Positions 1-64,000 of a stretch of 64,000 bases of DNA are shown here, piece by piece; positions within the stretch are counted from its first letter, which is position 1; every line of letters begins with the position of its first letter. The notes below the pieces were generated by a model. It searched no databases. It was given only the letters and a program-made list of their open reading frames with translations, and was not told where the DNA came from. The translations under genes were made by a program, and so were the position numbers. The stretch lies in the IMG/VR virus record IMGVR_UViG_3300023174_003073, positions 62,001 to 126,000 of that record. One strand, 5' to 3'. This stretch comes from a virus.

Positions 1-1111
1 AACTAGTTATCGGAGGCAAATCTTCTTCTACAACATCTTCAAGTATTTGATAGTCAATATACATATCAGGATATCCAGGAGAAGCTACAATATTCATAGA
101 TTCTTCTGGTATGGTTACTTTGGTTACCAAATATCTAGGATCAGGATCAGTGAATTTGTTAGCTACATAATGTTCAGATGATTCAGGTTCTGGTTCAGAT
201 GGGAAGGGCCATGTTGCTTTCGGTTCAGTTTCTGGGGCAGGGACTATATCAACTTTTTCTACTGGTTCATCCAATACTATGATTTCTTCTTTGGGAGGGA
301 TGATAGCCATTGCATGTTTATCATCGCTAATTTTTTTATCCCAATCTTTACTTTGATTAGCCGCAATAACTAAAATAATAGCAAGAGGATCAAATACAAT
401 AACAAGTAAAATAATTACCCAACGTACAGCACGTTCAAGTAAATTTGCATCAGGATTATCACCATAAATAAATGCCGCAATATATTTGATTGGACCTACT
501 TCTGCTTCAACCTTACGAACTTCTGACGCAATAGGTGCTCGTTCTTCATTCAGTTTAGCAATTTTTGTTTGTTCGGCTGTAATCTCGTTTTGTAATCTAA
601 CTCGTTCTTTTGCTTGTCCCCTACGAATAGACACTGCTTTGTCTGCACCTTTTTCTGAATCTGACCTTGCCATGACCTGATCCACAGCCTCATCCATTTG
701 TTTAAGTGCCTTACGATTAGCCTCAATATTTTCTTTTGCTGTTTTAATCTTCTCATCTAGTATTTGTACTTTGGCAATACTATTTCCACCTGCAACACTT
801 TGGTCCAAGTGTGCTTTAGATAAGAAACCAAAGATACCCATACTTGTTAGTAATGCGAGTGCTATAACAGCAGGTACAAGATATACCTTCATTATCCATG
901 TACAACGATACCAATACTTACGCAACCACACTGTTGTAGTGATTTTTGCAAGTTCAAGTGCTGAACCCATAATGATAATAGGTACAACCGCACCAGCAAA
1001 GATAGCGGTTAGACCGACAATACTATACCAAGCGGCGATAGTACTAAGTGATAATGCCACTAACAATGTGGCATTACTGAATGAAAAAATTGATAAAAAT
1101 CGTGTGAACAT
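1..1111 (-). CDS. Membrane protein with coiled coil (3' end beyond window)
   Basis: The frame is open from an ATG at 1111 to the left edge (about 370 codons), so the C-terminus is missing. Residues about 14-55 form two hydrophobic helices and 75-97 a third. Residues 111-205 are charged, heptad-like and probably coiled coil. A fourth helix spans about 228-251. The tail from 270 is acidic and proline-rich and contains WPFP at 301-304. This architecture suggests an inner-membrane protein with a large soluble coil. I do not recognise a family with a known function. No Shine-Dalgarno is visible; a late-promoter-like AATAAATA lies five bases before the ATG. Confidence 0.8.
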   Translation of the reverse strand, partial: MFTRFLSIFSFSNATLLVALSLSTIAAWYSIVGLTAIFAGAVVPIIIMGSALELAKITTTVWLRKYWYRCTWIMKVYLVPAVIALALLTSMGIFGFLSKAHLDQSVAGGNSIAKVQILDEKIKTAKENIEANRKALKQMDEAVDQVMARSDSEKGADKAVSIRRGQAKERVRLQNEITAEQTKIAKLNEERAPIASEVRKVEAEVGPIKYIAAFIYGDNPDANLLERAVRWVIILLVIVFDPLAIILVIAANQSKDWDKKISDDKHAMAIIPPKEEIIVLDEPVEKVDIVPAPETEPKATWPFPSEPEPESSEHYVANKFTDPDPRYLVTKVTIPEESMNIVASPGYPDMYIDYQILEDVVEEDLPPITS

Positions 1112-1116
1112 TTGAG

Positions 1117-1124
1117 TATTTATT
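1117..1124 (-). promoter_or_regulatory. T4-type late promoter box
   Basis: Minus-strand AATAAATA followed by CTC. With T4 geometry (box at -13 to -6) transcription would begin on the A of the ATG at 1111, giving a leaderless mRNA. The placement is inferred by analogy with T4. Confidence 0.45.
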
Positions 1125-1143
1125 CGGGTTTATATGTCATAGT

Positions 1144-1172
1144 ATTATAACACTTTGCCCAAGCAATTCCAA
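1144..1172 (-). promoter_or_regulatory. Sigma70-like promoter
   Basis: Minus strand TTGGAA, 17 bp spacer, TATAAT. It overlaps the 3' end of the gene at 1145-1366 and points at the membrane-protein gene. The -35 box matches four of six consensus bases. Confidence 0.45.
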
Positions 1173-1366
1173 ATCAATTGGTCTAGTTCAGCTTGATAAT
1201 CTTTACCAAGTCTACGTTTTTCATATATGGCTTCAAGCATTTCTTTACCATCACCATAATCGGCACCAGCACCACGATTTTCTAATTCTTCAATTAGGTC
1301 ATCTGTTTCAAAATCACTGAGGTCAACATCAACTTCAACCTCAGTGTAAATGGTCTTATATGTCAT
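1145..1366 (-). CDS. Small acidic protein, unknown function
   Basis: A 73-residue acidic protein starting MTYKTIY. The ATG at 1366 is preferred over an in-frame ATG at 1378 because GGAGAAG sits six bases upstream of it. It overlaps the end of the preceding gene (1356-1556), which suggests translational coupling. No known domain or catalytic motif is visible. Confidence 0.7.
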   Translation of the reverse strand: MTYKTIYTEVEVDVDLSDFETDDLIEELENRGAGADYGDGKEMLEAIYEKRRLGKDYQAELDQLIWNCLGKVL

Positions 1367-1556
1367 TATCTTCTCCAAATAAATGTTTGTAATTGCTCAT
1401 AAATTCTTTGTGTTGCATAACCAATTTTCTAGGTAGACTAGAGTTCATTGAAATTAAATAATGCACCCATAATCCATCTTCTCTTGGCTTAACTTGAATC
1501 ACTTCAATTCTACCACCATCTTCAAATGTATATGATTTTCCTACTAGATTACTCAT
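1356..1556 (-). CDS. Small protein, unknown function
   Basis: A 66-residue protein starting MSNLVGKSYTF, predicted to be mostly beta-strand with an acidic C-terminus. Its start overlaps the stop of the zinc-ribbon gene at 1549-2412 by eight bases, and its stop overlaps the next gene, so the three are probably translationally coupled. I do not recognise the family. Confidence 0.7.
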   Translation of the reverse strand: MSNLVGKSYTFEDGGRIEVIQVKPREDGLWVHYLISMNSSLPRKLVMQHKEFMSNYKHLFGEDNDI

Positions 1557-2412
1557 CGGCTCTATCTATTGATTCTGTATGTGCGGCACATTCTGGGCAG
1601 ATACCTTCTTTGTAACAATCGTTTTCTACACCACTCCAACCACATTCAGTACATTGGATAGTATGTGTCATTAGTTCATCAAACTCACGTTTGAGTTCTT
1701 CTAATGCCTCTTCTAGGTCTGCTTGTGATACAGTATCATCTTCTTCACGACTATCAAACATTACCCAACCATCTTGACATGTAGGGCAAAAGAGTTGTCC
1801 ATTCAATTCAGGAAGTTCGCTTTCTTTGTGCATTGCCTCACAACTGAAACAAGGAACTTCTTCTTCATTGTCTTTGGCTTCTTGTGCCCAACGTGCCTCA
1901 CGTTCTTTATTTTCTAGTTCTTCTTTAATACCAACTTCTGTTAGTTCAGTATCACTATCACACATTGGACAAATATCTTTATCACTATGTGATTCTTCTT
2001 CTGAATTGAAATAATCTTCAATTACAGTACCATCTTCACGTAGATATGCTGTGCGAGTTTCATAACTACGACCAGTCCAACGACACTTGGTGCATTTATG
2101 CGATGGTTCAGGTTCCTTATGTGGGGTGTGCCAACTATCTTCATCACCTAATTCATAAGTAACTTCATAGCCACCTTTACGGTCAGTCCACCAATCATCA
2201 TATTGGCGATCCCATTCTAGTTCAACATCATTTTCCCAGGCATCATTGACAATTTCTTCAACGTCAATTTCACCTTCTTCAATTTGTTTAAGTTTTTCAA
2301 CAATTTCATCTTCATCCAAATCAGGATAGATTTCGCTTAGAGTACTTTCATCAAGTTCAAGTGCAAATTGACTATCAACTGAATGCCATTCGTGTTTAAC
2401 TAAAGTTACCAT
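1549..2412 (-). CDS. Acidic multi-zinc-ribbon protein
   Basis: A 287-residue, strongly acidic protein with at least four Cys-rich knuckles: CTKCRWTG near residue 102, CPMC near 148, a CFSC/CPTC pair near 188-212 and CTECGWSG/CPEC near 255-275. The paired CxxC spacing is that of zinc ribbons, which bind nucleic acid or protein. The N-terminal 90 residues are Asp/Glu-rich and could mimic DNA. AAGGAATAAAA before the ATG supports the start. The function is not known; a DNA-mimic or transcription-factor-like role is only inference. Confidence 0.8.
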   Translation of the reverse strand: MVTLVKHEWHSVDSQFALELDESTLSEIYPDLDEDEIVEKLKQIEEGEIDVEEIVNDAWENDVELEWDRQYDDWWTDRKGGYEVTYELGDEDSWHTPHKEPEPSHKCTKCRWTGRSYETRTAYLREDGTVIEDYFNSEEESHSDKDICPMCDSDTELTEVGIKEELENKEREARWAQEAKDNEEEVPCFSCEAMHKESELPELNGQLFCPTCQDGWVMFDSREEDDTVSQADLEEALEELKREFDELMTHTIQCTECGWSGVENDCYKEGICPECAAHTESIDRADE

Positions 2413-2421
2413 TTTTATTCC

Positions 2422-2712
2422 TTACTTTTTAATAAAATAATCTGACCATTTGCCATTTGCAAACAACATAAACTTCTTGTACATTACCCCATCAACCTCA
2501 ACTAATGTATATGTGTTGACATAGGTTTCATTAAGTAAATAAATGTTATCTGAATGTCTATATCCAAAATTATGTTCTTTAAGAACAGTCGCAACAGGTT
2601 GTGGATTTACTTCAGCTGGACAATCAATAGGTGTAATTAACTTAGGATCAATCATATCCTCAGCATGTGCTATACCTACAAACAATGTTAGTAAAAGTAA
2701 ATTACGTAGCAT
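2422..2712 (-). CDS. Secreted or periplasmic small protein
   Basis: A 96-residue protein with a clear signal peptide (MLRNLLLLTLFVGIAHA, then EDMID), so cleavage after AHA is likely and the mature protein is about 79 residues. The mature part has one cysteine and no known domain. It may act in the periplasm or envelope during infection. It overlaps the start of the preceding gene by eleven bases. Confidence 0.75.
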   Translation of the reverse strand: MLRNLLLLTLFVGIAHAEDMIDPKLITPIDCPAEVNPQPVATVLKEHNFGYRHSDNIYLLNETYVNTYTLVEVDGVMYKKFMLFANGKWSDYFIKK

Positions 2713-2899
2713 AATTTGGTTCTTCCTTTATTTTAATGCACTTTGCTTTAATTTTTAAATTAAAGAATTCGGGACTTTGTAATAGTTCATTTTTTCTATC
2801 AATGCACAGTTGCTTTGAATTCATAGGACCCACATTGGTTTTTGAAATAAAATCCCCACCGGGACTAAACAGTGATACCATTAACATCCATTGAATCAT
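2702..2899 (-). CDS. Small membrane-associated protein
   Basis: A 65-residue protein. The hydrophobic N-terminus (MIQWMLMVSLF) runs into SPGGDFIS, then a charged part with two cysteines. It starts by an ATGA overlap with the gene at 2896-3156. Similar short phage proteins with a hydrophobic start and an SPGGDFI-like turn are common but uncharacterised. Confidence 0.6.
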   Translation of the reverse strand: MIQWMLMVSLFSPGGDFISKTNVGPMNSKQLCIDRKNELLQSPEFFNLKIKAKCIKIKEEPNYAT

Positions 2900-3156
2900 T
2901 CTTCAACTCCGAAATGTTCTTGTAAATCTCGTCTAATGAACTTCACAGCATTGTCCCAAATATCATTACTACCACCTCGTTCAGCATCGTCCACAATGCT
3001 GATACATTCCCGAACAATCAACTCGGCGAACTTTTCTAACTGTAATTCACGTTGTTGCTTTGATACAGGATTATCTAAGAAGTCAACCGCATCTTTAGTT
3101 TCAACCAGTGCATCAAGTGTAGCCTGATTTAAAAGTTCTTTAATTCGTTCATTCAT
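2896..3156 (-). CDS. Conserved phage protein ending in HFGVEE
   Basis: An 86-residue, mostly helical protein with KFAELIVREC in the middle and the C-terminal motif HFGVEE. The same C-terminus occurs in the 78-residue protein at 20455-20691, so the two are probably related. It overlaps the ligase stop and the next gene's start by ATGA junctions. Proteins of this pattern are frequent in phage genomes; the function is unknown. Confidence 0.7.
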   Translation of the reverse strand: MNERIKELLNQATLDALVETKDAVDFLDNPVSKQQRELQLEKFAELIVRECISIVDDAERGGSNDIWDNAVKFIRRDLQEHFGVEE

Positions 3157-4490
3157 TTATCATCCCTAAATCTAACAAATCGTGGGAAACGCAAACTATA
3201 CGTACCATCACGATTTTGAGTAATTACATCGCACATTATTTCAGCAGTTCTACCAATGATATGACTACTATTAGTCCAATACTCATCTCTATCACTATCG
3301 CTAAACCCACTACCAACATTGACGGTAATATCTTTCCCGTCATCTTGTCCGGCGCAAACCAGTGCGCCAAGTCGTCCTTGATTTCTTCCAGTACCTTCTT
3401 CAACACCTACAACCTCCAAGTCTACTGTAATCGTGGGCTTCCACTTCATCCAATCTGTACTGCGTTTGCAGACATATGGGGCATCTAAATTTTTAATCAT
3501 AATGCCTTCGAATCCTGCATTAACTTGATCCTTAGCATATCGCTCTAACTGATCCTTACCTGCGGCTGTGTCTAAGTCAACCATCAAGTGTGGTAACAAC
3601 TCAACATTGGGCATACTGTCAATGATTGGACGCATATCCTCTAAAATATTAATGCGTTTACTAAGTTGTGCGTTCCAATGACCTTCACGGAAAGCCGCTA
3701 ATGGTAGAATGTCAAAGACATTGAATACACTATCCTCTGCTTGTACATCAGTCTTACGGCGTGCTTGACGCATAAGTTCTTGGAATGTATTACCAATCAC
3801 TTCACCATCCATTACAAAGCCCAAACTTAAATTACTTGTTGCGGCCTGGCGTGTAAGTTTGTGAAAGTTCTCACGTATTTGATTTTCAATATGACCAAAA
3901 TTGTCAAACTGTTTACCATTGCGACTGAAACAAATAGTAACAACATTACCTTCTTCGTCAGGGATAGCCATCAACAACACACGAACACCATCCAACTTAG
4001 GTTCAAGGCGTTTGATGCCCTTCATCTCGGGACGACCTTCGCTGTTAGTTGCTAGTTGACAACCAAAGATTGGAATTTCGTAGTCAGTGCCTTTACAAAT
4101 TTTGTTGATGGTTTTATCACTGATACCTGCACGTAAGTCTCTACGCAACACAGGTGCACAAAATGTATTCCATTCTATACTATCAAAACGTTCAGCCATA
4201 TTTTGTACTGCATCCCGTGCCGCATGACCTGTCAACTTACGCTGACTAAGTTCTACCATCAACTCGTTAAAATCATCCCAGGGATTCTCAGCATCAACAA
4301 TACCCACAGTATCGGGCACTTGACGAATACCAAATGTAACATAGGGATTGTAACAGGCTTTGGTAAAGCCCAAGAAAATCTGACTATTGCGACTGCCTAG
4401 GACACTTGCCTCAAGCGCCTGCAAAATTACATCTTCTTTATGAAGGCGACTATCGCTCTCGTTTAATTTATTAATCCATGACGCACTCAT
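3153..4490 (-). CDS. ATP-dependent DNA ligase
   Basis: A 445-residue ligase, near T4 gp30 (487 residues) in size. Motif I is EPKLDGVR, with the adenylated lysine at K165. Further nucleotidyltransferase motifs are MDGEV near 228-231, FNVFDIL at 256-262, EGIMIKN at 328-334 and WMKWKP at 347-352. The C-terminal part (355-445) fits an OB-fold, and residues 1-150 resemble the helical DNA-binding domain. It would use ATP to seal nicks during phage replication. It starts by ATGA overlap with the gene at 4487-4732. Confidence 0.95.
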   Translation of the reverse strand: MSASWINKLNESDSRLHKEDVILQALEASVLGSRNSQIFLGFTKACYNPYVTFGIRQVPDTVGIVDAENPWDDFNELMVELSQRKLTGHAARDAVQNMAERFDSIEWNTFCAPVLRRDLRAGISDKTINKICKGTDYEIPIFGCQLATNSEGRPEMKGIKRLEPKLDGVRVLLMAIPDEEGNVVTICFSRNGKQFDNFGHIENQIRENFHKLTRQAATSNLSLGFVMDGEVIGNTFQELMRQARRKTDVQAEDSVFNVFDILPLAAFREGHWNAQLSKRINILEDMRPIIDSMPNVELLPHLMVDLDTAAGKDQLERYAKDQVNAGFEGIMIKNLDAPYVCKRSTDWMKWKPTITVDLEVVGVEEGTGRNQGRLGALVCAGQDDGKDITVNVGSGFSDSDRDEYWTNSSHIIGRTAEIMCDVITQNRDGTYSLRFPRFVRFRDDK

Positions 4491-4732
4491 TTGTCTTCCT
4501 CTTTCTCTAATTGTCTAGCAAATAACTCAAGTTGCTCAATCAAATTGTGGGCACCTTGTTGGTTCATAGTAAGTGTAGTATAACCTATTCTTAAAGTGAT
4601 ACGATTATCATCAGTTACACCAATGCTATAGTGCTCTTGTTCTTTTTTAGGTGGTTCAACATATGGTACCTTAGTTTCTGGAAATTGAAGTACATTGCTA
4701 TATTCACGTTTTTTAAAAAAATCAAATATCAT
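4487..4732 (-). CDS. Small conserved protein, unknown function
   Basis: An 81-residue protein beginning MIFDFFKKREY, with a central beta segment (YSIGVTDDNRITLRIGYTTL) and a C-terminal helix rich in Glu/Lys. It lies directly upstream of the ligase in an ATGA overlap, and three bases downstream of the 44-residue membrane protein. No catalytic motif is visible. Confidence 0.7.
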   Translation of the reverse strand: MIFDFFKKREYSNVLQFPETKVPYVEPPKKEQEHYSIGVTDDNRITLRIGYTTLTMNQQGAHNLIEQLELFARQLEKEEDK

Positions 4733-4735
4733 TGT

Positions 4736-4870
4736 TTATCCCCAAATACTGTGATATATTGCATAGAAAAATACAAACATGGTCATAAAGAAAAGCAAAG
4801 GTTGCAGTATGATAAACCATAAGAACATTATGATAAAATCCGGGTTTAAATATTTTAAATATTTTTTCAT
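4736..4870 (-). CDS. Tiny two-helix membrane protein
   Basis: A 44-residue ORF starting MKKYLKYLNP. Residues 13-42 are almost wholly hydrophobic (IIMFLWFIILQPLLFF, then FVFFYAIY), so one or two membrane helices are expected. A GGAG six bases upstream, inside the end of the previous tiny gene, sets the start. The tight spacing on both sides supports a real gene. Confidence 0.65.
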   Translation of the reverse strand: MKKYLKYLNPDFIIMFLWFIILQPLLFFMTMFVFFYAIYHSIWG

Positions 4871-4872
4871 TA

Positions 4873-4962
4873 TTACTCCAATATCAAAATAAGGAATGCC
4901 AAAAGCAATCCTAGCAAGGGTTCACCTACGAACACTAACAGTAGTACAGCGAGCCAAGCCAT
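4873..4962 (-). CDS. Tiny single-helix membrane protein
   Basis: A 29-residue ORF starting MAWLAVLLLVFVG, hydrophobic over nearly its full length. Its start overlaps the stop of the preceding gene (TAATG) and its last codons hold the ribosome-binding site of the next tiny gene, which argues for translation. The function is unknown. Confidence 0.55.
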   Translation of the reverse strand: MAWLAVLLLVFVGEPLLGLLLAFLILILE

Positions 4963-5096
4963 TACTGTTCCTTGACTTGTTCTTGTACAATTGCTTTGGT
5001 TTTGTTTACACCGCTGTCAAGCAGTTTAGCAACACCACTGAATCCTACAGTAGCAATAACAATACCGAACAATGTACCAAAAAGAAACTCTCGCAT
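4962..5096 (-). CDS. Small single-pass membrane protein
   Basis: A 44-residue protein starting MREFLFGTLFGIVIATVGF, a single N-terminal membrane helix followed by a charged tail. AGGAG five bases before the ATG at 5096, and the promoter at 5128-5156, rule out an upstream in-frame start at 5156. It heads a run of three tiny membrane genes followed by the ligase operon. Confidence 0.7.
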   Translation of the reverse strand: MREFLFGTLFGIVIATVGFSGVAKLLDSGVNKTKAIVQEQVKEQ

Positions 5097-5127
5097 AAAA
5101 ACTCCTGTGTGTGAAAATAATGATTGT

Positions 5128-5156
5128 AGTATACTATATAACGGATATATTGTCAA
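5128..5156 (-). promoter_or_regulatory. Sigma70 promoter
   Basis: Minus strand TTGACA, 17 bp, TATACT. The -10 sits inside the perfect palindrome TAGTATACTA. The promoter overlaps the stop codon of 5153-5911 and fixes the downstream start at 5096. Confidence 0.85.
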
Positions 5157-5911
5157 ATGACCTTTACCCGATTCAGTTTCGTACTGTTGTCACGGTGTGC
5201 TTTAACAGTACCCTGAATTGTATAAGTATCTCCTATTTCCAATCTGTCAATATGATTGTAAGCAAAAAATACTACTTGGTCTTCACTTGTGATACCTGTG
5301 AAATAACTTGTATTCCACTTTTGGCTGTAAACAGTTTTTAATACTTCAATACTAACTGTAATTTTGTCACCACTTGTACCAATGTATCCGCCGGTAGCAA
5401 ACTTAATGCGCTGGTCAACATTGCCTCGCTTAACACCACGCTCGTAGCTTGATGGTAAACTTGCAATTACTGCAATGTCATAATTACTATTAATTATATC
5501 ACGGTTGCTAATCAGCATAGCATTATTATCAAAATCATTTAGTTTAGTACCTTTAAGAATTTTGAATGTATATGCTTGAAAGTATTGACGAACCTTTTTA
5601 GCCTGCTCAATATCTTCTTCTAAGAGAAGTGCAGGGTCATGTAAAAATTGCAACATGATATCACGGTTGCGTAGTTTGGTACTAAGTACTTCACCAAACT
5701 CACCGATTTGATTTTGACCGTCTTTAATGTACTCACCATTGATACGTTGAGCCGCACAAGCCGCACCCCATACAGTATCGGCAATAAAATTCAATGCAGG
5801 CTGTTTAGGTTTGTTGCGATAGGTTCTTGTAGTCGGTGTATCATCATCCTCATGACCAAGACGTTGAATGTCACGACTAGACCAACCTGTAACATCTCTA
5901 AATCCACTCAT
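5153..5911 (-). CDS. Conserved phage protein with OB-like C-terminus
   Basis: A 252-residue protein. The central part is helical (VRQYFQAYTFKIL). The C-terminal 40 residues (GDTYTIQGTVKAHR, then TKLNRVKVI) have the G-x-I-x-G-T-V-K-x-H pattern seen in small OB-like modules of phage replication proteins. A DNA- or RNA-binding role is inferred only. The start at 5911 follows GGAGC at about seven bases and sits two bases past the stop of 5913-6185. Confidence 0.6.
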   Translation of the reverse strand: MSGFRDVTGWSSRDIQRLGHEDDDTPTTRTYRNKPKQPALNFIADTVWGAACAAQRINGEYIKDGQNQIGEFGEVLSTKLRNRDIMLQFLHDPALLLEEDIEQAKKVRQYFQAYTFKILKGTKLNDFDNNAMLISNRDIINSNYDIAVIASLPSSYERGVKRGNVDQRIKFATGGYIGTSGDKITVSIEVLKTVYSQKWNTSYFTGITSEDQVVFFAYNHIDRLEIGDTYTIQGTVKAHRDNSTKLNRVKVI

Positions 5912-5912
5912 A

Positions 5913-6185
5913 TTACATGCTCCAAAAAGATTCGCTAGAAGGAGAACAGAAATAAGGGGTATCGTAACGCTCCTGGTATGTCTTACCAGTCATCATGTTG
6001 CGTTTAGTAACCCAAGTTTCACGTGCCTCAACAATGAAACCCAACTTAGTTTTAGATTCAATCACCGCCTTGATGTAGGCTCTAGTAACCGGGGCAAATT
6101 CTTCTTTAGTAACCAGACGCTTACCGCCCTTAACACGTTTGTCAGATTTGTACAATTCCAATGTGTATTCAACTAGTGCAGACAT
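5913..6185 (-). CDS. Early phage protein, unknown function
   Basis: A 90-residue protein starting MSALVEYTLELY. AGGAG five to seven bases upstream selects the ATG at 6185 over one at 6203. The start lies about 30 bases downstream of the consensus promoter at 6215-6243. It is basic with no recognised domain. Its own strong promoter suggests early expression. Confidence 0.7.
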   Translation of the reverse strand: MSALVEYTLELYKSDKRVKGGKRLVTKEEFAPVTRAYIKAVIESKTKLGFIVEARETWVTKRNMMTGKTYQERYDTPYFCSPSSESFWSM

Positions 6186-6214
6186 TTCAGCTCCTTTAAT
6201 CAATCAATACAAGT

Positions 6215-6243
6215 ATTATATACCCAAATCCATTTATTGTCAA
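6215..6243 (-). promoter_or_regulatory. Consensus sigma70 early promoter (copy 1)
   Basis: Minus strand TTGACA, 17 bp spacer ending GGATTTGGGTA, TATAAT. Box sequences and spacing are a perfect match to consensus. The same spacer recurs upstream of the next genes. Confidence 0.95.
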
Positions 6244-6245
6244 CC

Positions 6246-6623
6246 TCAGGCCACTTGCTTGAAATAGCTATAGGGCAAGCCAAGTTCATGGCATAGATAT
6301 TCCCAGTCGCCATTGGCGTTGCTAGCATCCATGATCCACTTAAGCGCGGTCTCACGATTGCGAGCACCCATACATATAGTGTTGGTCACGTGCTGTTCAA
6401 ACTTAACAATAGCCTCTGCTTCGGAGGCTTTGCGATGGGCTTCCTCTTGTTCAATAATTCCACCCAGGTAATCAAACTCTGCTTGGAACTCAGCAAGAGT
6501 CCAGCCCGAGGTATCTACATGTCGGGGACGAAAACCATGAGCATCCTTGTACATATCCCAGAAGGTCTCACGGGCTTGTTCCAGCTCAGACATTTCTTCC
6601 CAAGATTTGAATTCGTTTGACAT
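6246..6623 (-). CDS. Conserved early phage protein
   Basis: A 125-residue, helical protein with a repeated Glu/Ala character (ARETFWDMYKDAHGFRPRH, LAEFQAEFDYL). The HGFRPRH segment recurs in uncharacterised phage proteins. It has its own consensus promoter at 6656-6684. No enzymatic motif is visible. Confidence 0.75.
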   Translation of the reverse strand: MSNEFKSWEEMSELEQARETFWDMYKDAHGFRPRHVDTSGWTLAEFQAEFDYLGGIIEQEEAHRKASEAEAIVKFEQHVTNTICMGARNRETALKWIMDASNANGDWEYLCHELGLPYSYFKQVA

Positions 6624-6655
6624 TTTGTTTCCTTTTCTTTACTGTCTAAGATTCT

Positions 6656-6684
6656 ATTATATACCCAAATCCATTTACTGTCAA
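6656..6684 (-). promoter_or_regulatory. Consensus sigma70 early promoter (copy 2)
   Basis: Minus strand TTGACA, 17 bp spacer almost identical to copy 1, TATAAT. It overlaps the stop codon of the upstream gene at 6681. Confidence 0.95.
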
Positions 6685-6917
6685 GTTTTGGATTTCTCAG
6701 CACCGACGATTTCCCAGTGACTTCCGTCACATTTGACAAAAATCTTACGACCAAAAACTGTCACAAAACCATACTCACCGTCTTGATAGACGTTAACCGG
6801 ATCAGGGATAATGGTCACAGTACGGGGTGTCTCACAGTAATCCCAACGCCTAGTAGGAAGTTTGTTTTTGAAATACATGTAATTCTGACTACCTGTAACA
6901 AAAAGTTTTACCTTCAT
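6681..6917 (-). CDS. Small early protein, unknown function
   Basis: A 78-residue protein starting MKVKLFVTGSQNYMYF, probably a small beta-rich domain. GGGAGA five bases before the ATG and a dedicated promoter at 6949-6977 support it. No family is recognised. Confidence 0.7.
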   Translation of the reverse strand: MKVKLFVTGSQNYMYFKNKLPTRRWDYCETPRTVTIIPDPVNVYQDGEYGFVTVFGRKIFVKCDGSHWEIVGAEKSKT

Positions 6918-6948
6918 AACTATCTCCCTTTAATCAATCAATACAAGT

Positions 6949-6977
6949 ATTATATACCCAAACCGATTTATTGTCAA
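6949..6977 (-). promoter_or_regulatory. Consensus sigma70 early promoter (copy 3)
   Basis: Minus strand TTGACA, 17 bp spacer with the shared TTTGGGTA end, TATAAT. The downstream leader is the same as in copy 1. Confidence 0.95.
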
Positions 6978-7001
6978 GTTTTGGGTATGTAACATTAAGT
7001 A

Positions 7002-7274
7002 TTACTTTTGGTCACAGTATTCAAAGAGGATCCACTTAGCACGATTCAGTGCTTGGCGAACATCTTCGATAACCATGAAATCATAAGAACCACCGTTATC
7101 ATGGGCAATCATTTCCTGACAATCGGACATGATGCTAGCTGCCATCATAGCAGGACCGCTGTGACGAAAAGTAATACTTTGTTCTACAGCCTCACGCATT
7201 TCAATTTCGGTGACACCATACATACGAATTTCACGTTTTTGTTGTTCTGTCAGTTGGTCATAAATTGCAGTCAT
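7002..7274 (-). CDS. Conserved early phage protein
   Basis: A 90-residue, mainly helical protein (MMAASIMSDCQEMIA, VRQALNRAKWIL). The segments S-I-M-S-D-x-Q-E and R-Q-A-L-N-R-A-K recur in small phage proteins of unknown function. AGGAGC lies before the start, which is downstream of its own promoter at 7304-7332. Confidence 0.7.
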   Translation of the reverse strand: MTAIYDQLTEQQKREIRMYGVTEIEMREAVEQSITFRHSGPAMMAASIMSDCQEMIAHDNGGSYDFMVIEDVRQALNRAKWILFEYCDQK

Positions 7275-7303
7275 ACAAGCTCCTTTAATTAATCAATACA
7301 TGT

Positions 7304-7332
7304 AGTATAGCACCAAACCCATTTATTGTCAA
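7304..7332 (-). promoter_or_regulatory. Sigma70 early promoter (copy 4)
   Basis: Minus strand TTGACA, 17 bp spacer related to copies 1-3, TATACT. It lies immediately downstream of the terminator at 7342-7368. Confidence 0.9.
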
Positions 7333-7341
7333 ATTTTGGGC

Positions 7342-7368
7342 AAAAAAAAGCCCCGACTAGCGGAGCTT
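7342..7368 (-). terminator. Rho-independent terminator
   Basis: Minus strand: stem AAGCTCCG / CGGGGCTT (one T-G pair), five-base loop CTAGT, followed by a T tract of eight that overlaps the stem end. It ends transcription of the gene at 7387-7659 just before the next promoter. Confidence 0.9.
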
Positions 7369-7386
7369 CTTTTGAAACTAAAAGTA

Positions 7387-7659
7387 TTACTTTTTAGTAG
7401 TGCCTTGATTTACAAAACTGTACATCTTTTCAGCAGTTTCCAAAATCTTGTCTAGACCTGGATGCTCGGGCATCTTAACTGTGCTAACAATTTGATTAGT
7501 CTTTGGATCACGTTCTGCTGTCATTTCCCAACCTGAAAATTTGACATGGAAGTCATCACTAATTAGATCCTTGGCCATTCCTAGAATGTCTGTGCGAATC
7601 TCGTAGCCGTTTTTATTGAATTTAACTTCTGGCATCTTTGGTGTTTCAAAATTTGACAT
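7387..7659 (-). CDS. Conserved phage protein, phasin-like length
   Basis: A 90-residue protein starting MSNFETPKMPEVKF. GGAGAAAAAT upstream selects the ATG at 7659 over one at 7707. The pattern KNGYEIRTDILGMAKDL, then a WE-rich strand and a C-terminal AEKMYSFVN helix, is recurrent in uncharacterised phage proteins. It forms a single-gene unit with its own promoter (7714-7742) and terminator (7342-7368), which suggests high, independent expression. Confidence 0.75.
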   Translation of the reverse strand: MSNFETPKMPEVKFNKNGYEIRTDILGMAKDLISDDFHVKFSGWEMTAERDPKTNQIVSTVKMPEHPGLDKILETAEKMYSFVNQGTTKK

Positions 7660-7713
7660 ATTTTTCTCCTTTAATGTGTGTATGTCTGTTGTGTTCCCTA
7701 TGAACACGATTGA

Positions 7714-7742
7714 AGTATATCACTGTTGCAATATACTATCAA
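7714..7742 (-). promoter_or_regulatory. Sigma70 promoter with flanking dyad
   Basis: Minus strand TTGATA, 17 bp, TATACT. A perfect seven-base inverted repeat (AGTATAT / ATATACT, positions 7714-7720 and 7731-7737) spans the -10 and spacer. A second one (GTGTTC / GAACAC) lies in the leader at 7691-7707. Confidence 0.85.
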
Positions 7743-8320
7743 TGCTTTTGGGTATTCTTAATACGGTCTTTGATTATATCAATGACTTTTTCACTAAGAA
7801 CTACCTCATAATGGTTGTAATCTATCTCAACTAACTCCATATCATCATGGTGTTTTTGACTTGCAATAGTTACTACTCCATCATTGGGTTCAACCATAAA
7901 AGGACTTTGTCCCTTTACAGTTACTATATTAGTCCATGGATGCTGTATCTTAATACGATTTGCCTGTTTCATTGCCCAACTACTAGGACCAATGTCTTTC
8001 ATCAATCTACTGAACGGTAGAAAGTACTTAGCATAGTCAGCAACCTCAGCACCACCATACGGGGTACTAAGTGTTACTGCGCCCAGTGTCTGTTTGGGTA
8101 ATGTGTTAGCCAAATGAATAGCATATATTCCACCTAAACTATGTCCGATGAAAAACATATCATTGACTGACGCTAATTGTTCAGTCATAGTTTTTAGGTT
8201 GTTTTCAAAACCATTTCTACTATCGTAGTTAACTACAATATCGTTACCACCTATATGTTCACGAATATGATTAAAACTTTCGCCGGTAGCACTGGCTCCA
8301 TGGATGTATACTAGTGTCAT
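7739..8320 (-). CDS. Alpha/beta hydrolase (lipase/esterase-like)
   Basis: A 193-residue hydrolase with IHGAS at 6-10 (oxyanion region), the nucleophile elbow GHSLGG (Ser61), an acid in EPNDGVV (Asp147) and a late His170 (DYNHYEV). All three catalytic residues are in canonical order. The short length means no large lid domain. There is no signal peptide, so it acts in the cytoplasm or is released at lysis. The substrate is unknown; a lipid ester or another small ester is possible. Confidence 0.9.
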   Translation of the reverse strand: MTLVYIHGASATGESFNHIREHIGGNDIVVNYDSRNGFENNLKTMTEQLASVNDMFFIGHSLGGIYAIHLANTLPKQTLGAVTLSTPYGGAEVADYAKYFLPFSRLMKDIGPSSWAMKQANRIKIQHPWTNIVTVKGQSPFMVEPNDGVVTIASQKHHDDMELVEIDYNHYEVVLSEKVIDIIKDRIKNTQKH

Positions 8321-8326
8321 AACTTT

Positions 8327-8334
8327 TATTTATT
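8327..8334 (-). promoter_or_regulatory. Possible late promoter box
   Basis: Minus strand AATAAATA, six bases before the hydrolase ATG, with no Shine-Dalgarno between. It resembles the late boxes elsewhere in the window, but AT-rich chance matches are possible. Confidence 0.3.
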
Positions 8335-8340
8335 TGGATG

Positions 8341-8496
8341 TTAATAGTAGGACATTCTTCTGTGAAATTCAGCAGTAAGACGTTCAACGTCAGCCTCGCT
8401 CTGTGGATTGCGACTGACAATGTATTCTTCTAATCTGCTTGCATAACTTTCACTGAATTTACTAAAGCATCTCTCAATTTGCTTGAGGATCCACAT
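8341..8496 (-). CDS. 51-residue DUF3563-like protein
   Basis: A short ORF starting MWILKQIERCF, with the pattern LEEYIVSRNP, then SEADVERL and EFHRR. This L-E-x-Y-I ... N-P ... A-D-V-E ... E-F-x-R order is that of small phage and bacterial proteins of the DUF3563 kind, from memory. It starts three bases after the stop of the phasin-like gene, implying coupling. Confidence 0.7.
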   Translation of the reverse strand: MWILKQIERCFSKFSESYASRLEEYIVSRNPQSEADVERLTAEFHRRMSYY

Positions 8497-8499
8497 AAA

Positions 8500-8763
8500 T
8501 TACTTAGTTTTCTTACTTGCAGCTTTTGTAGTGGTAAAAGAAGGTGTGAATGTTTCTGCAACTTCTTTAGCAAAATCTTTATTTGTCAACAAAGAATAGA
8601 ACCCAGTCATATTATCAAATAGTGCTTTGGTATATGCTGTCTCTGCGTCTACGAATTTGTTGATTGTGTCAGCAAGTGTTTCGTGTTTTACGAATGTGCT
8701 AACGATTTGCTTTTTGCCTGTTTGAACTGTGTCAATAGCGGTGTTGGTGATTGTATTAAACAT
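8500..8763 (-). CDS. Phasin-like small protein
   Basis: An 87-residue amphipathic helical protein with a Lys-rich tail (KAASKKTK). The repeat of Thr/Ala/Phe positions (FVDAETAYTKALFDNM) resembles the phasin family, which coats granules or binds DNA. The ATG follows AGGAGAATATA. The similarity is recognised by eye and is moderate. Confidence 0.6.
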   Translation of the reverse strand: MFNTITNTAIDTVQTGKKQIVSTFVKHETLADTINKFVDAETAYTKALFDNMTGFYSLLTNKDFAKEVAETFTPSFTTTKAASKKTK

Positions 8764-8793
8764 TATATTCTCCTATGTGTATGTGTTTAAAGT

Positions 8794-8814
8794 TGGGTTT
8801 TTATACAGAACCCA
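8794..8814 (-). promoter_or_regulatory. Dyad around a TATAAA box
   Basis: TGGGTT / AACCCA arms enclose TATAAA on the minus strand about 30 bases upstream of the phasin-like gene. A CATAAATA box lies farther upstream at 8827-8834. The -35 is poor, so promoter activity is uncertain. Confidence 0.35.
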
Positions 8815-8829
8815 TAACTGCATTAATAT

Positions 8830-8973
8830 TTATGCCTGACTCTGTTTCTCTCTAAACTTCTTCATTGCTAGTTGTCTAGCAAGAAACAATCTAAATTTAG
8901 CATGGTCTGATATATCATCGGTGTCAGACTCATGGTGTATAATCTTTGGACGACTATATCCACGATGTGCCAC
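8830..8973 (-). CDS. Small conserved protein with no ATG start
   Basis: The frame ends KFRLFLARQLAMKKFREKQSQA, a helical, basic tail like those of conserved phage small proteins. The coding signal continues upstream of the GTG at 8973 to an acidic stretch (DLEDEDDDD at 9018-8992) with no ATG, GTG or TTG before the previous gene. Translation may begin at GTG 8973, or the frame may be joined to the gene at 9017-9220 by a +1 shift at its A6 run. The given start is the only ordinary candidate. Confidence 0.45.
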   Translation of the reverse strand: MAHRGYSRPKIIHHESDTDDISDHAKFRLFLARQLAMKKFREKQSQA

Positions 8974-9016
8974 TATATCCGGACTAGATGAATCGTCATC
9001 ATCTTCGTCCTCTAAA

Positions 9017-9220
9017 TCACTTGGATTTTTTACTGGGACTTTTGGTGGCGTCTTTCTTGACCTTTTTATCTTTGCTATGGTCTTTCTTTTTAGCCAATTT
9101 CATTTTACTGTCTTTTTTAGCAGGCGCTTGTGTAGTAGTACCTGATGGAGTAGTTGATTGTTCTGCGGCAAATGCTGTTAATGCAAATGCGGTTATGATG
9201 ATTGCGATGAGTTGTTTCAT
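9017..9220 (-). CDS. Lys-rich secreted protein
   Basis: A 67-residue protein with a signal peptide (MKQLIAIIITAFALTAFA, then AEQST), followed by a Ser/Thr/Lys-rich low-complexity chain. AAAGGA before the ATG at 9220 favours it over an in-frame ATG at 9280. The mature basic chain could bind DNA, lipid A or wall polymers; this is inference. The end (KSPSKKSK) lies at a run of six A where the downstream frame is reached by a +1 step. Confidence 0.65.
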   Translation of the reverse strand: MKQLIAIIITAFALTAFAAEQSTTPSGTTTQAPAKKDSKMKLAKKKDHSKDKKVKKDATKSPSKKSK

Positions 9221-9279
9221 TTTAGTTTCCTTTGTTAAATGATTTATATATAACGCCTTAGGCATTAATTCCGTTGACA

Positions 9280-9456
9280 TTAGCCCCCACGACCTGCACG
9301 TCTTACTACACTAGCACCACCAAAACCTTTTGTATTAGCTTTGGGTCCTTGTTTCTTTGGTGCTTTTCCTAGTCCAGGATGAAGTTCGTTATTATTCTTT
9401 TTGGCTTCGTTAGCCATATTAATAAATGGGTTCTTGCTTTTCTTTTCTTCTGTCAT
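9280..9456 (-). CDS. 58-residue conserved phage protein
   Basis: Starts MTEEKKSKNPFINMANEAKK and ends GFGGASVVRRAGRGG. The NPF-x-x-MANEAKK, LHPGLG and VVRR-x-GRGG pieces recur in short T4-like phage proteins of unknown role. It overlaps the 3' end of neither neighbour by more than four bases. The basic Gly-rich tail could bind nucleic acid. Confidence 0.7.
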   Translation of the reverse strand: MTEEKKSKNPFINMANEAKKNNNELHPGLGKAPKKQGPKANTKGFGGASVVRRAGRGG

Positions 9457-9851
9457 TTTCTTACCTTTATGGATTTTAAGTAACTGTCCAAGTTCCCATA
9501 TAAGCTAACCATCATAGCAATTTTGCTATCATATAATCTTATATACGGTTTACTTTTCTTGCCTTCAACTTTATTTACACCTAGAAAGTAGGGGCAACGC
9601 ATTTTCTTCCCCAGGTCAATCATATAACCATGATATGTATCTTCAGTTTTGGGTGTGAACTCATACTGATAAAATTCTATTTGTGCTATACGAAAAGCAG
9701 TATCACCTACTGGATTTAATCTTAGTACATCACTACTAGTACTAGTAAACCACCAAGTTTTCATAGCATCTTCTTTTGATATCTCAAATCCTGTTGGCAA
9801 TTGATTTACAACTGCTTCGGTGACTATTTCTTTATATGAGGGTTTAGTCAT
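9453..9851 (-). CDS. Conserved phage protein, unknown function
   Basis: A 132-residue protein. Features include LRLNPVGDTAFRIAQIEFY, MRCPYFLG and a C-terminal MVSLYGNLDSYLKS. This order (LRL..G..A..., KM.CPY, LYG.L..YL) is characteristic of a widespread T4-like phage family with no assigned role. ATGA-type overlap with the next gene upstream suggests an operon running from 12.4 kb. Confidence 0.75.
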   Translation of the reverse strand: MTKPSYKEIVTEAVVNQLPTGFEISKEDAMKTWWFTSTSSDVLRLNPVGDTAFRIAQIEFYQYEFTPKTEDTYHGYMIDLGKKMRCPYFLGVNKVEGKKSKPYIRLYDSKIAMMVSLYGNLDSYLKSIKVRK

Positions 9852-10137
9852 CAGGATAAACTTTAGTACCGTTGTTCATAAACACGACACTGAATTTATC
9901 CGATTTAAATTGTGCGTTTAGTTTACGACACAGGTTTCTTGCATGACCAGGATTACTGAAACTGGTCTTTTTATATTTAGGAACACTTTCATTATCGTAG
10001 GCATGTTGTGCTTTTAGATTGATTGGTTGCCCGTCATAAAACACTGCCCATATACCAGCGGCTTCCACAATTTGGTCGCATTTATAAGTCGTTTTATCTA
10101 CGATTTCTAGTATAACTTTGGGTTGTGTTCTGCTCAT
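9844..10137 (-). CDS. Conserved phage protein, unknown function
   Basis: A 97-residue protein with YKCDQIVEAAGIWAVFYDG near the N-terminus and the signature KYKKTSFSNPGHARNL in the middle. The latter is a recurrent motif in phage proteins of this size. No catalytic residues are evident. It overlaps the next gene by eight bases. Confidence 0.75.
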   Translation of the reverse strand: MSRTQPKVILEIVDKTTYKCDQIVEAAGIWAVFYDGQPINLKAQHAYDNESVPKYKKTSFSNPGHARNLCRKLNAQFKSDKFSVVFMNNGTKVYPDD

Positions 10138-10141
10138 TAAT

Positions 10142-10330
10142 TTACCATTTACCGCCCTGCATAACTACCTTAATAGTTTCGGGTTCTTTGTTATACTCAC
10201 GATTATCCAATAGAATTTTCATAATTTCATCACGCAATTCCTTGGCATCATTCAGTGTAAGTATAACTTCCCGTGCCTGACGTCCTTCTATGACCGTTAT
10301 TTTATCAATAAATTTTTTAATTTGGTTCAT
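10142..10330 (-). CDS. Small helical phage protein
   Basis: A 62-residue protein starting MNQIKKFIDKIT and ending VVMQGGKW. The A-K-E-L-R-D-E-I helix and terminal V-x-M-x-G-G motif are shared by a family of short phage proteins. ATGA overlap with the upstream gene. Confidence 0.7.
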   Translation of the reverse strand: MNQIKKFIDKITVIEGRQAREVILTLNDAKELRDEIMKILLDNREYNKEPETIKVVMQGGKW

Positions 10331-10788
10331 AGTGTATTTATGCTACTATTTGCTTCGGCTTCTGTAGCAAACGGTCCTAGATAGTCATATCGCTGAACAA
10401 ATATGTATTTAGGGCAGAAAGTAGTGATATATTCAGCACCTGTCTTGATAGCAAACCATCCTGCAACAAAATAACACTTGCTCTTAGGGGCAGTGGTATA
10501 TAGGTGTAATTTACGCTTAACATCTAGTACACTGTTGTAGATTTTAGGTCTACTAGTTGGGAAAACTGCAAAGGGCGGGTTAGTGTCCTTGGGTTTGACC
10601 TTTGCGAGTTTCTCAAATTCTATATGCTTAAGTTTTTCAATAGCCTTGGTGCTATCATAGAGTTCAGTTTTGTTGTTGAGTTTAACTTTATATTCGCTAC
10701 CCTCTTGAATAACATTACCTACTTTTTTGTCACCATCAGTGACTACCCAATATTCACCTTTGATAATTGGTTTAGCTATTAGATTCAT
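10327..10788 (-). CDS. Conserved phage protein, unknown function
   Basis: A 153-residue protein with KPIIKGEYWVV at the start, VLDVKRKLHLYTTAPKSK and AGWFAIKTG in the middle, and FVQRYDYLGPFATEAEA at the end. This series is found in many T4-like phages of aquatic bacteria without assigned function. It overlaps the upstream gene by 17 bases. Confidence 0.75.
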   Translation of the reverse strand: MNLIAKPIIKGEYWVVTDGDKKVGNVIQEGSEYKVKLNNKTELYDSTKAIEKLKHIEFEKLAKVKPKDTNPPFAVFPTSRPKIYNSVLDVKRKLHLYTTAPKSKCYFVAGWFAIKTGAEYITTFCPKYIFVQRYDYLGPFATEAEANSSINTL

Positions 10789-11254
10789 TTTTAGTATCCT
10801 TGGTTAATTCTGCTACAAACAAAAAATGTTCATAGGCTTTTCTAACTGATGGTACAGTTAATAATTTTTCTGCTTCTATTTGCATTGCCTTAACTGCTTC
10901 CTCACATGCTTCTCTAGCACTGGGCCATTGAAGTGCATGGGTTTCTTTACCGAATGCTTTACTCAATGCTTTCCAACAACGTATTTGTTCTGCTGTTAAT
11001 TTTATTTCTTTATTAGCAGGCCGCATATCAGTGGCTTTTCTAATTACCTCACTAATTGCATCTTCTGCTACACGTCCTGCCGCAATCATTGGGGCATATG
11101 CAGGGTTTACATTGTATCGTGTGCTTTGTCCACCTGGATAAACCTGTATTAGATGAGAACCCTTAGGTAAACTATTGGTAAATTTTTGGTCGTACTCGTA
11201 CACGGGTACGTATCTACGACCTACTTTCTTATAGAAAATTTCCTTTTCGCTCAT
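10772..11254 (-). CDS. Conserved phage protein (GRRYVPVYEYDQ family)
   Basis: A 160-residue protein. The N-terminal KKVGRRYVPVYEYDQ, then YPGGQSTRYNVNP and PMIAAGRVAEDAIS, then LQWPSAREACEEAVKAM, mark a widespread phage family of unknown function. It has no signal peptide or membrane helix. It lies between the exonuclease group and the small-protein run with short overlaps on both sides. Confidence 0.8.
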   Translation of the reverse strand: MSEKEIFYKKVGRRYVPVYEYDQKFTNSLPKGSHLIQVYPGGQSTRYNVNPAYAPMIAAGRVAEDAISEVIRKATDMRPANKEIKLTAEQIRCWKALSKAFGKETHALQWPSAREACEEAVKAMQIEAEKLLTVPSVRKAYEHFLFVAELTKDTKNESNS

Positions 11255-11454
11255 TGTAATCTAAATTTTTTCAAGTAATCTTTTGCAAAGTCCACATTCT
11301 CTGCATCATACACGGGTTTCTCTGGTTCGTCAAGTAAAATATCTAACCCATATTTTTCTTGATACAGTTCAACAAGACCGTCAATCAACATACCCAATGT
11401 TTGTTCATCAAGTTCATCAATGCCGGCTAAATTAATTCTAATTTTCTTATCCAT
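11251..11454 (-). CDS. Small acidic protein downstream of the exonuclease
   Basis: A 67-residue acidic protein starting MDKKIRINLAGIDELDEQ. AGGAG five to six bases before the ATG at 11454 supports this start rather than one at 11538. It overlaps the end of the exonuclease gene by eight bases, so it is coupled to it. Possible partner of the nuclease, by position only. Confidence 0.65.
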   Translation of the reverse strand: MDKKIRINLAGIDELDEQTLGMLIDGLVELYQEKYGLDILLDEPEKPVYDAENVDFAKDYLKKFRLQ

Positions 11455-12448
11455 TGAGTACTCCTGTATAGGGATTGTTAAGCCAACGTGCGTAGGTGTC
11501 CGCTTGCTCTGAAATTTTTGTAAGCTCATACTTGCCACAGAATTTCATAAAGTGAATACCAACTTGCGGTATGGTAGTTGTACGAACACCATTACGAATA
11601 GATTCATCAACTAATTGTTTAATCTCATCAGGCTGTGCTGTTAAGTCAATTAACATTCTATTACGCTGATAACAATCACGTACAACCTGTTCTTCATTAT
11701 TATGGTCGGTCCAACGTTGCAACATGAAATTATTCCATTTAAAGCCCTGCTTGTCCCGATCCTCGTATGCCTCACGAATACCTACACGATTAGCAGAACC
11801 TTTCTCAGGGGCACGGGGATAGGCAGTGAACACATTGTCTCCTGCGTCACCCCGAATAATCTTCTTAAAAAGCAAGTACTGTGGATCCTCTAACAGTTTG
11901 GGCTGTTTAGTTTTCTTATCTAATATCGGCTTACCTGTGTCTTTAAGATATCCGTTGAGTGTGATAAGTTCATTTGCGACTCCATTGTACTGGAACACTT
12001 TATCAGTAATAAGCTGAACATAATCGGAATCAGTGCTAATAATATAATGCGTGTCATTTGGATGTAAGTGAATGAAACGGGCAATCAAGTCATCAGCCTC
12101 AGCCCGTTCGTGCCTGAGTACGCTAACGTTTGTTTTCTCTCTAATGTATGTGGTAAACTTTTCATAAGTATCCCAAAACATTTCTGATTCGGCTTTTTCT
12201 TCTTCTGTGACTGACATTGCATCAACCACACGATTCTTCTTATAAGGACCATACACGTCCTTACGCCAAGAGCGGCCCTCTAAGCAAAACACTACATGGT
12301 CAATTCCATAGCGTCTTACTGCTTGATTGACACTAGCAAGTGTCAAGTGAAGGGCCATGCCGATTTTTTCTTCTAGTGTAGTGTTGCGACTAGCCACATG
12401 CCTAGCACGAAAAAATGTATTTGCAGTATCGATGAGTGCGTATTTCAT
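11447..12448 (-). CDS. RNase H / 5'-3' exonuclease (FEN-like)
   Basis: A 333-residue nuclease of the T4 RNase H / FLAP type. It has the N-terminal Asp cluster (YALIDTANTFF), EAEADDLIARF, STDSDYVQL and GDAGDNVF, the metal-binding carboxylates of the PIN-like fold and helix-hairpin region. It would remove RNA primers and flaps in lagging-strand synthesis. The start at 12448 is preferred to 12490 because the consensus promoter at 12482-12510 lies between them. Confidence 0.85.
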   Translation of the reverse strand: MKYALIDTANTFFRARHVASRNTTLEEKIGMALHLTLASVNQAVRRYGIDHVVFCLEGRSWRKDVYGPYKKNRVVDAMSVTEEEKAESEMFWDTYEKFTTYIREKTNVSVLRHERAEADDLIARFIHLHPNDTHYIISTDSDYVQLITDKVFQYNGVANELITLNGYLKDTGKPILDKKTKQPKLLEDPQYLLFKKIIRGDAGDNVFTAYPRAPEKGSANRVGIREAYEDRDKQGFKWNNFMLQRWTDHNNEEQVVRDCYQRNRMLIDLTAQPDEIKQLVDESIRNGVRTTTIPQVGIHFMKFCGKYELTKISEQADTYARWLNNPYTGVLNG

Positions 12449-12467
12449 AGAATCCAGTGTGTAAGTT

Positions 12468-12499
12468 GAGTAACATGTGTTATTATACACATGTTACTC
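12468..12499. repeat. 32 bp perfect palindrome over the -10 box
   Basis: Arms GAGTAACATGTGT and ACACATGTTACTC (13 bp, no mismatch) with a six-base centre. The centre overlaps the -10 box of the exonuclease promoter. No T tract follows, so it is not a terminator; an operator is the likely role. Confidence 0.9.
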
Positions 12500-12510
12500 T
12501 TTTCTGTCAA
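12482..12510 (-). promoter_or_regulatory. Consensus sigma70 promoter of the exonuclease operon
   Basis: Minus strand TTGACA, 17 bp, TATAAT, with a 13-bp-arm palindrome centred on the -10. A bound protein here would occlude polymerase. Confidence 0.95.
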
Positions 12511-12511
12511 G

Positions 12512-12934
12512 TTAAACGTCTTCCAAATACTTATCAGGGAAATTTAATATTCCTTCCATTACCGATTTAACATTGTATCGTGTAATGGGTAAGAACTTTT
12601 GTTTTAACCTTTTCATTTGAAGTGGGTGACTTTTAATTCTATCCTCTATGATATTTTTCACATATTCAAAATCTACATGTGTATATTTTGGATCAACATA
12701 CTCACTTGGTTTATGACTTCTGTTTGGGTTTTCTAAGAATTCAAATAATTGACGATTAAGATGATTCTCGCAATTTTTTGTATGCTCATCGTATCCTTCC
12801 ACTGAACGGTAGTAACAATGAATCATTGCCTCATTATTACCTTTAGTGTAGGATGTAATACGTGATGTAAGATTATTAGATATACCTGGTTTAACCTTAC
12901 CGTAAACTTCAGCAACATAAAGACCTAAACTCAT
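12512..12934 (-). CDS. GIY-YIG / T5orf172-like protein
   Basis: A 140-residue protein. The N-terminus (GLYVAEVYGKVKPGISNNLTSR, abbreviated) has the strand-Gly-Lys-x-x-x-Gly-x-S-x-x-x-x-x-R pattern of the T5orf172/MUG113 branch of GIY-YIG proteins. A later SEYVDP resembles the family's acidic motif. It may cut or bind DNA. The active-site set is not fully apparent, so nuclease activity is unproven. It overlaps the ParB-like gene by an ATGA junction. Confidence 0.55.
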   Translation of the reverse strand: MSLGLYVAEVYGKVKPGISNNLTSRITSYTKGNNEAMIHCYYRSVEGYDEHTKNCENHLNRQLFEFLENPNRSHKPSEYVDPKYTHVDFEYVKNIIEDRIKSHPLQMKRLKQKFLPITRYNVKSVMEGILNFPDKYLEDV

Positions 12935-14127
12935 TTGAACAGCTCCTTTTTAGCAGGATCTAAATGATTGAACATTTGAGTTTTATTTTCACTATAGCGT
13001 GTAAGTAAATTATTTGGTACATATTGATATGTTCCACCTGCTTTTTTGTACAGTTGCATTAACAATACCAATGATGCATCTTTAGGAATACCTTCTGATG
13101 CCTCTCCTTTAACTTTTTTGTAGTATTTAGGATACACATGTTGGGTAAGATTCTTGAACTCGGGCCAACCACCGGCAACCTCTTTAACTAGTGCATTCAA
13201 ATCACGCATAAACTCTTTGAACTCAGGTGAGCTAAAATCGGCACCTTCTTTAAGAAGTCTCTTACGTAAGTCTTGAAACGGAAGCATTTCAATAGAATCA
13301 AGTGGTTCTTGAGGCCAGTAAGTCTGATGATTCTCACCAAAGAATTTAATATCTTCTACATCTAACTTATTAATTAAGTTAGCGTGAACAATCGAACCAG
13401 GCTTGAATCTATCTACACTTTCTGGATGAACAGGAGTCAAATCAAAAGACTTAAAAGCATCATGCTTTCTATGTGCCATTACGTACTTCTCTTGCTTGCT
13501 ACCATCTAACAGACTACCAAATACATGAATCTTGTATTTGTCAAAAGGAAGAATAGGAAGTTTATCTTCACCGTTAATACCCAAAAAATGTTCACGTGCA
13601 AAACTGAAATCATTAGTTTCAACAACTTGACAGTTGACTAATACGTTTTGCCAATCACTTGCATCAACATCATCAAACAATCCTAACATGGCACGAACAG
13701 CAATAGCTAATACAGTATGTTGACCGTCAGTGATATAATAAGTATTTGTTCCGGGCAAACGAATCACATTAATTGTTGCAGGGCGGCGAGAATCCCATGT
13801 AGTTACAATTCTAAACAAGTGTTCCCAATCAATTTTTCTCTGCACAGCAAGGGCAGTGAAAAGGTATATAATAGGAATTTGTTCAAGTGTGGGCATTTGT
13901 TTATATTTCTGAGGCTTGCCCTTGCACCCTTTTTGATACTCCTCTGTTTTTAAGAAATCCTTGAGTTCTTTGAAAAACTCACTTTTCTTAAAAGTAGTTA
14001 CTAGATTAGTAATACTGTTTTGCTCAATATAACCTGGTTTCTGATCCAATTCATTTTTTGGAAGATCCTGTTTGGTTACTTTTTTTGAGTTAGGTACCCA
14101 TGTAAATTTAAAACTAGACTTTGACAT
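12931..14127 (-). CDS. ParB/DGQHR-like domain protein
   Basis: A 398-residue protein. Residues about 115-145 contain RRPATINVIRLPG then YYITDGQHTVLAIA, matching the strand and D-G-Q-H-x-x-x-A motif of the ParB/Srx nuclease-like fold and DGQHR-type proteins. The remainder is alpha-rich and unassigned. Such domains bind CTP or DNA, or act in DNA modification. It heads a two-gene unit with the GIY-YIG-like gene, under the promoter at 14184-14212. Confidence 0.65.
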   Translation of the reverse strand: MSKSSFKFTWVPNSKKVTKQDLPKNELDQKPGYIEQNSITNLVTTFKKSEFFKELKDFLKTEEYQKGCKGKPQKYKQMPTLEQIPIIYLFTALAVQRKIDWEHLFRIVTTWDSRRPATINVIRLPGTNTYYITDGQHTVLAIAVRAMLGLFDDVDASDWQNVLVNCQVVETNDFSFAREHFLGINGEDKLPILPFDKYKIHVFGSLLDGSKQEKYVMAHRKHDAFKSFDLTPVHPESVDRFKPGSIVHANLINKLDVEDIKFFGENHQTYWPQEPLDSIEMLPFQDLRKRLLKEGADFSSPEFKEFMRDLNALVKEVAGGWPEFKNLTQHVYPKYYKKVKGEASEGIPKDASLVLLMQLYKKAGGTYQYVPNNLLTRYSENKTQMFNHLDPAKKELFK

Positions 14128-14183
14128 TTTTTTCTCCTTTAAGTTAATGTCTGTGCAACGAATATTATTCAGCGCACAAGTGA

Positions 14184-14212
14184 ATTATACTATAAGAATT
14201 GTTAAATGTCAA
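14184..14212 (-). promoter_or_regulatory. Consensus sigma70 promoter
   Basis: Minus strand TTGACA, 17 bp, TATAAT. It drives the ParB-like/GIY-YIG-like pair and overlaps the stop of 14209-14631. Confidence 0.95.
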
Positions 14213-14631
14213 CTAACTTCTGTACGCCCGTTACCCAAATCACGTGTTTTTATTTCCCGCAAGTCTCTATTTGTAGGATCTGCTTGTGCTTGTTCATACA
14301 CTTCCAAAGCAATATTGCGACAAACTGTCTGAAACCACCTATCGATTATCATATTGTCTGTATCATCGTCACGCATTTTATAACCTGCACGAATCAAATT
14401 GAGAATGAATTTGTCATTCCAATCTAATTCAAATGCACCTGCGTTAATGTTGTCAGGATCAATCTCCATGCTGAGAATGTTAACATAGGGCTCGCCTGCC
14501 TGAGTTGCTTTTTCTTTAGCAGATAATTCTATTGAAGGTTTTTCTACTTTAGGCTTGCGAGGTTTCTTTTCCTTAACGGGTTCTGCAACCTTTTCTACTG
14601 GCTTCTTTTTAAATCTGTCAAATAATCCCAT
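14209..14631 (-). CDS. Conserved phage protein (MGLFDRFKKKP type)
   Basis: A 140-residue protein starting MGLFDRFKKKP, with a basic, Lys/Pro-rich linker to about residue 40. Next come GEPYVNILSMEIDPDN, FELDWNDKFILNLI and a C-terminal CRNIALEVYEQAQADP then RDLGNGRTEVS. This order identifies a recurrent T4-like phage family of unknown function. The start overlaps the uvdE stop by 14 bases. Confidence 0.75.
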   Translation of the reverse strand: MGLFDRFKKKPVEKVAEPVKEKKPRKPKVEKPSIELSAKEKATQAGEPYVNILSMEIDPDNINAGAFELDWNDKFILNLIRAGYKMRDDDTDNMIIDRWFQTVCRNIALEVYEQAQADPTNRDLREIKTRDLGNGRTEVS

Positions 14632-15637
14632 TTTGTTTTGCTCTTTCGTATAATTTAAAGCTGGCAAGATTCTTTGCCTTTGACTCGCACATTATATCAA
14701 AGTTATTACAGAATGTCAATGCCCAGTCGTTGACTGCCTCGTTCCAATAGTATTCACTATGGGCACGTAGTTTTTGTTTGTTATGTCCGGCAGCTATCAA
14801 CGCACCATGATCGGGTGCGATGTGTCTGTCATGGTCGATAAGTATATCTTCCCGAGATACGGAATAGTGCATAGTAGGACGCACGCCATTCCAACTATCA
14901 ATAACCTTTTTAACCATGTCGTTATCGTGTTCAATATATTCTCCAGTTTTAATCCAATGATGATGAATGTCCATAACAATTGGCAATAAGTCAGCCAATT
15001 CTAAACAGTCATCTAAACCCCAACTAATTTCTTCGTTTTCGATAGTAATACAATTACGTGCTTCTGGCGAGAGTTTGGTATAGGCTTTACGAATACCTTC
15101 AGGACCTTGTCGTCCACTGATATGTACATTGATTTTGAAATCTTGAAATGTTTTGCCATAGCCCATAAATCTTGCCATATCTGCATGATACTCAAACTCC
15201 CTAATACTGTTAGCTACTACTTCTTCCCTGTCACTTGCTAGAACAACGAATTGGTCTGGGTGAAAACTAAGACGAACATTATTCTGTCGTGCAGTCTCAC
15301 CTAAAGGCGCAAACTGTTCGCTTAGAAATTTCTGATTGTCATACGAATGCCAGAAGTCAAGAAATTCGGGGTGAGTATAAAAACTAAGCATATCGCTAGT
15401 TAGTCGTAACATACGCAAACTTGGGTCAAGTGTGCTAACTCGTTTGATGAGATTATGGGTATTAGTGATATTGCGTTTAGCAACCTCTAATATCTTATCT
15501 TCTGCAACACTCCGAGTTTGGCGCTTTGCCCATGCAAGTGTAGTACCACCTGTATTTAGCCCTTCGACACTTGCAATCTCACCCTTCTTGTTAATCTCGG
15601 CAAATTTGCAAGCAAAACCAATGCGTTTAATAGTCAT
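14618..15637 (-). CDS. uvsE: UV-damage endonuclease
   Basis: A 339-residue UvdE/UvsE TIM-barrel enzyme that nicks DNA 5' of UV photoproducts and some abasic sites. Metal-ligand segments are in order: LSFHPDQF (near residue 126), NVHISGRQGPEG, TIENEE, PIVMDIHHHW, MHYSVS, DHGAL and CESKAKN. The start at 15637 (MTIKRIGF) is used, not an upstream ATG at 15676, which would lie inside the promoter at 15667-15695. UvdE is uncommon in phages and would protect the genome outside the host. Confidence 0.93.
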   Translation of the reverse strand: MTIKRIGFACKFAEINKKGEIASVEGLNTGGTTLAWAKRQTRSVAEDKILEVAKRNITNTHNLIKRVSTLDPSLRMLRLTSDMLSFYTHPEFLDFWHSYDNQKFLSEQFAPLGETARQNNVRLSFHPDQFVVLASDREEVVANSIREFEYHADMARFMGYGKTFQDFKINVHISGRQGPEGIRKAYTKLSPEARNCITIENEEISWGLDDCLELADLLPIVMDIHHHWIKTGEYIEHDNDMVKKVIDSWNGVRPTMHYSVSREDILIDHDRHIAPDHGALIAAGHNKQKLRAHSEYYWNEAVNDWALTFCNNFDIMCESKAKNLASFKLYERAKQNGII

Positions 15638-15666
15638 ATATATTGTGTAAAGTGTATAAAGTCTTA

Positions 15667-15695
15667 AGTATATCACTACACATATTTAGTGTCAA
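15667..15695 (-). promoter_or_regulatory. Sigma70 promoter of the uvdE gene
   Basis: Minus strand TTGACA, 17 bp, TATACT. A five-base dyad (CACTA / TAGTG) lies in the spacer. It overlaps the 3' end of the galE gene. Confidence 0.9.
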
Positions 15696-16509
15696 CCGTC
15701 AATAATTCCTCTATTGTATAGAGTTTTTTCATGTATTTTGAAGGATTTGCTAAAACTGATACTTCTATATCACCTTTACGCCTAGGACCGTATAAAGTGA
15801 AGAATTTCACTTTATTTACGGTTTCAAAGATATGGGTCATTTCTTTGACACTATACCCGATACCATGACCCAAATTCTCTAAGTTGTTACTGGGTTCTTT
15901 AATAGCCAATTTAATTGCATGACAAATCTCATTCACGTGAACATAGTCACGAATACAAGTTCCGTCTAATGTGTTATAATCTGTACCAAAAATAGTGAAG
16001 TCACCTTTAACATGGGCTTGCATTAGATTATACATCAATCCATCAGGGTTGGTTGGGTTGAATCCATCACTACCGATAACGTTGTAGAATCTAAAGGTTG
16101 TAAATGGAACTTTGTTAACTTCACAAAATTCACGCACACAATCTTCTGTTGCCCGTTTACTGACACCGTAAGCACTTTCACACTTTTCGGCTGCACCTGT
16201 GCTAGCAAAGATAAAGTTCTTTGTCTTAATATTTTGTAGAATATTCAATGTACCAAACAGATTGGTCATGTAATAGTCTGTGGGTTCACGCTCACTTTCG
16301 CCTACATTAACTAATGCGGCTAAGTGAATGATGGCATCAAACTCTTCCTTGATTTTAAGTTGGCTTTTTATATCAAGTTTATATTGTTTCTTTACAATAA
16401 ATTGCGGGTCTACAATATCTAGCCCATAGACTTCGTATTCATCATTAAGCAATTTACTAAGATGACTACCAATATAGCCCGAGTTACCTGTGATTAAAAC
16501 TTTTTTCAT
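15676..16509 (-). CDS. UDP-glucose 4-epimerase-like SDR
   Basis: A 277-residue NAD-dependent short-chain epimerase. The Rossmann motif is GNSGYIGSH at residues 8-16. The catalytic tyrosine and lysine are in YGVSK, preceded by a serine in the FASTGAA segment. Slightly shorter than GalE (about 338), with a compact C-terminal substrate domain. The likely reaction is UDP-glucose/UDP-galactose interconversion, or a related sugar nucleotide. It overlaps the glycosyltransferase stop by ATGA, and the two probably make a surface or DNA-attached sugar. Confidence 0.85.
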   Translation of the reverse strand: MKKVLITGNSGYIGSHLSKLLNDEYEVYGLDIVDPQFIVKKQYKLDIKSQLKIKEEFDAIIHLAALVNVGESEREPTDYYMTNLFGTLNILQNIKTKNFIFASTGAAEKCESAYGVSKRATEDCVREFCEVNKVPFTTFRFYNVIGSDGFNPTNPDGLMYNLMQAHVKGDFTIFGTDYNTLDGTCIRDYVHVNEICHAIKLAIKEPSNNLENLGHGIGYSVKEMTHIFETVNKVKFFTLYGPRRKGDIEVSVLANPSKYMKKLYTIEELLTVDTKYV

Positions 16510-17870
16510 TCAAAACTAAACAGATTTGCACCTGTTTCTTCCTCTGTTGGTTCGTAACTAGGATCCTTAGTTAAGTAAGTTTCCGTGTCTGTGTAGATTG
16601 TACGATATTTGTGTTTATTAGTCAATACACTACGTGCATCATCAATACAAATTGCTGGTTTTCTATTCAAGCCTTCTATATATTTGCTGTATTTAATTGT
16701 TGTATTCTCTAATATTTTAGCTGTGTTACTGTTAGATTGTTTTGGTTTGAATTCATTGAAACAACTATTCCATTTATGAAACACTCCTTCTTCTAAGTTT
16801 CTTACATCTTGTAATGCACTTTTGTCATACCAAGATTTAGCAGTTGGATATGCATGATACGCATCCTTAACATCTTCTGCCATTTCTTTTTTATTAGTTA
16901 CAAAGAAAAACTTACCTTTAAAGTTATTAGTCCAACGTTGATTTTCTAAACAGAATGTAGGTAATTGTGTAATCTGTTCATAGAATGCCATACCATAGCT
17001 CTCAACTGTACTTGGATTAAATGCAACTCTAGCACTAGTTATAAAGTCAACTTTCTCTTGACCAATAATACCTACACGAATTTCATAGGGAACACCGATA
17101 GTTTTTAATCGTTCTTCAAACTTCTTAGCGCCGTTTGTACTAGTCATTACCTTAGCAGGCAGTTTAGTTTGTTCAATTAGTTCTAAGAATAATTCAGGAT
17201 TCTTACCTTCTTCCCAACGCCCAACAAACAATATACCTTCACGTGGTTTATGATGTTCTTCTAATAACGCCTGTTCTGTAATTGGAATAGGAAGATGATA
17301 CGCGGTACCATTGACATTCATTAGATTAAAAAGACTTTGTGTACCAACGAAAACATTGTCTGTTTCTAATTGTTGACGCATCAATACATTAGTATTGTGT
17401 AGAAATGGATTCTTTGTATCCTTAAAAAGTTGACTTTCTAAATGTGTGTACGCAATGATTTGGATACAGTCTTCTAAACCCATCGTGCTTGCTACTTGTA
17501 CCGTCTCGTATGTGTTACAAACGAATGCATCATATAAGTTATGTTCAAGTGCTTCAATAATGGCATTACGAAAGTTAGCCATACGCTCGTAACAAAACGT
17601 ATCACCATACATAAAGATATTACTATGTGTTGTGTATGATAGAGGATTATTAGGAGTAATGACTGTAGGTGGTTGAAACTTACCTAGACCTAGCTCGTTG
17701 ATAAAGTCTTGATTCTCTGGATTTAATTTTTTGTCAGTAATAATATCAACTTTGATATTATGTTGATCCATTAGTTCAATAAAACTCTTTGCAAATTGTC
17801 CTATGCCACCGTGGGGTATAAGTGTTTGATAACTAACTAAAAAGCCAATTCGTTTATCATATGTCCGCAT
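16506..17870 (-). CDS. GT-B glycosyltransferase (family 1/4 type)
   Basis: A 454-residue protein. The N-terminal donor-fold motif GGIGQFAKSF, the central FVGRWEEGKNPELFLELI and the later ESYGMAFYEQI are those of retaining GT-B transferases. The donor is probably a nucleotide sugar supplied by the neighbouring epimerase. GAGG six bases before the ATG at 17870 is preferred to the ATG at 17882. The target could be LPS, a phage protein or modified DNA. Confidence 0.85.
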   Translation of the reverse strand: MRTYDKRIGFLVSYQTLIPHGGIGQFAKSFIELMDQHNIKVDIITDKKLNPENQDFINELGLGKFQPPTVITPNNPLSYTTHSNIFMYGDTFCYERMANFRNAIIEALEHNLYDAFVCNTYETVQVASTMGLEDCIQIIAYTHLESQLFKDTKNPFLHNTNVLMRQQLETDNVFVGTQSLFNLMNVNGTAYHLPIPITEQALLEEHHKPREGILFVGRWEEGKNPELFLELIEQTKLPAKVMTSTNGAKKFEERLKTIGVPYEIRVGIIGQEKVDFITSARVAFNPSTVESYGMAFYEQITQLPTFCLENQRWTNNFKGKFFFVTNKKEMAEDVKDAYHAYPTAKSWYDKSALQDVRNLEEGVFHKWNSCFNEFKPKQSNSNTAKILENTTIKYSKYIEGLNRKPAICIDDARSVLTNKHKYRTIYTDTETYLTKDPSYEPTEEETGANLFSFE

Positions 17871-18045
17871 TCCATACCTCATCTATTTCGGGTACTGTAA
17901 CCCAATCTGTCATCTCAGTAGTCTTAAGAAAAGTACCATTACTATCTTTTCTACTATAGTCTATTATATCAAGTTTCTGTCTATATTGCAATACTTTTTC
18001 GGGCCCGTCCCACCCAGCTTGTATCAACCAACGTAGTTCAATCAT
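17857..18045 (-). CDS. Small conserved phage protein
   Basis: A 62-residue protein starting MIELRWLIQAGWDGPEKVLQYR, with an SDS-like linker and a WVTVPEI C-terminus. The V-L-Q-Y-R ... D-W-V-x-V-P pattern is common in phage proteins of this size, with no known activity. Start and stop overlap the neighbouring genes. Confidence 0.65.
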   Translation of the reverse strand: MIELRWLIQAGWDGPEKVLQYRQKLDIIDYSRKDSNGTFLKTTEMTDWVTVPEIDEVWNADI

Positions 18046-18323
18046 CTTTGTAGTTCCCAAATAATATGTTCATGTTTATCATGCCATCCATATTCAGTTG
18101 TAGTAACATTATCATAAAACCCATATATTGCTGTTCCCTTATATGCATTCTTTAACCAAATAATTTTTTTAGTAAGCATACAACGGTGTGGCAACCATGC
18201 AAAATCTTTTGTCCATGTTGCTGTTTTGTGAAACATCCAATCAGCTTCAGTTGATGATTTAGGTTTATATCCTAACTTCATTCTATAGTCATTGTAATTA
18301 TTACCGAACACTACGTACCCCAT
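18042..18323 (-). CDS. Small Trp-rich phage protein
   Basis: A 93-residue protein rich in Trp and Tyr (WMFHKTATWTKDFAWLP, WLKNAYKG). The W-x-K-x-F-A-W-L-P core is seen in other phage proteins. It overlaps the queE stop by 13 bases, so it is expressed with queE. Function unknown. Confidence 0.65.
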   Translation of the reverse strand: MGYVVFGNNYNDYRMKLGYKPKSSTEADWMFHKTATWTKDFAWLPHRCMLTKKIIWLKNAYKGTAIYGFYDNVTTTEYGWHDKHEHIIWELQR

Positions 18324-19153
18324 TCGTTCTTAAAAAGAGGTACTTGAAGTCTGTCACTATAACGCCAACCTTTTTGCATTGCCAATTCTGCTACGTTTCT
18401 GTTGTTAAGATTATAAAGTTCAGGAACACCACCGCAAGGCATAAGATACACAGGACCTTTAAAGCCTTTCTTACGATATTCATTTACTGCTTGCTCCGCT
18501 TCTTCTGCATCTTCTTTTGTTGCTATTACAAATTTCAAGTAAGTATAACCTACATTGTAGTATTGTGTAATAACATCGGGCTTGATAGCATCTTCCCAAC
18601 TCTCACCGCTGATACTTAGTTTAGGACTTACGCTGAATGTAAGACAATGCAAGAAACGATGCTTCTTCCAATCAGCTAAGAAGTTAACTAACTCTGATTC
18701 TAACAATTGTGTACCATTAGTTTCAAAAGTCAGTTCTTGTAATCCACGCATATTATCATGTGATAACAATTCGGGATAACTACGTTGCCAACCTAGTAGC
18801 GGCTCACCACCCGTGATAACCAAATGCTCATCTTTCCAACGCTTCGCAGGAAGTAAATCGGTAATAGTATCAACAATAGTATTGGTGTCGAGAACAGGAC
18901 TAAGATGTTTGAAGCGTGGATCCCAACTCGCATAGCTATCGCATCCAGTAGATACAAGTGGTAATAGTTTATAAGATTTAAACTTCTCTCCGTCAACTGC
19001 AAAACGTTCAACACTTTTATCTCCTTTAGGCATTCCAAAGCCATCACATTTAAAATTACAACCGAATGTGCGTAAGAACACGGATGGCACACCTAAGTAA
19101 CGACCTTCGCCTTGAATACTATAAAATAATTCTGATATTTTTAATTTACTCAT
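18311..19153 (-). CDS. queE: 7-carboxy-7-deazaguanine synthase (radical SAM)
   Basis: A 280-residue QueE that converts 6-carboxy-tetrahydropterin to 7-carboxy-7-deazaguanine. The N-terminal FYSIQGEG is the family signature and TGGEP (114-118) is the SAM-binding motif. The iron-sulphur cysteines are C32 and C36 (GCNFKC), with the third likely C71 in STGCDSY. Normal QueE has CX(14)CX(2)C or CX(3)CX(2)C, so this displaced third cysteine is unusual. It works downstream of QueD (19356-19919). Confidence 0.9.
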   Translation of the reverse strand: MSKLKISELFYSIQGEGRYLGVPSVFLRTFGCNFKCDGFGMPKGDKSVERFAVDGEKFKSYKLLPLVSTGCDSYASWDPRFKHLSPVLDTNTIVDTITDLLPAKRWKDEHLVITGGEPLLGWQRSYPELLSHDNMRGLQELTFETNGTQLLESELVNFLADWKKHRFLHCLTFSVSPKLSISGESWEDAIKPDVITQYYNVGYTYLKFVIATKEDAEEAEQAVNEYRKKGFKGPVYLMPCGGVPELYNLNNRNVAELAMQKGWRYSDRLQVPLFKNEWGT

Positions 19154-19347
19154 TCTTTAACTTTCTGTGGATAATAATATGTACAATCACTACGGCGTAT
19201 GTCCCAACTGCTACCTAGACCGCCTAGATGATGTAACGTCCATCTAGCACGGTCATGTGCTTCTGGTACAGCCATTGGCCAGGGAGTATTGTTGCGGCAC
19301 TGAATGTACTGCTTGAGATAAACATAACTTTGTTCACGTGCCCACAT
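19150..19347 (-). CDS. Small protein between queE and queD
   Basis: A 65-residue protein starting MWAREQSYVYLKQYIQ, with Arg/His/Trp-rich middle and two cysteines. ATGA overlap with queE places it in the deazaguanine operon. No known domain; a role in the pathway is only by position. Confidence 0.6.
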   Translation of the reverse strand: MWAREQSYVYLKQYIQCRNNTPWPMAVPEAHDRARWTLHHLGGLGSSWDIRRSDCTYYYPQKVKE

Positions 19348-19355
19348 TATAGACC

Positions 19356-19919
19356 TTATGCAAATAAATCTTCATTCCATTCACGATGACCTTCACGGAA
19401 TGCCATGTTTGCTTGTGTCTCACGTACTTCAACACGATAGCACCATAGACGTTCTGCTTCACCGTTACCCCACATATCTGGAATATACACTCCATTGACA
19501 TATTTGTAAAGCATATCGGCTAAACTCTCACAACCAATTCTTGGGAGAATAGTTAACTTAGCTAATTTCTTTTCTTGCAACATTTTGAATGTTTCAAGTT
19601 CTGGGTCATCTTGTGCTACCAATAGTGTATGGTCAAATTGATCCTCAAGAATCTTCTTTAACTCTTTTAGTCCACCATAGTCAGCCGCCCAGTTACGAAC
19701 ATCTAAATCGTCAGTACCAAAATAAAATTTCATACTGAAACTATAACCATGAATCATATTGCAATGACTGTCTGCACGCCATTGACGATATGCACACGGG
19801 AATGCATCGTGATATTCCTTAGTACTTGTGAATTTATATTGTCTTGCTGAATTCCAACGATGTGTTGTAAAGTTTTCTTCTAAGTGACGAATTAAGTCAC
19901 CGGTTGATGAGTTTGCCAT
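19356..19919 (-). CDS. queD: 6-carboxy-tetrahydropterin synthase
   Basis: A 187-residue T-fold enzyme of the QueD/PTPS family, converting dihydroneopterin triphosphate to 6-carboxy-tetrahydropterin. C53 precedes H57 in CNMIHGYS, followed by FDHTLL near 95-100 and CESLADMLYKY near 130-140. The canonical second zinc His of the H-G-H motif is a tyrosine (HGY). The ATG follows AGGAG, and the promoter at 19937-19965 is 40 bases upstream. Confidence 0.85.
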   Translation of the reverse strand: MANSSTGDLIRHLEENFTTHRWNSARQYKFTSTKEYHDAFPCAYRQWRADSHCNMIHGYSFSMKFYFGTDDLDVRNWAADYGGLKELKKILEDQFDHTLLVAQDDPELETFKMLQEKKLAKLTILPRIGCESLADMLYKYVNGVYIPDMWGNGEAERLWCYRVEVRETQANMAFREGHREWNEDLFA

Positions 19920-19936
19920 TATTTTCTCCTATGTTA

Positions 19937-19965
19937 ATTATAGCATAGGCAGCAGAATTTGTAAA
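19937..19965 (-). promoter_or_regulatory. Sigma70 promoter of queD-queE with -10 dyad
   Basis: Minus strand TTTACA, 17 bp, TATAAT. A perfect six-base dyad (CCTATG / CATAGG, positions 19928-19933 and 19944-19949) is centred on the -10 box and reaches the Shine-Dalgarno. Confidence 0.85.
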
Positions 19966-19993
19966 GCGGGATGATGTCCAGAGACCGCTATCT

Positions 19994-20458
19994 TTATTTA
20001 CCTTTTTTCTGTTCCGCTTCCATAATTCTTTTTCGCAAGCTACTGCTACTAAAACTATGGTCACGCCCGTTATAGATAATCTTAATATTTCTTCTTTCAC
20101 AGATTTCTTTACCACTGAAATCTTTGTCTGCATATTCAATACCTAGTATACGCACATCAATAGGTAGTGTTAATAGAATGTCAGATAAATCCTTCTCTGT
20201 ATTATAGATAACAATCTCGTCAACGGTGCGTACTGCACTTAAACTGATTTGTCGTTCTACAATACTTTGAATTGGTTCATTCTTTTCTGGTCTATCCCAT
20301 TGAGCATTGTTTTGCAATCCAGCAATCAAATAATCACAGTGATTTTTAGCCTCACTGAGCATTGCAATATGACCTGCATGTAATAAGTCAAATTGACTAA
20401 AGGTAATACCAATAATCAATCCACGTTCTTTAAGTTCTTTAATCTTATTGAATATCAT
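19994..20458 (-). CDS. Cytidylyltransferase-like nucleotidyltransferase
   Basis: A 154-residue protein of the HIGH nucleotidyltransferase superfamily. FDLLHAGHIAML gives HAGH at 27-30, and SSSSLRKR near residue 137 gives the second ribose/phosphate-binding motif. Size and motifs fit TagD/RfaE-type transferases that load CMP or AMP onto glycerol- or sugar-phosphate. It probably supplies activated sugar or alcohol for the glycosyltransferases, but the substrate is unknown. Confidence 0.85.
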   Translation of the reverse strand: MIFNKIKELKERGLIIGITFSQFDLLHAGHIAMLSEAKNHCDYLIAGLQNNAQWDRPEKNEPIQSIVERQISLSAVRTVDEIVIYNTEKDLSDILLTLPIDVRILGIEYADKDFSGKEICERRNIKIIYNGRDHSFSSSSLRKRIMEAEQKKGK

Positions 20459-20691
20459 TCTTCAACTCCGAAATGTTTTTTAATAGCAGTAGCATAAAGA
20501 TTACTTGAATGCTCTCCTGCTGATTTTATTTCGTAAGTTTTCCCTTCGTTGATGCAGGCTCGCACACATTCCTGAACAGTCAAATGAAATAATCGTTCAA
20601 TGGCTTCTTGTGTGTAAGTATCTAACTCTTCCCAACAACCATCTGCTATCAACCCCGATTGATATATCAAGTCATCTAATGCTTTGTTCAT
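20455..20691 (-). CDS. Conserved phage protein ending in HFGVEE
   Basis: A 78-residue protein with IKKHFGVEE at the C-terminus and a central C-V-R-A-C-I-N helix. The same ending occurs in the 86-residue protein at 2896-3156. It is coupled by ATGA to folE and to the nucleotidyltransferase. Unknown function. Confidence 0.7.
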   Translation of the reverse strand: MNKALDDLIYQSGLIADGCWEELDTYTQEAIERLFHLTVQECVRACINEGKTYEIKSAGEHSSNLYATAIKKHFGVEE

Positions 20692-21362
20692 TTCTGTCTC
20701 GCAATTTGATAGAACTCTGCACGTGCCGCTGGGTCAGTTTTGAAACCACCGCCTAAGCGTGTAGTCACTGTTGAACTACCAGTATCTTCTACACCACGAC
20801 TCTTAACACAATAGTGTTGTGCATCAATCATAACTGCAACATCTTCTGTGTCCAGAATAAATTGTAGTGTGTGAAAGATTTGTTCAGTTAATCGTTCTTG
20901 GATTTGTGGTCGCTTACTAAAGTATTCTACAATGCGATTAATTTTGCTTAAGCCAAGTACTCTGTCTTTGGGAACATATGCTACAGTAGCAAGCCCATCA
21001 ATAACAACAAAGTGATGTTCACAATTGCTTTGTACATTAACATTTCGTTCACATACCATTTCATTGTATTTCATTTTGTTGTCAACAGTAGTACATTTAG
21101 GGAATGCTTCGTAATCAAGTCCCCAAAAGATTTCATTGACATACATTCGGGCGACACGCTTTGGAGTATCACATAAGCTATCATCGTCTAGGTCTAATCC
21201 TAATACCTGCATGATATGTGCAAAGTCTTTTTCAATAAGGTCAATCTTATTCTTGCGGTCTAGTGCTGTTTGAAATGTTGGCGTTTCAACACCCATTTTG
21301 ACTAAGTGTTCGTGTACTTTTAATCCTAATTCAGGATCAGTTTTTGTCTTATTATAACTCAT
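20688..21362 (-). CDS. folE: GTP cyclohydrolase I
   Basis: A 224-residue FolE-I, the first enzyme of the 7-deazaguanine branch, converting GTP to dihydroneopterin triphosphate. Zinc ligands are C114 and H117 in CEHHFV, and C185 in QHYCVKSRG; SKINRIVEYFSKRPQIQERL matches the family core. GGAGGG six to eight bases upstream gives the start at 21362. The upstream region has a late-promoter box and a nine-base inverted repeat. Confidence 0.95.
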   Translation of the reverse strand: MSYNKTKTDPELGLKVHEHLVKMGVETPTFQTALDRKNKIDLIEKDFAHIMQVLGLDLDDDSLCDTPKRVARMYVNEIFWGLDYEAFPKCTTVDNKMKYNEMVCERNVNVQSNCEHHFVVIDGLATVAYVPKDRVLGLSKINRIVEYFSKRPQIQERLTEQIFHTLQFILDTEDVAVMIDAQHYCVKSRGVEDTGSSTVTTRLGGGFKTDPAARAEFYQIARQK

Positions 21363-21397
21363 AGATAACCCTCCGTTGTGAGTGTTTTATTTTGACG

Positions 21398-21421
21398 TTG
21401 TGCAACCTTTGTGTTGCACAA
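21398..21421. repeat. Perfect 9 bp inverted repeat upstream of folE
   Basis: TTGTGCAAC / GTTGCACAA with a six-base loop and no T tract. It starts two bases downstream of a GATAAATA box and would lie at the 5' end of the transcript, so it may be an operator or an mRNA hairpin. Confidence 0.8.
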
Positions 21422-21422
21422 G

Positions 21423-21430
21423 TATTTATC
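21423..21430 (-). promoter_or_regulatory. T4-type late promoter box (folE)
   Basis: Minus strand GATAAATA followed by CT. It fits the set of late boxes in this window. Confidence 0.5.
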
Positions 21431-21435
21431 ACAGA

Positions 21436-21624
21436 TTAAGCCTTAGCTTCTTTTCTTGCGGCTTTTTCAGCAGTAATTTCGTTACGGCGTGCTTTAATAG
21501 CTTTAGCCATTTCTGCTAGTGCTTTGCGGGCACGTGTGCCTGCTGATGCATTACCTTTTTCGAATTTTTCGTTCTCCATTAAGTAGTCATCAAAGTGTGT
21601 TTTAATATCGTTATGTGCGTTCAT
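21436..21624 (-). CDS. Histone H1-like basic protein
   Basis: A 62-residue Ala/Lys/Arg-rich helical protein (ASAGTRARKALAEMAKAIKARR) resembling Hc1/histone H1-like proteins common in bacteria and phages. It probably binds and compacts DNA. AAAGGA lies before the ATG. The direct DNA-binding claim is inference from composition. Confidence 0.65.
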   Translation of the reverse strand: MNAHNDIKTHFDDYLMENEKFEKGNASAGTRARKALAEMAKAIKARRNEITAEKAARKEAKA

Positions 21625-21644
21625 TTTATTTCCTTTATGTTAAA

Positions 21645-21833
21645 TTATTCGTGTATATCCTGTACACTCTCTACGGCATTTTCATACCCACGCTCGTAGT
21701 CCTCAGCGTCTGCCTCTGCATTTTCTACATTAGCATATGGGTTAAAAAATTCTTCATTTGCTAATCCTGATGCATAACCCTGCATATAGGGTGCTTCTGC
21801 ATATAGTTCTATTTTTACTTTTTTCTTAGCCAT
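21645..21833 (-). CDS. Small acidic protein, unknown function
   Basis: A 62-residue protein starting MAKKKVKIELYAEAPYMQGY, with EEFFNPYANVEN and DYERGYENA. The G-Y-A-x-G-L ... E-E-F-F-N-P-Y pattern is seen in small phage proteins. It overlaps the upstream gene's last base. Confidence 0.6.
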   Translation of the reverse strand: MAKKKVKIELYAEAPYMQGYASGLANEEFFNPYANVENAEADAEDYERGYENAVESVQDIHE

Positions 21834-22435
21834 TATTCTTCTTCCTTTTTAGGTCCTTCGTATGGTCTATCAAAAGGCCATTTAGCAGTTTCTACTGTGT
21901 TAGCTACCGGATCACCGAACGGCCAAGCTGCTGTGGAATTTAGCGGCCATGTACCTATAGGATGTGGTGTTTTAGATTCTACTGGTTCTTTATCTGCCAT
22001 AGTTTCTTTAATTTTTTCACCATTAACTTCTTCGCCAGTATCTTCATTAACAAGTAACAACGGACCATGAAACCAGAATTCAGTGTCATCGTTAGTCCAA
22101 CCTAATTCTTCTACGCCCTCGTAGTAATTTTCGTCCCAGGCTTCGTTGAATGCTTCTAAATCTTCTTCAGTACAATTTCTGCCTGCTTCGGTGTCAGCCC
22201 AGCAACCATCCATCATTTCTTCCATTTCCCAGCATACATCATCATCAATGTAGCCAAGTTCATAGCCATCTTCATTTACTAATTCTTCATCAGTTAATGG
22301 ACGTTCATCACATTCAACATAGAATGTTCCCCAACGAAAACCTTCTTCACGGATAATTACTTTATCACCGTTAGTCCAAATTTGTCGTTCAATCGCACTT
22401 TTCTTGTAGTAGTTTGATAATTTCCAAGTTGCCAT
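21833..22435 (-). CDS. Acidic protein with WPF repeats
   Basis: A 200-residue, highly acidic protein. The conserved core has GYELGYIDDDVCWEMEEM and FNEAWDENYYEGVEELGW, a recurrent phage family. The C-terminal 40 residues repeat W-P: GTWPL, AAWPF, AKWPF. A WPFP also occurs in the membrane protein at the left edge. The tail may be a docking motif; no enzyme motif is visible. Confidence 0.7.
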   Translation of the reverse strand: MATWKLSNYYKKSAIERQIWTNGDKVIIREEGFRWGTFYVECDERPLTDEELVNEDGYELGYIDDDVCWEMEEMMDGCWADTEAGRNCTEEDLEAFNEAWDENYYEGVEELGWTNDDTEFWFHGPLLLVNEDTGEEVNGEKIKETMADKEPVESKTPHPIGTWPLNSTAAWPFGDPVANTVETAKWPFDRPYEGPKKEEE

Positions 22436-22444
22436 GTTTACTCC

Positions 22445-23620
22445 TTAATATTTACTTTCTCTTGTGTGTTTACGATAATCAGTTGACATACGCAACCACT
22501 GTTCACCATTGCCTTCCATGATATCACAGATACGGTCAATAGTCTTATCATTCCAATCGCTAATTGCACCTTGATTTTTACTTGGTGCATGTAGCATATT
22601 GAATAATTTAATAGTTGCATCTTCTACACTCCATGGAGTATACAGCCTTGTGTGGTCATTAGCAAATGTTTCGGGGAAACTACGATATGCTGGATAGCAT
22701 ACGTTACAACCCAATGCATCTGCTTCACTTACAGTATTACTAACCCAGTCTTGCAATGCACAATTGAATACAATGCGTGTATCATTCAACAATGCATAGT
22801 AGTCATTCTTTTCTAGGTCTTCGTAAACTTTGAGTTTACCGTCTTTACGCATTTGTTGTGTGCGTTCCATATAGCTACTGTTGTTACTCTTTATTTTGCT
22901 GCCACTGAATACACAAAACTCTGCTACATTTTCAAAACGCTTATGAAATTCTTCAATCACATCCATATAGAAGTCAGGTTGTTTCTCCTGATCCCAACGT
23001 GCAGAAAATGCAATGCGCTTTTTACGTTTGTCAAATGGCTTTAGTTCGCCAACACGACCACGCACCTCATCTTTACCGAATGCAAGACCTGATATATTAT
23101 AAATTGGGGCTTCCCAGCCTGCAATCTTCATAAGCATTACCATTTCTTCATTCGTAGCAAGTACACCATCGACAAACGAATCCACCATCTTTTCATAATG
23201 ACCCATAAATTTAGACATGCCCCACACATGAACAAAATCATCAGGATCAATGGACTGAGCAAGGCAGCGCACAAAAATGCGAGGCCTACTAGAATCGGGA
23301 ATCTGGTTAAGAATATAAGGTAGGCTTTCGATGCCAGGCTGGAACATGTCCTCAAAGTAAATAACGTCCTCATTATTCAGTTCTCCTGCCTTCATCATAC
23401 GAATCAAATTCATTAGTTGCGACATACCAAAGTATGTGCGACCATGTGCATCTAATACTTGACCAGTAACAATCGCTTGGTCGTTACTTAGTGTTTCACC
23501 GGGTACAATGACGTAATCAATGCCCCGTTTCTCAAAGACAGCACGATTCCACTCTTGTAGTTGTAGAGTGTATCGTGCTTTATAAGGCTCAAGGCCCATA
23601 TAATATAGTCTACGCATCAT
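22445..23620 (-). CDS. GT-B glycosyltransferase (GT4-like)
   Basis: A 391-residue protein with the donor-domain FSARWDQEKQPDFYMDVI and the acidic SEADALGCNVCYPAYRSFPE near the C-terminus, as in GT-B transferases. It is distinct from the 16.5-17.9 kb enzyme. The N-terminal half has a long acceptor-like domain. It is coupled to the upstream 68-residue gene by a TGATG overlap. The target (LPS, protein or DNA) is unknown. Confidence 0.8.
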   Translation of the reverse strand: MMRRLYYMGLEPYKARYTLQLQEWNRAVFEKRGIDYVIVPGETLSNDQAIVTGQVLDAHGRTYFGMSQLMNLIRMMKAGELNNEDVIYFEDMFQPGIESLPYILNQIPDSSRPRIFVRCLAQSIDPDDFVHVWGMSKFMGHYEKMVDSFVDGVLATNEEMVMLMKIAGWEAPIYNISGLAFGKDEVRGRVGELKPFDKRKKRIAFSARWDQEKQPDFYMDVIEEFHKRFENVAEFCVFSGSKIKSNNSSYMERTQQMRKDGKLKVYEDLEKNDYYALLNDTRIVFNCALQDWVSNTVSEADALGCNVCYPAYRSFPETFANDHTRLYTPWSVEDATIKLFNMLHAPSKNQGAISDWNDKTIDRICDIMEGNGEQWLRMSTDYRKHTRESKY

Positions 23621-23823
23621 ACTCTTGCGTCAGCATCCCAAGAATTTTTAGGCCACTTGCCTGTCAATTGTTTTTGATGTTGGCGATATACATAACTACG
23701 CATATCGTACAAACTTGCCTCATCAAACTTGTATCCAAAGTCAACACAGAACTCCTTGTATTTTTCAAGGTCTTCAAAGATTTGATGAACTTTAGGATTA
23801 GGTTGAAAAGTTGGTTTTGCCAT
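23617..23823 (-). CDS. Small phage protein adjacent to the glycosyltransferase
   Basis: A 68-residue protein with FQPNPKVHQIFEDLEKYKEFC and FDEASLYDMRSYVYRQ, a conserved phage family. Overlap with the transferase suggests a shared role or shared mRNA; the function is unknown. Confidence 0.7.
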   Translation of the reverse strand: MAKPTFQPNPKVHQIFEDLEKYKEFCVDFGYKFDEASLYDMRSYVYRQHQKQLTGKWPKNSWDADARV

Positions 23824-23834
23824 TGTATTACCTC

Positions 23835-24284
23835 TTAGATTGTGACCGTTAAGTTTGGTCGTTTAGTGTTATAGTAAATTGAACATCCGTTCTCTCCATC
23901 TTCTGAGACTTCGATTTGAATGTCACGGTCTGGATAACGACTTGCAATAACCTCATAAAGGTCATCACTAATCATTTCACAGCTTTTGTTATTCAACTCA
24001 AGTATACCTCGAAATAAACTTTCAAGCCAACGCTTGAATTGAATGAACTCTATATCCCGATCATTATGCGTTACTTGAATGCCAACTCGGAAATGAAATA
24101 TATGACGATGCGGTGTGCTTAAAAAGCTAACATCATATTCGTCACCTGTTGCTAATGCAGGATCGTGACCTGCTTGTGGATAGCAATGAATACCTTCTTT
24201 TTGAAAAGTAACCCAGATAAATCTGTTTGCTACTGTACGAATACGTTCACGCTGTTCTGCTAATGCTTGTTCTCTTTGTTCCAT
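23835..24284 (-). CDS. T-fold-like candidate beside dpdA
   Basis: A 149-residue protein without an assigned family. Its layout resembles T-fold enzymes (QueD, QueF, FolE): an H-x-H pair in STPHRHIFHF (H59, H61), then DRDIEFIQFKRWLESL, then SCEMISDDLYEV and IQIEVSEDGENG. The position of the glutamate, the C-E motif and the strand order fit, but the identity is by eye only. The gene lies between dpdA and the glycosyltransferase, so it could act on the deazaguanine precursor. Similar proteins occur in other phages without known function. Confidence 0.5.
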   Translation of the reverse strand: MEQREQALAEQRERIRTVANRFIWVTFQKEGIHCYPQAGHDPALATGDEYDVSFLSTPHRHIFHFRVGIQVTHNDRDIEFIQFKRWLESLFRGILELNNKSCEMISDDLYEVIASRYPDRDIQIEVSEDGENGCSIYYNTKRPNLTVTI

Positions 24285-24285
24285 T

Positions 24286-24510
24286 TTAAAAAGTCCTGTT
24301 TAATGTTGCCCATGTGAGCCATTGATGAAATGTTTTATATACCATTTCTGCCTCATATTCATCTTGTGGTATCTTCACACCACGAATATAAAAACCATCG
24401 GGAGAAATCCTCAACATTTCACTATTAGTAGATGACCTAAATGTAATTGTATTTTTCATTTCCATATGTGTGATAGGTGCCGCTTGTGTTTCTTGTATCA
24501 TAAAAGTCAT
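24286..24510 (-). CDS. Small conserved protein, ATGA-coupled to dpdA
   Basis: A 74-residue protein with the segment MLRISPDGFYIRGVKIP and a C-terminal KTFHQWLTWA helix. The D-G-F-Y-x-R-G-V pattern recurs in small phage proteins. It starts in an ATGA overlap with the dpdA stop. Unknown function. Confidence 0.65.
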   Translation of the reverse strand: MTFMIQETQAAPITHMEMKNTITFRSSTNSEMLRISPDGFYIRGVKIPQDEYEAEMVYKTFHQWLTWATLNRTF

Positions 24511-25988
24511 ACAAACTCAAACAATTCGTTAAACTTAGTCAATGAGTTAACAGTTTTCTTGCCACTCATACCTTGACTACCACTTTGCATTTGCTTCCAT
24601 AGATTACTATGTGCATCAATAACATCATGGCTAGCTTGTCTAGTCTTTTGTGCAAATACATCATCAATAACTTGTTTGAATGTTAGTCCAGACAAATCAT
24701 GTTTAAGCATTGCAGGTATAACACCTGTTTCATACTTACGATTAGCTTCTTGAACCGCAGTCATATGCTGATAGACATTATGACTTTGTAACAATGTATA
24801 ACTCAAAGTATCCCAACTCGTTTTAGTTTCTTTACCATGTTGACCAATGAAGCCTTGCCCTCGATAGCACAAGTCCTTCATTAGTAGTTTATCAGTTACT
24901 GGACTATCTGTAAAGACTTTATGGATGCCGTCAGCCAAAACTCCGTCTCTAAACTTACGGGTATCTGTAGCATAGTCTTTATTCTCAGCAGTTTTCTCCA
25001 TACTGTATGACCATTTCTTCTCATGTTCAATACTGTTATTGAAATATGCCAAACCTTTAGCCGCACTAAAGAATGGGCTAGCACAGTCAAATGTAATTTG
25101 TAGTTTTGGGTTGTGGTTTTTACGAATAGCTTTTTGAATATCAGTGAACAATACGGCATACTCAAGTATTGACACACCCAAACAGTGAATCAAGTCATGT
25201 TTACCTTCTTGTAGTAAACCATCATATATGATATCAACCATTCTACGCAACATCAAATGTACATCAATCTTTGTTTGTCCACCGAATGCCCAACCATTGA
25301 AATGATTATCTGGATAGATGTTTGGGTCGCAGTATTTCTTCATTTCATCATACCATTTATCACTATCAGTATGAGTACGACCTTGCAATACGTTTAGAAA
25401 CTTACACTTACCATTACGATTCTTAATAAAGTATTCGTTGTTGATATGGGTAGCACTGATTGCTTGTTCAATAGTACTGATACCGTGCAATGAAACACCG
25501 TTCTTGTCCTTCATGTCAAAAGTAGTTGTAGATTGTGAAGGGATATCTAAACACATACCATAGTCCATGTATGTGTCCATCCAGTTCAATACTGCTTTAC
25601 GCTTGACCATAGCACGGGGACAATTAGGATCCTTCCAATCAGCTGGCCATTGACCTTTAAGAATCTGAAATCCACCTGAATCACCTAAAATGAATGTACC
25701 TTCTTCACGTTTACGAATGATACTTTCATTATGGTCAACTTTGTTTGTATCTAAGTTAGCATGACCAGCAGAATACAAGCCCCATTTGTATGTGTATAGA
25801 CCTTCTTTACTGTTTAAGAAGTTTAGTTTCTCTACATCACCATTGAAACTTGCAGGTATACGTGCTAAGTCAAAGTAAGGTTCACCCTCACGTTGCTTAC
25901 CCAAGCCAGAAATATAGAAACTACTGACTGCGGGTAAGAACAATGCCCATTCAGGGTCATGTTGATTAGACAGGTTGATGTTGGACAT
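24507..25988 (-). CDS. dpdA: DpdA-like DNA guanine transglycosylase
   Basis: A 493-residue protein of the tRNA-guanine transglycosylase superfamily. FILGDSGGFQI at 99-109 holds the first catalytic Asp (D103) and TFDCASPFFSA holds the nucleophile-position Asp (D301). Supporting motifs are LNVLQGRTH near 200 and WAFGGQTK near 234-240. The C-x-C-x-x-C zinc site of bacterial Tgt is not visible. With folE, queD and queE nearby it is best read as the enzyme that inserts a 7-deazaguanine base into phage DNA, protecting it from restriction. Confidence 0.85.
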   Translation of the reverse strand: MSNINLSNQHDPEWALFLPAVSSFYISGLGKQREGEPYFDLARIPASFNGDVEKLNFLNSKEGLYTYKWGLYSAGHANLDTNKVDHNESIIRKREEGTFILGDSGGFQILKGQWPADWKDPNCPRAMVKRKAVLNWMDTYMDYGMCLDIPSQSTTTFDMKDKNGVSLHGISTIEQAISATHINNEYFIKNRNGKCKFLNVLQGRTHTDSDKWYDEMKKYCDPNIYPDNHFNGWAFGGQTKIDVHLMLRRMVDIIYDGLLQEGKHDLIHCLGVSILEYAVLFTDIQKAIRKNHNPKLQITFDCASPFFSAAKGLAYFNNSIEHEKKWSYSMEKTAENKDYATDTRKFRDGVLADGIHKVFTDSPVTDKLLMKDLCYRGQGFIGQHGKETKTSWDTLSYTLLQSHNVYQHMTAVQEANRKYETGVIPAMLKHDLSGLTFKQVIDDVFAQKTRQASHDVIDAHSNLWKQMQSGSQGMSGKKTVNSLTKFNELFEFV

Positions 25989-26346
25989 GAGTCTCTTTTC
26001 TAATTAGTGTTTGAACCATTTTGATTTGATGTTGCTTGTCTTTAACTTGTTGTAGTAAATCATTGATGGCAACATTATCTTTTGCTAGTTGTTCTATTTC
26101 ACGTTCTTCACGTATTTTGTCACGTGCCCAGTCTAAGATTTGTTCAGCCTCAGGATTTAATCCAACATAGTAAGTACCCAAGTTAAGATGTTGCCAGCTA
26201 TTGCCATTGTATACTTCTAAACGTTGAAGGTTAATGTTATACTGTAATTGCCCAACACTCATGTAATTACTGTTGTTGATATAGTTACTAGCAGGACCGC
26301 CAGTAACTGCAATATACTTACCAGTTTGACTGATATTACCTATCAT
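25966..26346 (-). CDS. Conserved phage protein, unknown function
   Basis: A 126-residue protein. The N-terminal half is beta-rich (NINLQRLEVYNGNSWQHL), the C-terminal half a charged coiled coil (DWARDKIREEREIEQL). Such two-part proteins are frequent near the T4-like replication genes. The start is an ATGA overlap with the clamp gene. Confidence 0.65.
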   Translation of the reverse strand: MIGNISQTGKYIAVTGGPASNYINNSNYMSVGQLQYNINLQRLEVYNGNSWQHLNLGTYYVGLNPEAEQILDWARDKIREEREIEQLAKDNVAINDLLQQVKDKQHQIKMVQTLIRKETHVQHQPV

Positions 26347-27071
26347 TTTGTTTTTGCTGGTAATAGATATTGATAAACTGCAAGACCACTATCAACAATG
26401 ATTTCACTTGCACCTTTATCACTGATACGATATTTTTTGTCGCCAGGTAAACTAAGAATGCTGATAACGGCTTGTACTGGCCAGTTCCACTTGCTTGCCA
26501 ATGAACCACCTACATTGCTTTGAAATACAAAGTTGCCACTGTGAGTAGAGGGATCACCAAAGTAAATTTTCAAATCAGTACCATCAACTTTAGTCATAAA
26601 GGTTGCTTCTTCACTGTTAGCACTTGCTTGTTTCTTCAAACGCAGAATGTTTGCAACAGTTGGTTCAAAGTCTACGTTCCAAGTTGCGCCTTTAAAAGCA
26701 ACATTGCCAACTTTATCTTCTACAATTGTTCTTGGCATCAAACGATAGTCATTAATAAATGATTTGTCTAATGTTTCAAAGTGAATGCTATCCGGAGTAT
26801 CAACACCATCACGATTAACCTTTGTCATTGAGATTTTTGATGTGTTATCATACTCGTCAAAACTCAAAATAGTTTTAAGTTTGCCCAAGTTAGGCATACC
26901 AAACACACCAATGAATTCTGGGTGCGGGTTTTTAAATGTACCAGTAACGATAACGCTTTTATCTTCTGCAATTGCATTGATAACAGTTTCGGTATCTGTG
27001 CCAGTGACCTTGATTAGGTCTACACCTAATGCTGAGGTATGTTGAATAATGTCTAGTAATGTATCTTTCAT
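26343..27071 (-). CDS. Sliding clamp (T4 gp45-like)
   Basis: A 242-residue protein with the length and segment order of T4-like clamps: FGMPNLGKLKTILSF in the first domain, ATFMTKVDGTDLKIYF in the middle, and a C-terminal SGLAVYQYLLP strand. It would encircle DNA and hold the polymerase, and also activate late transcription. The identification rests on this pattern and its position immediately before DNA polymerase. Its own promoter is at 27110-27138. Confidence 0.75.
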   Translation of the reverse strand: MKDTLLDIIQHTSALGVDLIKVTGTDTETVINAIAEDKSVIVTGTFKNPHPEFIGVFGMPNLGKLKTILSFDEYDNTSKISMTKVNRDGVDTPDSIHFETLDKSFINDYRLMPRTIVEDKVGNVAFKGATWNVDFEPTVANILRLKKQASANSEEATFMTKVDGTDLKIYFGDPSTHSGNFVFQSNVGGSLASKWNWPVQAVISILSLPGDKKYRISDKGASEIIVDSGLAVYQYLLPAKTK

Positions 27072-27109
27072 TTTGTGTCCTTTAAGTTATTTAGGAAGAT
27101 TATCTGTGT

Positions 27110-27138
27110 ATTATAATGGAATATTTTGCGAATGTCAA
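27110..27138 (-). promoter_or_regulatory. Consensus sigma70 promoter (sliding clamp)
   Basis: Minus strand TTGACA, 17 bp, TATAAT, in the gap between the clamp and polymerase genes. Confidence 0.9.
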
Positions 27139-27146
27139 ACATTAGT

Positions 27147-29855
27147 TTAACCAAACGTAAATAAATCACTAAATGTTGAATTAGTATCAATATTGGTTTT
27201 GATATCCCAACTTAATACTCCGAGTAAGTTGTCAATTTTTTCATCGACAAGTGTTTGTTCCATTGCTTCATCATCGAAGGGCAAATCTGTAAACCATTTA
27301 GGTAGTCGCAGTTCATCTGTCGGGTAAGCAATGCTAGTCATCTTTAATGCATTAGGTTTTAGTTTGCATACAATAATTTTCATACCATCAATAACCTTCA
27401 TTGAATAGTTGTCACCATATAATTTTCTTAGATAGTTCCAATTAATTGCTGCCATTGCGTGACCAACGCCACACTTACCAGTTTGTTCAAATGCAAGTGT
27501 ATGCTTGGTTAAGTTGTTGACTGACTTAGGAGAACCTTTTGTCCAACTATCTTGTTCGGATAGATTTCGTTTGAATTCTTTGATAACCTCAATGACTTCA
27601 TCACGACCTTTACCTTGTTGAATGACCATGCTCAATACATTCATTAAGAATTCTTGTACATATTTAGGAGTATCAGCACGTTTCAAATCAAGACCCATAG
27701 CCTTGATATCACCTAGCTTACCATCTTTATCTTTACGCTTGCCTTCTTTATCAAAGATATTGATAGCATAGCGTTTCTTAGTGATAAAAATACTACGGTC
27801 GCCGATCAGTTCACGACCAGCTTTAATGATTTCACCATTCTTGCGCGGTGAGTGAAATGCTTTCTCCATAAAGCTGGGAAACGAATCATTTGCTTCGTCT
27901 GCAATAGCATCATACAATCCAATACATACCTCTTTGTTCCATTCTAATTCGCCTGCGTCAATTTGAGGCTTCATAGTTGGATATGCTGAGAAGTAACATG
28001 AGTCAGTGTCACCATAAACAATCGCATCACCTTCGTGTGTATATTCACCGGTAACAGTTTGATTGATTTGGCTCATCATGTGACGAACAATTTGACGACC
28101 AGATAGCGTAACACTTTGACCAATACGTTTGTCATAGAAACGACAATGTTCATTCAATAGTGCGCCATAAGCAGAATTCAATAAAATCTTACGCACTAAC
28201 TGACGCTTATCCCAATACTCACGGTCTTCATCAGTAGTTGATTCACGTAATTTCTTCTGCATTGTTTTACGATCCGAGTACCAACGAGATAATAGTCCTG
28301 GAACTACACCCTCTTTCTCGTATGTAAAGATTGTACCATTTGCACTAAGCATCCAGGGACGATGACTATCAAACACCAATTTCCATATTTCAGCCGCAGA
28401 CATTTCTTCACTGCGCCCATCTTCATAGTCAACAATAAGCATTGTACCACGTTCTTGGTTCATAATTGCAGTATACTCTAATGCACCAAACAGTCCTTCC
28501 CATAGAATAGCACCACCTACATCATCGTCACCTTCTTTGTAACGTTTCTTTTCTTGTGCTAATCTAAGACCTTTGTCTTTCATGTACTGGTCTGTGATTG
28601 TTTGTCTGACTTGGGCAACAATAGTCTCGCCCGCCATGTTGAGTGCCCTGATAACTGAGGGGTAGAGTGAGTTAATGTCAACTGCTCCGACATATTCGTG
28701 CATGCCTCTTTTCGGCGTAGCAACATAGGCACCTGCCGCTTGTTGTGTTTCATCTGCATTTTCAGTTCTCCGTTTTTTATCTGGTACAACTAATCCACGC
28801 TCATGCGCTTCATTAAAGATAGCCATTTCAATCATTGCCACTGAACCCATAACTGTTGGAAGCAGTACTGTGTTCTCATGCGCCAATTGATTAGCCAATT
28901 CTAAGAATTTTAATTTGTTGTGAATCTTAACTAACAACATAGTATCTTGCCTGTTGTACTCTAAGAACTTTTCCCAGTCCTTGTTATACAATTGGTCAAG
29001 AGTACCTTCGTATTGTGTTTTGTTTTCACCAACTTCCATTTCACCAATAGCATCTAGTTTATAGCTATGGCGACTTTCGTAGTTGTACTTCTTATAGAGT
29101 TGCAAATAGTCCATGTGAATACGACCTACTAAATCATAAGTCTGTTCTGACTTACCAAATCGTTCATATTCTCTAGGCTTGGGTAATTGACCCATTAAAC
29201 AGAATTTGCGTGTATCATCTTTACTCATCACACGTGTAACACGATTAACCATATATGGTATATCGTATCCCTCTGAGTTCCAACCAGTCATTACATCAGC
29301 ATCTTCAATCAATTCAAAGAATGTATCAAACATTTCTTTTTCACTTTTGAAAAGTAAACAGTTCTCATATTTTCTTGTGATTTCCCATGCTGTTTCTTCA
29401 CTCATATGCTTTGGCGCAATGCAAAGTGTAATGAGTAAATCTTGCCAATCCAAATACAATGAAATAGCAGTTACTGGATTGAATGGATCACTAGTAGGAC
29501 TGAAACCTTTTTCCGGGTCAAAGTCTACTTCAATGTCAAAGAAACAAGTATGTAGTTTAGGTGCATCAACACCCAAATAGTTTTCACTTAAACAACGAAA
29601 TACCGGATTGATATCACTTTCAAATAGTTCTTTACCATTATGTATTCTTCGTTCCTTTTCAAATTCTGTACGCTTACGTGTACTAAATCTGCTTACAGGA
29701 TTTCCGTAAATGCTACGATGCTTACCCTTGTTATCTGGGTAATAGAAAACATAATTGGCAGGAAACTCTTTGTAATGACGCTTGCCGTCAGTACCTCGCT
29801 CTACTACATAAATTCTATCTTCATCCCTTGCGTGGATGGCATCTACATAACTCAA
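27147..29855 (-). CDS. Family B DNA polymerase (T4 gp43-like)
   Basis: A 902-residue replicative polymerase, close to T4 gp43 (898). Exonuclease motifs: FFDIEVDF (Exo I, D107/E109), GWNSEGYDIPY (Exo II, 191-201), YNRQDTMLL (Exo III, D304). Polymerase motifs: VDINSLYPS (motif A, D393), KILLNSAYGAL (motif B, 556-566), YGDTDS (motif C, 614-619). All catalytic residues are present. The start codon is TTG, overlapping the upstream stop as TTGA. It works with the neighbouring clamp (26343) and the clamp loader at 52.7 kb. Confidence 0.97.
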   Translation of the reverse strand: MSYVDAIHARDEDRIYVVERGTDGKRHYKEFPANYVFYYPDNKGKHRSIYGNPVSRFSTRKRTEFEKERRIHNGKELFESDINPVFRCLSENYLGVDAPKLHTCFFDIEVDFDPEKGFSPTSDPFNPVTAISLYLDWQDLLITLCIAPKHMSEETAWEITRKYENCLLFKSEKEMFDTFFELIEDADVMTGWNSEGYDIPYMVNRVTRVMSKDDTRKFCLMGQLPKPREYERFGKSEQTYDLVGRIHMDYLQLYKKYNYESRHSYKLDAIGEMEVGENKTQYEGTLDQLYNKDWEKFLEYNRQDTMLLVKIHNKLKFLELANQLAHENTVLLPTVMGSVAMIEMAIFNEAHERGLVVPDKKRRTENADETQQAAGAYVATPKRGMHEYVGAVDINSLYPSVIRALNMAGETIVAQVRQTITDQYMKDKGLRLAQEKKRYKEGDDDVGGAILWEGLFGALEYTAIMNQERGTMLIVDYEDGRSEEMSAAEIWKLVFDSHRPWMLSANGTIFTYEKEGVVPGLLSRWYSDRKTMQKKLRESTTDEDREYWDKRQLVRKILLNSAYGALLNEHCRFYDKRIGQSVTLSGRQIVRHMMSQINQTVTGEYTHEGDAIVYGDTDSCYFSAYPTMKPQIDAGELEWNKEVCIGLYDAIADEANDSFPSFMEKAFHSPRKNGEIIKAGRELIGDRSIFITKKRYAINIFDKEGKRKDKDGKLGDIKAMGLDLKRADTPKYVQEFLMNVLSMVIQQGKGRDEVIEVIKEFKRNLSEQDSWTKGSPKSVNNLTKHTLAFEQTGKCGVGHAMAAINWNYLRKLYGDNYSMKVIDGMKIIVCKLKPNALKMTSIAYPTDELRLPKWFTDLPFDDEAMEQTLVDEKIDNLLGVLSWDIKTNIDTNSTFSDLFTFG

Positions 29856-30115
29856 AGTGTCTTGCCCACAGTTTCCAAAATAGTGTTGAGTTGTTCGTGT
29901 TCTTGATTTGATTGTGTTAAACTTGCTTTATGGGCAATGCGTATTGCCTTTTTAAGTACACTAGGTTTAACTTCTAGTTCTTCTGCAATTGCTTTTACGG
30001 TATCGGTTAATCCGCCTTGCAGTGTGTCAATCTCATGCATCACTGCCATACCTTCATTAATCAATTGGGTCAATTTGATTTTTTGATCACCATTGAATGT
30101 TTTCACATCGTTCAT
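29852..30115 (-). CDS. DsbA-like dsDNA-binding protein
   Basis: An 87-residue helical protein of the size and pattern of the T4 DsbA late-transcription regulator: KIKLTQLINEGM, EIDTLQGGLTDTVKAIAEEL, KPSVLKKAIRIAHKAS. It would bind double-stranded DNA near late promoters. Identification is by length, pattern and location before DNA polymerase. The promoter with a 14 bp dyad is at 30139-30166. Confidence 0.6.
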   Translation of the reverse strand: MNDVKTFNGDQKIKLTQLINEGMAVMHEIDTLQGGLTDTVKAIAEELEVKPSVLKKAIRIAHKASLTQSNQEHEQLNTILETVGKTL

Positions 30116-30123
30116 AGATACTC

Positions 30124-30159
30124 CTTAGTAAAGTAGTTATTATACACTACTTCACTAAG
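30124..30159. repeat. 14 bp inverted repeat around a -10 box
   Basis: Arms CTTAGTAAAGTAGT / ACTACTTCACTAAG with one G/T mismatch and an eight-base centre holding the -10. An operator is the likely function. Confidence 0.85.
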
Positions 30160-30166
30160 AAGTCAA
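30139..30166 (-). promoter_or_regulatory. Sigma70 promoter with operator-like dyad
   Basis: Minus strand TTGACT, 16 bp, TATAAT. The dyad 30124-30159 spans the -10. It precedes the dsbA-like and polymerase genes. Confidence 0.9.
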
Positions 30167-30221
30167 TGATTTTGCGTGATTACGGTTAAATTACCCGATT
30201 AACAAGTGTAACCTAATTTAA

Positions 30222-30971
30222 TTATAAACTAAATGCTGATTTAGCTTCATTATAATTTGTAGTTACAGCGGTCTGGTCTAATACACTATCATATACTCTT
30301 ACCATAAAATATTTGCCATGTGCAGCATCATTTATTGTGTTTACTGTGCCAGCGTTGGGGTGTCTAGCACCAATTTGTAAACTGTTTGTTGATATGCCAC
30401 CTGAAGGTTGTGCAAATGTGCCTCCGGTTTTTGTTTTTAATGTACCGTTTAAATAGAAGTTCAATGTTGATCCGGTGACAGTAATTAAATAGTGATTTCT
30501 ATTTGCCTTAGCACCGGACGACAAAGCATAATTTTGTAAACCGGATGATGATCCAATCGCTAGTGTTGTGTCACTGCCAAAATATGCAAGAAATCCTTTA
30601 TTAAAGCTATATGCCTCATTACCAAACAATGATGCCCAATAACCTGTAGCACTAATACTTGCTACTATTTCAATAGTAAATGTTGATGGTAAATTATACG
30701 GGATATCAATCATTGCACCATTAAGACTTGTACTACCGGTTGTGACTATGCCACCGCCATTAGCTGAATTGTAAGCATAATTACCTGTACCTGACTTGCG
30801 TAAAGTAGCGTTGTAACCATTGCCCGAAGTGTCTGTCCATGTTGTTCCACTTGAAGGAGCTGATTGTAAGTACACTTTTAGTCCTCCGCCTCCGCCACCC
30901 CCAGAACCATCAGATATAACTGACCCGCCGTCAAATTGAATTCCACCTAATAATTGTATTCCTGTTGTCAT
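30222..30971 (-). CDS. Lectin-like (LamG/ConA) virion protein
   Basis: A 249-residue protein. The N-terminal 20 residues (MTTGIQLLGGIQFDGGS) are shared with the next gene. A poly-Gly linker precedes a jelly-roll lectin-like domain with WTDTSGNGYNATL and SLQIGARHPNAG. Such LamG-like domains bind glycans, so a tail-tip or head adhesin role fits. AAGGAAAAATATC precedes the start. Confidence 0.75.
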   Translation of the reverse strand: MTTGIQLLGGIQFDGGSVISDGSGGGGGGGLKVYLQSAPSSGTTWTDTSGNGYNATLRKSGTGNYAYNSANGGGIVTTGSTSLNGAMIDIPYNLPSTFTIEIVASISATGYWASLFGNEAYSFNKGFLAYFGSDTTLAIGSSSGLQNYALSSGAKANRNHYLITVTGSTLNFYLNGTLKTKTGGTFAQPSGGISTNSLQIGARHPNAGTVNTINDAAHGKYFMVRVYDSVLDQTAVTTNYNEAKSAFSL

Positions 30972-30994
30972 GATATTTTTCCTTTTTGTTTATT

Positions 30995-31519
30995 TTAATA
31001 CCAATTATAGCCCATTTGCTTAGTTGGTATATATGGTGTCAATGTAACCGGTAAAGTATATGTACCTGGTTTGGCTAAAGTTGTAAATGGATCAGATGTT
31101 TCCCAACCAGGTATTGTAGTATCAATTGGTATAATTTTCATTAAATTAGGGTCACCGGTATAAGTACCGTTACTACCTATTGCCATTCTTACTACTGTTG
31201 AACCACCTGTTGCCCAAGTTGCATTCCATGCATATGCAAAATCTGGATCAAATCCTGCATTAGAAAATTTTGCATACCAATCTGCTAATGTACCGGCGTT
31301 GGTTGCTTCAAAATATATTGACGATGCAATTACTGTTCCGGGATCAACAGTCCAACTGTCCAACGTTGGGGGATTACCTACATAAGTGACTCCGCTTCCA
31401 CTAGAACCCCTATTTGTAATATCCCAGGGAGCAATAGAAATATTTGGTGATGCATCATCTCCTAATATTGTTGAGCCACCGCTAAATTGTATTCCACCTA
31501 ATAAATGTATTCCTGGCAT
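30995..31519 (-). CDS. Virion protein, paralogous N-terminus
   Basis: A 174-residue protein that starts MPGIHLLGGIQFSGGST, nearly the same as its neighbour, then has a different beta-rich body (PGIHLL core, SPNISIAPWD, GYNWY end). A common attachment tag with different distal domains is typical of adhesins or decoration proteins. The fold of the body is not recognised. Confidence 0.7.
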   Translation of the reverse strand: MPGIHLLGGIQFSGGSTILGDDASPNISIAPWDITNRGSSGSGVTYVGNPPTLDSWTVDPGTVIASSIYFEATNAGTLADWYAKFSNAGFDPDFAYAWNATWATGGSTVVRMAIGSNGTYTGDPNLMKIIPIDTTIPGWETSDPFTTLAKPGTYTLPVTLTPYIPTKQMGYNWY

Positions 31520-31534
31520 ATTTTTTCCTTTATG

Positions 31535-33004
31535 TTATTGAAATATTTCTGGATGATTCTTGCCGTAAATCTTAATGTATTTACCTGCAAGCATATCAGC
31601 CATTGCTTCGACTGGGCTACCCGGGTAGCTGTCATCAGGCCCAATCATATTTAATTGATCCTGTCTGTGATGTACTAATTCATGGAAGATTGTACGGAAG
31701 ATATCAACCATATTTCTATTCTCAATGTACACCCAAATCTTACCATCACTAGTATGTAATCCTGTGTGATGACCTTTTTGTGCTTGTTCGCTATCAGTAC
31801 TTAAGGTAATCATTGGATATGGTTCTTTGATATGTAAACGCTTAATACACCATTTTATAAAATCATTAACTTGTTGTATTTCTTCATCAGTGTTAATACC
31901 TTCAGCAATTTGACCTCCCCATTGCTTTACCGGTGTGCGTACTCTTTGTTTTTCTTCTTCACGTTCTTTATCAAGTTTAGCTTGTTTTTGTTGTGCTAAT
32001 TCATACTCACCAAAACCATGATATACTTTTTGTTTAAGTGTATTGTTGTTCTTATCCATTTTAGCAAGCTCATGTCTCATTTGAGTAAGAGTTACTTCTT
32101 CTAATTCATCTTCACCTAATCTATCTTTAAGTTTCTTTACCCATGTATCCGGTGTATGCCCGTATTTTTTAACAAACATATCATGTAACTCATCACCTGT
32201 GATATTATAACGACCGCTAATGCGTTGCATTAGATTGTCAATGGTGCTGTAATCATATTTTTTCAATGCAGGTAACTTATCGGCTAAATCACTTACTGCT
32301 GATTCAGCCACTGCTGTTTTCTTTTTCAATGACTTTACGGGAGACTTACGTACTTTAGGTGCATGTGCTACATTCAATCGTTGTTGTGCGGTACTCATTA
32401 ATGAGAATACTTCTTCATCACTTAATGCATCAGGCATATCTCTACGCCATACTGCAAACTTCAGTTCTTCGTTAGGCATGTTAGCATACTTTGGATTGCT
32501 TGCTTTGAATTTTTCTGGATCAAGTAATACTTCACGCATTGGTGTTGCTCTTGGACCTTCAATCTTTTGCGCTGGATCATTGACTTGTTGTCTTGCTATA
32601 ATTTTTAAACTATTCAATCCATAGTTCTTATAAGGAACATTGCCAGCTTTATCTTGGTTTAATAACCATTGAAATGATTGTACTTCTTTTTCACCTACTA
32701 TCAAAATAACATTTTTATATTGTTTACCTACATCACTTAATACTTGTCCAAGTGTTTGTCCAAAATGAAATATACCTGCTTGTTTAGGAAATACTTTTTT
32801 GTATGTTGATAATTTTTCTTCTGGTGTTAATGGATCTTCTTTGCCCATTGTTTTTGATACAAAGAAAAATGGTGTTGCATTCATTTGTTCTGCGTGTACA
32901 ATAACTGCTCTTGCTAACAACATATGACCTTTGTGGCCCATACCACGACCCCAACCAACTACGGCTGTGCTTTGTGTTGCTTCATTAAATTCTGTGTATC
33001 TCAT
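31535..33004 (-). CDS. Nucleotidyltransferase-zinc peptidase fusion, head cargo candidate
   Basis: A 489-residue, two-domain protein. Residues 1-200 are a HIGH-type nucleotidyltransferase (GMGHKGHMLL, with H24/H27; a later RATPMRE in place of the usual second motif). The C-terminus has HELVHHRQD (HExxH at 441-445) and a glutamate at about 466 (VEAMADM), the HExxH...E zinc site of a gluzincin-like peptidase. Between them is a charged, coiled-coil linker. The start MRYTEFNEA at 33004, in an ATGA overlap with the next gene, is preferred to an upstream TTG. The N-terminus resembles a T4 capsid-targeting leader. Confidence 0.8.
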   Translation of the reverse strand: MRYTEFNEATQSTAVVGWGRGMGHKGHMLLARAVIVHAEQMNATPFFFVSKTMGKEDPLTPEEKLSTYKKVFPKQAGIFHFGQTLGQVLSDVGKQYKNVILIVGEKEVQSFQWLLNQDKAGNVPYKNYGLNSLKIIARQQVNDPAQKIEGPRATPMREVLLDPEKFKASNPKYANMPNEELKFAVWRRDMPDALSDEEVFSLMSTAQQRLNVAHAPKVRKSPVKSLKKKTAVAESAVSDLADKLPALKKYDYSTIDNLMQRISGRYNITGDELHDMFVKKYGHTPDTWVKKLKDRLGEDELEEVTLTQMRHELAKMDKNNNTLKQKVYHGFGEYELAQQKQAKLDKEREEEKQRVRTPVKQWGGQIAEGINTDEEIQQVNDFIKWCIKRLHIKEPYPMITLSTDSEQAQKGHHTGLHTSDGKIWVYIENRNMVDIFRTIFHELVHHRQDQLNMIGPDDSYPGSPVEAMADMLAGKYIKIYGKNHPEIFQ

Positions 33005-34164
33005 AATTTCTTTGGTGCCCAATTTTCTTGGTCAATTAATTTTAAGAATTGACCGGGTAATGGATATTTAAAGTTAATCTCAGGATGTGCTTGTACATAT
33101 CCTTCTGGATTAGTTTGCATTATACCACCATGTAATCCTAAACTTAATGACTTAATTAATTGCATTTTAGCTCTAGTAAGTCCTTCAACTGCACCAAGTA
33201 CAGTCTGATAACCTTTTTTATCTGCTAACATACCGTGTGCTTGACCTTCACTTAGATTAGCTTGTGCCCATTGTGGGAAGTCTCTTACTAATCCATCTTT
33301 TCTTAAATGACTATTTAGATATGTGTAAAGTATACCACTTGGTCTAGACAAACCTTTCTTAGGTGATAGATACGTATCAATAATTTGTGCATTACCACTA
33401 ATAAATTGTTCCATCTTATCAATATAACTTGTATCAACACCTGGCATTTCTTCAACGTAAGTTGTGCCCTGTACTAAAACATCATTCGTAGATAAACTTT
33501 CTGCATTAGGAAATCTTTGTTCATCGCTACTACCTAAGGTAGCATAGTAACCAGTTGCGGCGACCATTAACTTTGCACCGCTTGCTATTTTTTTACCTAA
33601 ATTACTACCAACTGGAATATGAAAACCAGTGATGTTAGGTTTGAAGTCGTATGTGTTTGTGTTCTTATTAAGAATTGGCATTGCACTTTCACCTGTTGGT
33701 TTAGTACCTGGATAGAACAATAAGCCACCTTCTAAGAATCCTTTTTGTGGACTAATCTTCTCAAAGTATTGCCACATACCTGAAAATTGTTTTGCAAACT
33801 GTACTCTACTTTTATCATTAGGATCAGCATTGCCTGTACCCATTACAAAAGCATAAACATCTTTTGCACTATTCATTACTGTTGGTGCACCACTGCTTGT
33901 TTGTGTCTTACCTGATTTCAAATATGCCCATGCATTCTTTGGTATCATTCTAAAAGTGCCATTCTCATCACGACCCCAGTATACAACTGGCATGCCGTCC
34001 CATTTCAATTCAATAGAGTCATAGTTATCAACCATGTGCTTCATACGTTCAGCCGCATGTAATCCGCCACCACTTCCGTTTGTGACTACAAGGTCTTCAA
34101 TGTGTTGGTACTTACGACCAACTGCAGGACCTGCGGCTTCAAGTAATAAATCACTTACTCTCAT
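33001..34164 (-). CDS. Ligase-like (KxDG) head protein
   Basis: A 387-residue protein. ELKWDGMPVVYWG (K54-W-D-G57) resembles motif I of DNA/RNA ligases, and GFLEGGLLFY resembles a later acidic motif. The remainder has no clear match. It starts MRVSDLLLEA (leader-like, with cleavage-type LLE) at 34164, in preference to an upstream ATG at 34194. The next gene's stop overlaps its start. A covalent nucleotidyl-transfer reaction is plausible; activity is unproven. Confidence 0.65.
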   Translation of the reverse strand: MRVSDLLLEAAGPAVGRKYQHIEDLVVTNGSGGGLHAAERMKHMVDNYDSIELKWDGMPVVYWGRDENGTFRMIPKNAWAYLKSGKTQTSSGAPTVMNSAKDVYAFVMGTGNADPNDKSRVQFAKQFSGMWQYFEKISPQKGFLEGGLLFYPGTKPTGESAMPILNKNTNTYDFKPNITGFHIPVGSNLGKKIASGAKLMVAATGYYATLGSSDEQRFPNAESLSTNDVLVQGTTYVEEMPGVDTSYIDKMEQFISGNAQIIDTYLSPKKGLSRPSGILYTYLNSHLRKDGLVRDFPQWAQANLSEGQAHGMLADKKGYQTVLGAVEGLTRAKMQLIKSLSLGLHGGIMQTNPEGYVQAHPEINFKYPLPGQFLKLIDQENWAPKKL

Positions 34165-34849
34165 TTTTTCTCTTATGTATAAATTGTTCAGCAATCATTA
34201 CTAATTCATGTAATTCTTCTATACTTTCACAATGCCATCTACGAAGGCTTTTGTTAATATTACTATTTGGATCATGTGCAGTCTTAGCACTTGTACGATG
34301 TTTCTTCATGCCCTTCATTCTAGCACAGAAACTTGCACGGCGTTTAGCACTCTTGCTACCTTTTTTCAATTTGCTTGGCTTTGTAGTAACAGCAGTTTGA
34401 ATTTTACTACCGGGATGTTCTCTACGATAACTGTTAACAGATTTTTGACTCATGCCACCTGCTCTTGGATTATTGTGTTTACTCCAGTTCTCACCTTCAT
34501 TCATGCCTTGTAATTCTTCTGCTGGCCAACTCATATAGCTGTTACCATTCACATCACCTGATTGTACAACAAACACACCCGGCTCGTCATCGTAGCCTTC
34601 GTCTTGTCCAATTTCCCAACCTGCGGCTGCAAGAGTTTGTTCGATGCGTGGATCCTCATCACCGTGATACCACTGTGCAGCCATACGCTTGAGTGTTTCA
34701 TCATCAAACCCATCGTCGCCGTCTCCGCCGCCAGGGGGTGCGAATTCATTTATGCCTTTAGGCTTTTGATGTTTTGCCTTCATTGCGATAGCAGTAGCAG
34801 CCTGTTGTTTAGGGTTGGCTGCTTCAGTTATAAATTCATGCATTCTCAT
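34151..34849 (-). CDS. Basic head protein with capsid-leader N-terminus
   Basis: A 232-residue protein starting MRMHEFITEAANP, which fits the T4 capsid-targeting leader and ITE-type prohead cleavage. The central part is basic (KKGSKSAKRRASFCARMKGMKK) and the sequence GGMSQKSVNSYRREHPGS is a common phage signature of unknown function. Probably packaged with DNA. Confidence 0.75.
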   Translation of the reverse strand: MRMHEFITEAANPKQQAATAIAMKAKHQKPKGINEFAPPGGGDGDDGFDDETLKRMAAQWYHGDEDPRIEQTLAAAGWEIGQDEGYDDEPGVFVVQSGDVNGNSYMSWPAEELQGMNEGENWSKHNNPRAGGMSQKSVNSYRREHPGSKIQTAVTTKPSKLKKGSKSAKRRASFCARMKGMKKHRTSAKTAHDPNSNINKSLRRWHCESIEELHELVMIAEQFIHKRKNESK

Positions 34850-35607
34850 TTTAACATCTCCATTGTTCTACGAAACCATTCGGTTACATTTGGTGTGGCT
34901 TGCTGCCAACTATGACCGGCACGTGCCATATTCATAATTTCTTCTTTGCGTCTTTTGTCAGGTATCTTTGCCATAATAGATTCTACACTACCCAAGTCAG
35001 AACCTTTTGCACCTCTACCTAATAAGTATTGAGCAATCATATCCCAATCATCAGCTAATAAATCTGACTTTTTACCTGCCGCATCACGTTTGTATAAACC
35101 CTCGTCAGGACTCCATAACATACCTTGTGTACTAGCAAGTGCGTTCATCACTAGCTGTTTGTTAACACCTTTATAAGGACTACCTTGTGGAATTTCATGT
35201 CTGTGAAACTGTGCCACTTTATGAGCATTCTTAACAACTTTGATATCAACTTGATAAAACTTACCACTCATTGGTATTTTACAATGAACAGTTACACCTG
35301 CTAGTCTAGTTTCAATATTTTGTTTATTAAGAAAAGCTGCCAATGCTTTGCGAGTAGTTGATGAATCTGCTGTATTAAACTGTTGCATTAATGTAGTTAA
35401 TTCTACCATTGAATCTAAGTCATTTGATGGTACAGCATTTCCATTGGCATCGTAGCGTGGCTTCCAGCATGATCCAATAACCTCTAATGTGACGCCCAAG
35501 GGTTCTAGATATTTTTGTGTAGTTTCGCTTAGTGGTTTTCCGACAACAGACGGGTCAAAGTTAGTTTCAACGTCTGGCCAAATATTGCCACCTTCTAATA
35601 AAATCAT
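34846..35607 (-). CDS. Nucleotidyltransferase-fold protein
   Basis: A 253-residue protein starting MILLEGGNIWPD. GSCWKPRYD at 45 and NDLDSM at 62-67 with a later YQVDIKVV give the G-S ... D-x-D ... D pattern of pol-beta-type nucleotidyltransferases. The late-promoter box at 35631-35638 lies between this ATG and the earlier in-frame ATG at 35832, so the shorter protein is chosen. Possible substrate: tRNA, a nucleotide or protein; not assignable. Confidence 0.7.
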   Translation of the reverse strand: MILLEGGNIWPDVETNFDPSVVGKPLSETTQKYLEPLGVTLEVIGSCWKPRYDANGNAVPSNDLDSMVELTTLMQQFNTADSSTTRKALAAFLNKQNIETRLAGVTVHCKIPMSGKFYQVDIKVVKNAHKVAQFHRHEIPQGSPYKGVNKQLVMNALASTQGMLWSPDEGLYKRDAAGKKSDLLADDWDMIAQYLLGRGAKGSDLGSVESIMAKIPDKRRKEEIMNMARAGHSWQQATPNVTEWFRRTMEMLK

Positions 35608-35630
35608 GGTAAAAATCCTGAGTAATAGAG

Positions 35631-35638
35631 TATTTATC
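35631..35638 (-). promoter_or_regulatory. T4-type late promoter box
   Basis: Minus strand GATAAATA followed by CTC. It sets the 5' end just upstream of the start at 35607. Confidence 0.6.
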
Positions 35639-35639
35639 T

Positions 35640-35803
35640 CAGAAAGGATATTGCTCACTTTTGAGTCCACGGTAGCGAATCGCTTTCTCAGCCCAGCAGC
35701 CGGGCCACACGGTCCTAAGGTAGGTGTGTTCTTAGACGGGACTATATGGATTACGGGGTCTATCCGTTCCATCGTCCTCAGGGTATACAGGGTAATCGTT
35801 TGG
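35640..35803. other. GC-rich structured non-coding segment
   Basis: About 160 bases between the gene ending at 35805 and the late box. The composition is richer in G+C than all neighbours. Local hairpins are present: GCCCaGC / CCGGGC types, and CACAC...GTGTG around a CCTAAGG core. The plus strand at 35709-35723 carries ACGGTCCTAAGGTAG, which is identical to part of a conserved 23S rRNA segment. No tRNA or known protein can be fitted to it. Confidence 0.5.
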
Positions 35804-35804
35804 G

Positions 35805-36827
35805 TTACATAACATAAATATTTCCTACACATCCTCTTAAAACTTCAGCAAAGTATTCAGTTAAATCATCACCGATACCCTGTGATTCATATTGTCTTGT
35901 ATCTTCGTCACGAAACTCTGATTTTAGATTAAGATACTTACTTGGGTTACCCCATGCTTGACGACCATAACCTAAGTTAGTTGGTAATGGGTTTAATGTG
36001 ATTGTTCCTGTACCTAAATATTGTGCAAATAATTCATATAAGAATTCATATGGACGTTTGATTTCATTACTGCGACTGCTACGCTGTGTTCCAATAGCAT
36101 TGAATAATGCATTATATTCTGGTGTTAGATTCCAAGACATACCGCTTCGTGCAGGACGACCATATTGGTCTTTTGCTACTTTACCATAACAACGTTCTAA
36201 CACTTGATTAACTGTGTTAAAGAAATATTGTTCTGCTTCGGGCCATGCACCTGATTTACTTGCACCAACATTACGATGACCTGCTTGAATAGCATGACCA
36301 AATCTATGTGCCATGATCCATGGTGTCATCATTACTTTGCTATCACCTTTATTACCCACAAACACTACAGTGATAGCATCTTCACTACCATCAATAATTT
36401 GTTGTGCTTCTTTACCAAATACTTGTTGAAGTACTTCAGCCTTCATAGGTCCATATTCACTGTAACGTCCTGTACCAGGAATGTTACTAAAGAACAATCT
36501 AAAATCGTAAGGGGTTTTCTCTAAGAATCTTTGTGTCTTTAGTTGATTAGTTGGATGAGGTACTAATCTTTTATCAACACCTCTGAATGGACCTGGCTTT
36601 TCAAAATCACCCATAGGAGTGAACTGTTTAAGAGCCATCTCATCAACAGTATCAGTTTGTATTGATTCTGAAATTGACTGCACATTGTCTTTTCCATATA
36701 ACTTAACTAACAACTGTCTTGCTTGACCCTGAGACTCAGCATGAATTATTGTTTTGATTGAGGAGCCATTAACTTTTACAGTTACTTTGAACTTTTTTAA
36801 TGGAGATGAGACTTCATCGAGGCGCAT
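35805..36827 (-). CDS. HRxGH (degenerate metallopeptidase) head protein
   Basis: A 340-residue protein starting MRLDEVSSPLKK. A central PWIMAHRFGHAIQAG has His/His in peptidase spacing with Arg replacing Glu of HExxH, so it may be inactive or use another base. Other parts are unassigned (PFRGVDKRL, PYEFLYELFAQYLG). It follows the Dps gene with an eight-base gap and is probably a head or cargo protein. Confidence 0.65.
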   Translation of the reverse strand: MRLDEVSSPLKKFKVTVKVNGSSIKTIIHAESQGQARQLLVKLYGKDNVQSISESIQTDTVDEMALKQFTPMGDFEKPGPFRGVDKRLVPHPTNQLKTQRFLEKTPYDFRLFFSNIPGTGRYSEYGPMKAEVLQQVFGKEAQQIIDGSEDAITVVFVGNKGDSKVMMTPWIMAHRFGHAIQAGHRNVGASKSGAWPEAEQYFFNTVNQVLERCYGKVAKDQYGRPARSGMSWNLTPEYNALFNAIGTQRSSRSNEIKRPYEFLYELFAQYLGTGTITLNPLPTNLGYGRQAWGNPSKYLNLKSEFRDEDTRQYESQGIGDDLTEYFAEVLRGCVGNIYVM

Positions 36828-36835
36828 TGGGTATT

Positions 36836-37276
36836 TTACTCACGTTCTTTTTTAAGAATGCTACGAACCATCCAAGCCTTCTTACCATAGAAGTCTTGTA
36901 GTTCTGCCATGTAGTTAGCAATACCTTGTTGACGTTCTTGTGTTGCAATGTCAAACATACCAACAACAAGTTCAACCATCTTTTCAATATCTTGTTGAGT
37001 TTCCATGAACATTAATTCAGCACGTGGAATTTTTGTTTGGTCTTGAATGATTGATAGTTCTGCATAACGTGTTAAACTTGCAGGCGCATAACTATCCAAT
37101 ACTCTGATATACTCAGCAATCTTATCTACTGTTTCATATGTATCATTGTATAACGAATCATAAAATGCGTGATATTGAGGGAAATTACTTCCTTCAATAT
37201 TCCAATGAAAGTTGCGTGATTTCAATGAAAATGCTTCTGTTGAAGCTAATAATACTTTTAAGTTGTCTGCTAACAT
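36836..37276 (-). CDS. Dps-like ferritin
   Basis: A 146-residue Dps-type protein. The ferroxidase residues H24 (FHWN), H36 (YHAFYD), D51 and E55 (TVDKIAEYI) have the same spacing (12, 15, 4) as E. coli Dps H51-H63-D78-E82. It would bind iron and DNA as a 12-mer and protect against oxidants. Within a head-gene module, it might be packaged or protect phage DNA in the host. AAAAAAGGATTAAC selects the ATG at 37276; a TATAAATG box lies about 70 bases upstream. Confidence 0.9.
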   Translation of the reverse strand: MLADNLKVLLASTEAFSLKSRNFHWNIEGSNFPQYHAFYDSLYNDTYETVDKIAEYIRVLDSYAPASLTRYAELSIIQDQTKIPRAELMFMETQQDIEKMVELVVGMFDIATQERQQGIANYMAELQDFYGKKAWMVRSILKKERE

Positions 37277-37387
37277 GTTAATCCTTTTTTTATTTAGCTG
37301 GCGGGTTGCCTTTGAATCTACTATAGAAATCAAACACACCTCTATCCATTTATATTTAAATCCCTAAATAAAATAATTCGTAGTTCT

Positions 37388-38638
37388 TTAGTGTCTTAGT
37401 AATAGAGTACTAAGTACGCCAGGGTCGTTTGCACTTACATCACCTTCGCCTGGTGCAACAATAACATTGTATTTCAATCCTGTATTTTTACCTTTGCTCA
37501 TATACTCATCATATGATAAGATGCTATTTGCACTAATGTTATATGCTTTTGCTAATCGTTGTTTTAATTCTGGTAATTTATCAGATTGAACTTGCCACTG
37601 ACCTTCGCCACCTTTAACTAGATTACCTTTTTGATCCTTAACTAATAAGTCTTGGAACATGTCATCAGGTACAATACGACTATTTTTAGTTTTATCTAAG
37701 TTAGGGTCAGCCGCCTTAACTTGTTTTTCTTGACTTGTGCTAGCCCCTTCGCTCCAGTTAATAATGAAGTTAGATGGTTTACTAGCCAGGGCCGCGCCCG
37801 CTATTTTTGTATAAGCATAGAATTTAACATCTGGATGTTGTTTTGCCATTTTCATAGCTAAATCAAAATATTCTGGGCTAAAGAAGTCACCAGCATCATG
37901 CCAACGAATTGTAACTGCATAGCCACCCTTCTTACCTAACTGTTCTTCTTTACGAATCTCTGAACTTAGTGTTTCAAAAAATCCGTTTGGGTCATTCAAT
38001 AAGAATGTTAATATACGACCATCACTTAGCCATGCAGCCTTGAATTGAACTTTACCACCTTTCATTGCAAAGCAATCTACTTTACAACTACCAGCACCCG
38101 GGCATGTATTTACAATGATTAGTTTATTAGTTGATTCATCAACTGCAACACCAGTCAATGCCGCAAAGCCAACATTAAAGAATTGTTCTAAGTCACCGTT
38201 ACTATGCTTCATCTTTTCGTTTTGCTTTAGTAACTTTTTAGGACGAGTTTTTAATGCATCAACTACTGCTTCTTCTTTAAATCGTTTGCCAGCTTCGTCA
38301 TAGAATTCAATTGCACTACTACGATGTATGTAGGGCATTTTATACTTGTCAGTTTTAGTTTTGCCAGTGGTATACTTTGCAATACCCTTCTTGTCTACTT
38401 TAACTTGACCAGTCTTCTTGTCTATATCATCTGTACCTTTGATACGTGTCATATAGTCTTGAAACTCTTGTCCACCTAGTTCACGACTTTGTGCTGGTAA
38501 TGCAGTTGCTTCATCTACTTCTTGTTCAGGTTCACTACCTTCTTGACCTGCAAACTGTTGCGGTGTCATTACTTTAATGCCAGATACCGCACCTGGTAGT
38601 TTTGGCTCTGCGCCTTCGTATAGTTCTGTTATTTTCAT
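37388..38638 (-). CDS. Gp88-family protein with capsid-leader N-terminus
   Basis: A 416-residue protein. CPGAGSCKVDCFAMKGG (C179, C185, C189) and RWHDAGDFFSPEYFDLAMKM with FYAYTK match the Gp88 domain, a phage family of unknown function. N-terminal MKITELYEGA fits a capsid-targeting leader with an LYE cleavage site. It probably acts in the head or as injected cargo. The metal or cofactor bound by the cysteines is unknown. Confidence 0.8.
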   Translation of the reverse strand: MKITELYEGAEPKLPGAVSGIKVMTPQQFAGQEGSEPEQEVDEATALPAQSRELGGQEFQDYMTRIKGTDDIDKKTGQVKVDKKGIAKYTTGKTKTDKYKMPYIHRSSAIEFYDEAGKRFKEEAVVDALKTRPKKLLKQNEKMKHSNGDLEQFFNVGFAALTGVAVDESTNKLIIVNTCPGAGSCKVDCFAMKGGKVQFKAAWLSDGRILTFLLNDPNGFFETLSSEIRKEEQLGKKGGYAVTIRWHDAGDFFSPEYFDLAMKMAKQHPDVKFYAYTKIAGAALASKPSNFIINWSEGASTSQEKQVKAADPNLDKTKNSRIVPDDMFQDLLVKDQKGNLVKGGEGQWQVQSDKLPELKQRLAKAYNISANSILSYDEYMSKGKNTGLKYNVIVAPGEGDVSANDPGVLSTLLLRH

Positions 38639-39969
38639 TTAGCTGACTTTCTTAATGCGTCTGCTGTTGGCGCGCCTTTGCTACCTGGCTTACGCATATG
38701 TTCTCCACTACCATGTTTGATACGTTCACGTTTAGCATGTATATTAGCCCATAGACCTTTGCTTTCTTCGTCTACAGTTTTCTTTAGTCCTGGTACTTCA
38801 TTCTTAAGCACACTCATTGCTCGGTGTAGGCTACCATAAGAATCAATGTGTTTACCATTAGCGTGAATCATAAAATCATCTCCAGATTGTATGATTTCAT
38901 ATTTGCCTCCATTGTCTCCTGTACCACTGAACACAACTTGTCCTCCCATGCCTTCCGCTACATTTTTTTTGTTTTTGTTATCCAACATGCCACGCTTGTT
39001 AGCAGTTGCCCATGCAATATTCTCTGCTTCTTTATCACTGTGTCCTAATTTCTTTTCACTAGACTTAACATGCTTAACCATACGGTCAACTTTAGCACCT
39101 TCCGCCATGCCTGTAGCAAATGTATTTTTTTGACCTGTCGTTGTTTTATCTTGAGGTTGTCCTCCCATTGGAGCAGAAATAGTATAGTTTCCGATCTTAG
39201 TGTAACTTTGGTGTGCTAATTGATTTTTAATATTTTGTGGTTGACCTAATTTATATTTTTGAGCTGCCACAGATAGATTGACAGTATCTAAAATATTGCC
39301 TTTAAGGTCTTGAACTACAATAACAGGATCAGGGGTATTAAATTCTAATTGTCCTTCATCCATGTCCTGTGTATAAACATTACCACGCTCATGTTGACTA
39401 ATCATATAATCCATAACAGTTACAATCATTGATTTACATACAGCAATCTTTTCTTGTACCCATTCAGGTAAATTCTCGTCTGCTTGTAATTCTTTGCCTA
39501 AGTGTGTTGAAACTCTAACGATTGTGTGTAGATTGTTTTGAACCATATCTATCTCGTCATTGTATTCACCGCCACCATTAAATTCTTCTTTTGCCATGAT
39601 TTCACGATCACTTGGTTTATTACCAATATCACGTGGTTTGGATCTTTTAAATAATTCTTCTCGTCTTTTCTTTGCTTGTAGTTGTTCTTCACTTAAGTCA
39701 TCTTCATTTATAGCATCTTCACTGATGCCGGCTTTTCTGCTATTAGCATATTTCTCACTAATCTTGATACCTTTAAGTAAATCACTGCCTTTTTTACTAC
39801 GTCTTTGAACACCCATATTAGTTGGGGTTCCTGTAGACATAACACCGGCTGTTGTAGTGCTTGCACCTGATTCTAGCATTTCGTCACTGCGTCCAAACTT
39901 AGGTCCAGGGGTCGGTGCAGATGGGGCCGAAGCAGGTGTAAGATTTTCTTGTAAATGACTGATTTTCAT
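38635..39969 (-). CDS. Multidomain head-associated protein
   Basis: A 444-residue protein starting MKISHLQENL (leader-like, LQE). It has a charged, low-complexity region to 130, a middle domain (LPEWVQEKIAVCKSMI), EGAKVDRMVKHVKSSEKKLGHS-type and GLWANIHAKRERIKHGSGEHM-type segments (shortened), and GMLDNKNKKN. These short modules recur in many phage proteins. Likely a scaffold or internal protein. Late box at 39992-39999. Confidence 0.7.
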   Translation of the reverse strand: MKISHLQENLTPASAPSAPTPGPKFGRSDEMLESGASTTTAGVMSTGTPTNMGVQRRSKKGSDLLKGIKISEKYANSRKAGISEDAINEDDLSEEQLQAKKRREELFKRSKPRDIGNKPSDREIMAKEEFNGGGEYNDEIDMVQNNLHTIVRVSTHLGKELQADENLPEWVQEKIAVCKSMIVTVMDYMISQHERGNVYTQDMDEGQLEFNTPDPVIVVQDLKGNILDTVNLSVAAQKYKLGQPQNIKNQLAHQSYTKIGNYTISAPMGGQPQDKTTTGQKNTFATGMAEGAKVDRMVKHVKSSEKKLGHSDKEAENIAWATANKRGMLDNKNKKNVAEGMGGQVVFSGTGDNGGKYEIIQSGDDFMIHANGKHIDSYGSLHRAMSVLKNEVPGLKKTVDEESKGLWANIHAKRERIKHGSGEHMRKPGSKGAPTADALRKSAK

Positions 39970-39991
39970 AAGATAAATTCCGTATATCTTA

Positions 39992-39999
39992 TATTTATC
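39992..39999 (-). promoter_or_regulatory. T4-type late promoter box
   Basis: Minus strand GATAAATA followed by TAAG, 23 bases before the ATG at 39969. Confidence 0.55.
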
Positions 40000-40024
40000 A
40001 TAAATCCTAAACTTGGTATACTAA

Positions 40025-42829
40025 TTAAAGAGCCGCTATTCTTGTCTGAAAATCAGCAAAATCAGTACTATCTGCCACTAAAGTTTTTAGTGATGATAAG
40101 CTAATATACTGGGATGCACCGGTACTATTTTTAATATCACCACCTGCCGGTAATGTTAAATTACCAGTCATGTCAAATACCCATGTATTTTTACTACCTG
40201 TTGGATGGTTAAAGTTAGTAGTTAATTCTGCATTTGATGAACCTATAATAAATTGTGTAGTCTTTTGACCAACATTACTATCGTAATTTACAAATGATAA
40301 CCCTGTACCACCCCCTGTTGTTGCATTATAAACTTCAAAGTTTAAGTCGTTATCTTCTTCTGCAACAATATCACCGGGAACAGTTAATATACCATCTAGG
40401 CCAAACTGCCAAGTGTTGAATACTGTGCCAGAATTGTCTACACTGGTTTGTACATAGGCACCGTCACCTTGAACAAAGAATTGTTGATAACCTGTACCAC
40501 CGTTGCTTATTCCTGCTCCTTCGCCTGGAGCACCGTAGATAAATCCACCAGCAACTCCAGAACCATCCGGCAATGTCAATGTACCATCTGTGCCAAAAGT
40601 CCACTGATTATTATTTTCGTTAGTACCAATAAGAACATTACCACCGTTCTTTTCAATCTTAACATACTGGTCGTCATCGCCCAAGTACATGTCAGTGATT
40701 GACGGATCACCTGCTATTAAATGAATATGATGGTCTTCACTACTACCACTTCTTGTTAGTGTAAGCGGTGATATCAATCCACCAATACTAAACCCTACAG
40801 CATTGCTAAGGGTGATAGTGAAAGTTGTCATAGTACTTGAAACTGGTATAGTCCAAGTTATTTGTTTAGAAGGCTCATTAGTAAATGTCAATGTGCCTGT
40901 TAACGCTCTACCTAATTGTTGTTGAGTACAATCAGTAAATGTATAGTCTACTGTTCCAGTAACTGGAGTAAGGCTATAATCAGGAACTATGGTTAATGTA
41001 ATAGTATCACCGTCAGTAAATCCACCTGGATGATCGGAAGTAATTCCTTGAGCTCCTGTTAAGCGAACTACTAAACTCTGTCCAGCTAATGCATTCGGCG
41101 GTGTGATGGTTGTTGAGTTGGCCGTTTCACTTAAGATAGTACCTTTAGGTAACACTAAATTACCAGTGGTAACAAAAGTAAATTCTACTGCAGGGCTTGC
41201 CGATGGCGAAAACCCAATCTTAACATTACCATTTGTACTAGCCATTGTAGTATCACTGAATGTAATATTACCGGTGTTTGCACCACCGCCTCCACCTAAT
41301 ACACTATTACCTGTACTGTCTCTGATATCACCACCTACTGGTAGATTTAATATACCGTTGTCATCGAAACTCCAAACATGGTCACCATCATGTGTCTTAA
41401 CATAAAGACCATCACCATGCTTTAACCATAAATCAATACCACCTGAACTACCATTGCCTGCCCAGTCAGTATAGATATCAATATCAGCAGTAGTACCATA
41501 AGGTGTATTAATTTCAATATTACCGTTGTTGAATATATTACCAGTCGTTACACTATTAAATTGTGTATTATTGGCTGTGTTCAAGTCTTGGTCAAATATA
41601 TTTGTGATAGCTGTTAAATAGCTACTTAAATTAGGTGGAGTATATGTGAATACACCAGTTGAATTGGCATATGATAAATCACCACTACCATTTGCTGTAT
41701 TTGATGTAGTAACACTTAAATCTGTTAATGCTATACCGCCGGCACCTAACAAATTAGTTGCATCTGCTAAATTAGCAATATCAGTTGGTATAGCACTCGT
41801 CAATGCAAATCCACTAACATCAGGTATCACCGGTGGAGTATATGTAAATACACCGGTTGAATTGGCATATGATATATTGCCGCTACCATTTGCTGAATTT
41901 GGTGCACCAACACTAATATCTGTTAATGCTATACCACCTCCGCCCAACAAGCTAGTCAAATCAGTTAGATTCGCAACATCTGTAGGAATAGTTGGTTTAC
42001 CACTTAAATTAGCCCATGTGATATTTGCAACAGTATTAGATAGTGTTGATAAATTAGCAGTTGTTGCATAATTATCAATATTAGGTGCACCACTTAAATT
42101 AGCCCAACTAATATTTGCTACTGTATTACTTAAATTTGTAACACTAATAACACTTGCTTTATTTGCTAATGAATTAGTAATAGAAGTCGAGAAACTTGCA
42201 TCGTTGCCTAATGCATTTGCTAATTCATTTAATGTGTTTAACACATTAGGTGAACTATCTACTAGCGTAGCAATAGCATTACCAACATAATCAGTAGTAG
42301 CAATATTTCCAGGAACATCAACTAAATTAGCATAGCTAACATTAGCCCATACTTGATTAATACCATTGCTCTTTAAGAATTTACCACTATTCCCTGCATC
42401 TGATGGGAATGCACTTTCCCATGACAATGTTCCGGCACCGTCTGTTTTCAATACATTGTTGTAGCTTCCACCACTAATAGTTAAATTACTAATTGAGGAT
42501 AAATTAATACGGGTAGGATTTAATTGTGTAACATTTAATGTACCAGTTGTCAACGTATCTGTACTAGGGACATATGTTAGTCCACCGTCGCCGGTATAAG
42601 AACCACCAAAGTTAAATTGAACCTCACCATTTGCACCACCGGGGGGATTTATTGTGTAAATGTTTTTAACAATTTGCACCGAAACTGTTTCGGTTGTTGA
42701 TGCTGTTCCGGTAGTTGTAGTACCGGTGGGAAGTATAACAGGCTGTAATGTTTTAGGACTAAACGTAGTTAATCCTGGATCAGATCCTACATCAATATTT
42801 GCTGGTTGTATTGGGGTTGTTCTTTTCAT
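40025..42829 (-). CDS. Large repetitive virion protein (fibre-like)
   Basis: A 934-residue, Asn/Thr/Ser/Gly-rich protein. It has repeating W-A-N-L-S-G motifs and a duplicated ANSTGVFTYTPP block. The C-terminal half has blocks with G-x-L-x-L-P and T-F-G-x-D-G-x-L typical of tail-fibre or tail-spike repeats. AAGGAAATAGAGA precedes the start. It would be a structural tail or neck-fibre protein. Confidence 0.75.
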   Translation of the reverse strand: MKRTTPIQPANIDVGSDPGLTTFSPKTLQPVILPTGTTTTGTASTTETVSVQIVKNIYTINPPGGANGEVQFNFGGSYTGDGGLTYVPSTDTLTTGTLNVTQLNPTRINLSSISNLTISGGSYNNVLKTDGAGTLSWESAFPSDAGNSGKFLKSNGINQVWANVSYANLVDVPGNIATTDYVGNAIATLVDSSPNVLNTLNELANALGNDASFSTSITNSLANKASVISVTNLSNTVANISWANLSGAPNIDNYATTANLSTLSNTVANITWANLSGKPTIPTDVANLTDLTSLLGGGGIALTDISVGAPNSANGSGNISYANSTGVFTYTPPVIPDVSGFALTSAIPTDIANLADATNLLGAGGIALTDLSVTTSNTANGSGDLSYANSTGVFTYTPPNLSSYLTAITNIFDQDLNTANNTQFNSVTTGNIFNNGNIEINTPYGTTADIDIYTDWAGNGSSGGIDLWLKHGDGLYVKTHDGDHVWSFDDNGILNLPVGGDIRDSTGNSVLGGGGGANTGNITFSDTTMASTNGNVKIGFSPSASPAVEFTFVTTGNLVLPKGTILSETANSTTITPPNALAGQSLVVRLTGAQGITSDHPGGFTDGDTITLTIVPDYSLTPVTGTVDYTFTDCTQQQLGRALTGTLTFTNEPSKQITWTIPVSSTMTTFTITLSNAVGFSIGGLISPLTLTRSGSSEDHHIHLIAGDPSITDMYLGDDDQYVKIEKNGGNVLIGTNENNNQWTFGTDGTLTLPDGSGVAGGFIYGAPGEGAGISNGGTGYQQFFVQGDGAYVQTSVDNSGTVFNTWQFGLDGILTVPGDIVAEEDNDLNFEVYNATTGGGTGLSFVNYDSNVGQKTTQFIIGSSNAELTTNFNHPTGSKNTWVFDMTGNLTLPAGGDIKNSTGASQYISLSSLKTLVADSTDFADFQTRIAAL

Positions 42830-42846
42830 TCTCTATTTCCTTCTTA

Positions 42847-43713
42847 TTATGCTCTCAGTACTGGGGGAATACCCGCACGACTTATTTTACTTCCTAATTT
42901 CTTAGCATTCTGTTGCATTGTAAATGGAGTGATATCTACTGTTAATGCAGTCATCCAACGTCTATCATTCTTCTGACTTGGACTTGGAATATATCCACTA
43001 GACTCAGGCAAACTTAATCGTTGACTATGCAATAATTGTAATTTCTCGTATAATTTCTTAATTATACCTTTATTGCGTAATGCTTTAAATGCGATATTCT
43101 CAGGGCCAAATTCGCCATGAAAATCTAATCCAATTTTTCTGTATTTTTTAATGGTCTTGATTATTTTACTAATCTTTTCTGAATCATTCGACTTTAATGC
43201 ATACTGCGCTAATTTATATAGTTTACGATATTTTAATTTAGTTGCTAACTGGTCAAAGTCTGCTTTGCGTTTTCTTGGTAATTTCAACCATTTATCATTC
43301 ATTACTGAATATTCACCAAGACTGATTACGGGTTCGTTGCTATCCTGTACATATAATTCTACTTCATATCCATTAATTAATATATCGTGGCTATCATTAT
43401 AAACTGTCTTTTTAGCGTCAAATAATTCACGGTAAACATCATCTTCACTAAATTGTGAAATATCTACTAATATGTGTAAATCAATGTCGCTTAACTCAGT
43501 ATAGCTATAGGCTGCATTACTTCCAGAGACTGTGATATCTTCTATGGCTAAATCTGGTAATCCTAGATGTTCTATGAAGTCATTAGCAATCAATAATAGT
43601 TGCTCTCTGACATATCCTTTCATGTTATCCCCGTCAAATATGGCAGGATTTAGATGTTCATGGAAACGAACCGCGTCGGACATTTTAAAACTGTTTAACT
43701 CATTAAATTGCAT
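42847..43713 (-). CDS. Nucleotidyltransferase-fold head protein
   Basis: A 288-residue protein. SGSNAAYSYTELSDIDLHILVD (shortened) gives GS at 64-65 and D-x-D at 76-78, the pol-beta/minimal nucleotidyltransferase pattern. The start MQFNELNSF is close to a capsid leader. A TATAAATA box ends four bases before the ATG, so the mRNA would be nearly leaderless. Its substrate is unknown. Confidence 0.75.
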   Translation of the reverse strand: MQFNELNSFKMSDAVRFHEHLNPAIFDGDNMKGYVREQLLLIANDFIEHLGLPDLAIEDITVSGSNAAYSYTELSDIDLHILVDISQFSEDDVYRELFDAKKTVYNDSHDILINGYEVELYVQDSNEPVISLGEYSVMNDKWLKLPRKRKADFDQLATKLKYRKLYKLAQYALKSNDSEKISKIIKTIKKYRKIGLDFHGEFGPENIAFKALRNKGIIKKLYEKLQLLHSQRLSLPESSGYIPSPSQKNDRRWMTALTVDITPFTMQQNAKKLGSKISRAGIPPVLRA

Positions 43714-43717
43714 ATAG

Positions 43718-43725
43718 TATTTATA
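43718..43725 (-). promoter_or_regulatory. Perfect T4 late promoter box
   Basis: Minus strand TATAAATA followed by CT, directly before the ATG at 43713 and downstream of a terminator. Confidence 0.75.
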
Positions 43726-43726
43726 T

Positions 43727-43761
43727 AAAAAAAATGGCTACCACGGTTTGCGGTAGCCATT
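43727..43761 (-). terminator. Rho-independent terminator
   Basis: Minus strand: 10-bp stem AATGGCTACC / GGTAGCCATT, nine-base loop, eight T's. It ends the unit containing the 43.8-44.7 kb glycosyltransferase. Confidence 0.95.
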
Positions 43762-43780
43762 GTAATAGAGTTTATTTCTA

Positions 43781-44722
43781 TTATTGTGCTTGATTTGCGG
43801 CTTGTTGTGCGGCTTCAGCTTGTTTTTTCTGTAACTCTTGCAGGTACATAGGACCGATTGTGTCCATCAGATGTTGTTGATTTTCCATACAGAATACATA
43901 GCTACCGCTATGACGCAATAGAACACGTTTGTCAACATAGATTTTACCACCTAGGTCACGCCAGTTTTCACAGAATGTCCAGTCTTCACTATAGTAACGA
44001 TTCTGACGAACTGCTGTGTCAAAGTATGTCTTTAAGTGAGCATCATACTTTGGATCTAGACCAATGTCATTCTTGTATTGCTTAACAGCAGGGTGTGCTT
44101 TAAGTTTCTCAAATACATGTTTCTTCATTAACAAGAATCCAGTACCTGCTTTACTTACTTCTTGGAATCCATCTGGTCCTTCTTCTGCACCTTCGAATCC
44201 ATTAACTACCCACTTGATAGGCATAGTCTTCATTGGGTACAATCCACCGATAACATCTACGTCACGGTTGAGTAAAACTAACAAGTGCCATGGTTCCCAA
44301 CCAATATCAGCATCAACAAAGAATAAATGTGTTGCGCCTTCTTGTTCTAAGAACTTAGCAGTTAGTGTATTACGGGCACGTGAAATCAAAGACTCGTTTA
44401 CCATTGTTTCTAATGTCCAGTCAATACCAAGTTGACGGGCTGTATTAGCCCACTTGATAAATGACATGAAAGTTGATTCAGTCAACATACCACCATAGCA
44501 TGGCATAGCGATATGTACTTTAGTTGTTTTTAGAAAATCAACATTGACTTGAATTTGTCCTGCTTGAGCCGCTTGTTGTTGCTGGGCTAGTTGTTGAGCA
44601 GCCGCTTGTTCAGCAATTTCTTGTACTTTTTCTACAGGAACTGTCTTGGGTTCTTTAGTAGCCTTAGTAGCTTTTACTGCTTTAGCTGGTGCTTTAGTTT
44701 CGGTTGTTTTTTTAGTTGCCAT
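43781..44722 (-). CDS. GT-A type glycosyltransferase-like protein
   Basis: A 313-residue protein. Ala/Lys/Gln-rich residues 1-58 form a low-complexity, coiled-coil start. The core has VHIAMPCYGGM, THLFFVDADIGW (DxD at 137-139), GGLYPMKTMPIKW and EDWTFCENWRDLGG, the order seen in phage GT-A proteins. It probably transfers a sugar to DNA, a capsid protein or the cell surface. AGAGGACC before the ATG lies in an inverted repeat. Confidence 0.85.
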   Translation of the reverse strand: MATKKTTETKAPAKAVKATKATKEPKTVPVEKVQEIAEQAAAQQLAQQQQAAQAGQIQVNVDFLKTTKVHIAMPCYGGMLTESTFMSFIKWANTARQLGIDWTLETMVNESLISRARNTLTAKFLEQEGATHLFFVDADIGWEPWHLLVLLNRDVDVIGGLYPMKTMPIKWVVNGFEGAEEGPDGFQEVSKAGTGFLLMKKHVFEKLKAHPAVKQYKNDIGLDPKYDAHLKTYFDTAVRQNRYYSEDWTFCENWRDLGGKIYVDKRVLLRHSGSYVFCMENQQHLMDTIGPMYLQELQKKQAEAAQQAANQAQ

Positions 44723-44724
44723 TT

Positions 44725-44764
44725 GGTCCTCTTAAATGATGTAATTATTTACACACTGAGGACC
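44725..44764. repeat. 7 bp inverted repeat covering the ribosome-binding site
   Basis: GGTCCTC / GAGGACC, 26 bases apart. One arm contains the AGAGGACC Shine-Dalgarno of the downstream gene, so a hairpin could hide it. A TGTAAATA late-like box lies inside at 44746-44753. Confidence 0.55.
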
Positions 44765-44772
44765 ACCCCGAA

Positions 44773-45273
44773 TTATTTTTCTTCTAAATAATCTTGACTT
44801 TCTTCTAAGCGTTGGCCATACTTGTCTTTACCTAATGTATACCAGACCATATAGTCAGGATTTAAATTAGGATACTTTTGCATTAATCTGTCAATTAATG
44901 GTTGAACAGTTGAATATGGAATATTATGTGCAATATTCTGTACTTTACCCTCATGTTCTAGTTTTGGTGGTACATAGTATAAATTAACTTTAGTAGAGGG
45001 GTCTGTGAAATGAATCTTTGCTTCATCGACCTCTTGATGTCCTTCATCGGCTAATAATTTTTGCAATTCTTCATCATTAGCCAATTCCAAATCACTTACG
45101 TCATACTTGCCAGTACTAGCCAATTTATGAATTAATGCTTGACGTTCATCAAATCCTTCTTTCAATGCAACCTTCATTAGTTTCATTAATTTAAGTTTTT
45201 GTTGAGGACTAGCCTCCTTAATTAAAGGACGAATCTTTTTAATTTGTTCAGTAATTAATTTAGACTTAGACAT
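44773..45273 (-). CDS. Virion-associated protein, unknown function
   Basis: A 166-residue protein. The N-terminus is Lys-rich and helical (IKKIRPLIKEASPQQKLKLMK). The middle has GKYDVSDLELANDEELQ and the end YMVWYTLGKDKYGQRL. No family recognised. It belongs to the 43.8-45.8 kb run of short structural genes. Confidence 0.6.
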   Translation of the reverse strand: MSKSKLITEQIKKIRPLIKEASPQQKLKLMKLMKVALKEGFDERQALIHKLASTGKYDVSDLELANDEELQKLLADEGHQEVDEAKIHFTDPSTKVNLYYVPPKLEHEGKVQNIAHNIPYSTVQPLIDRLMQKYPNLNPDYMVWYTLGKDKYGQRLEESQDYLEEK

Positions 45274-45274
45274 T

Positions 45275-45631
45275 TTAATAACACAATTTAATATAATTAA
45301 TTGTACCTTCAGTACGTGTTACAACTTTTGCTCTTACCCATGCAAAATTACCAGTAACATTAACAAAATTAACTGCAGGTGTTCCAACTGAACCACCGTT
45401 ATTGTTTCCCAATGTACATACTAGATTATATATCGGAAACCAATCTGTATCTAGTGTAGGATTTTCTACTAGTGTTCCTTGAACTACAACCGTACCCAAG
45501 AACCCACTTAACTTCCAAGTTAAAGTTTGTAATGTTTTACCGGCAACATAATAACTAGCACCGGGTTGTTTGTCCCCGGTAACTACTGTTATAGTCTGTG
45601 GTAATAGCGTGAGTGCAGTTGTTTGGCTCAT
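45275..45631 (-). CDS. Small virion structural protein
   Basis: A 118-residue, beta-rich protein (QTITVVTGDKQPGASYYVAG, WKLSGFLGTVVVQGTL, NFVNVTGNFAWVRAKV). This immunoglobulin/jelly-roll-like pattern is common to small head or tail decoration proteins of phages. It starts one base inside the stop of 45631-45798 (TAATG). Confidence 0.7.
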   Translation of the reverse strand: MSQTTALTLLPQTITVVTGDKQPGASYYVAGKTLQTLTWKLSGFLGTVVVQGTLVENPTLDTDWFPIYNLVCTLGNNNGGSVGTPAVNFVNVTGNFAWVRAKVVTRTEGTINYIKLCY

Positions 45632-45798
45632 TATGCTCTTACAACCTCAACGACTATGGCGTCGCCAACTAACTCTTGTGCGACTTGTTCTAATGCTTGC
45701 TGGACATCATGGTTAGCTACGCTAGTAACTTCACCTTCACTGTCCTTAACGATTTTACTAAATTTGATGATTAATACATCTTCGACAATCTTTGCCAT
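45631..45798 (-). CDS. 55-residue structural-module protein
   Basis: A short ORF, MAKIVEDVLIIKFSKIVKDS then EGEVTSVANHDVQQALEQV. It has a late box at 45820-45827 and overlaps the next gene by TAATG. Possibly a capsid or tail-accessory protein; not recognised. Confidence 0.7.
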   Translation of the reverse strand: MAKIVEDVLIIKFSKIVKDSEGEVTSVANHDVQQALEQVAQELVGDAIVVEVVRA

Positions 45799-45819
45799 GG
45801 TAAATACTCCATTATAGAG

Positions 45820-45827
45820 TATTTATC
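45820..45827 (-). promoter_or_regulatory. T4-type late promoter box
   Basis: Minus strand GATAAATA followed by CTC, 22 bases upstream of the ATG at 45798. Confidence 0.65.
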
Positions 45828-45830
45828 ATT

Positions 45831-46535
45831 TTAAATTGACTCTGGACGCTTTTCTAGCGTGAATTTCCTAGAAATCATGTTAGTAAAGGTTAATGCAAAA
45901 ATAGTGATGAAACTCTCGTCATTATAGTCAATAAAATAGTGACTGCTACAATAACTGCGTTTCCAAGCTAACCAGCCCCCTAGACTAGGAGTTCCACTCT
46001 CAGTTAACCAATCACGTAATGATGGACTAGGAACAATTACAGTATTTGTACCCTTATATCGTTCAAACATATTCTGTAATTTCTTTGGGAAATCATCAGA
46101 AACACGCTTGCTTTTTAGATAGATACGATGCTTAAACTTAGGTTCTTCTACAAAATACTTTATACCTGTAGGGACGTTATCCTGCACTTCAGTATAATCA
46201 ACTATAAATCCTAATGTCTCTAGGCCTTTTAGGTAATTCAAATCATTAGAAAATACACTAGCAATATTGCCTTCAATTCTAATAGTTCCTTCACCCTTCT
46301 TCATTGCCTTTTTAAAAGCAGAGAATTTCACTAAGTCATCAGCATTTGCTGTTTTGATACTTTTGTTTGCTAGGATTCTTTTTTCAAAATCTTCTTTTTT
46401 TGAACTGTACGAACATAGATATGCACCAACCATATGTACTCTAGCACGATAAACATACTTGCTAAAATACAATGTTCTATATTCAATGAATCCTATTCCG
46501 TCACTGCGGATCTGTGATAACCGTGATAATGCCAT
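45831..46535 (-). CDS. Conserved phage protein, unknown function
   Basis: A 234-residue, basic protein. RIYLKSKRVSDDFPKKL and WLTESGTPSLGGWLAWKRSYC are distinctive segments. It overlaps the clp stop by 35 bases. Proteins like this occur in T4-like genomes without known role. The alternative start is not resolved. Confidence 0.65.
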   Translation of the reverse strand: MALSRLSQIRSDGIGFIEYRTLYFSKYVYRARVHMVGAYLCSYSSKKEDFEKRILANKSIKTANADDLVKFSAFKKAMKKGEGTIRIEGNIASVFSNDLNYLKGLETLGFIVDYTEVQDNVPTGIKYFVEEPKFKHRIYLKSKRVSDDFPKKLQNMFERYKGTNTVIVPSPSLRDWLTESGTPSLGGWLAWKRSYCSSHYFIDYNDESFITIFALTFTNMISRKFTLEKRPESI

Positions 46536-48783
46536 CTTCGCCTACTTCTGCTTTAAGTTTAAGTTGAACATCAAAAACAATGTCCTCGTTTTCTAAATTA
46601 ACATTGATTGTACTACTTTTGATACGCTCAAACAAGATTTTCTTGCTTAGAGGTACCCTAATTAATTCGTCAATCTTTCTTGCTAGTGGGCGGGCTCCCA
46701 TTTTATTATCATAACCCTTTTCTGCTAGATACTCAACTACCGGTTCGCTTAAGTGTAATGAAATATCGTGTACATCTTTCAATGACTTCTTCAAGTCCTC
46801 AGCAAATTTGACAACAATCTTTTTGATTGCCAACATATCTAGTTTGCTGAACTTACATACCAAGTCAATACGATTTCTGAACTCTGGCTTAAAGAACTCT
46901 TTCAATGCTTTGTCATCATCTCCTGAACGTTCTTGGCTACCAAATCCAATAACATTACGTTCACTATCACTACTACCCAAGTTACTGGTCATGATAATAA
47001 TACAGTTTTTAGCATTGACTTCTTTACCATTGCTTCCTGTAACTCGACCTTCATCAAGCAACTGTAAGAAGATATTAAAGATATCTGGGTGAGCCTTTTC
47101 AACTTCATCAAACAATAATATTGAATGAGGATTCTTGCTTAAGTCATTAATCAATCGTCCACCACCTAGTGAACCTTCACCAAAGCCAACATAACCCGGG
47201 GGTGCGCCGATCAACGAACTAACGCTGAACTTCTCACCATACTCACTCATATCATACTTAAGTAGTTTCATGTCTAGGTTCTTAGACAGCAATTTAGCTA
47301 ATTCAGTCTTACCTGTACCAGTTGGGCCCAAGAATAAGAAACTTGCTAATGGTTTTTTCTCATTACCAATGCCTGCAAAACTAACATATACTCGTTCAAG
47401 TACTTTGTCAACTGTTTCTTCTTGTCCATATAGTTTTGATTTAACATTAGATTCAAGATTAACAATACGTTCAGAGTTATCATCTGTTAACTTGTCAGCA
47501 GGAACACCTGTGTATTTTTCAATCTGTTCAAAGACTGATTCTTTAGTAATGATTGCACCTTTGTTGTCTGCTACACGTTGTTTAGCACAAGCCGCATCTA
47601 ACAAATCAATACTCTTATCCGGATTCTTACGATCCTGAATGTAACGTGTTGCACCTTCAACAGCGGCTTCAATTGCTTCGTCTGTAATCTCTACGCTGTG
47701 GAAGTCATTCAATCGTACACTTAATCCTTTAAGAATACGCACAGTAGATTCACGACTTGGTTCATCAATAGACACACGATAGAATCTACGCATCAATGCA
47801 CGATCCTTTTCAAAGGATTCGTAATATTCTTCCCAAGTAGTACTAGCAATAACTTTCAATGTACCTTTAGTGATTGCAGGCTTAATCATGTTAGCAAAGT
47901 CTACTGCACCGTTTGTTGCACCACCTGCACCACGCATTGTATGTGCTTCGTCAATGAAAAGAATTGCATCTTTCTTAACGGTTAGTGCGTCAAGTACTGC
48001 TTTGACTTTTTCTTCAAAGTCACCTCGATACTTACTACCTGCTAACAAACTACCAATCTCTAAACTATAAAGTTCGTGACCTTTTAAGAATTCGGGTACT
48101 TCATCGTTGACAATCATTTGTGCTAGACCTTCAACGATTGCAGTTTTACCTACACCTGGATCACCGACAAGCAATACGTTTGACTTGAAACGCTTTGCGA
48201 GTACATTAACCATGTCATCAACTTCTTTACTACGACCAATCACAGGTTCTAATTTCTGTGCCTTAGCCATTTGTGTAAGATTGATAGTATATTCTTCTAG
48301 GATATCGTCTGCTTGTTCATCTGTCAACTTAACATCAGTATGTGAACCTTTATAATGTTTCTGCCAGAATGCAACAAACTCGTTCTTGACGAATCCATAC
48401 TTCAATAAGAAATATTGTGCGTGACTATTACCTTCAGCCATGATACTGAGATACAAGTCAATAGTTGTTACAACTTTACGACCAGTGAACAATACTTGTG
48501 TTACTGAACGATTCATTACACGCTCTAAACTATTAGTTTTGCGTGGTTGAATTTCTTGCCCTTCGTCTACTGAGGATGTGATTGAAGACAATCCATCTAG
48601 GTAAGAAATAACTTCTTTACCCATTGTGTCAGTATCGATGCCGTAGCTGTCGATACATTTCTTAAATGGTGCATAAGAAATTAATGCTAATAGTAAGTGT
48701 TCTACTGTGCAATATTGATGATTGCGTTGTTTGGCTAAATCAATTGCCTTTTCAATGATTGATTCAATTTCTGGTGAGTGCAA
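46501..48783 (-). CDS. ClpA-like AAA+ unfoldase
   Basis: A 760-residue protein, close to ClpA (758) and lacking the ClpB/ClpC middle coil. The N-terminal Clp-N repeat is followed by D1 Walker A GDPGVGKT (207-214) and D2 Walker A GPTGTGKT near 490, each with a Walker B and sensors. The loop NVIGFGSQ near 611 is in the place of the ClpA/ClpX IGL/IGF loop that docks ClpP, so it may use host ClpP. The start is TTG after AAAGGAAATCATT. Next to dnaJ; the two may unfold or assemble proteins. Confidence 0.9.
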   Translation of the reverse strand: MHSPEIESIIEKAIDLAKQRNHQYCTVEHLLLALISYAPFKKCIDSYGIDTDTMGKEVISYLDGLSSITSSVDEGQEIQPRKTNSLERVMNRSVTQVLFTGRKVVTTIDLYLSIMAEGNSHAQYFLLKYGFVKNEFVAFWQKHYKGSHTDVKLTDEQADDILEEYTINLTQMAKAQKLEPVIGRSKEVDDMVNVLAKRFKSNVLLVGDPGVGKTAIVEGLAQMIVNDEVPEFLKGHELYSLEIGSLLAGSKYRGDFEEKVKAVLDALTVKKDAILFIDEAHTMRGAGGATNGAVDFANMIKPAITKGTLKVIASTTWEEYYESFEKDRALMRRFYRVSIDEPSRESTVRILKGLSVRLNDFHSVEITDEAIEAAVEGATRYIQDRKNPDKSIDLLDAACAKQRVADNKGAIITKESVFEQIEKYTGVPADKLTDDNSERIVNLESNVKSKLYGQEETVDKVLERVYVSFAGIGNEKKPLASFLFLGPTGTGKTELAKLLSKNLDMKLLKYDMSEYGEKFSVSSLIGAPPGYVGFGEGSLGGGRLINDLSKNPHSILLFDEVEKAHPDIFNIFLQLLDEGRVTGSNGKEVNAKNCIIIMTSNLGSSDSERNVIGFGSQERSGDDDKALKEFFKPEFRNRIDLVCKFSKLDMLAIKKIVVKFAEDLKKSLKDVHDISLHLSEPVVEYLAEKGYDNKMGARPLARKIDELIRVPLSKKILFERIKSSTINVNLENEDIVFDVQLKLKAEVGEDGIITVITDPQ

Positions 48784-48807
48784 AATGATTTCCTTTTAAA
48801 ATCTTAT

Positions 48808-49620
48808 TTAATTACCACGACTCTGCAAAATGCTAGCAGTTATCTTAGGATCTATTTTATCAGGAATAAATGGTTTAAGCAATATCAATTGGTCACCATT
48901 CCCTTGTTCATCCATGTGAGGGAGTCCTTGACCTGAAATACGCAGTGTAGTATCCGGTTGTGTTCCTGGCTTTACTTGAACTTGAAATGATTTTCCACTG
49001 ATAGTAACAAAGTCAAATGATGTACCCACAATCAAATCCAATACACTAATTCTATGTGGTGATATTAAATCTTGGCCTGCTCTGTCAAATCTTGGGTGAA
49101 CGTGAACTCTGAATTCAACGATAAGAACTCCTCCTGCAATCAGACCATCATATCTTAATTGAGCACCGTTTTCTACACCTTTTGGAATCTGAACTTTAAT
49201 TGTTTGTGGGCCGCCTTGACCTTGTATTTGCAATATTTGTTCACCACCTGTATAGACTTGGTCTAATGAAACCCAAATAGTTGTTTTAAATGTTTGTTGA
49301 AAGTGATGTCCAAAAGGACTACCACGTTGTCCACCAAACATTTGTCCAAATATATCATTGAAGTGCATGTCAAATCCACCACCACCTGCTGTAAAGTGAA
49401 AGCCACCGGGGCCTCTACCTTGACCAAACGGATTTGGATTGTCGTACTCTTGTTTCTTTTGTGGGTCGCTTAGTGTTTCATAAGCATTTTGAATCTTTTG
49501 AAACATAGCAGTATCACCACCCTTGTCCGGGTGATGTTGCCCTGCTAATTTGCGATATGCTTTTTTAATGTCATCAGGGGTAGCATTTCTGTCTACCCCC
49601 AGGGTTTGATAATGTTCCAT
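48808..49620 (-). CDS. DnaJ/CbpA-type co-chaperone
   Basis: A 270-residue protein. The J domain has HPDKGG near residue 32, followed by a G/F-rich linker and a C-terminal substrate domain, without the Cys-rich zinc centre of DnaJ. It would recruit host DnaK. The ATG sits seven bases after the -10 box, so the mRNA would be leaderless. Confidence 0.95.
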   Translation of the reverse strand: MEHYQTLGVDRNATPDDIKKAYRKLAGQHHPDKGGDTAMFQKIQNAYETLSDPQKKQEYDNPNPFGQGRGPGGFHFTAGGGGFDMHFNDIFGQMFGGQRGSPFGHHFQQTFKTTIWVSLDQVYTGGEQILQIQGQGGPQTIKVQIPKGVENGAQLRYDGLIAGGVLIVEFRVHVHPRFDRAGQDLISPHRISVLDLIVGTSFDFVTISGKSFQVQVKPGTQPDTTLRISGQGLPHMDEQGNGDQLILLKPFIPDKIDPKITASILQSRGN

Positions 49621-49627
49621 AGTATTA

Positions 49628-49656
49628 AGTATAGCACAATTTGTGTGCTAAGTCAA
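49628..49656 (-). promoter_or_regulatory. Sigma70 promoter of dnaJ with spacer dyad
   Basis: Minus strand TTGACT, 17 bp, TATACT. A seven-base dyad (TAGCACA / TGTGCTA, positions 49632-49638 and 49644-49650) lies in the spacer. A CATAAATA box lies just upstream at 49657-49664. Confidence 0.85.
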
Positions 49657-49659
49657 TAT

Positions 49660-50271
49660 TTATGAAGCTACGCCGGCTACCTTTTCTTTTGTACGACCAT
49701 ATGCGGCGATACCTAAAACTGCACCCATTGCGATGTGGTATAGACCAGCACCTTGCAGTGTTAATGGTTGCCATTGACTTGTAACTGAACCATGACTCAT
49801 TGCTTGTAGTACTGACCATAGTACTGGAAAAATAACAAAGTCACAGGTACACGTCAACATATAAATCCAACCCATCATTGGGCGCATTTTCTTGTTGATC
49901 CAATCTGTTGCACCTTTGTCTAATGCTACTGTGGATTCTCCACCTTCGCTCATTGCACCGCCGCCACTTTTTAGTGACTCTGCTTGATTTTGTGTTACTG
50001 TTACTGTGCTTGTCATGTTAGAACTTCCTTGATTAGTTGGTGGTGCCATCACTGATGGACCTTGTGCTCCTGGACTTACATTCCCAAAGCTACCAAAGCC
50101 ACTTGGTGCCGGTGCAGTACTCACTGTGTTACCACCTAACGGTGTGCTACCAAAACTGCTGCCTGCCGGGAATGCAGATACTGTTGGATCAGCCGCTAAT
50201 ATTTCGTGGTGATCGTCTGTTTTTGCTAATGGCATAGAGCCATCTGCTTTCTTTGCTAATAATGTTGCCAT
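49660..50271 (-). CDS. Holin-like membrane protein
   Basis: A 203-residue protein starting MATLLAKKADGS. The first 120 residues are Pro/Ser/Gly-rich. Then there are two or three hydrophobic segments (WIYMLTCTCDFVIFPVLW and LYHIAMGAVLGIAAYG) with the PLTLQGAGLYHIAMGA signature of the 3-TM holin group. It would open the inner membrane for the endolysin at 58.5 kb. AGGATTATAAA sets the start. Confidence 0.75.
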   Translation of the reverse strand: MATLLAKKADGSMPLAKTDDHHEILAADPTVSAFPAGSSFGSTPLGGNTVSTAPAPSGFGSFGNVSPGAQGPSVMAPPTNQGSSNMTSTVTVTQNQAESLKSGGGAMSEGGESTVALDKGATDWINKKMRPMMGWIYMLTCTCDFVIFPVLWSVLQAMSHGSVTSQWQPLTLQGAGLYHIAMGAVLGIAAYGRTKEKVAGVAS

Positions 50272-50272
50272 T

Positions 50273-50845
50273 TTATAATCCTGCCTTTGCAATAAAATCT
50301 TTTAATAAACTATCTTTTTCTTTGTTCATCTTAGCTGGTTCTAATCCAGCTTGCTTACGCATTTCATTTAATTCTGCGTCAATGTTTTCTTCTTTTGATT
50401 CTTCTTCACCATCTTCTGGATTAGCTTGACGATAAGTATGAGGACTTAATTCAAATAATCCCTTTAACTCTGATACATCTGCACCGTATTCTTCTCCATC
50501 AACAGTGATTGTCCAATCAGCTAATGACATATTTGTTAATGTTTCTAAATCATCAAGTAATTCAATGATACGTTGAACTGATGAGGTACGTCTTGGAATC
50601 TCAACGAATACTAAACTCTTTCCAGGAGTATATTCACCGTCACTTACTTGTGCATCAAGTATCCAATCATATCCACGCTCAAACCAATCAACTAAATCTG
50701 TGCTAGCCGCATTACCTTTTACTTTGAATGCAAGTGTGATAATTTCATCATTACTACCAGACTTTGCTTCATATTCATCAATAGACAATGTAGGAATTAC
50801 TTGTCCAACCAAATCATGATAATCTAAATTTTCAAGTAGTCTCAT
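50273..50845 (-). CDS. Conserved phage protein, virion-associated
   Basis: A 190-residue protein starting MRLLENLDYHDLVGQV. Segments WFERGYDWILDAQVSDGEY and VFVEIPRRTSSVQRI recur in phage structural regions. The start is coupled to the upstream gene by a TAATG-like junction. Role unknown. Confidence 0.65.
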   Translation of the reverse strand: MRLLENLDYHDLVGQVIPTLSIDEYEAKSGSNDEIITLAFKVKGNAASTDLVDWFERGYDWILDAQVSDGEYTPGKSLVFVEIPRRTSSVQRIIELLDDLETLTNMSLADWTITVDGEEYGADVSELKGLFELSPHTYRQANPEDGEEESKEENIDAELNEMRKQAGLEPAKMNKEKDSLLKDFIAKAGL

Positions 50846-51471
50846 TACATTGCTCCTTGAGGAGGTGCCATTGGGGCAGGGGGCATACCACCCATTCCCA
50901 TATCAGGTTGACCCATACCTTGATCGGCTGGTGCTTCACCTTGTTCTTCTGTACCTTCTTTGTCTAGATCCTCATCATATGCTTCGTCTAAGTCATCTAG
51001 TTCAATTGTTTGTCCTGCCAAGTCAATACTACCTTCACGTACATCATTCATTAATTCTTTTGGAATCTCAATGCGTACTAACCATACTGGTTTTTCAATC
51101 ATCTTAGGATAATGTGTACCTGGTTCATAATCATCAGATCCTTCAATCTTAACCGGAACTTCAATCATAGTCTTTTTGAAATGTATTGAACATCCCAAGT
51201 GTGTTAATCTTTTGCCACCTCTTGGATCGGGCATTAGTTTTTCTGGATACATAAACACACAGGTTGTTGTGTATTTTTTAACAATAGGGCCGTTAACGAT
51301 TTCACCTAGCTCCCAATTTTTATAAGCATATAAGTCTGCTTCATCTAATACACGCTCAAAGTCAAGCAATGTATTAATGGTACCGTCGCTGGTGAAAATA
51401 CCCTTGATATTATCAATAATATTTGGATAATCTATATCTTTAAAAAAATCGTCAGATGGGAGTTTACTCAT
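50845..51471 (-). CDS. Conserved phage protein, virion-associated
   Basis: A 208-residue protein starting MSKLPSDDFFKDIDYP, with LLDFERVLDEADLYAYKNW and CVFMYPEKLMPDPRGGKR, conserved in T4-like genomes. The C-terminus is acidic then Met/Gly/Pro-rich. The start at 51471 is adjacent to a late box at 51477-51484; an upstream ATG at 51507 is less likely. Confidence 0.7.
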   Translation of the reverse strand: MSKLPSDDFFKDIDYPNIIDNIKGIFTSDGTINTLLDFERVLDEADLYAYKNWELGEIVNGPIVKKYTTTCVFMYPEKLMPDPRGGKRLTHLGCSIHFKKTMIEVPVKIEGSDDYEPGTHYPKMIEKPVWLVRIEIPKELMNDVREGSIDLAGQTIELDDLDEAYDEDLDKEGTEEQGEAPADQGMGQPDMGMGGMPPAPMAPPQGAM

Positions 51472-51476
51472 AGTTG

Positions 51477-51484
51477 TATTTATC
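51477..51484 (-). promoter_or_regulatory. T4-type late promoter box
   Basis: Minus strand GATAAATA followed by CAACT then ATG; with T4 geometry the mRNA would begin at the ATG. A second box lies upstream at 51533-51540. Confidence 0.55.
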
Positions 51485-51532
51485 ATTCTTGCAATGATAA
51501 TGAGCAATTAGATTTTTTGTGGATTAGCCTAA

Positions 51533-51540
51533 TATTTATC
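51533..51540 (-). promoter_or_regulatory. T4-type late promoter box (upstream)
   Basis: Minus strand GATAAATA followed by TTAG, about 62 bases upstream of the ATG at 51471. It would give a leader. Confidence 0.45.
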
Positions 51541-51638
51541 CCCGATGTGTGCGCTAAAAGTATACTATATTGCGCGGGCCGTTTGACCTTAAATATACTT
51601 GAATGTTATGAGCATTCGGCTCTAAAAAGGAGAATATT

Positions 51639-52427
51639 TTGAGCAAACGCAAAACAAGTGCTTTACGCACTCAGGATCAAGATACTAGATACGCACACAG
51701 TAAAAAATACGATAACACACAGAAAACTTATTACACACAGGAATCAAAAACAATCAACTTTGACCAAAGTCGTCCTAAGCTGAACACTAAGCCCATTGTC
51801 ATGGTGCCTAAGTCAGTAAACCAAGAAAAATACATCCTCGCACTATTAGACCAAGAGACAGATATTGTCGTGGTCGGTGGACCTGCAGGAACAGGGAAGA
51901 CTTATCTTGCTATGTTAGCGGCTATTAAAGCACTAAAAGCAGGTGAAGTTTCTCGTATTATTCTCACACGACCTGCAGTTGGGGTAGATGATGAAAAGCA
52001 TGGCTTCTTACCAGGTGATCTAAATGCTAAGATGGAACCCTGGACAAGACCTTTGCTTGATGTATTGAGAGAATATTATACGGTAAAGGAAATCGCCCAC
52101 ATGCTAGAAGAACAGATAGTGGAAATTGCACCCCTAGCATTCTGTCGAGGTCGAAACTTTAAACATAGCTATATCGTATTAGATGAGGCTCAAAACGCAA
52201 CCCCTGGTCAACTCAAAATGATTATGACTAGAATCGGTATTGGCAGTAAGATTGTAATTACTGGCGACATTGAACAAGCCGATAGAAAAACAGCCGACAA
52301 TGGGCTACTAGACTTACAAAATCGATTGGGGAAGGGGGTGATTCCAGGGTTGCAGTTGTGTAACTTTGAACTGAAAGATGTTCAACGACACAAGATTATA
52401 GAGCACGTACTTAGATTGTACGCTTAA
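51639..52427 (+). CDS. phoH: PhoH-like ATPase
   Basis: A 262-residue P-loop protein and the only plus-strand gene recognised. Walker A is GPAGTGKT at 81-88; a Walker B-like VLDEAQN segment follows, with ARG-type residues in the MTRIGIGSK region. PhoH proteins are frequent in marine and freshwater phages and linked to phosphate stress or RNA metabolism. The start is TTG after AAAGGAG. A strong terminator follows at 52434-52464. A weak promoter region (TTGCGC, 18 bp, TATACT) lies about 35-70 bases upstream. Confidence 0.9.
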   Translation: MSKRKTSALRTQDQDTRYAHSKKYDNTQKTYYTQESKTINFDQSRPKLNTKPIVMVPKSVNQEKYILALLDQETDIVVVGGPAGTGKTYLAMLAAIKALKAGEVSRIILTRPAVGVDDEKHGFLPGDLNAKMEPWTRPLLDVLREYYTVKEIAHMLEEQIVEIAPLAFCRGRNFKHSYIVLDEAQNATPGQLKMIMTRIGIGSKIVITGDIEQADRKTADNGLLDLQNRLGKGVIPGLQLCNFELKDVQRHKIIEHVLRLYA

Positions 52428-52433
52428 CTAGGT

Positions 52434-52464
52434 TTAGGGATGCTCATAACATCCCTAATTTTTT
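52434..52464 (+). terminator. Rho-independent terminator of phoH
   Basis: Plus strand: stem TTAGGGATG / CATCCCTAA, seven-base loop, then six T's. It separates phoH from the convergent minus-strand gene ending at 52463. Confidence 0.95.
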
Positions 52465-52714
52465 ATGCTTCGTTTAACTGTTCAAGTTTTTCAATATGGT
52501 CTGGATAGACCTTCTTATAGTATTCAATTAAGGTATCCCAAGGTAAATTCATTACCTGTCCTTGAATAACATTTTTCTGAACATTCTTTTCTTTAAAATC
52601 CAAAATAATATTACATTGAGTAATATCTTTTTCCTTTAGATTTTTAGAAATCTCTACTTGTTCGTCAATCTTGCCATCGGGCTTTCTTACGTATGTTACT
52701 AAAAAATATCTCAT
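52463..52714 (-). CDS. Small conserved phage protein
   Basis: An 83-residue protein starting MRYFLVTYVRKPDGK, with EQVEISKNLKEKDI and VMNLPWDTLIEYYKKVYP. The M-R-Y-F-L-V ... start is shared by short phage proteins. It follows the clamp-loader stop by seven bases. Unknown role. Confidence 0.65.
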   Translation of the reverse strand: MRYFLVTYVRKPDGKIDEQVEISKNLKEKDITQCNIILDFKEKNVQKNVIQGQVMNLPWDTLIEYYKKVYPDHIEKLEQLNEA

Positions 52715-52721
52715 ATTATTC

Positions 52722-53645
52722 TCAACTTGTTAATTCTACTAATGTAGCCGCAAGACTAATCTCAGGGATTCCAACTAGTGATAAGTTTGCTAGACCATTA
52801 CGAATGATAATAATACTAGCATCACGTTTTTCTGCACTACTACCCCACAAATCTAAGTTGTTATACATCCAAACATAGATATCTTCTAAACGACTTGGAT
52901 ACAAACTCAAATGCTGTAGTAATTGCTGACGACCTTCTAAAATCTTTCCGGCTTTAAACAATTCAGTTGCTTCAAACAATAGACCATCTTCACTGTTGCT
53001 TGCGTCTACAGGTGGCAATAATTTGCCTGTACTACTATTTACTTGAATCTGATTCAAGCATTTACGTAAGTCTGGATATGTAGCACTTACATAGCTATCT
53101 AATATCTCTAATTCAAAATCAATGTTTTCAGCCACTAGAACAGTTGCGGCACGTGCTGTAAATTCTGTCTTGTCTGTTTTAGTTATTCTAAATTCATGGC
53201 ATCTGCTTTTAAGTGCAGGGATAATTCTATGTTCATAGTTGCAAGTTAGAATAAATCGTGCAGTCATATGATATGCTTCCATATCATTACGCAATGCTGC
53301 CTGACCTGCTGGTGTTAGATAATCAGCTTCATCTAACAAAACAACTTTAAACTTACCAAAGGGCATTGTTTGTACAAAGCCAATGATTTTGTTTCGTACT
53401 ACATCAACACTATTTTCACGTGACGCATTGATTTCCAATACATCATATTCTTCTACACCTAATTCTTGTATAAGAACTTTTGCAAGCGTAGTCTTACCTG
53501 TACCGGGCTCACCACTCAATAATAGATGCGGAATGCTTTCATTTGCAATCCAACCAGTAACTTGCTCTTTCTGTCTATCGTCAACAAAGACATAATCATT
53601 TACAGAATGAGGTCTGTAAGCCTCTACCCAGAGTTGGTTTTTCAT
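52722..53645 (-). CDS. Clamp-loader ATPase (T4 gp44-like)
   Basis: A 307-residue AAA+ protein, near T4 gp44 (319). Walker A is GEPGTGKT at 45-52, Walker B LLDEAD at 103-108, and sensor/Arg-finger SRCHEF follows. It forms the large clamp-loader subunit that opens the sliding clamp (26.3-27.1 kb) for the polymerase. It ends in an ATGA-type overlap with the next gene. Confidence 0.93.
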   Translation of the reverse strand: MKNQLWVEAYRPHSVNDYVFVDDRQKEQVTGWIANESIPHLLLSGEPGTGKTTLAKVLIQELGVEEYDVLEINASRENSVDVVRNKIIGFVQTMPFGKFKVVLLDEADYLTPAGQAALRNDMEAYHMTARFILTCNYEHRIIPALKSRCHEFRITKTDKTEFTARAATVLVAENIDFELEILDSYVSATYPDLRKCLNQIQVNSSTGKLLPPVDASNSEDGLLFEATELFKAGKILEGRQQLLQHLSLYPSRLEDIYVWMYNNLDLWGSSAEKRDASIIIIRNGLANLSLVGIPEISLAATLVELTS

Positions 53646-53974
53646 CGTTTTAGTGCTTCGTAAGTGATAATATGATTAAGTGATTCGCCCAAGTCTTTAT
53701 CATGGGGTATAATATGCAATGAGTTTTTCATTCTGTCTGATTTTTCATCATATTGACGCAACTCAACTACATGCCCACCGTTAGCAGGATATAAATTAAA
53801 GCAAGTGCCACGACTTTCTAATTCACCAGATGAATCATGTCTTACTGGATTAAGACGAACATTGTTTTGTCTTTTACTACCAGTAATAGCAAGATTGGGA
53901 CCTTCGTCTGCTTCTTGCGGAATATTGTTTGCCCAGTGAACTTTCTTCATAAACCATTTATCAAACCACTTCAT
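53642..53974 (-). CDS. Conserved phage protein, unknown function
   Basis: A 110-residue protein starting MKWFDKWFMKKVHWA. The C-terminal half has FNLYPANGGHVVELRQYDEK and SLHIIPHDKDLGESL, which recurs in T4-like genomes. ATGA overlap with the clamp loader. Unknown role. Confidence 0.7.
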   Translation of the reverse strand: MKWFDKWFMKKVHWANNIPQEADEGPNLAITGSKRQNNVRLNPVRHDSSGELESRGTCFNLYPANGGHVVELRQYDEKSDRMKNSLHIIPHDKDLGESLNHIITYEALKR

Positions 53975-53976
53975 TT

Positions 53977-54345
53977 TTATCCTTTATCACCAAATGTTAA
54001 ATCATTGACGGGTTCGTCAGATATGAGTAGTATATCATTTTCATCAACTCTACGCAATGTCTTTTCGCCCGTTTCATCTTCAACATCGATGCCACGTGTC
54101 CATCTTCCATGTGCAATGCAAATCCATTTGCCCACTTTGATTTCATCGTCTTGGAATTGGTCACCCAGTGCATATACTTGTGCCCATCGTGGTCTGATAC
54201 CATTATCTTTACGATTGTCTGATGGGATGATAATACCACCATAACTAATACGTTCATCAAATTCCATATCACTTACAATGATATGTTTACCAATTGGTTT
54301 AAAATTTTCTTTCTTAAACTTATGTGGTTCAAATGCTAACTTCAT
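53977..54345 (-). CDS. GroES-like co-chaperonin (T4 gp31-like)
   Basis: A 122-residue protein. NFKPIGKHIIVSDM near the start, GGIIIPSDN and a C-terminal RRVDENDILLISDE resemble GroES/gp31. HGRWTRGIDVEDETGEK is the roof-loop region, longer than in GroES. It would cap host GroEL to fold the large capsid proteins. Neighbour genes are ATGA-coupled. Confidence 0.85.
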   Translation of the reverse strand: MKLAFEPHKFKKENFKPIGKHIIVSDMEFDERISYGGIIIPSDNRKDNGIRPRWAQVYALGDQFQDDEIKVGKWICIAHGRWTRGIDVEDETGEKTLRRVDENDILLISDEPVNDLTFGDKG

Positions 54346-54710
54346 TTCTTTGCTTTCGGTTTTGTAACTTCAACTTCTTCAACTTCTTCGTAGTCATCAA
54401 ATTCTTCAAACGCTTGTTGTTCTTCAGGATTTAATTCTGTTGCAATTACTTCTGCAATTACATCCGGAGTAGGCGGAACCGTAATAGGCTCAACTACTTC
54501 ATGTTCATCTTCCTGTATATTAGAAGGAAGTCTCACTGTTTTCTTATACAAACTGTTAACCCGTTGTGTATTTTCCTGCACTACACGCCCGTGACTATCA
54601 ATCACATCGCCCCTAGCATTAACATTCATGTTTCCTACAGCACGTACTTTTTCATTCTGTGCTACTAATACAGACATATCAATTGTTTTTCCTAATGCCG
54701 ATCTATGCAT
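54342..54710 (-). CDS. Conserved phage protein (MHRSALGKTIDM)
   Basis: A 122-residue protein with MHRSALGKTIDMSVLVAQNE, KVRAVGNMNVNARGDVIDSH and a C-terminal acidic tail (EEFDDYEEVEEVEV). The N-terminal half is highly conserved in T4-like phages; it may be a head or chaperone-linked protein. No known domain. Confidence 0.7.
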   Translation of the reverse strand: MHRSALGKTIDMSVLVAQNEKVRAVGNMNVNARGDVIDSHGRVVQENTQRVNSLYKKTVRLPSNIQEDEHEVVEPITVPPTPDVIAEVIATELNPEEQQAFEEFDDYEEVEEVEVTKPKAKK

Positions 54711-54720
54711 AATTTTCTCC

Positions 54721-55227
54721 TTATTTTAAGAACTCGTCAATAGACAAGTCATAATGCAAACTATTTATACGGTGTATACCCAGCAAAAACAGAACATAGC
54801 TGGATACACTACTACCACGACCTACTCCCCAAACTACTTTGTTTGCTCTCATAGTGTCAACTAGGTATTTACAATAACGCAATAATTGGAACAAATCTCG
54901 TTGCTGATATAATATCAATTCTTGCCCAACTCTTTGCAATTCTGCATTAGTTTGACAAAGGTCTAGTACATATTTGGCTATATCTAATTGATTGTATTCT
55001 TCTGGTATAAACCAATTACGTTGTAGTTGTTTGTCAAACTCTTCCTTCGACAGAGTTTGTTGTTTGTATTTTTTGAATGTGGGTATATTTTCTATCTCTA
55101 AATCTTTATCAAAATAGATATCATCAGAGACTAATGCATTTTTGATTTTTATGTTTGGGTCAGATAAAAAGGCACTACATAAGTCCATTTCATCTAATAT
55201 TTGTTGACCGTATATATCAATTTGCAT
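54721..55227 (-). CDS. DnaE-like fragment lacking the catalytic aspartates
   Basis: A 168-residue protein. The C-terminal VVWGVGRGSSVSSYVLFLLG then INSLHYDL resembles the GRGSAAGS...YLLGI.DV.PL.Y...FERFL part of bacterial DNA polymerase III alpha, but the protein ends at FLK, just before the place of the catalytic PDxDxDF. It cannot polymerise on its own. It may bind nucleotide or DNA and regulate the family B polymerase or the clamp. The start is adjacent to the promoter at 55233-55261. Confidence 0.7.
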   Translation of the reverse strand: MQIDIYGQQILDEMDLCSAFLSDPNIKIKNALVSDDIYFDKDLEIENIPTFKKYKQQTLSKEEFDKQLQRNWFIPEEYNQLDIAKYVLDLCQTNAELQRVGQELILYQQRDLFQLLRYCKYLVDTMRANKVVWGVGRGSSVSSYVLFLLGIHRINSLHYDLSIDEFLK

Positions 55228-55232
55228 ACGCT

Positions 55233-55261
55233 ATGATAACATAGTTTCTGCAAGAATACAA
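55233..55261 (-). promoter_or_regulatory. Sigma70-like promoter with -10 palindrome
   Basis: Minus strand TTGTAT, 17 bp, TATCAT. A dyad CTATG / CATAG (55231-55244) is centred on the -10. The ATG at 55227 is six bases after the -10, so the mRNA would be leaderless. Confidence 0.6.
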
Positions 55262-55276
55262 TAGCTATTTGCCCGT

Positions 55277-55507
55277 TTAGGTTTTGTCGATTTGGATATT
55301 GTTTTGGATGTTTTGTTTCTTGTACAATTCATCCATTCTTTTGGCATATTCTTTGTTATAGCCCTCAAGCACCATACTGATTTGGTTAACTAAAAATTCT
55401 TTACCACTACGATGTGCAAAGGTTAGTTTACCGGTAAGGTCTTGTATAGATGCTTGTAATTCATCTATGGTCTTTTTTGATATATCAGGCATGAAAGGAT
55501 GTTCCAT
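55277..55507 (-). CDS. Conserved phage protein, helical
   Basis: A 76-residue protein starting MEHPFMPDISKKTIDELQ, with LTGKLTFAHRSGKEFLVNQISMVLEGYNKEY. The first part recurs in T4-like phages. It has no known activity. The start follows a region with a purine-rich GGAG-like site. Confidence 0.65.
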   Translation of the reverse strand: MEHPFMPDISKKTIDELQASIQDLTGKLTFAHRSGKEFLVNQISMVLEGYNKEYAKRMDELYKKQNIQNNIQIDKT

Positions 55508-55509
55508 AA

Positions 55510-56322
55510 TTATACTCCGCCGTAAATTCCGTCACCAATCTTGCCCCAAATTGGTGTAGTACCATCATATGTACCAACACATATATAAACAAAACTACCA
55601 TCTGTACAAATTGCACCGGGTGCATCTCCTGGTGATCCCAATTCACCAGGATAACGTAATCCAATATAACTTGAAAGTCTACTTCTATTCAATGGGAATA
55701 TAGTTAATGTTGTTCCACAATTTACAGTAGTGATTTTAAACTGTAATTCTTTAACACCTGCAGCCGCAGTAATTTCATTTGTAAAACTTGCATTTACTCC
55801 AGGACCACCCGGGCTATAATAGTTTTCTAATAAAGACACTGTTGTATCCATACCACCTACTAATATTGCACTTGAATTATATTGACTTGATGGGAAATAT
55901 ATTTTATAACCCTCACTGTAATCAATATTCAAATTCAATTGTACGCTAGATTGTGTTCCAGTAGGTGCCCAACCTGCAAAACTGATTGTAGTGTCTCCGG
56001 TAATAGTACCATATTGAACGTCACCTTTACTTACATCAACAACTAACGTATCATTTATTTCTGCACCTAAATTGTAAGTTGCTGTTCTAAAACTTCTAAC
56101 GCTAGCATTACTAATTAATGCTCCTGCTAAATTATTATCTAAAGATGTTCCGGATAAAGGTGACTTTAAAAGTACTTTATTTTGTAAGTCAGTTAACTCT
56201 GTCTTGGTAGTATCCAAATTGTTTTTGATACTGGCAAAGTTGTCTCTGAATCCTTGGCTATTATTATTGACCCCGGGAACAGGATAATTTACATCAATTG
56301 CGCTTGTATTTAATGAACTCAT
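55510..56322 (-). CDS. Virion protein (tail/fibre related)
   Basis: A 270-residue protein. The N-terminus SSLNTSAIDVNYPVPGVNNN with GFRDNFASIKNNLDT is a signature of phage tail-associated proteins, and the C-terminus GSPGDAPGAICTDGSFVYICV is a compact beta domain common in fibre tips. A perfect TATAAATA box (56341-56348) precedes it. Confidence 0.7.
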   Translation of the reverse strand: MSSLNTSAIDVNYPVPGVNNNSQGFRDNFASIKNNLDTTKTELTDLQNKVLLKSPLSGTSLDNNLAGALISNASVRSFRTATYNLGAEINDTLVVDVSKGDVQYGTITGDTTISFAGWAPTGTQSSVQLNLNIDYSEGYKIYFPSSQYNSSAILVGGMDTTVSLLENYYSPGGPGVNASFTNEITAAAGVKELQFKITTVNCGTTLTIFPLNRSRLSSYIGLRYPGELGSPGDAPGAICTDGSFVYICVGTYDGTTPIWGKIGDGIYGGV

Positions 56323-56340
56323 AGTTTGTATTCCATATTG

Positions 56341-56348
56341 TATTTATA
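56341..56348 (-). promoter_or_regulatory. Perfect T4 late promoter box
   Basis: Minus strand TATAAATA followed by CAAT, 18 bases before the ATG at 56322. Confidence 0.75.
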
Positions 56349-56351
56349 GTG

Positions 56352-58505
56352 TTAAGCATTGGGTAAAATTGTTTTTCTAGGGAATAAAACGACAACATCA
56401 TATTTATCCAAAGGATCCGGAACTGGAGTAGCACTAGGTAAATCAGTCCAAGCAGGAACTGATAGTTTAGTATTCCAATTATAAGTTGCACTCTTGTCTA
56501 CCATTAACCTATCTATAGTAAAATCAATTTCATTTAGTTTATGTGACCAATTATTATTAATTAGGTCTTTAATAACTGTTGCTTTACCTGGCTTAGTATA
56601 ACATATCACCCATGCTTGAACAAAACCTAATGTTTCACTATTTGTTTGCTGTGTTACCATCCACTTAGGTAACAATCTACTATCAAAATTTTGTGTCATA
56701 GCTGTAGTAATACTGGATCTCATATTCTGCAATCCTGCAGGATATAATATACGAACTGATCCTGGACTTTGACTGGTTTTAATTGATCCACTACTAATTG
56801 AATACTGTGTTGTGTTAGTAACAAACGACCCTTGACGTAGACTGATATTCTTATACCAGTGTAAATCATCTGCTAATTTATTACCATCAATACTTTCTAA
56901 GTCATCTATAATTTTACTATATACAACTTCATATAGAATATTGCCATTATCGTCGGTTGCTACAGCAGTGTCAATTGGACCCAATACAATTTTTCGTCTA
57001 TAATGATTTTTTTGTATAGCATCAATGTATTTCTCTAGTGTGCTTGATTCCATGCCATAAACATGAACAAAACTAACATCTTTTGCTTTTCCAAAATACA
57101 TATCATCTGCTCTGAATAGGTATTCATCTGGAATTAATGTCTTGTCCGTAAGTAGAGATTGAATTGTTCGCTTTCCTTTTAAATCAGGAAGTGCTTTTAG
57201 ATATATATTTTCAAGTGGGTTAGGGTAATATTGATTTACGTTAATCGTAAATGTTTTAAAACTATGAAGTAAAGGGTATTCAGGGGAAAAACTTTCAACA
57301 GTAAAAGTAAAAAGTGTATCAGCACCCTCAGGTAATGCTCTTAGTGTTCCGGGTTGTTCTGCTACTCGACCTGTTATTTCACCGTTACTTTGTAAAATTA
57401 AATTATTCGGTAGTGAGCCTGATGTTATTCTATAATTAAGTATATGTGCTGATGTTGCTTTAACCTGTAACATACTAATTGTACCATTCAATATGGTTCC
57501 TAAACTAGTATCAGTATCCCAAACAATATCTTCGTCTATTTCATTTTTAATAGTAAAAACAAATGTTTCTTTTTTAGAAACTAATGCAGGCTTTATTTTT
57601 TTAGCAACAGTAACAGAAATAGTATAACTAAAAACACCCTTTCTTTCCAATATTGGTTTTCCAGTAATCCACCCAGTTGTTTTATTCCCTACTAAACCTT
57701 TAGGCAAATCACCATACTGATATATGAAATCATTATTATCAAAATCTTCACCTAGGATTTTAAATGAAAAATATTCATTGGCTTTAATTGTAGGAAGTGT
57801 TCTGTTATTTAAAACATAATAATCATAGTAAGGATCGTCAGGAAGAATAGGTTCAGACTTTGGTTTTCTATTTAAAATTACAGGGATTCTTGTGTTTTGT
57901 AATCCACCTAATTCTTTGTTACGTACTTCAATTGAATACACAACAGTATCATTTCCTAATTCACTGGTTAATTGAACTGAGAATGTATATGTTTTTGTTG
58001 TAGGACTTCTGTCACCTAACACTGGTTTATCAGGATATCCCTTAATAAGACCGGTAGAATTTATATACAATCCCGGAGGTAAACTACCAGATGAAATTGA
58101 TGTGGTTACAACATTATCTGCGGAAGGATTAGAATATTTCAATTGATAAGAAACATACACACTATCAATTACATGTAGTATAGTTCCCGGTAATGTAGTT
58201 AGTTTAGGTTTATTTTCTGCACCTGAAATACTTATATTAAAGGATCTGTCTCGGATATTATTTAAATCGTCTGTTGCACGTATAGTGAAATTATATTCCT
58301 GAACAGTTGATGTATTTACTGGCGTACCAGAAATTGTTCCAAATCGACTTAAAGTGGTACCTACAGGTATCATACCACTTAGTAATTTATATTGGACTAA
58401 TGTTGCAGGAAACACCGCACCTGCACTTAACTGAACTACAAGAGGTAATCCTGTTGGGAAGGTACCTAAGTAACCTGAATTTGTAATCCAATTTGGTTGT
58501 GACAT
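56352..58505 (-). CDS. Tail protein with Ig-like repeats
   Basis: A 717-residue protein. It has repeating cadherin/putative-Ig (He_PIG-like) modules with YNFTIRATDDL, G-x-I-x-G-T-P and YTFSVQLTSE near residues 70, 170 and 280. The C-terminal 250 residues are different (LYKNISLRQGSF, WVICYTKPGKATV). It is probably a tail-associated adhesin or baseplate protein. It begins two bases after the endolysin stop. Confidence 0.75.
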   Translation of the reverse strand: MSQPNWITNSGYLGTFPTGLPLVVQLSAGAVFPATLVQYKLLSGMIPVGTTLSRFGTISGTPVNTSTVQEYNFTIRATDDLNNIRDRSFNISISGAENKPKLTTLPGTILHVIDSVYVSYQLKYSNPSADNVVTTSISSGSLPPGLYINSTGLIKGYPDKPVLGDRSPTTKTYTFSVQLTSELGNDTVVYSIEVRNKELGGLQNTRIPVILNRKPKSEPILPDDPYYDYYVLNNRTLPTIKANEYFSFKILGEDFDNNDFIYQYGDLPKGLVGNKTTGWITGKPILERKGVFSYTISVTVAKKIKPALVSKKETFVFTIKNEIDEDIVWDTDTSLGTILNGTISMLQVKATSAHILNYRITSGSLPNNLILQSNGEITGRVAEQPGTLRALPEGADTLFTFTVESFSPEYPLLHSFKTFTINVNQYYPNPLENIYLKALPDLKGKRTIQSLLTDKTLIPDEYLFRADDMYFGKAKDVSFVHVYGMESSTLEKYIDAIQKNHYRRKIVLGPIDTAVATDDNGNILYEVVYSKIIDDLESIDGNKLADDLHWYKNISLRQGSFVTNTTQYSISSGSIKTSQSPGSVRILYPAGLQNMRSSITTAMTQNFDSRLLPKWMVTQQTNSETLGFVQAWVICYTKPGKATVIKDLINNNWSHKLNEIDFTIDRLMVDKSATYNWNTKLSVPAWTDLPSATPVPDPLDKYDVVVLFPRKTILPNA

Positions 58506-58506
58506 A

Positions 58507-59130
58507 TTAATGTCCTTGCAATAAATCTAACGCAAGATGATAATGATGCTGTCTATCTTCCAATCCAATAGTTCCGCCGTTAATGCGTTTTGTTAGTGTA
58601 ACAAAATCATCATTGTCACAGTATTGATTTAAATTGTTATTGTCCCAGAACCAACCAGCAGAACTGACTGCACCTTCGGGTGTTTCTAAGTAAGCAACTG
58701 TTTCTTCAACACTAATACCTAAATCGGCTGCAAACTTAGTATAGTTGGCGCGACCGGTCAATTGAATTAAACCACGACCACAGAAACGATATCCGTCTCC
58801 ACTTGCCTCGTCACCGTTACTCATGCGATTTGCATAAACACGATTAGCAATCTTTTCAGGCTTACGTTCATATTGTCTTGCTAAGTCATCAGTGGGGAAA
58901 TACTTTTTAAAAGTACCCATCAATCCTTTAGCACTATAGTTTAGATTCTCTTTAACAAAATTAAAACCACCTGATTCATGTGCAGTCTGTGCAACGAATG
59001 CTGCCGCTCTACGCATGTTATCATACATGTCATAGTATTCTGCAACTTCATGCAAAGGTTGTGCATATACTTGTAGTACTGTTGCTTTTGTCTTTGGGCA
59101 TAATGCCTTTAATAATTCTAATGTTATCAT
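58507..59130 (-). CDS. GH19 endolysin (chitinase-like muramidase)
   Basis: A 207-residue lysozyme-like GH19 enzyme. The acid residues are E52 (TAHESGGF) and E61 (KENLNYS), followed by RGLIQLTGRANY near 120, the family signature. It would cut host peptidoglycan at lysis, after holin. The start at 59130 follows AAGGAAAAATT. No signal sequence. Confidence 0.93.
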   Translation of the reverse strand: MITLELLKALCPKTKATVLQVYAQPLHEVAEYYDMYDNMRRAAAFVAQTAHESGGFNFVKENLNYSAKGLMGTFKKYFPTDDLARQYERKPEKIANRVYANRMSNGDEASGDGYRFCGRGLIQLTGRANYTKFAADLGISVEETVAYLETPEGAVSSAGWFWDNNNLNQYCDNDDFVTLTKRINGGTIGLEDRQHHYHLALDLLQGH

Positions 59131-59141
59131 AATTTTTCCTT

Positions 59142-62100
59142 TTAAGCGTAAACTGCTGTTAGAGCATACCATTTAGTTAAACTACCTGCAACTAAATGTA
59201 TTCTTGCTCCTGGTCCTAATGGATAAGAAGCAATGCCTTCGACTGTTACTCCTGTACCTTGTGGCAGAATATTAATAGTCTGTGCTGAGTCATTAAACAC
59301 ATACAATTGTCTACCAATAGAAACTGTAGGTGTTAATACATTATACGGGGTTGCACCTACCGCTGTAATAATGTTAATTGTTTTATTCATAACCGGATTG
59401 TTAGAGGCTGCAGTTAGACCCTGATTTGAACTGAAGTTAACATGACTATCTGCGGCGTCAGTAACAACTAAACCACCTAATGTTGCTAAACCAGTACTAA
59501 TACCATTCGTAACTGTTAGGCTGTTTAGTGTACCTACACCAGTAATGTTAGTATATGACCCTGGGGCAATACCATAAGTTAATGATGAACTTGATACATT
59601 ACCAATAATATTTGCACCGTTGGCTGCTGTAATAAAGAAACCATTTGCAAGTATGTTACCTGCATTTAAGTTACCTGCTAATGAAAGAGCACCGTTTGTA
59701 GTAAATGTTGCATTACTTGCACCTGCGCCAACAACTAAACTAATCAAATTACCAACTTGTGTAATTGCTGTTTGTGAACTACCAGTGACAGTTGTTGCGC
59801 TGCCTGCAGTTGATGCTGTGTTGGCTGCACTTGCTAGTGCTACGTAACCTGTAACATTTCCACCAACTAAATTAGACAAGCCACTACCCACACCAGTAAA
59901 TGCGCTGGCAATTATATTACCTGTTGCTGTTAATCCACCACCAAATGTAGCTGAACCAGTACTTATTAAGAATGGTCTAATATTCAATGATGCAAGTGTT
60001 GTAACAATTGCTCCGGTGGGAGTTAATGTTGCAGTAAACGTAAATGTTCTTGCACCGGTTACTGTGATGACGAACCAATTTGGATTACCACCACCAACGT
60101 TTGGTGGGTTAGTTGTCGCTGTCGTACCAGTTAATGTAATCTCAGTGCCTGTTGTTGCATTATGATTTGTAGAAGTAGTTACAGTTATTAAATTACCAAC
60201 GTTAGTAATAGAAGTGATACCAATTAATGTACTAGGTAAACTTAAATTTCCTACGTTTGCTGTTCCGGTAACTGCTAATATACCACTAGCTACTAAGTTA
60301 GCTCCTGAGACATTTCCTGATACTGAAACTAATGTACCATTGATATCTCTAGTTGTGATGTTACCTATGCTTGCATTTCCAGTAACTGTCAATAATCCAT
60401 TGGTTACTAAGTTGCCACCTGATATATTACCAACAGCAGTCATTATACCACTAGATTTCAAAATACCTGCCTCAACATTGCCACTTAGGAACATATGTGG
60501 TGCAGAAAGATTACCAGCAAAACTAGATTGTGCAGTACCAGTGACTGTCAGTACACCACCAATGCTAGCCTCGCCAGTTGAAGTGATAGAACCCGGTGTA
60601 GTTAAGTTACCAAATCTTGCATTACCTGTTATGTTTGCATTTGCACCATTAAAGTCACTTGCTTGGAAAGTTGTTCCTGAAATCAATGAAGAAACAGATA
60701 AGTTTATTAGACCAGTTAAACTTCCTAAAATTTCAGCATTACCACCTACTCTTAATCGTCCGTCAAATATACCTGAACCTGCACTAGTAATTAAAGGTCT
60801 TACTGTAATCGTAATTGTTCCGCCTAATGTACCTGTTGGGGCAACTGCGGCTGTTACAGTGAATGTTGTTGGGTTACCACCTGAGTTAGGTGTAGCAGGT
60901 ACAGTTGTTACTAAGAATACCCCGTTTGGTGCATTTGTACCTGTAGTTGTAACTCCGGATATTACTACTTCAGTACCAACAGTTAAACCATGTGCTATAG
61001 TACTTGTAACAGTAATTGCAGTGCCTACATATGAAACAGATATTGTTCCTGACAATGTAGTTGCGGTTGGGAATCTTAAATTACCAACATTAGCTTGTCC
61101 TGACACTAATAATGCACCACCAACGTTAGCATTACCAGATGCTACTACGTGTGTCATACTTGCATTACCAACGATAGCATTACCTCTAACGTTTAAAATA
61201 CCTAACGTTTCTATATTACCGTGTGTACTATTACCTGATATGTTTGCAGTTGCTATGTTTGCAATACCGGTAATATTAGCATTAGCTGATTTAAGTAAAC
61301 CATTTAGTGTTGTAATATCACCAGTAGATGTAATATGCATTACATCAGCAATATTACCTATGTTCGCATTTGCAGTTACTCTAAACACACTACCAGAGAA
61401 GTTTGCATTACCTGTTGAATCGATATGTAATGATGTTAGCGTACCGGTAATATTTGAACTTAATGCTTTAATTAAACCTGTATTAGCATATAAACTGCCC
61501 GCAGTTTCTAACATAGCAACGTTTGCTATACCAGTAACATTAGCATTTTGTGAAACTAAATAACCAGAGGTAGCAGATACGTTACCTAATGCAACAACGC
61601 TAGACGTATTGACATTACCGGCGGATACATTTCCGGCAATACTTGCAGAACCAGCACTAGATAATATAGGTCTAATTGTAATAGAAGTACTTGCCCCTAC
61701 AGTAATTGGTGCTGAAGGTGCTACATTAACTATAAATTCGAATCTGTTTGCATCAACTATATTAGAAACAGTCCAAGTACCATTAGTTGTTGTACTTGCA
61801 TTTGTTACAACAATTGTTGCTCCAACTACTGTCATACCGTGAGGATCTACAGTAGTAACACGAATAGTCGTACCAACATACAATATTGATGTAATCTTAG
61901 ATGTACCGGTTAGTACAACTGTTGGTAAAGTCATATGCGATACATTAGCTGTACCAGCAACAGTCAATTGTCCAGGTGTTGATAAGTTACCACCAGTCAA
62001 TGTATTAGTTGCAACTAAGTTTGCAGCCTGAACATTTGCTTGAGATGTAATATTACCTGCTTGTGTTACTTCACCAAATTGTGCTTCTGCTGACACATTG

Positions 62101-64000
62101 AATAGTGATCCAGTGAATCTTGCATTACCTGAACTATTAACATGTAACAAAGTAGCAGTTCCAGTAATATTAGTATTGGCTGCTCTTAATAATCCACTGT
62201 TTGCATATAAATCACCAGAAGCAGTTAAGTGTGTAGTACTTGCATTACCAAATGTACCTGTACCAGTGACACTTAATGTTCCACCAAATACCCCCGAACC
62301 TGTACTTGTCATTAATGGTTTAATAGATAGTGTTGCGGCTCCTGAGCCAACACTACCTGTTGGTGTTGATGTTGCGGTAAATGTGAATGATGTTGTAGAA
62401 ACAATTGTTGCAACTATCCAAGTACCGTTAGGTGGATTAGTAGTTGCTGTCAATCCACTAATAGTAATCTGTGCACCTGCAACTGCCATACCATGGTCAT
62501 TAGACGTAGTTACTGTTACCGTTGTACCAATATATGTTACACTTGATACTGCTACTGTAGTTATGTTAGGTAATACAACATGTGAGAAGTTAGCAGTACC
62601 GTTAACACTTAATGCATTACCATACATTGCACTTGCAGATACATTACCACCAGTAACATTACCGGCAGTAATTGCAGTAATGTTAGCATTGGCTGCATTT
62701 ACCCAGCCACTTGTGGCGTTGATATTACCAGGTGTTCCTAAATTACCAAACTGTGCGTTACCTGTGATGTTTGCATTCTGTGCATTGACCCAGGCTGCTG
62801 TTGCATTAATATTACCAGTAGCAAAAATTTGTTGTGATACAGTGACATTCCCTTGTGATGTTAGTGTACCTACGTTTGCTATACCATCAATGCTTGCATT
62901 ACCTGTAGTTTTAAATGACCCTACATTAGCAAGACCTGAACTTACAAAACTACCACCGATTGTAATTGAAGTATTAGCACCGCCGTTAATATTACCTGTA
63001 GCTACAATAATACCTGTTGATAAGTTGCCTGCGCTTGCATTACCTACTACTGCTAGAATACCACCAGTAGTTATATTTGCACCATCTAGATTTCCTCTTG
63101 CAGACAAATCTAATGTTGTTAATTTTGTTGTTACGTTTACGTTAGCAGTTGTTACATTACCTGCATTGACAATAGTACCGTTGATGTTGGCGCCACCTTC
63201 TAATGCAGCCGAACCCACAACTCTGATAATACCGCTGGCAATAAGATTAGCACCACTGACGTTACCTGATACACTTACGACTGTACCATCTAATCTTGTT
63301 GTTGTAATATTACCTACGTTTGCGTTACCCTGAACACGTAAAATTCCATTGGTTACTAGATTTGCACCAGTAACATTACCAGTAACGTCTGCATCACCTC
63401 TACTAATTAAGGAAGCAACGTTTGCTGATGATGTAGCAAACATAATACCAGTTGACACTAAATTACCAGCAGAAAGATTTGCTGTAATTGACATTAAACC
63501 TGTTGTTCTATTATATGTAGCACCAGTATGTGCGTTAGCAATACCACCGTCATTGAATAATAGTTGTGTAGTAGTTCCAGGAACTCCGATGTTACCTGAG
63601 ATATTACCACTAACGTTTCCAGATACATTACCTGTCATAGTCCCAGATAAATTTCCACTGATGTTACCGGATACATTACCTGCAACATTTCCTGAGAAAT
63701 CCCCTGAGATATTGCCGCTGACATTACCAGAGACATTACCAGTTAAAGTACCAAGTACATTTCCTGACATTGTGCCTACAGTCATTGTAGTTGCACTAAA
63801 GAATCCTGCATTCATTCTGGCTGCATCAACATTACCAGTCAATGAAATATTTCCACCGGTCATGTTACCTTCAACTGCTAATCCATCTAATAAACCTACT
63901 TTTCTAATATTAGGTTGATTAGCAGATTGTACTGTACCAGTGATGAATGTTGCACTGATATTACCAATTGCGGCATTACCGTCAACGTTTAGTGTAACTA
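59142..64000 (-). CDS. Giant repetitive fibre protein (5' end beyond window)
   Basis: The frame stays open to the right edge, so at least 1,619 codons are present and the start is outside. An ATG at 63863 is internal: upstream codons (NVDGNAAIGNISATFI) continue the same pattern. The chain is rich in Gly, Asn, Thr and Ala and made of repeats GN(V/I)SG, NANITGNA and ASGNV. Four modules of about 80-95 residues (about 62.3-62.6, 61.7-61.9, 60.8-61.1 and 60.0-60.2 kb) have H-G-M/L, a central NG and an I-R/K-P-L end. The C-terminus is a compact domain (GIASYPLGPGARIHLVAG). Likely a tail fibre or large virion decoration. Confidence 0.85.
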   Translation of the reverse strand, partial: VTLNVDGNAAIGNISATFITGTVQSANQPNIRKVGLLDGLAVEGNMTGGNISLTGNVDAARMNAGFFSATTMTVGTMSGNVLGTLTGNVSGNVSGNISGDFSGNVAGNVSGNISGNLSGTMTGNVSGNVSGNISGNIGVPGTTTQLLFNDGGIANAHTGATYNRTTGLMSITANLSAGNLVSTGIMFATSSANVASLISRGDADVTGNVTGANLVTNGILRVQGNANVGNITTTRLDGTVVSVSGNVSGANLIASGIIRVVGSAALEGGANINGTIVNAGNVTTANVNVTTKLTTLDLSARGNLDGANITTGGILAVVGNASAGNLSTGIIVATGNINGGANTSITIGGSFVSSGLANVGSFKTTGNASIDGIANVGTLTSQGNVTVSQQIFATGNINATAAWVNAQNANITGNAQFGNLGTPGNINATSGWVNAANANITAITAGNVTGGNVSASAMYGNALSVNGTANFSHVVLPNITTVAVSSVTYIGTTVTVTTSNDHGMAVAGAQITISGLTATTNPPNGTWIVATIVSTTSFTFTATSTPTGSVGSGAATLSIKPLMTSTGSGVFGGTLSVTGTGTFGNASTTHLTASGDLYANSGLLRAANTNITGTATLLHVNSSGNARFTGSLFNVSAEAQFGEVTQAGNITSQANVQAANLVATNTLTGGNLSTPGQLTVAGTANVSHMTLPTVVLTGTSKITSILYVGTTIRVTTVDPHGMTVVGATIVVTNASTTTNGTWTVSNIVDANRFEFIVNVAPSAPITVGASTSITIRPILSSAGSASIAGNVSAGNVNTSSVVALGNVSATSGYLVSQNANVTGIANVAMLETAGSLYANTGLIKALSSNITGTLTSLHIDSTGNANFSGSVFRVTANANIGNIADVMHITSTGDITTLNGLLKSANANITGIANIATANISGNSTHGNIETLGILNVRGNAIVGNASMTHVVASGNANVGGALLVSGQANVGNLRFPTATTLSGTISVSYVGTAITVTSTIAHGLTVGTEVVISGVTTTGTNAPNGVFLVTTVPATPNSGGNPTTFTVTAAVAPTGTLGGTITITVRPLITSAGSGIFDGRLRVGGNAEILGSLTGLINLSVSSLISGTTFQASDFNGANANITGNARFGNLTTPGSITSTGEASIGGVLTVTGTAQSSFAGNLSAPHMFLSGNVEAGILKSSGIMTAVGNISGGNLVTNGLLTVTGNASIGNITTRDINGTLVSVSGNVSGANLVASGILAVTGTANVGNLSLPSTLIGITSITNVGNLITVTTSTNHNATTGTEITLTGTTATTNPPNVGGGNPNWFVITVTGARTFTFTATLTPTGAIVTTLASLNIRPFLISTGSATFGGGLTATGNIIASAFTGVGSGLSNLVGGNVTGYVALASAANTASTAGSATTVTGSSQTAITQVGNLISLVVGAGASNATFTTNGALSLAGNLNAGNILANGFFITAANGANIIGNVSSSSLTYGIAPGSYTNITGVGTLNSLTVTNGISTGLATLGGLVVTDAADSHVNFSSNQGLTAASNNPVMNKTINIITAVGATPYNVLTPTVSIGRQLYVFNDSAQTINILPQGTGVTVEGIASYPLGPGARIHLVAGSLTKWYALTAVYA
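63588..63764 (-). repeat. 12 bp-period GNVS tandem repeat
   Basis: About 14 copies of a four-residue unit (G-N-V/I-S) encoded in a 12 bp period inside the giant gene. It is imperfect but continuous. Confidence 0.8.

What the first reader, a model, noticed from the sequence alone, without database searches (positions are those of the whole stretch)
31535..43713. Enzyme-like head module with T4-style capsid-targeting leaders
Six or seven proteins between 31.5 and 43.7 kb begin with short, related N-termini: MRYTEFNEA, MRVSDLLLEA, MRMHEFITEA, MRLDEVSS, MKITELYEG, MKISHLQEN and MQFNELNS. T4 internal proteins begin MKTYQEFIAEA, the capsid-targeting sequence, and T4 prohead protease cuts after (I/L)xE. 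Four of these N-termini carry LLE, ITE, LYE or LQE in the right place. Their bodies are a nucleotidyltransferase-peptidase fusion, a KxDG ligase-like protein, a Gp88 protein and other enzyme-like folds. They may be packaged in the head and injected with DNA.
Basis: partly seen in the sequence, partly recalled or inferred. Interest (0 to 1): 0.75.

Follow-up and report, generated by a model that had tools for sequence, protein, structure and literature searches.

The report
Capsid-address leaders on phage enzymes
Several enzymes of this large phage begin with a short tag like the one phage T4 uses to load proteins into its head, and relatives carry the same kind of tag on enzymes already found inside purified virus particles, so the phage probably packs these enzymes and delivers them with its DNA.

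Summary
All seven N-termini exist, and the set is larger than reported. A strict leader pattern occurs at 7 of 261 starts in this 171-kb contig, against 0.6 expected from shuffles. One missed member, g173 (start 35607), begins MILLE|GGN. Two listed members, g174 and g179, have no (L/I)xE site within the first ~14 residues.

In relatives the leader letters change but (L/I)-x-E stays: 26/27 N-termini in the g171 family and 30/30 in g173. A related leader, MRAxEFIxEA, starts at least 20 unrelated body families in environmental viruses.

This is the signature of T4 capsid-targeting sequences cut by gp21. Relatives encode gp21-family proteases. In cyanophage S-CREM2, four open frames fit the T4 leader positions. 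All four products were found in published virion proteomics, among them a SAM hydrolase, a kinase and a cytidylyltransferase homologous to g170.

Not shown: cleavage or injection in this phage, whose contig lacks head genes. The PA5oct test was not significant. Verdict: a T4-type capsid address system, extended to jumbo phages and enzyme cargo. It is a new variant of a known kind, apparently unnoticed in the papers searched.

The parts
33001..34164 (-). g171: leader MRVSDLLLE|A (34138-34164), body DUF6267 with invariant KWDG (ligase/nucleotidyltransferase-like motif)
   Evidence: Pfam DUF6267 44.6 bits, cut-off 27; 66 relatives; (L/I)xE in 26/27 distinct N-termini; model residues 1-19 pLDDT <50
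   Evidence: 30/30 distinct N-termini of the family have (L/I)xE|G with free middle residue; model pLDDT 89.6 with residues 1-9 disordered; Foldseek pol beta/lambda E 3e-7
34151..34849 (-). g172: leader MRMHEFITE|A (34823-34849), C-terminal DUF6321
   Evidence: DUF6321 45.8 bits, cut-off 28.5; relatives start MRVHEFITEA, MKITEIITEA, MRAKEFITEA, MRATEFITEA
37388..38638 (-). g176: leader MKITELYE|G (38615-38638), Gp88 domain
   Evidence: GP88 89.9 bits, cut-off 24.4; relatives MKIIELYEG, MNFKELLEG, MNFTELFEG; GP88 protein with MRFHEFIAEA leader in L192
38635..39969 (-). g177: leader MKISHLQE|N (39946-39969), body of unknown function
   Evidence: relatives MKISSLFEM, MRFKQIIEN, MKINDIYES
31535..33004 (-). 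g170: atypical leader MRYTEFNE|A (32978-33004), cytidylyltransferase-like N-terminal part, C-terminal HExxH region
   Evidence: phrog_3041 E 2.9e-17; homologous to virion-detected cytidylyltransferases of S-CREM2 and S-SCSM1; close relatives MRYIEFYES or MSLKQYIIEA, others fused to g171 or without leader
35805..36827 (-). g174: MRLDEVSS, no (L/I)xE within the first ~14 residues; body family carries MRATEFITEA leaders elsewhere, here about 55 extra N-terminal residues
   Evidence: residues 58-340 align from residue 4 of L233/L186, residues 61-340 from residue 7 of L197
42847..43713 (-). g179: MQFNELNS, nucleotidyltransferase-like motif (GSNAAYS..DID); no (L/I)xE leader; homologue in the S-CREM2 virion
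   Evidence: 34.5% identity over 197 aa to S-CREM2 gp156, which was detected by MS
36836..37276 (-). g175: ferritin/Dps-like protein inside the gene run, no leader (start at MLADNLK inferred from relatives)
   Evidence: Pfam Ferritin 52.4 bits; relatives start MLxDxLK
50273..50845 (-). g188: MRLLE|N, virion structural family member elsewhere in the window
   Evidence: phrog_13138 virion structural E 2.5e-15; homologues in G001/G005 begin MKQILVE|G and MRHLNE|A
43718..43725 (-). TATAAATA, T4-late-promoter-like octamer just upstream of g179 at the head of the gene run
   Evidence: may be chance, since the window has fewer such octamers than shuffles and leader genes are not enriched for it

Best explanation
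The short N-termini are removable capsid addresses. An 8-11-residue leader (M-K/R, then a hydrophobic or aromatic stretch, then L/I-x-E; only 5-6 residues in g173) puts the protein into the prohead core while the head assembles. The phage's gp21-family (S77) prohead protease then cuts after the E, and the freed enzyme stays in the head and enters the next host with the DNA. Shown here: the leaders, their conservation as (L/I)xE, their mobility between bodies, the protease in close relatives, and published virion detection of leader-bearing relatives in cyanophages. Inferred: packaging, cutting and delivery in this phage. Likely cargo is g171, g172, g173, g176, g177 and probably g170, plus g063, g102, g209 and g234 elsewhere on the contig.
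For: (1) Cut-site letters are kept while neighbours drift. g171 family: P3 L or I, P1 E, P1' mostly A, eight residue types at P2. g173 family: L or I, then E-G, ten residue types at P2. T4 gp21 cuts after L/I-x-E (PMC9026906). (2) Unbiased position: in 60 distinct IMG/VR leaders found by M-R-x-x-E-F-I-x-E-A, the unconstrained third residue is A in 53. Nearly all that were read lie at the start of an open frame. (3) The leader sits on at least 20 unrelated body families, including relatives of g170, g172, g174, g176 and g063. Synonymous codons vary at every fixed residue, so selection is on the peptide. (4) Relatives G001 and G005 and jumbo phage Atu_ph07 encode S77 proteases, in G001/G005 next to portal-, scaffold- and capsid-like genes. 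(5) Virion data. S-CREM2: four frames match the T4 leader positions 4, 7, 8 and 10, and all four products are in the published virion proteome (52/219 base rate, P 0.003). S-SCSM1 gp91 NMNAT MKSFLQFLKE|A is a virion protein. In Atu_ph07 strict leaders are 10/145 in MS-defined virion clusters against 5/285 outside (P 0.008; PMC6102473). (6) In models of g173 and g171 the leader is a disordered tail on an ordered domain. (7) T4 control: 7/9 head proteins against 9/56 others have N-terminal (L/I)xE (P 0.0004).
Against: No proteomics for this phage, and no protease, portal or capsid gene on its contig. PA5oct: strict leaders 2/83 MS+ against 1/145 MS-, not significant. The S-CREM2 pattern was written after seeing N-termini of virion proteins, although its positions are those published for T4. 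Homologues without leader exist: P-HM1 gp161 and about 16 split g170 genes. g174 and g179 do not fit.
Confidence: 0.8

Rival explanations
1. The leader anchors proteins to the prohead core or inner capsid surface but is not a cleavage site; the proteins are structural or scaffold partners rather than delivered cargo.
For: Some leader or near-leader proteins belong to virion-structural families (g188 phrog_13138); in T4 targeting residues (4, 7) are separable from processing residues (8, 10).
Against: P3 and P1 of the cut motif are the best-kept letters while the rest of the leader drifts; bodies are mostly enzymes or lack structural families; relatives have the S77 protease.
Confidence: 0.1
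2. Ordinary cytoplasmic enzymes whose N-termini look alike by chance, composition or a recently copied gene-start cassette; virion detection in cyanophages is carry-over.
For: The first pattern was post hoc; the S-CREM2 and S-SCSM1 authors leave carry-over open; PA5oct shows no enrichment.
Against: Shuffles, internal methionines and ATC/out-of-frame controls; synonymous codon variety excludes a recent DNA cassette; in S-CREM2 no undetected protein has the leader while all four with it are detected.
Confidence: 0.07
3. The leader addresses another compartment, such as a phage nucleus, the membrane or a replication body.
For: Short N-terminal sorting peptides exist in jumbo phages of other groups (general knowledge; not tested here).
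Against: The same leader positions occur in T4 IPII/IPIII and in S-CREM2 virion enzymes; the L/I-x-E ending is the gp21 motif.
Confidence: 0.03

Closest known systems
Capsid-targeting sequences of T4 internal proteins IPII/IPIII (MKTYQEFIAE|A)
   Same: About 10 residues, basic second residue, F and I/L then x-E-A; EFIxEA shared letter for letter with g172, g063 and the IMG/VR leaders; ends in the gp21 motif
   Different: One residue shorter in this phage; carried by many enzymes of 200-700 residues rather than a few small proteins; cleavage not shown
Virion-associated enzymes of T4-like cyanophages (S-CREM2 gp6, gp13, gp14, gp154; S-SCSM1 gp91)
   Same: Leader at T4 positions; detected in virions; gp154 and gp91 homologous to g170, S-CREM2 gp156 to g179
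   Different: Full T4-length leader with F or L at position 4; most bodies differ; the papers found by search do not mention a leader
Agrobacterium jumbo phage Atu_ph07 gp53-gp62 (M[KR]W[EDHQN][QD]L[TNI]E)
   Same: T4-superfamily jumbo phage with S77 protease; tandem genes in a virion cluster, each starting with LxE after about 7 residues
   Different: Different leader letters (W at position 3), no shared body was found
phiKZ/SPN3US prohead protease system
   Same: Giant phages that cut many head proteins after a short x-E motif
   Different: phiKZ motif S/A-x-E rather than L/I-x-E; different phage group

Membership tests
T4-type capsid-targeted internal proteins | N-terminal leader with hydrophobic/aromatic targeting residues and (L/I)xE cut site | tested here: met
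   g171, g172, g173, g176, g177 and relatives. Not met for g174, g179; g170 has FNE
T4-type capsid-targeted internal proteins | Leader shared by otherwise unrelated proteins | tested here: met
   At least 20 body families in IMG/VR; several in this contig
T4-type capsid-targeted internal proteins | Phage encodes an S77 (gp21) prohead protease | tested here: inconclusive
   Not found in this incomplete contig; present in close relatives G001 and G005
T4-type capsid-targeted internal proteins | Protein present in virions | not testable with these tools
   No proteomics for this phage; homologues and leader-bearing relatives detected in S-CREM2 and S-SCSM1
T4-type capsid-targeted internal proteins | Leader cut off after (L/I)xE in mature virions | not testable with these tools
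   Needs N-terminal peptides from virions
T4-type capsid-targeted internal proteins | Ejected into the host with DNA | not testable with these tools
   Needs an infection experiment
T4-superfamily jumbo phages (Atu_ph07/PA5oct-like) | Related tail sheath and shared gene neighbourhoods | tested here: met
   Sheath 41-46% identical over aligned parts; same ClpA, DnaJ, PhoH and clamp-loader neighbourhood as Atu_ph07

The most novel reading that the evidence does not exclude
T4-superfamily phages use a general, transferable capsid address. Any protein given this leader is packed, trimmed by the prohead protease and delivered, so the leader identifies a large, mostly unstudied arsenal of pre-packed enzymes from genome sequence alone. 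Where two enzymes are fused (g171-g170), an E-A site in the linker would let the same protease separate them.
Probability: 0.5. Interest if true: 0.85.

Novelty: new variant of a known kind. Interest (0 to 1): 0.72.

Why it matters
Phage proteins that enter the host with the DNA act before any phage gene is expressed, yet few are known outside T4, P1, N4 and phiKZ-like phages. A leader readable from sequence lets them be listed across T4-related phages, jumbo and cyanophages included. It also offers an answer to a question left open in cyanophage virion papers, whether a kinase, SAM hydrolase and NMNAT found in virions are cargo or contamination: they carry the leader.

Tried and rejected
Late-promoter link: [TC]ATAAATA upstream of leader genes 4/68 against 36/583 other ORFs, no excess.

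PA5oct per-gene MS test: not significant.

S77 and Gp23 in leader-bearing against control contigs: 4/22 against 2/12, uninformative because contigs are fragments.

The first IMG/VR pattern was out of frame by one base; kept only as a null.

The reversed-sequence control gave no hits but has few long frames, so it is weak.

g171 as a ligase: KWDG is invariant, but there is no convincing PDB sequence match and Foldseek's top ligase hits are not significant (E 0.1). Suggestion only.

g173 and the 125-aa leader family have no match in annotated phages.

PF03420 in the own contig: none.

DNA cassette copying as the cause: rejected by synonymous variation.

Full report
What was checked. The window is part of a 171-kb virus contig (G000:62001-126000). 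Its tail sheath is closest to those of Sinorhizobium phage Phosso, Agrobacterium phage Atu_ph07 and Pseudomonas phage PA5oct, so it belongs with the T4-superfamily jumbo phages. The contig is probably a fragment: no portal, prohead protease or major capsid gene was found.

The observation. All seven N-termini are present on the - strand, each from an ATG. One more protein fits and was missed because the longest ORF hides its start: g173, start 35607 behind CAGGATT, MILLE|GGNIW. On the same contig g063 (MRAYEFITEA), g102 (MRATEFITES), g209 (MKTLRHYLMES), g234 (MRASEFILDEG) and g188 (MRLLEN) look the same. A strict pattern fits 7/261 starts, 3/879 internal methionines and 0.6 starts in shuffles. 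g174 and g179 lack (L/I)xE near the start and g170 has FNE.

Conservation. For g171, 66 viral loci were fetched. Their starts drift widely: MKLSDVLLFEA, MKFSDILNEA, MKPSEFLIEA, MKVTQVLSEA, MRSNEFLTEA, MKIRQLISEA. Yet 26 of 27 distinct N-termini keep (L/I)xE. In the g173 family 30 of 30 do, with ten different middle residues. The same trend is seen in smaller samples for g172, g176, g177 and g209. T4 gp21 cuts after L/I-x-E with x free, and in the T4 IPIII leader residues 4 and 7 direct targeting while 8 and 10 direct processing (PMC9026906).

A leader that moves between proteins. Of the 81 matches read, nearly all start open frames. The third residue, free in the pattern, is A in 53 of 60 distinct leaders. 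Bodies fall into at least 20 families, including relatives of g170, g172, g174, g176 and domains of g063, and lysozyme-like and peptidoglycan-binding proteins. Every fixed residue shows synonymous codons, so the peptide is what is conserved. g174 in this phage has about 55 extra N-terminal residues where relatives have MRATEFITEA.

The protease and the head. Relatives G001 (260 kb) and G005 (65 kb) encode S77 prohead proteases beside portal-, scaffold- and capsid-like genes rich in LxE near their starts. Atu_ph07 gp204 and gp215 are an S77 protease and a Gp23 capsid protein.

Virion data from relatives. Atu_ph07: strict leaders are enriched in the three MS-defined virion clusters, 10/145 against 5/285 (P 0.008; PMC6102473). 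PA5oct: 2/83 against 1/145, not significant. S-CREM2 (PMC10665884): a six-frame scan of 172 of 175 kb for the T4 positions gave four frames, all annotated starts and all detected in virions: gp154 cytidylyltransferase MKNFSSFLTE|A, gp6 SAM hydrolase MKDFDSFLEE, gp14 kinase MKRFDAFLTE, gp13 MKDLHSFLTE (chance of four of four about 0.003). The pattern was written after seeing N-termini of virion proteins, but its positions are the published T4 ones and no undetected protein matched. S-SCSM1 gp91 NMNAT (MKSFLQFLKE|A) is a virion protein (PMC9602691); its other match, gp30, was not flagged. In 58 kb of T4 the scan finds only IPII and IPIII. g170 is homologous to both cyanophage enzymes, and g179 to the virion protein S-CREM2 gp156. 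The authors leave cargo or carry-over open; papers found by search do not mention such a leader in cyanophages.

Bodies. g173 models well (pLDDT 89.6) as a pol-beta-type nucleotidyltransferase with residues 1-9, covering the leader, disordered. g171 is DUF6267 with invariant KWDG; residues 1-19 are disordered and the fold is undecided. g172 carries DUF6321, g176 Gp88, g175 a ferritin fold.

A natural experiment. In 33 ORFs g171 and g170 are fused behind one frame, with E-A in most linkers (SVVNEA, TAITEA, SAVREA). Where they are split, g170 has its own leader in ten loci and none in about sixteen. This fits cargo status for g171 but shows the leader is not essential for every g170.

How it likely works. 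Shown: leaders, their conserved cut motif, mobility, protease in relatives, virion detection of leader-bearing relatives. Inferred: co-assembly with the prohead core, cutting by S77, retention and delivery with DNA in this phage. T4 precedent supports each step; none was observed here.

Verdict. It is a variant of the known T4 system with a larger, enzyme-rich cargo.

Noticed in passing
L023, L036, L037, L045, L053 and other g171 loci: g171 and g170 are fused in 33 ORFs, most linkers holding an E-A site (SVVNEA, TAITEA, SAVREA): a possible polyprotein cut by the prohead protease.
   Followed up: partly
L009:39484-50000 (Atu_ph07 gp53-gp62): Tandem run of proteins starting M[KR]W[EDHQN][QD]L[TNI]E inside an MS-defined virion cluster; gp53 contains a zeta-toxin-like kinase domain.
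   Followed up: partly
L315:7704-10313 (S-CREM2 gp12): Virion-detected Cas9-like nuclease has FASFMAEAA about 20 residues in, resembling an internal leader.
   Followed up: no
window 44773-45273: g181 begins MSKSKLITEQIKKIRPLIKEA, with ITE and IKEA near the start; possible further leader, few relatives found.
   Followed up: no
L002:13937-16051: g063 joins a canonical MRAYEFITEA leader to GNAT-like, LysM and GH19-like domains; its separate domains occur behind leaders in other viruses.
   Followed up: partly
window 18311-26000: Genes resembling deazaguanine or queuosine-type synthesis (QueE-, QueD-, FolE- and TGT-like), suggesting modified phage DNA.
   Followed up: no
window 59142-63863: 1573-residue repetitive tail-fibre-like protein with long antisense open frames on the + strand.
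   Followed up: no
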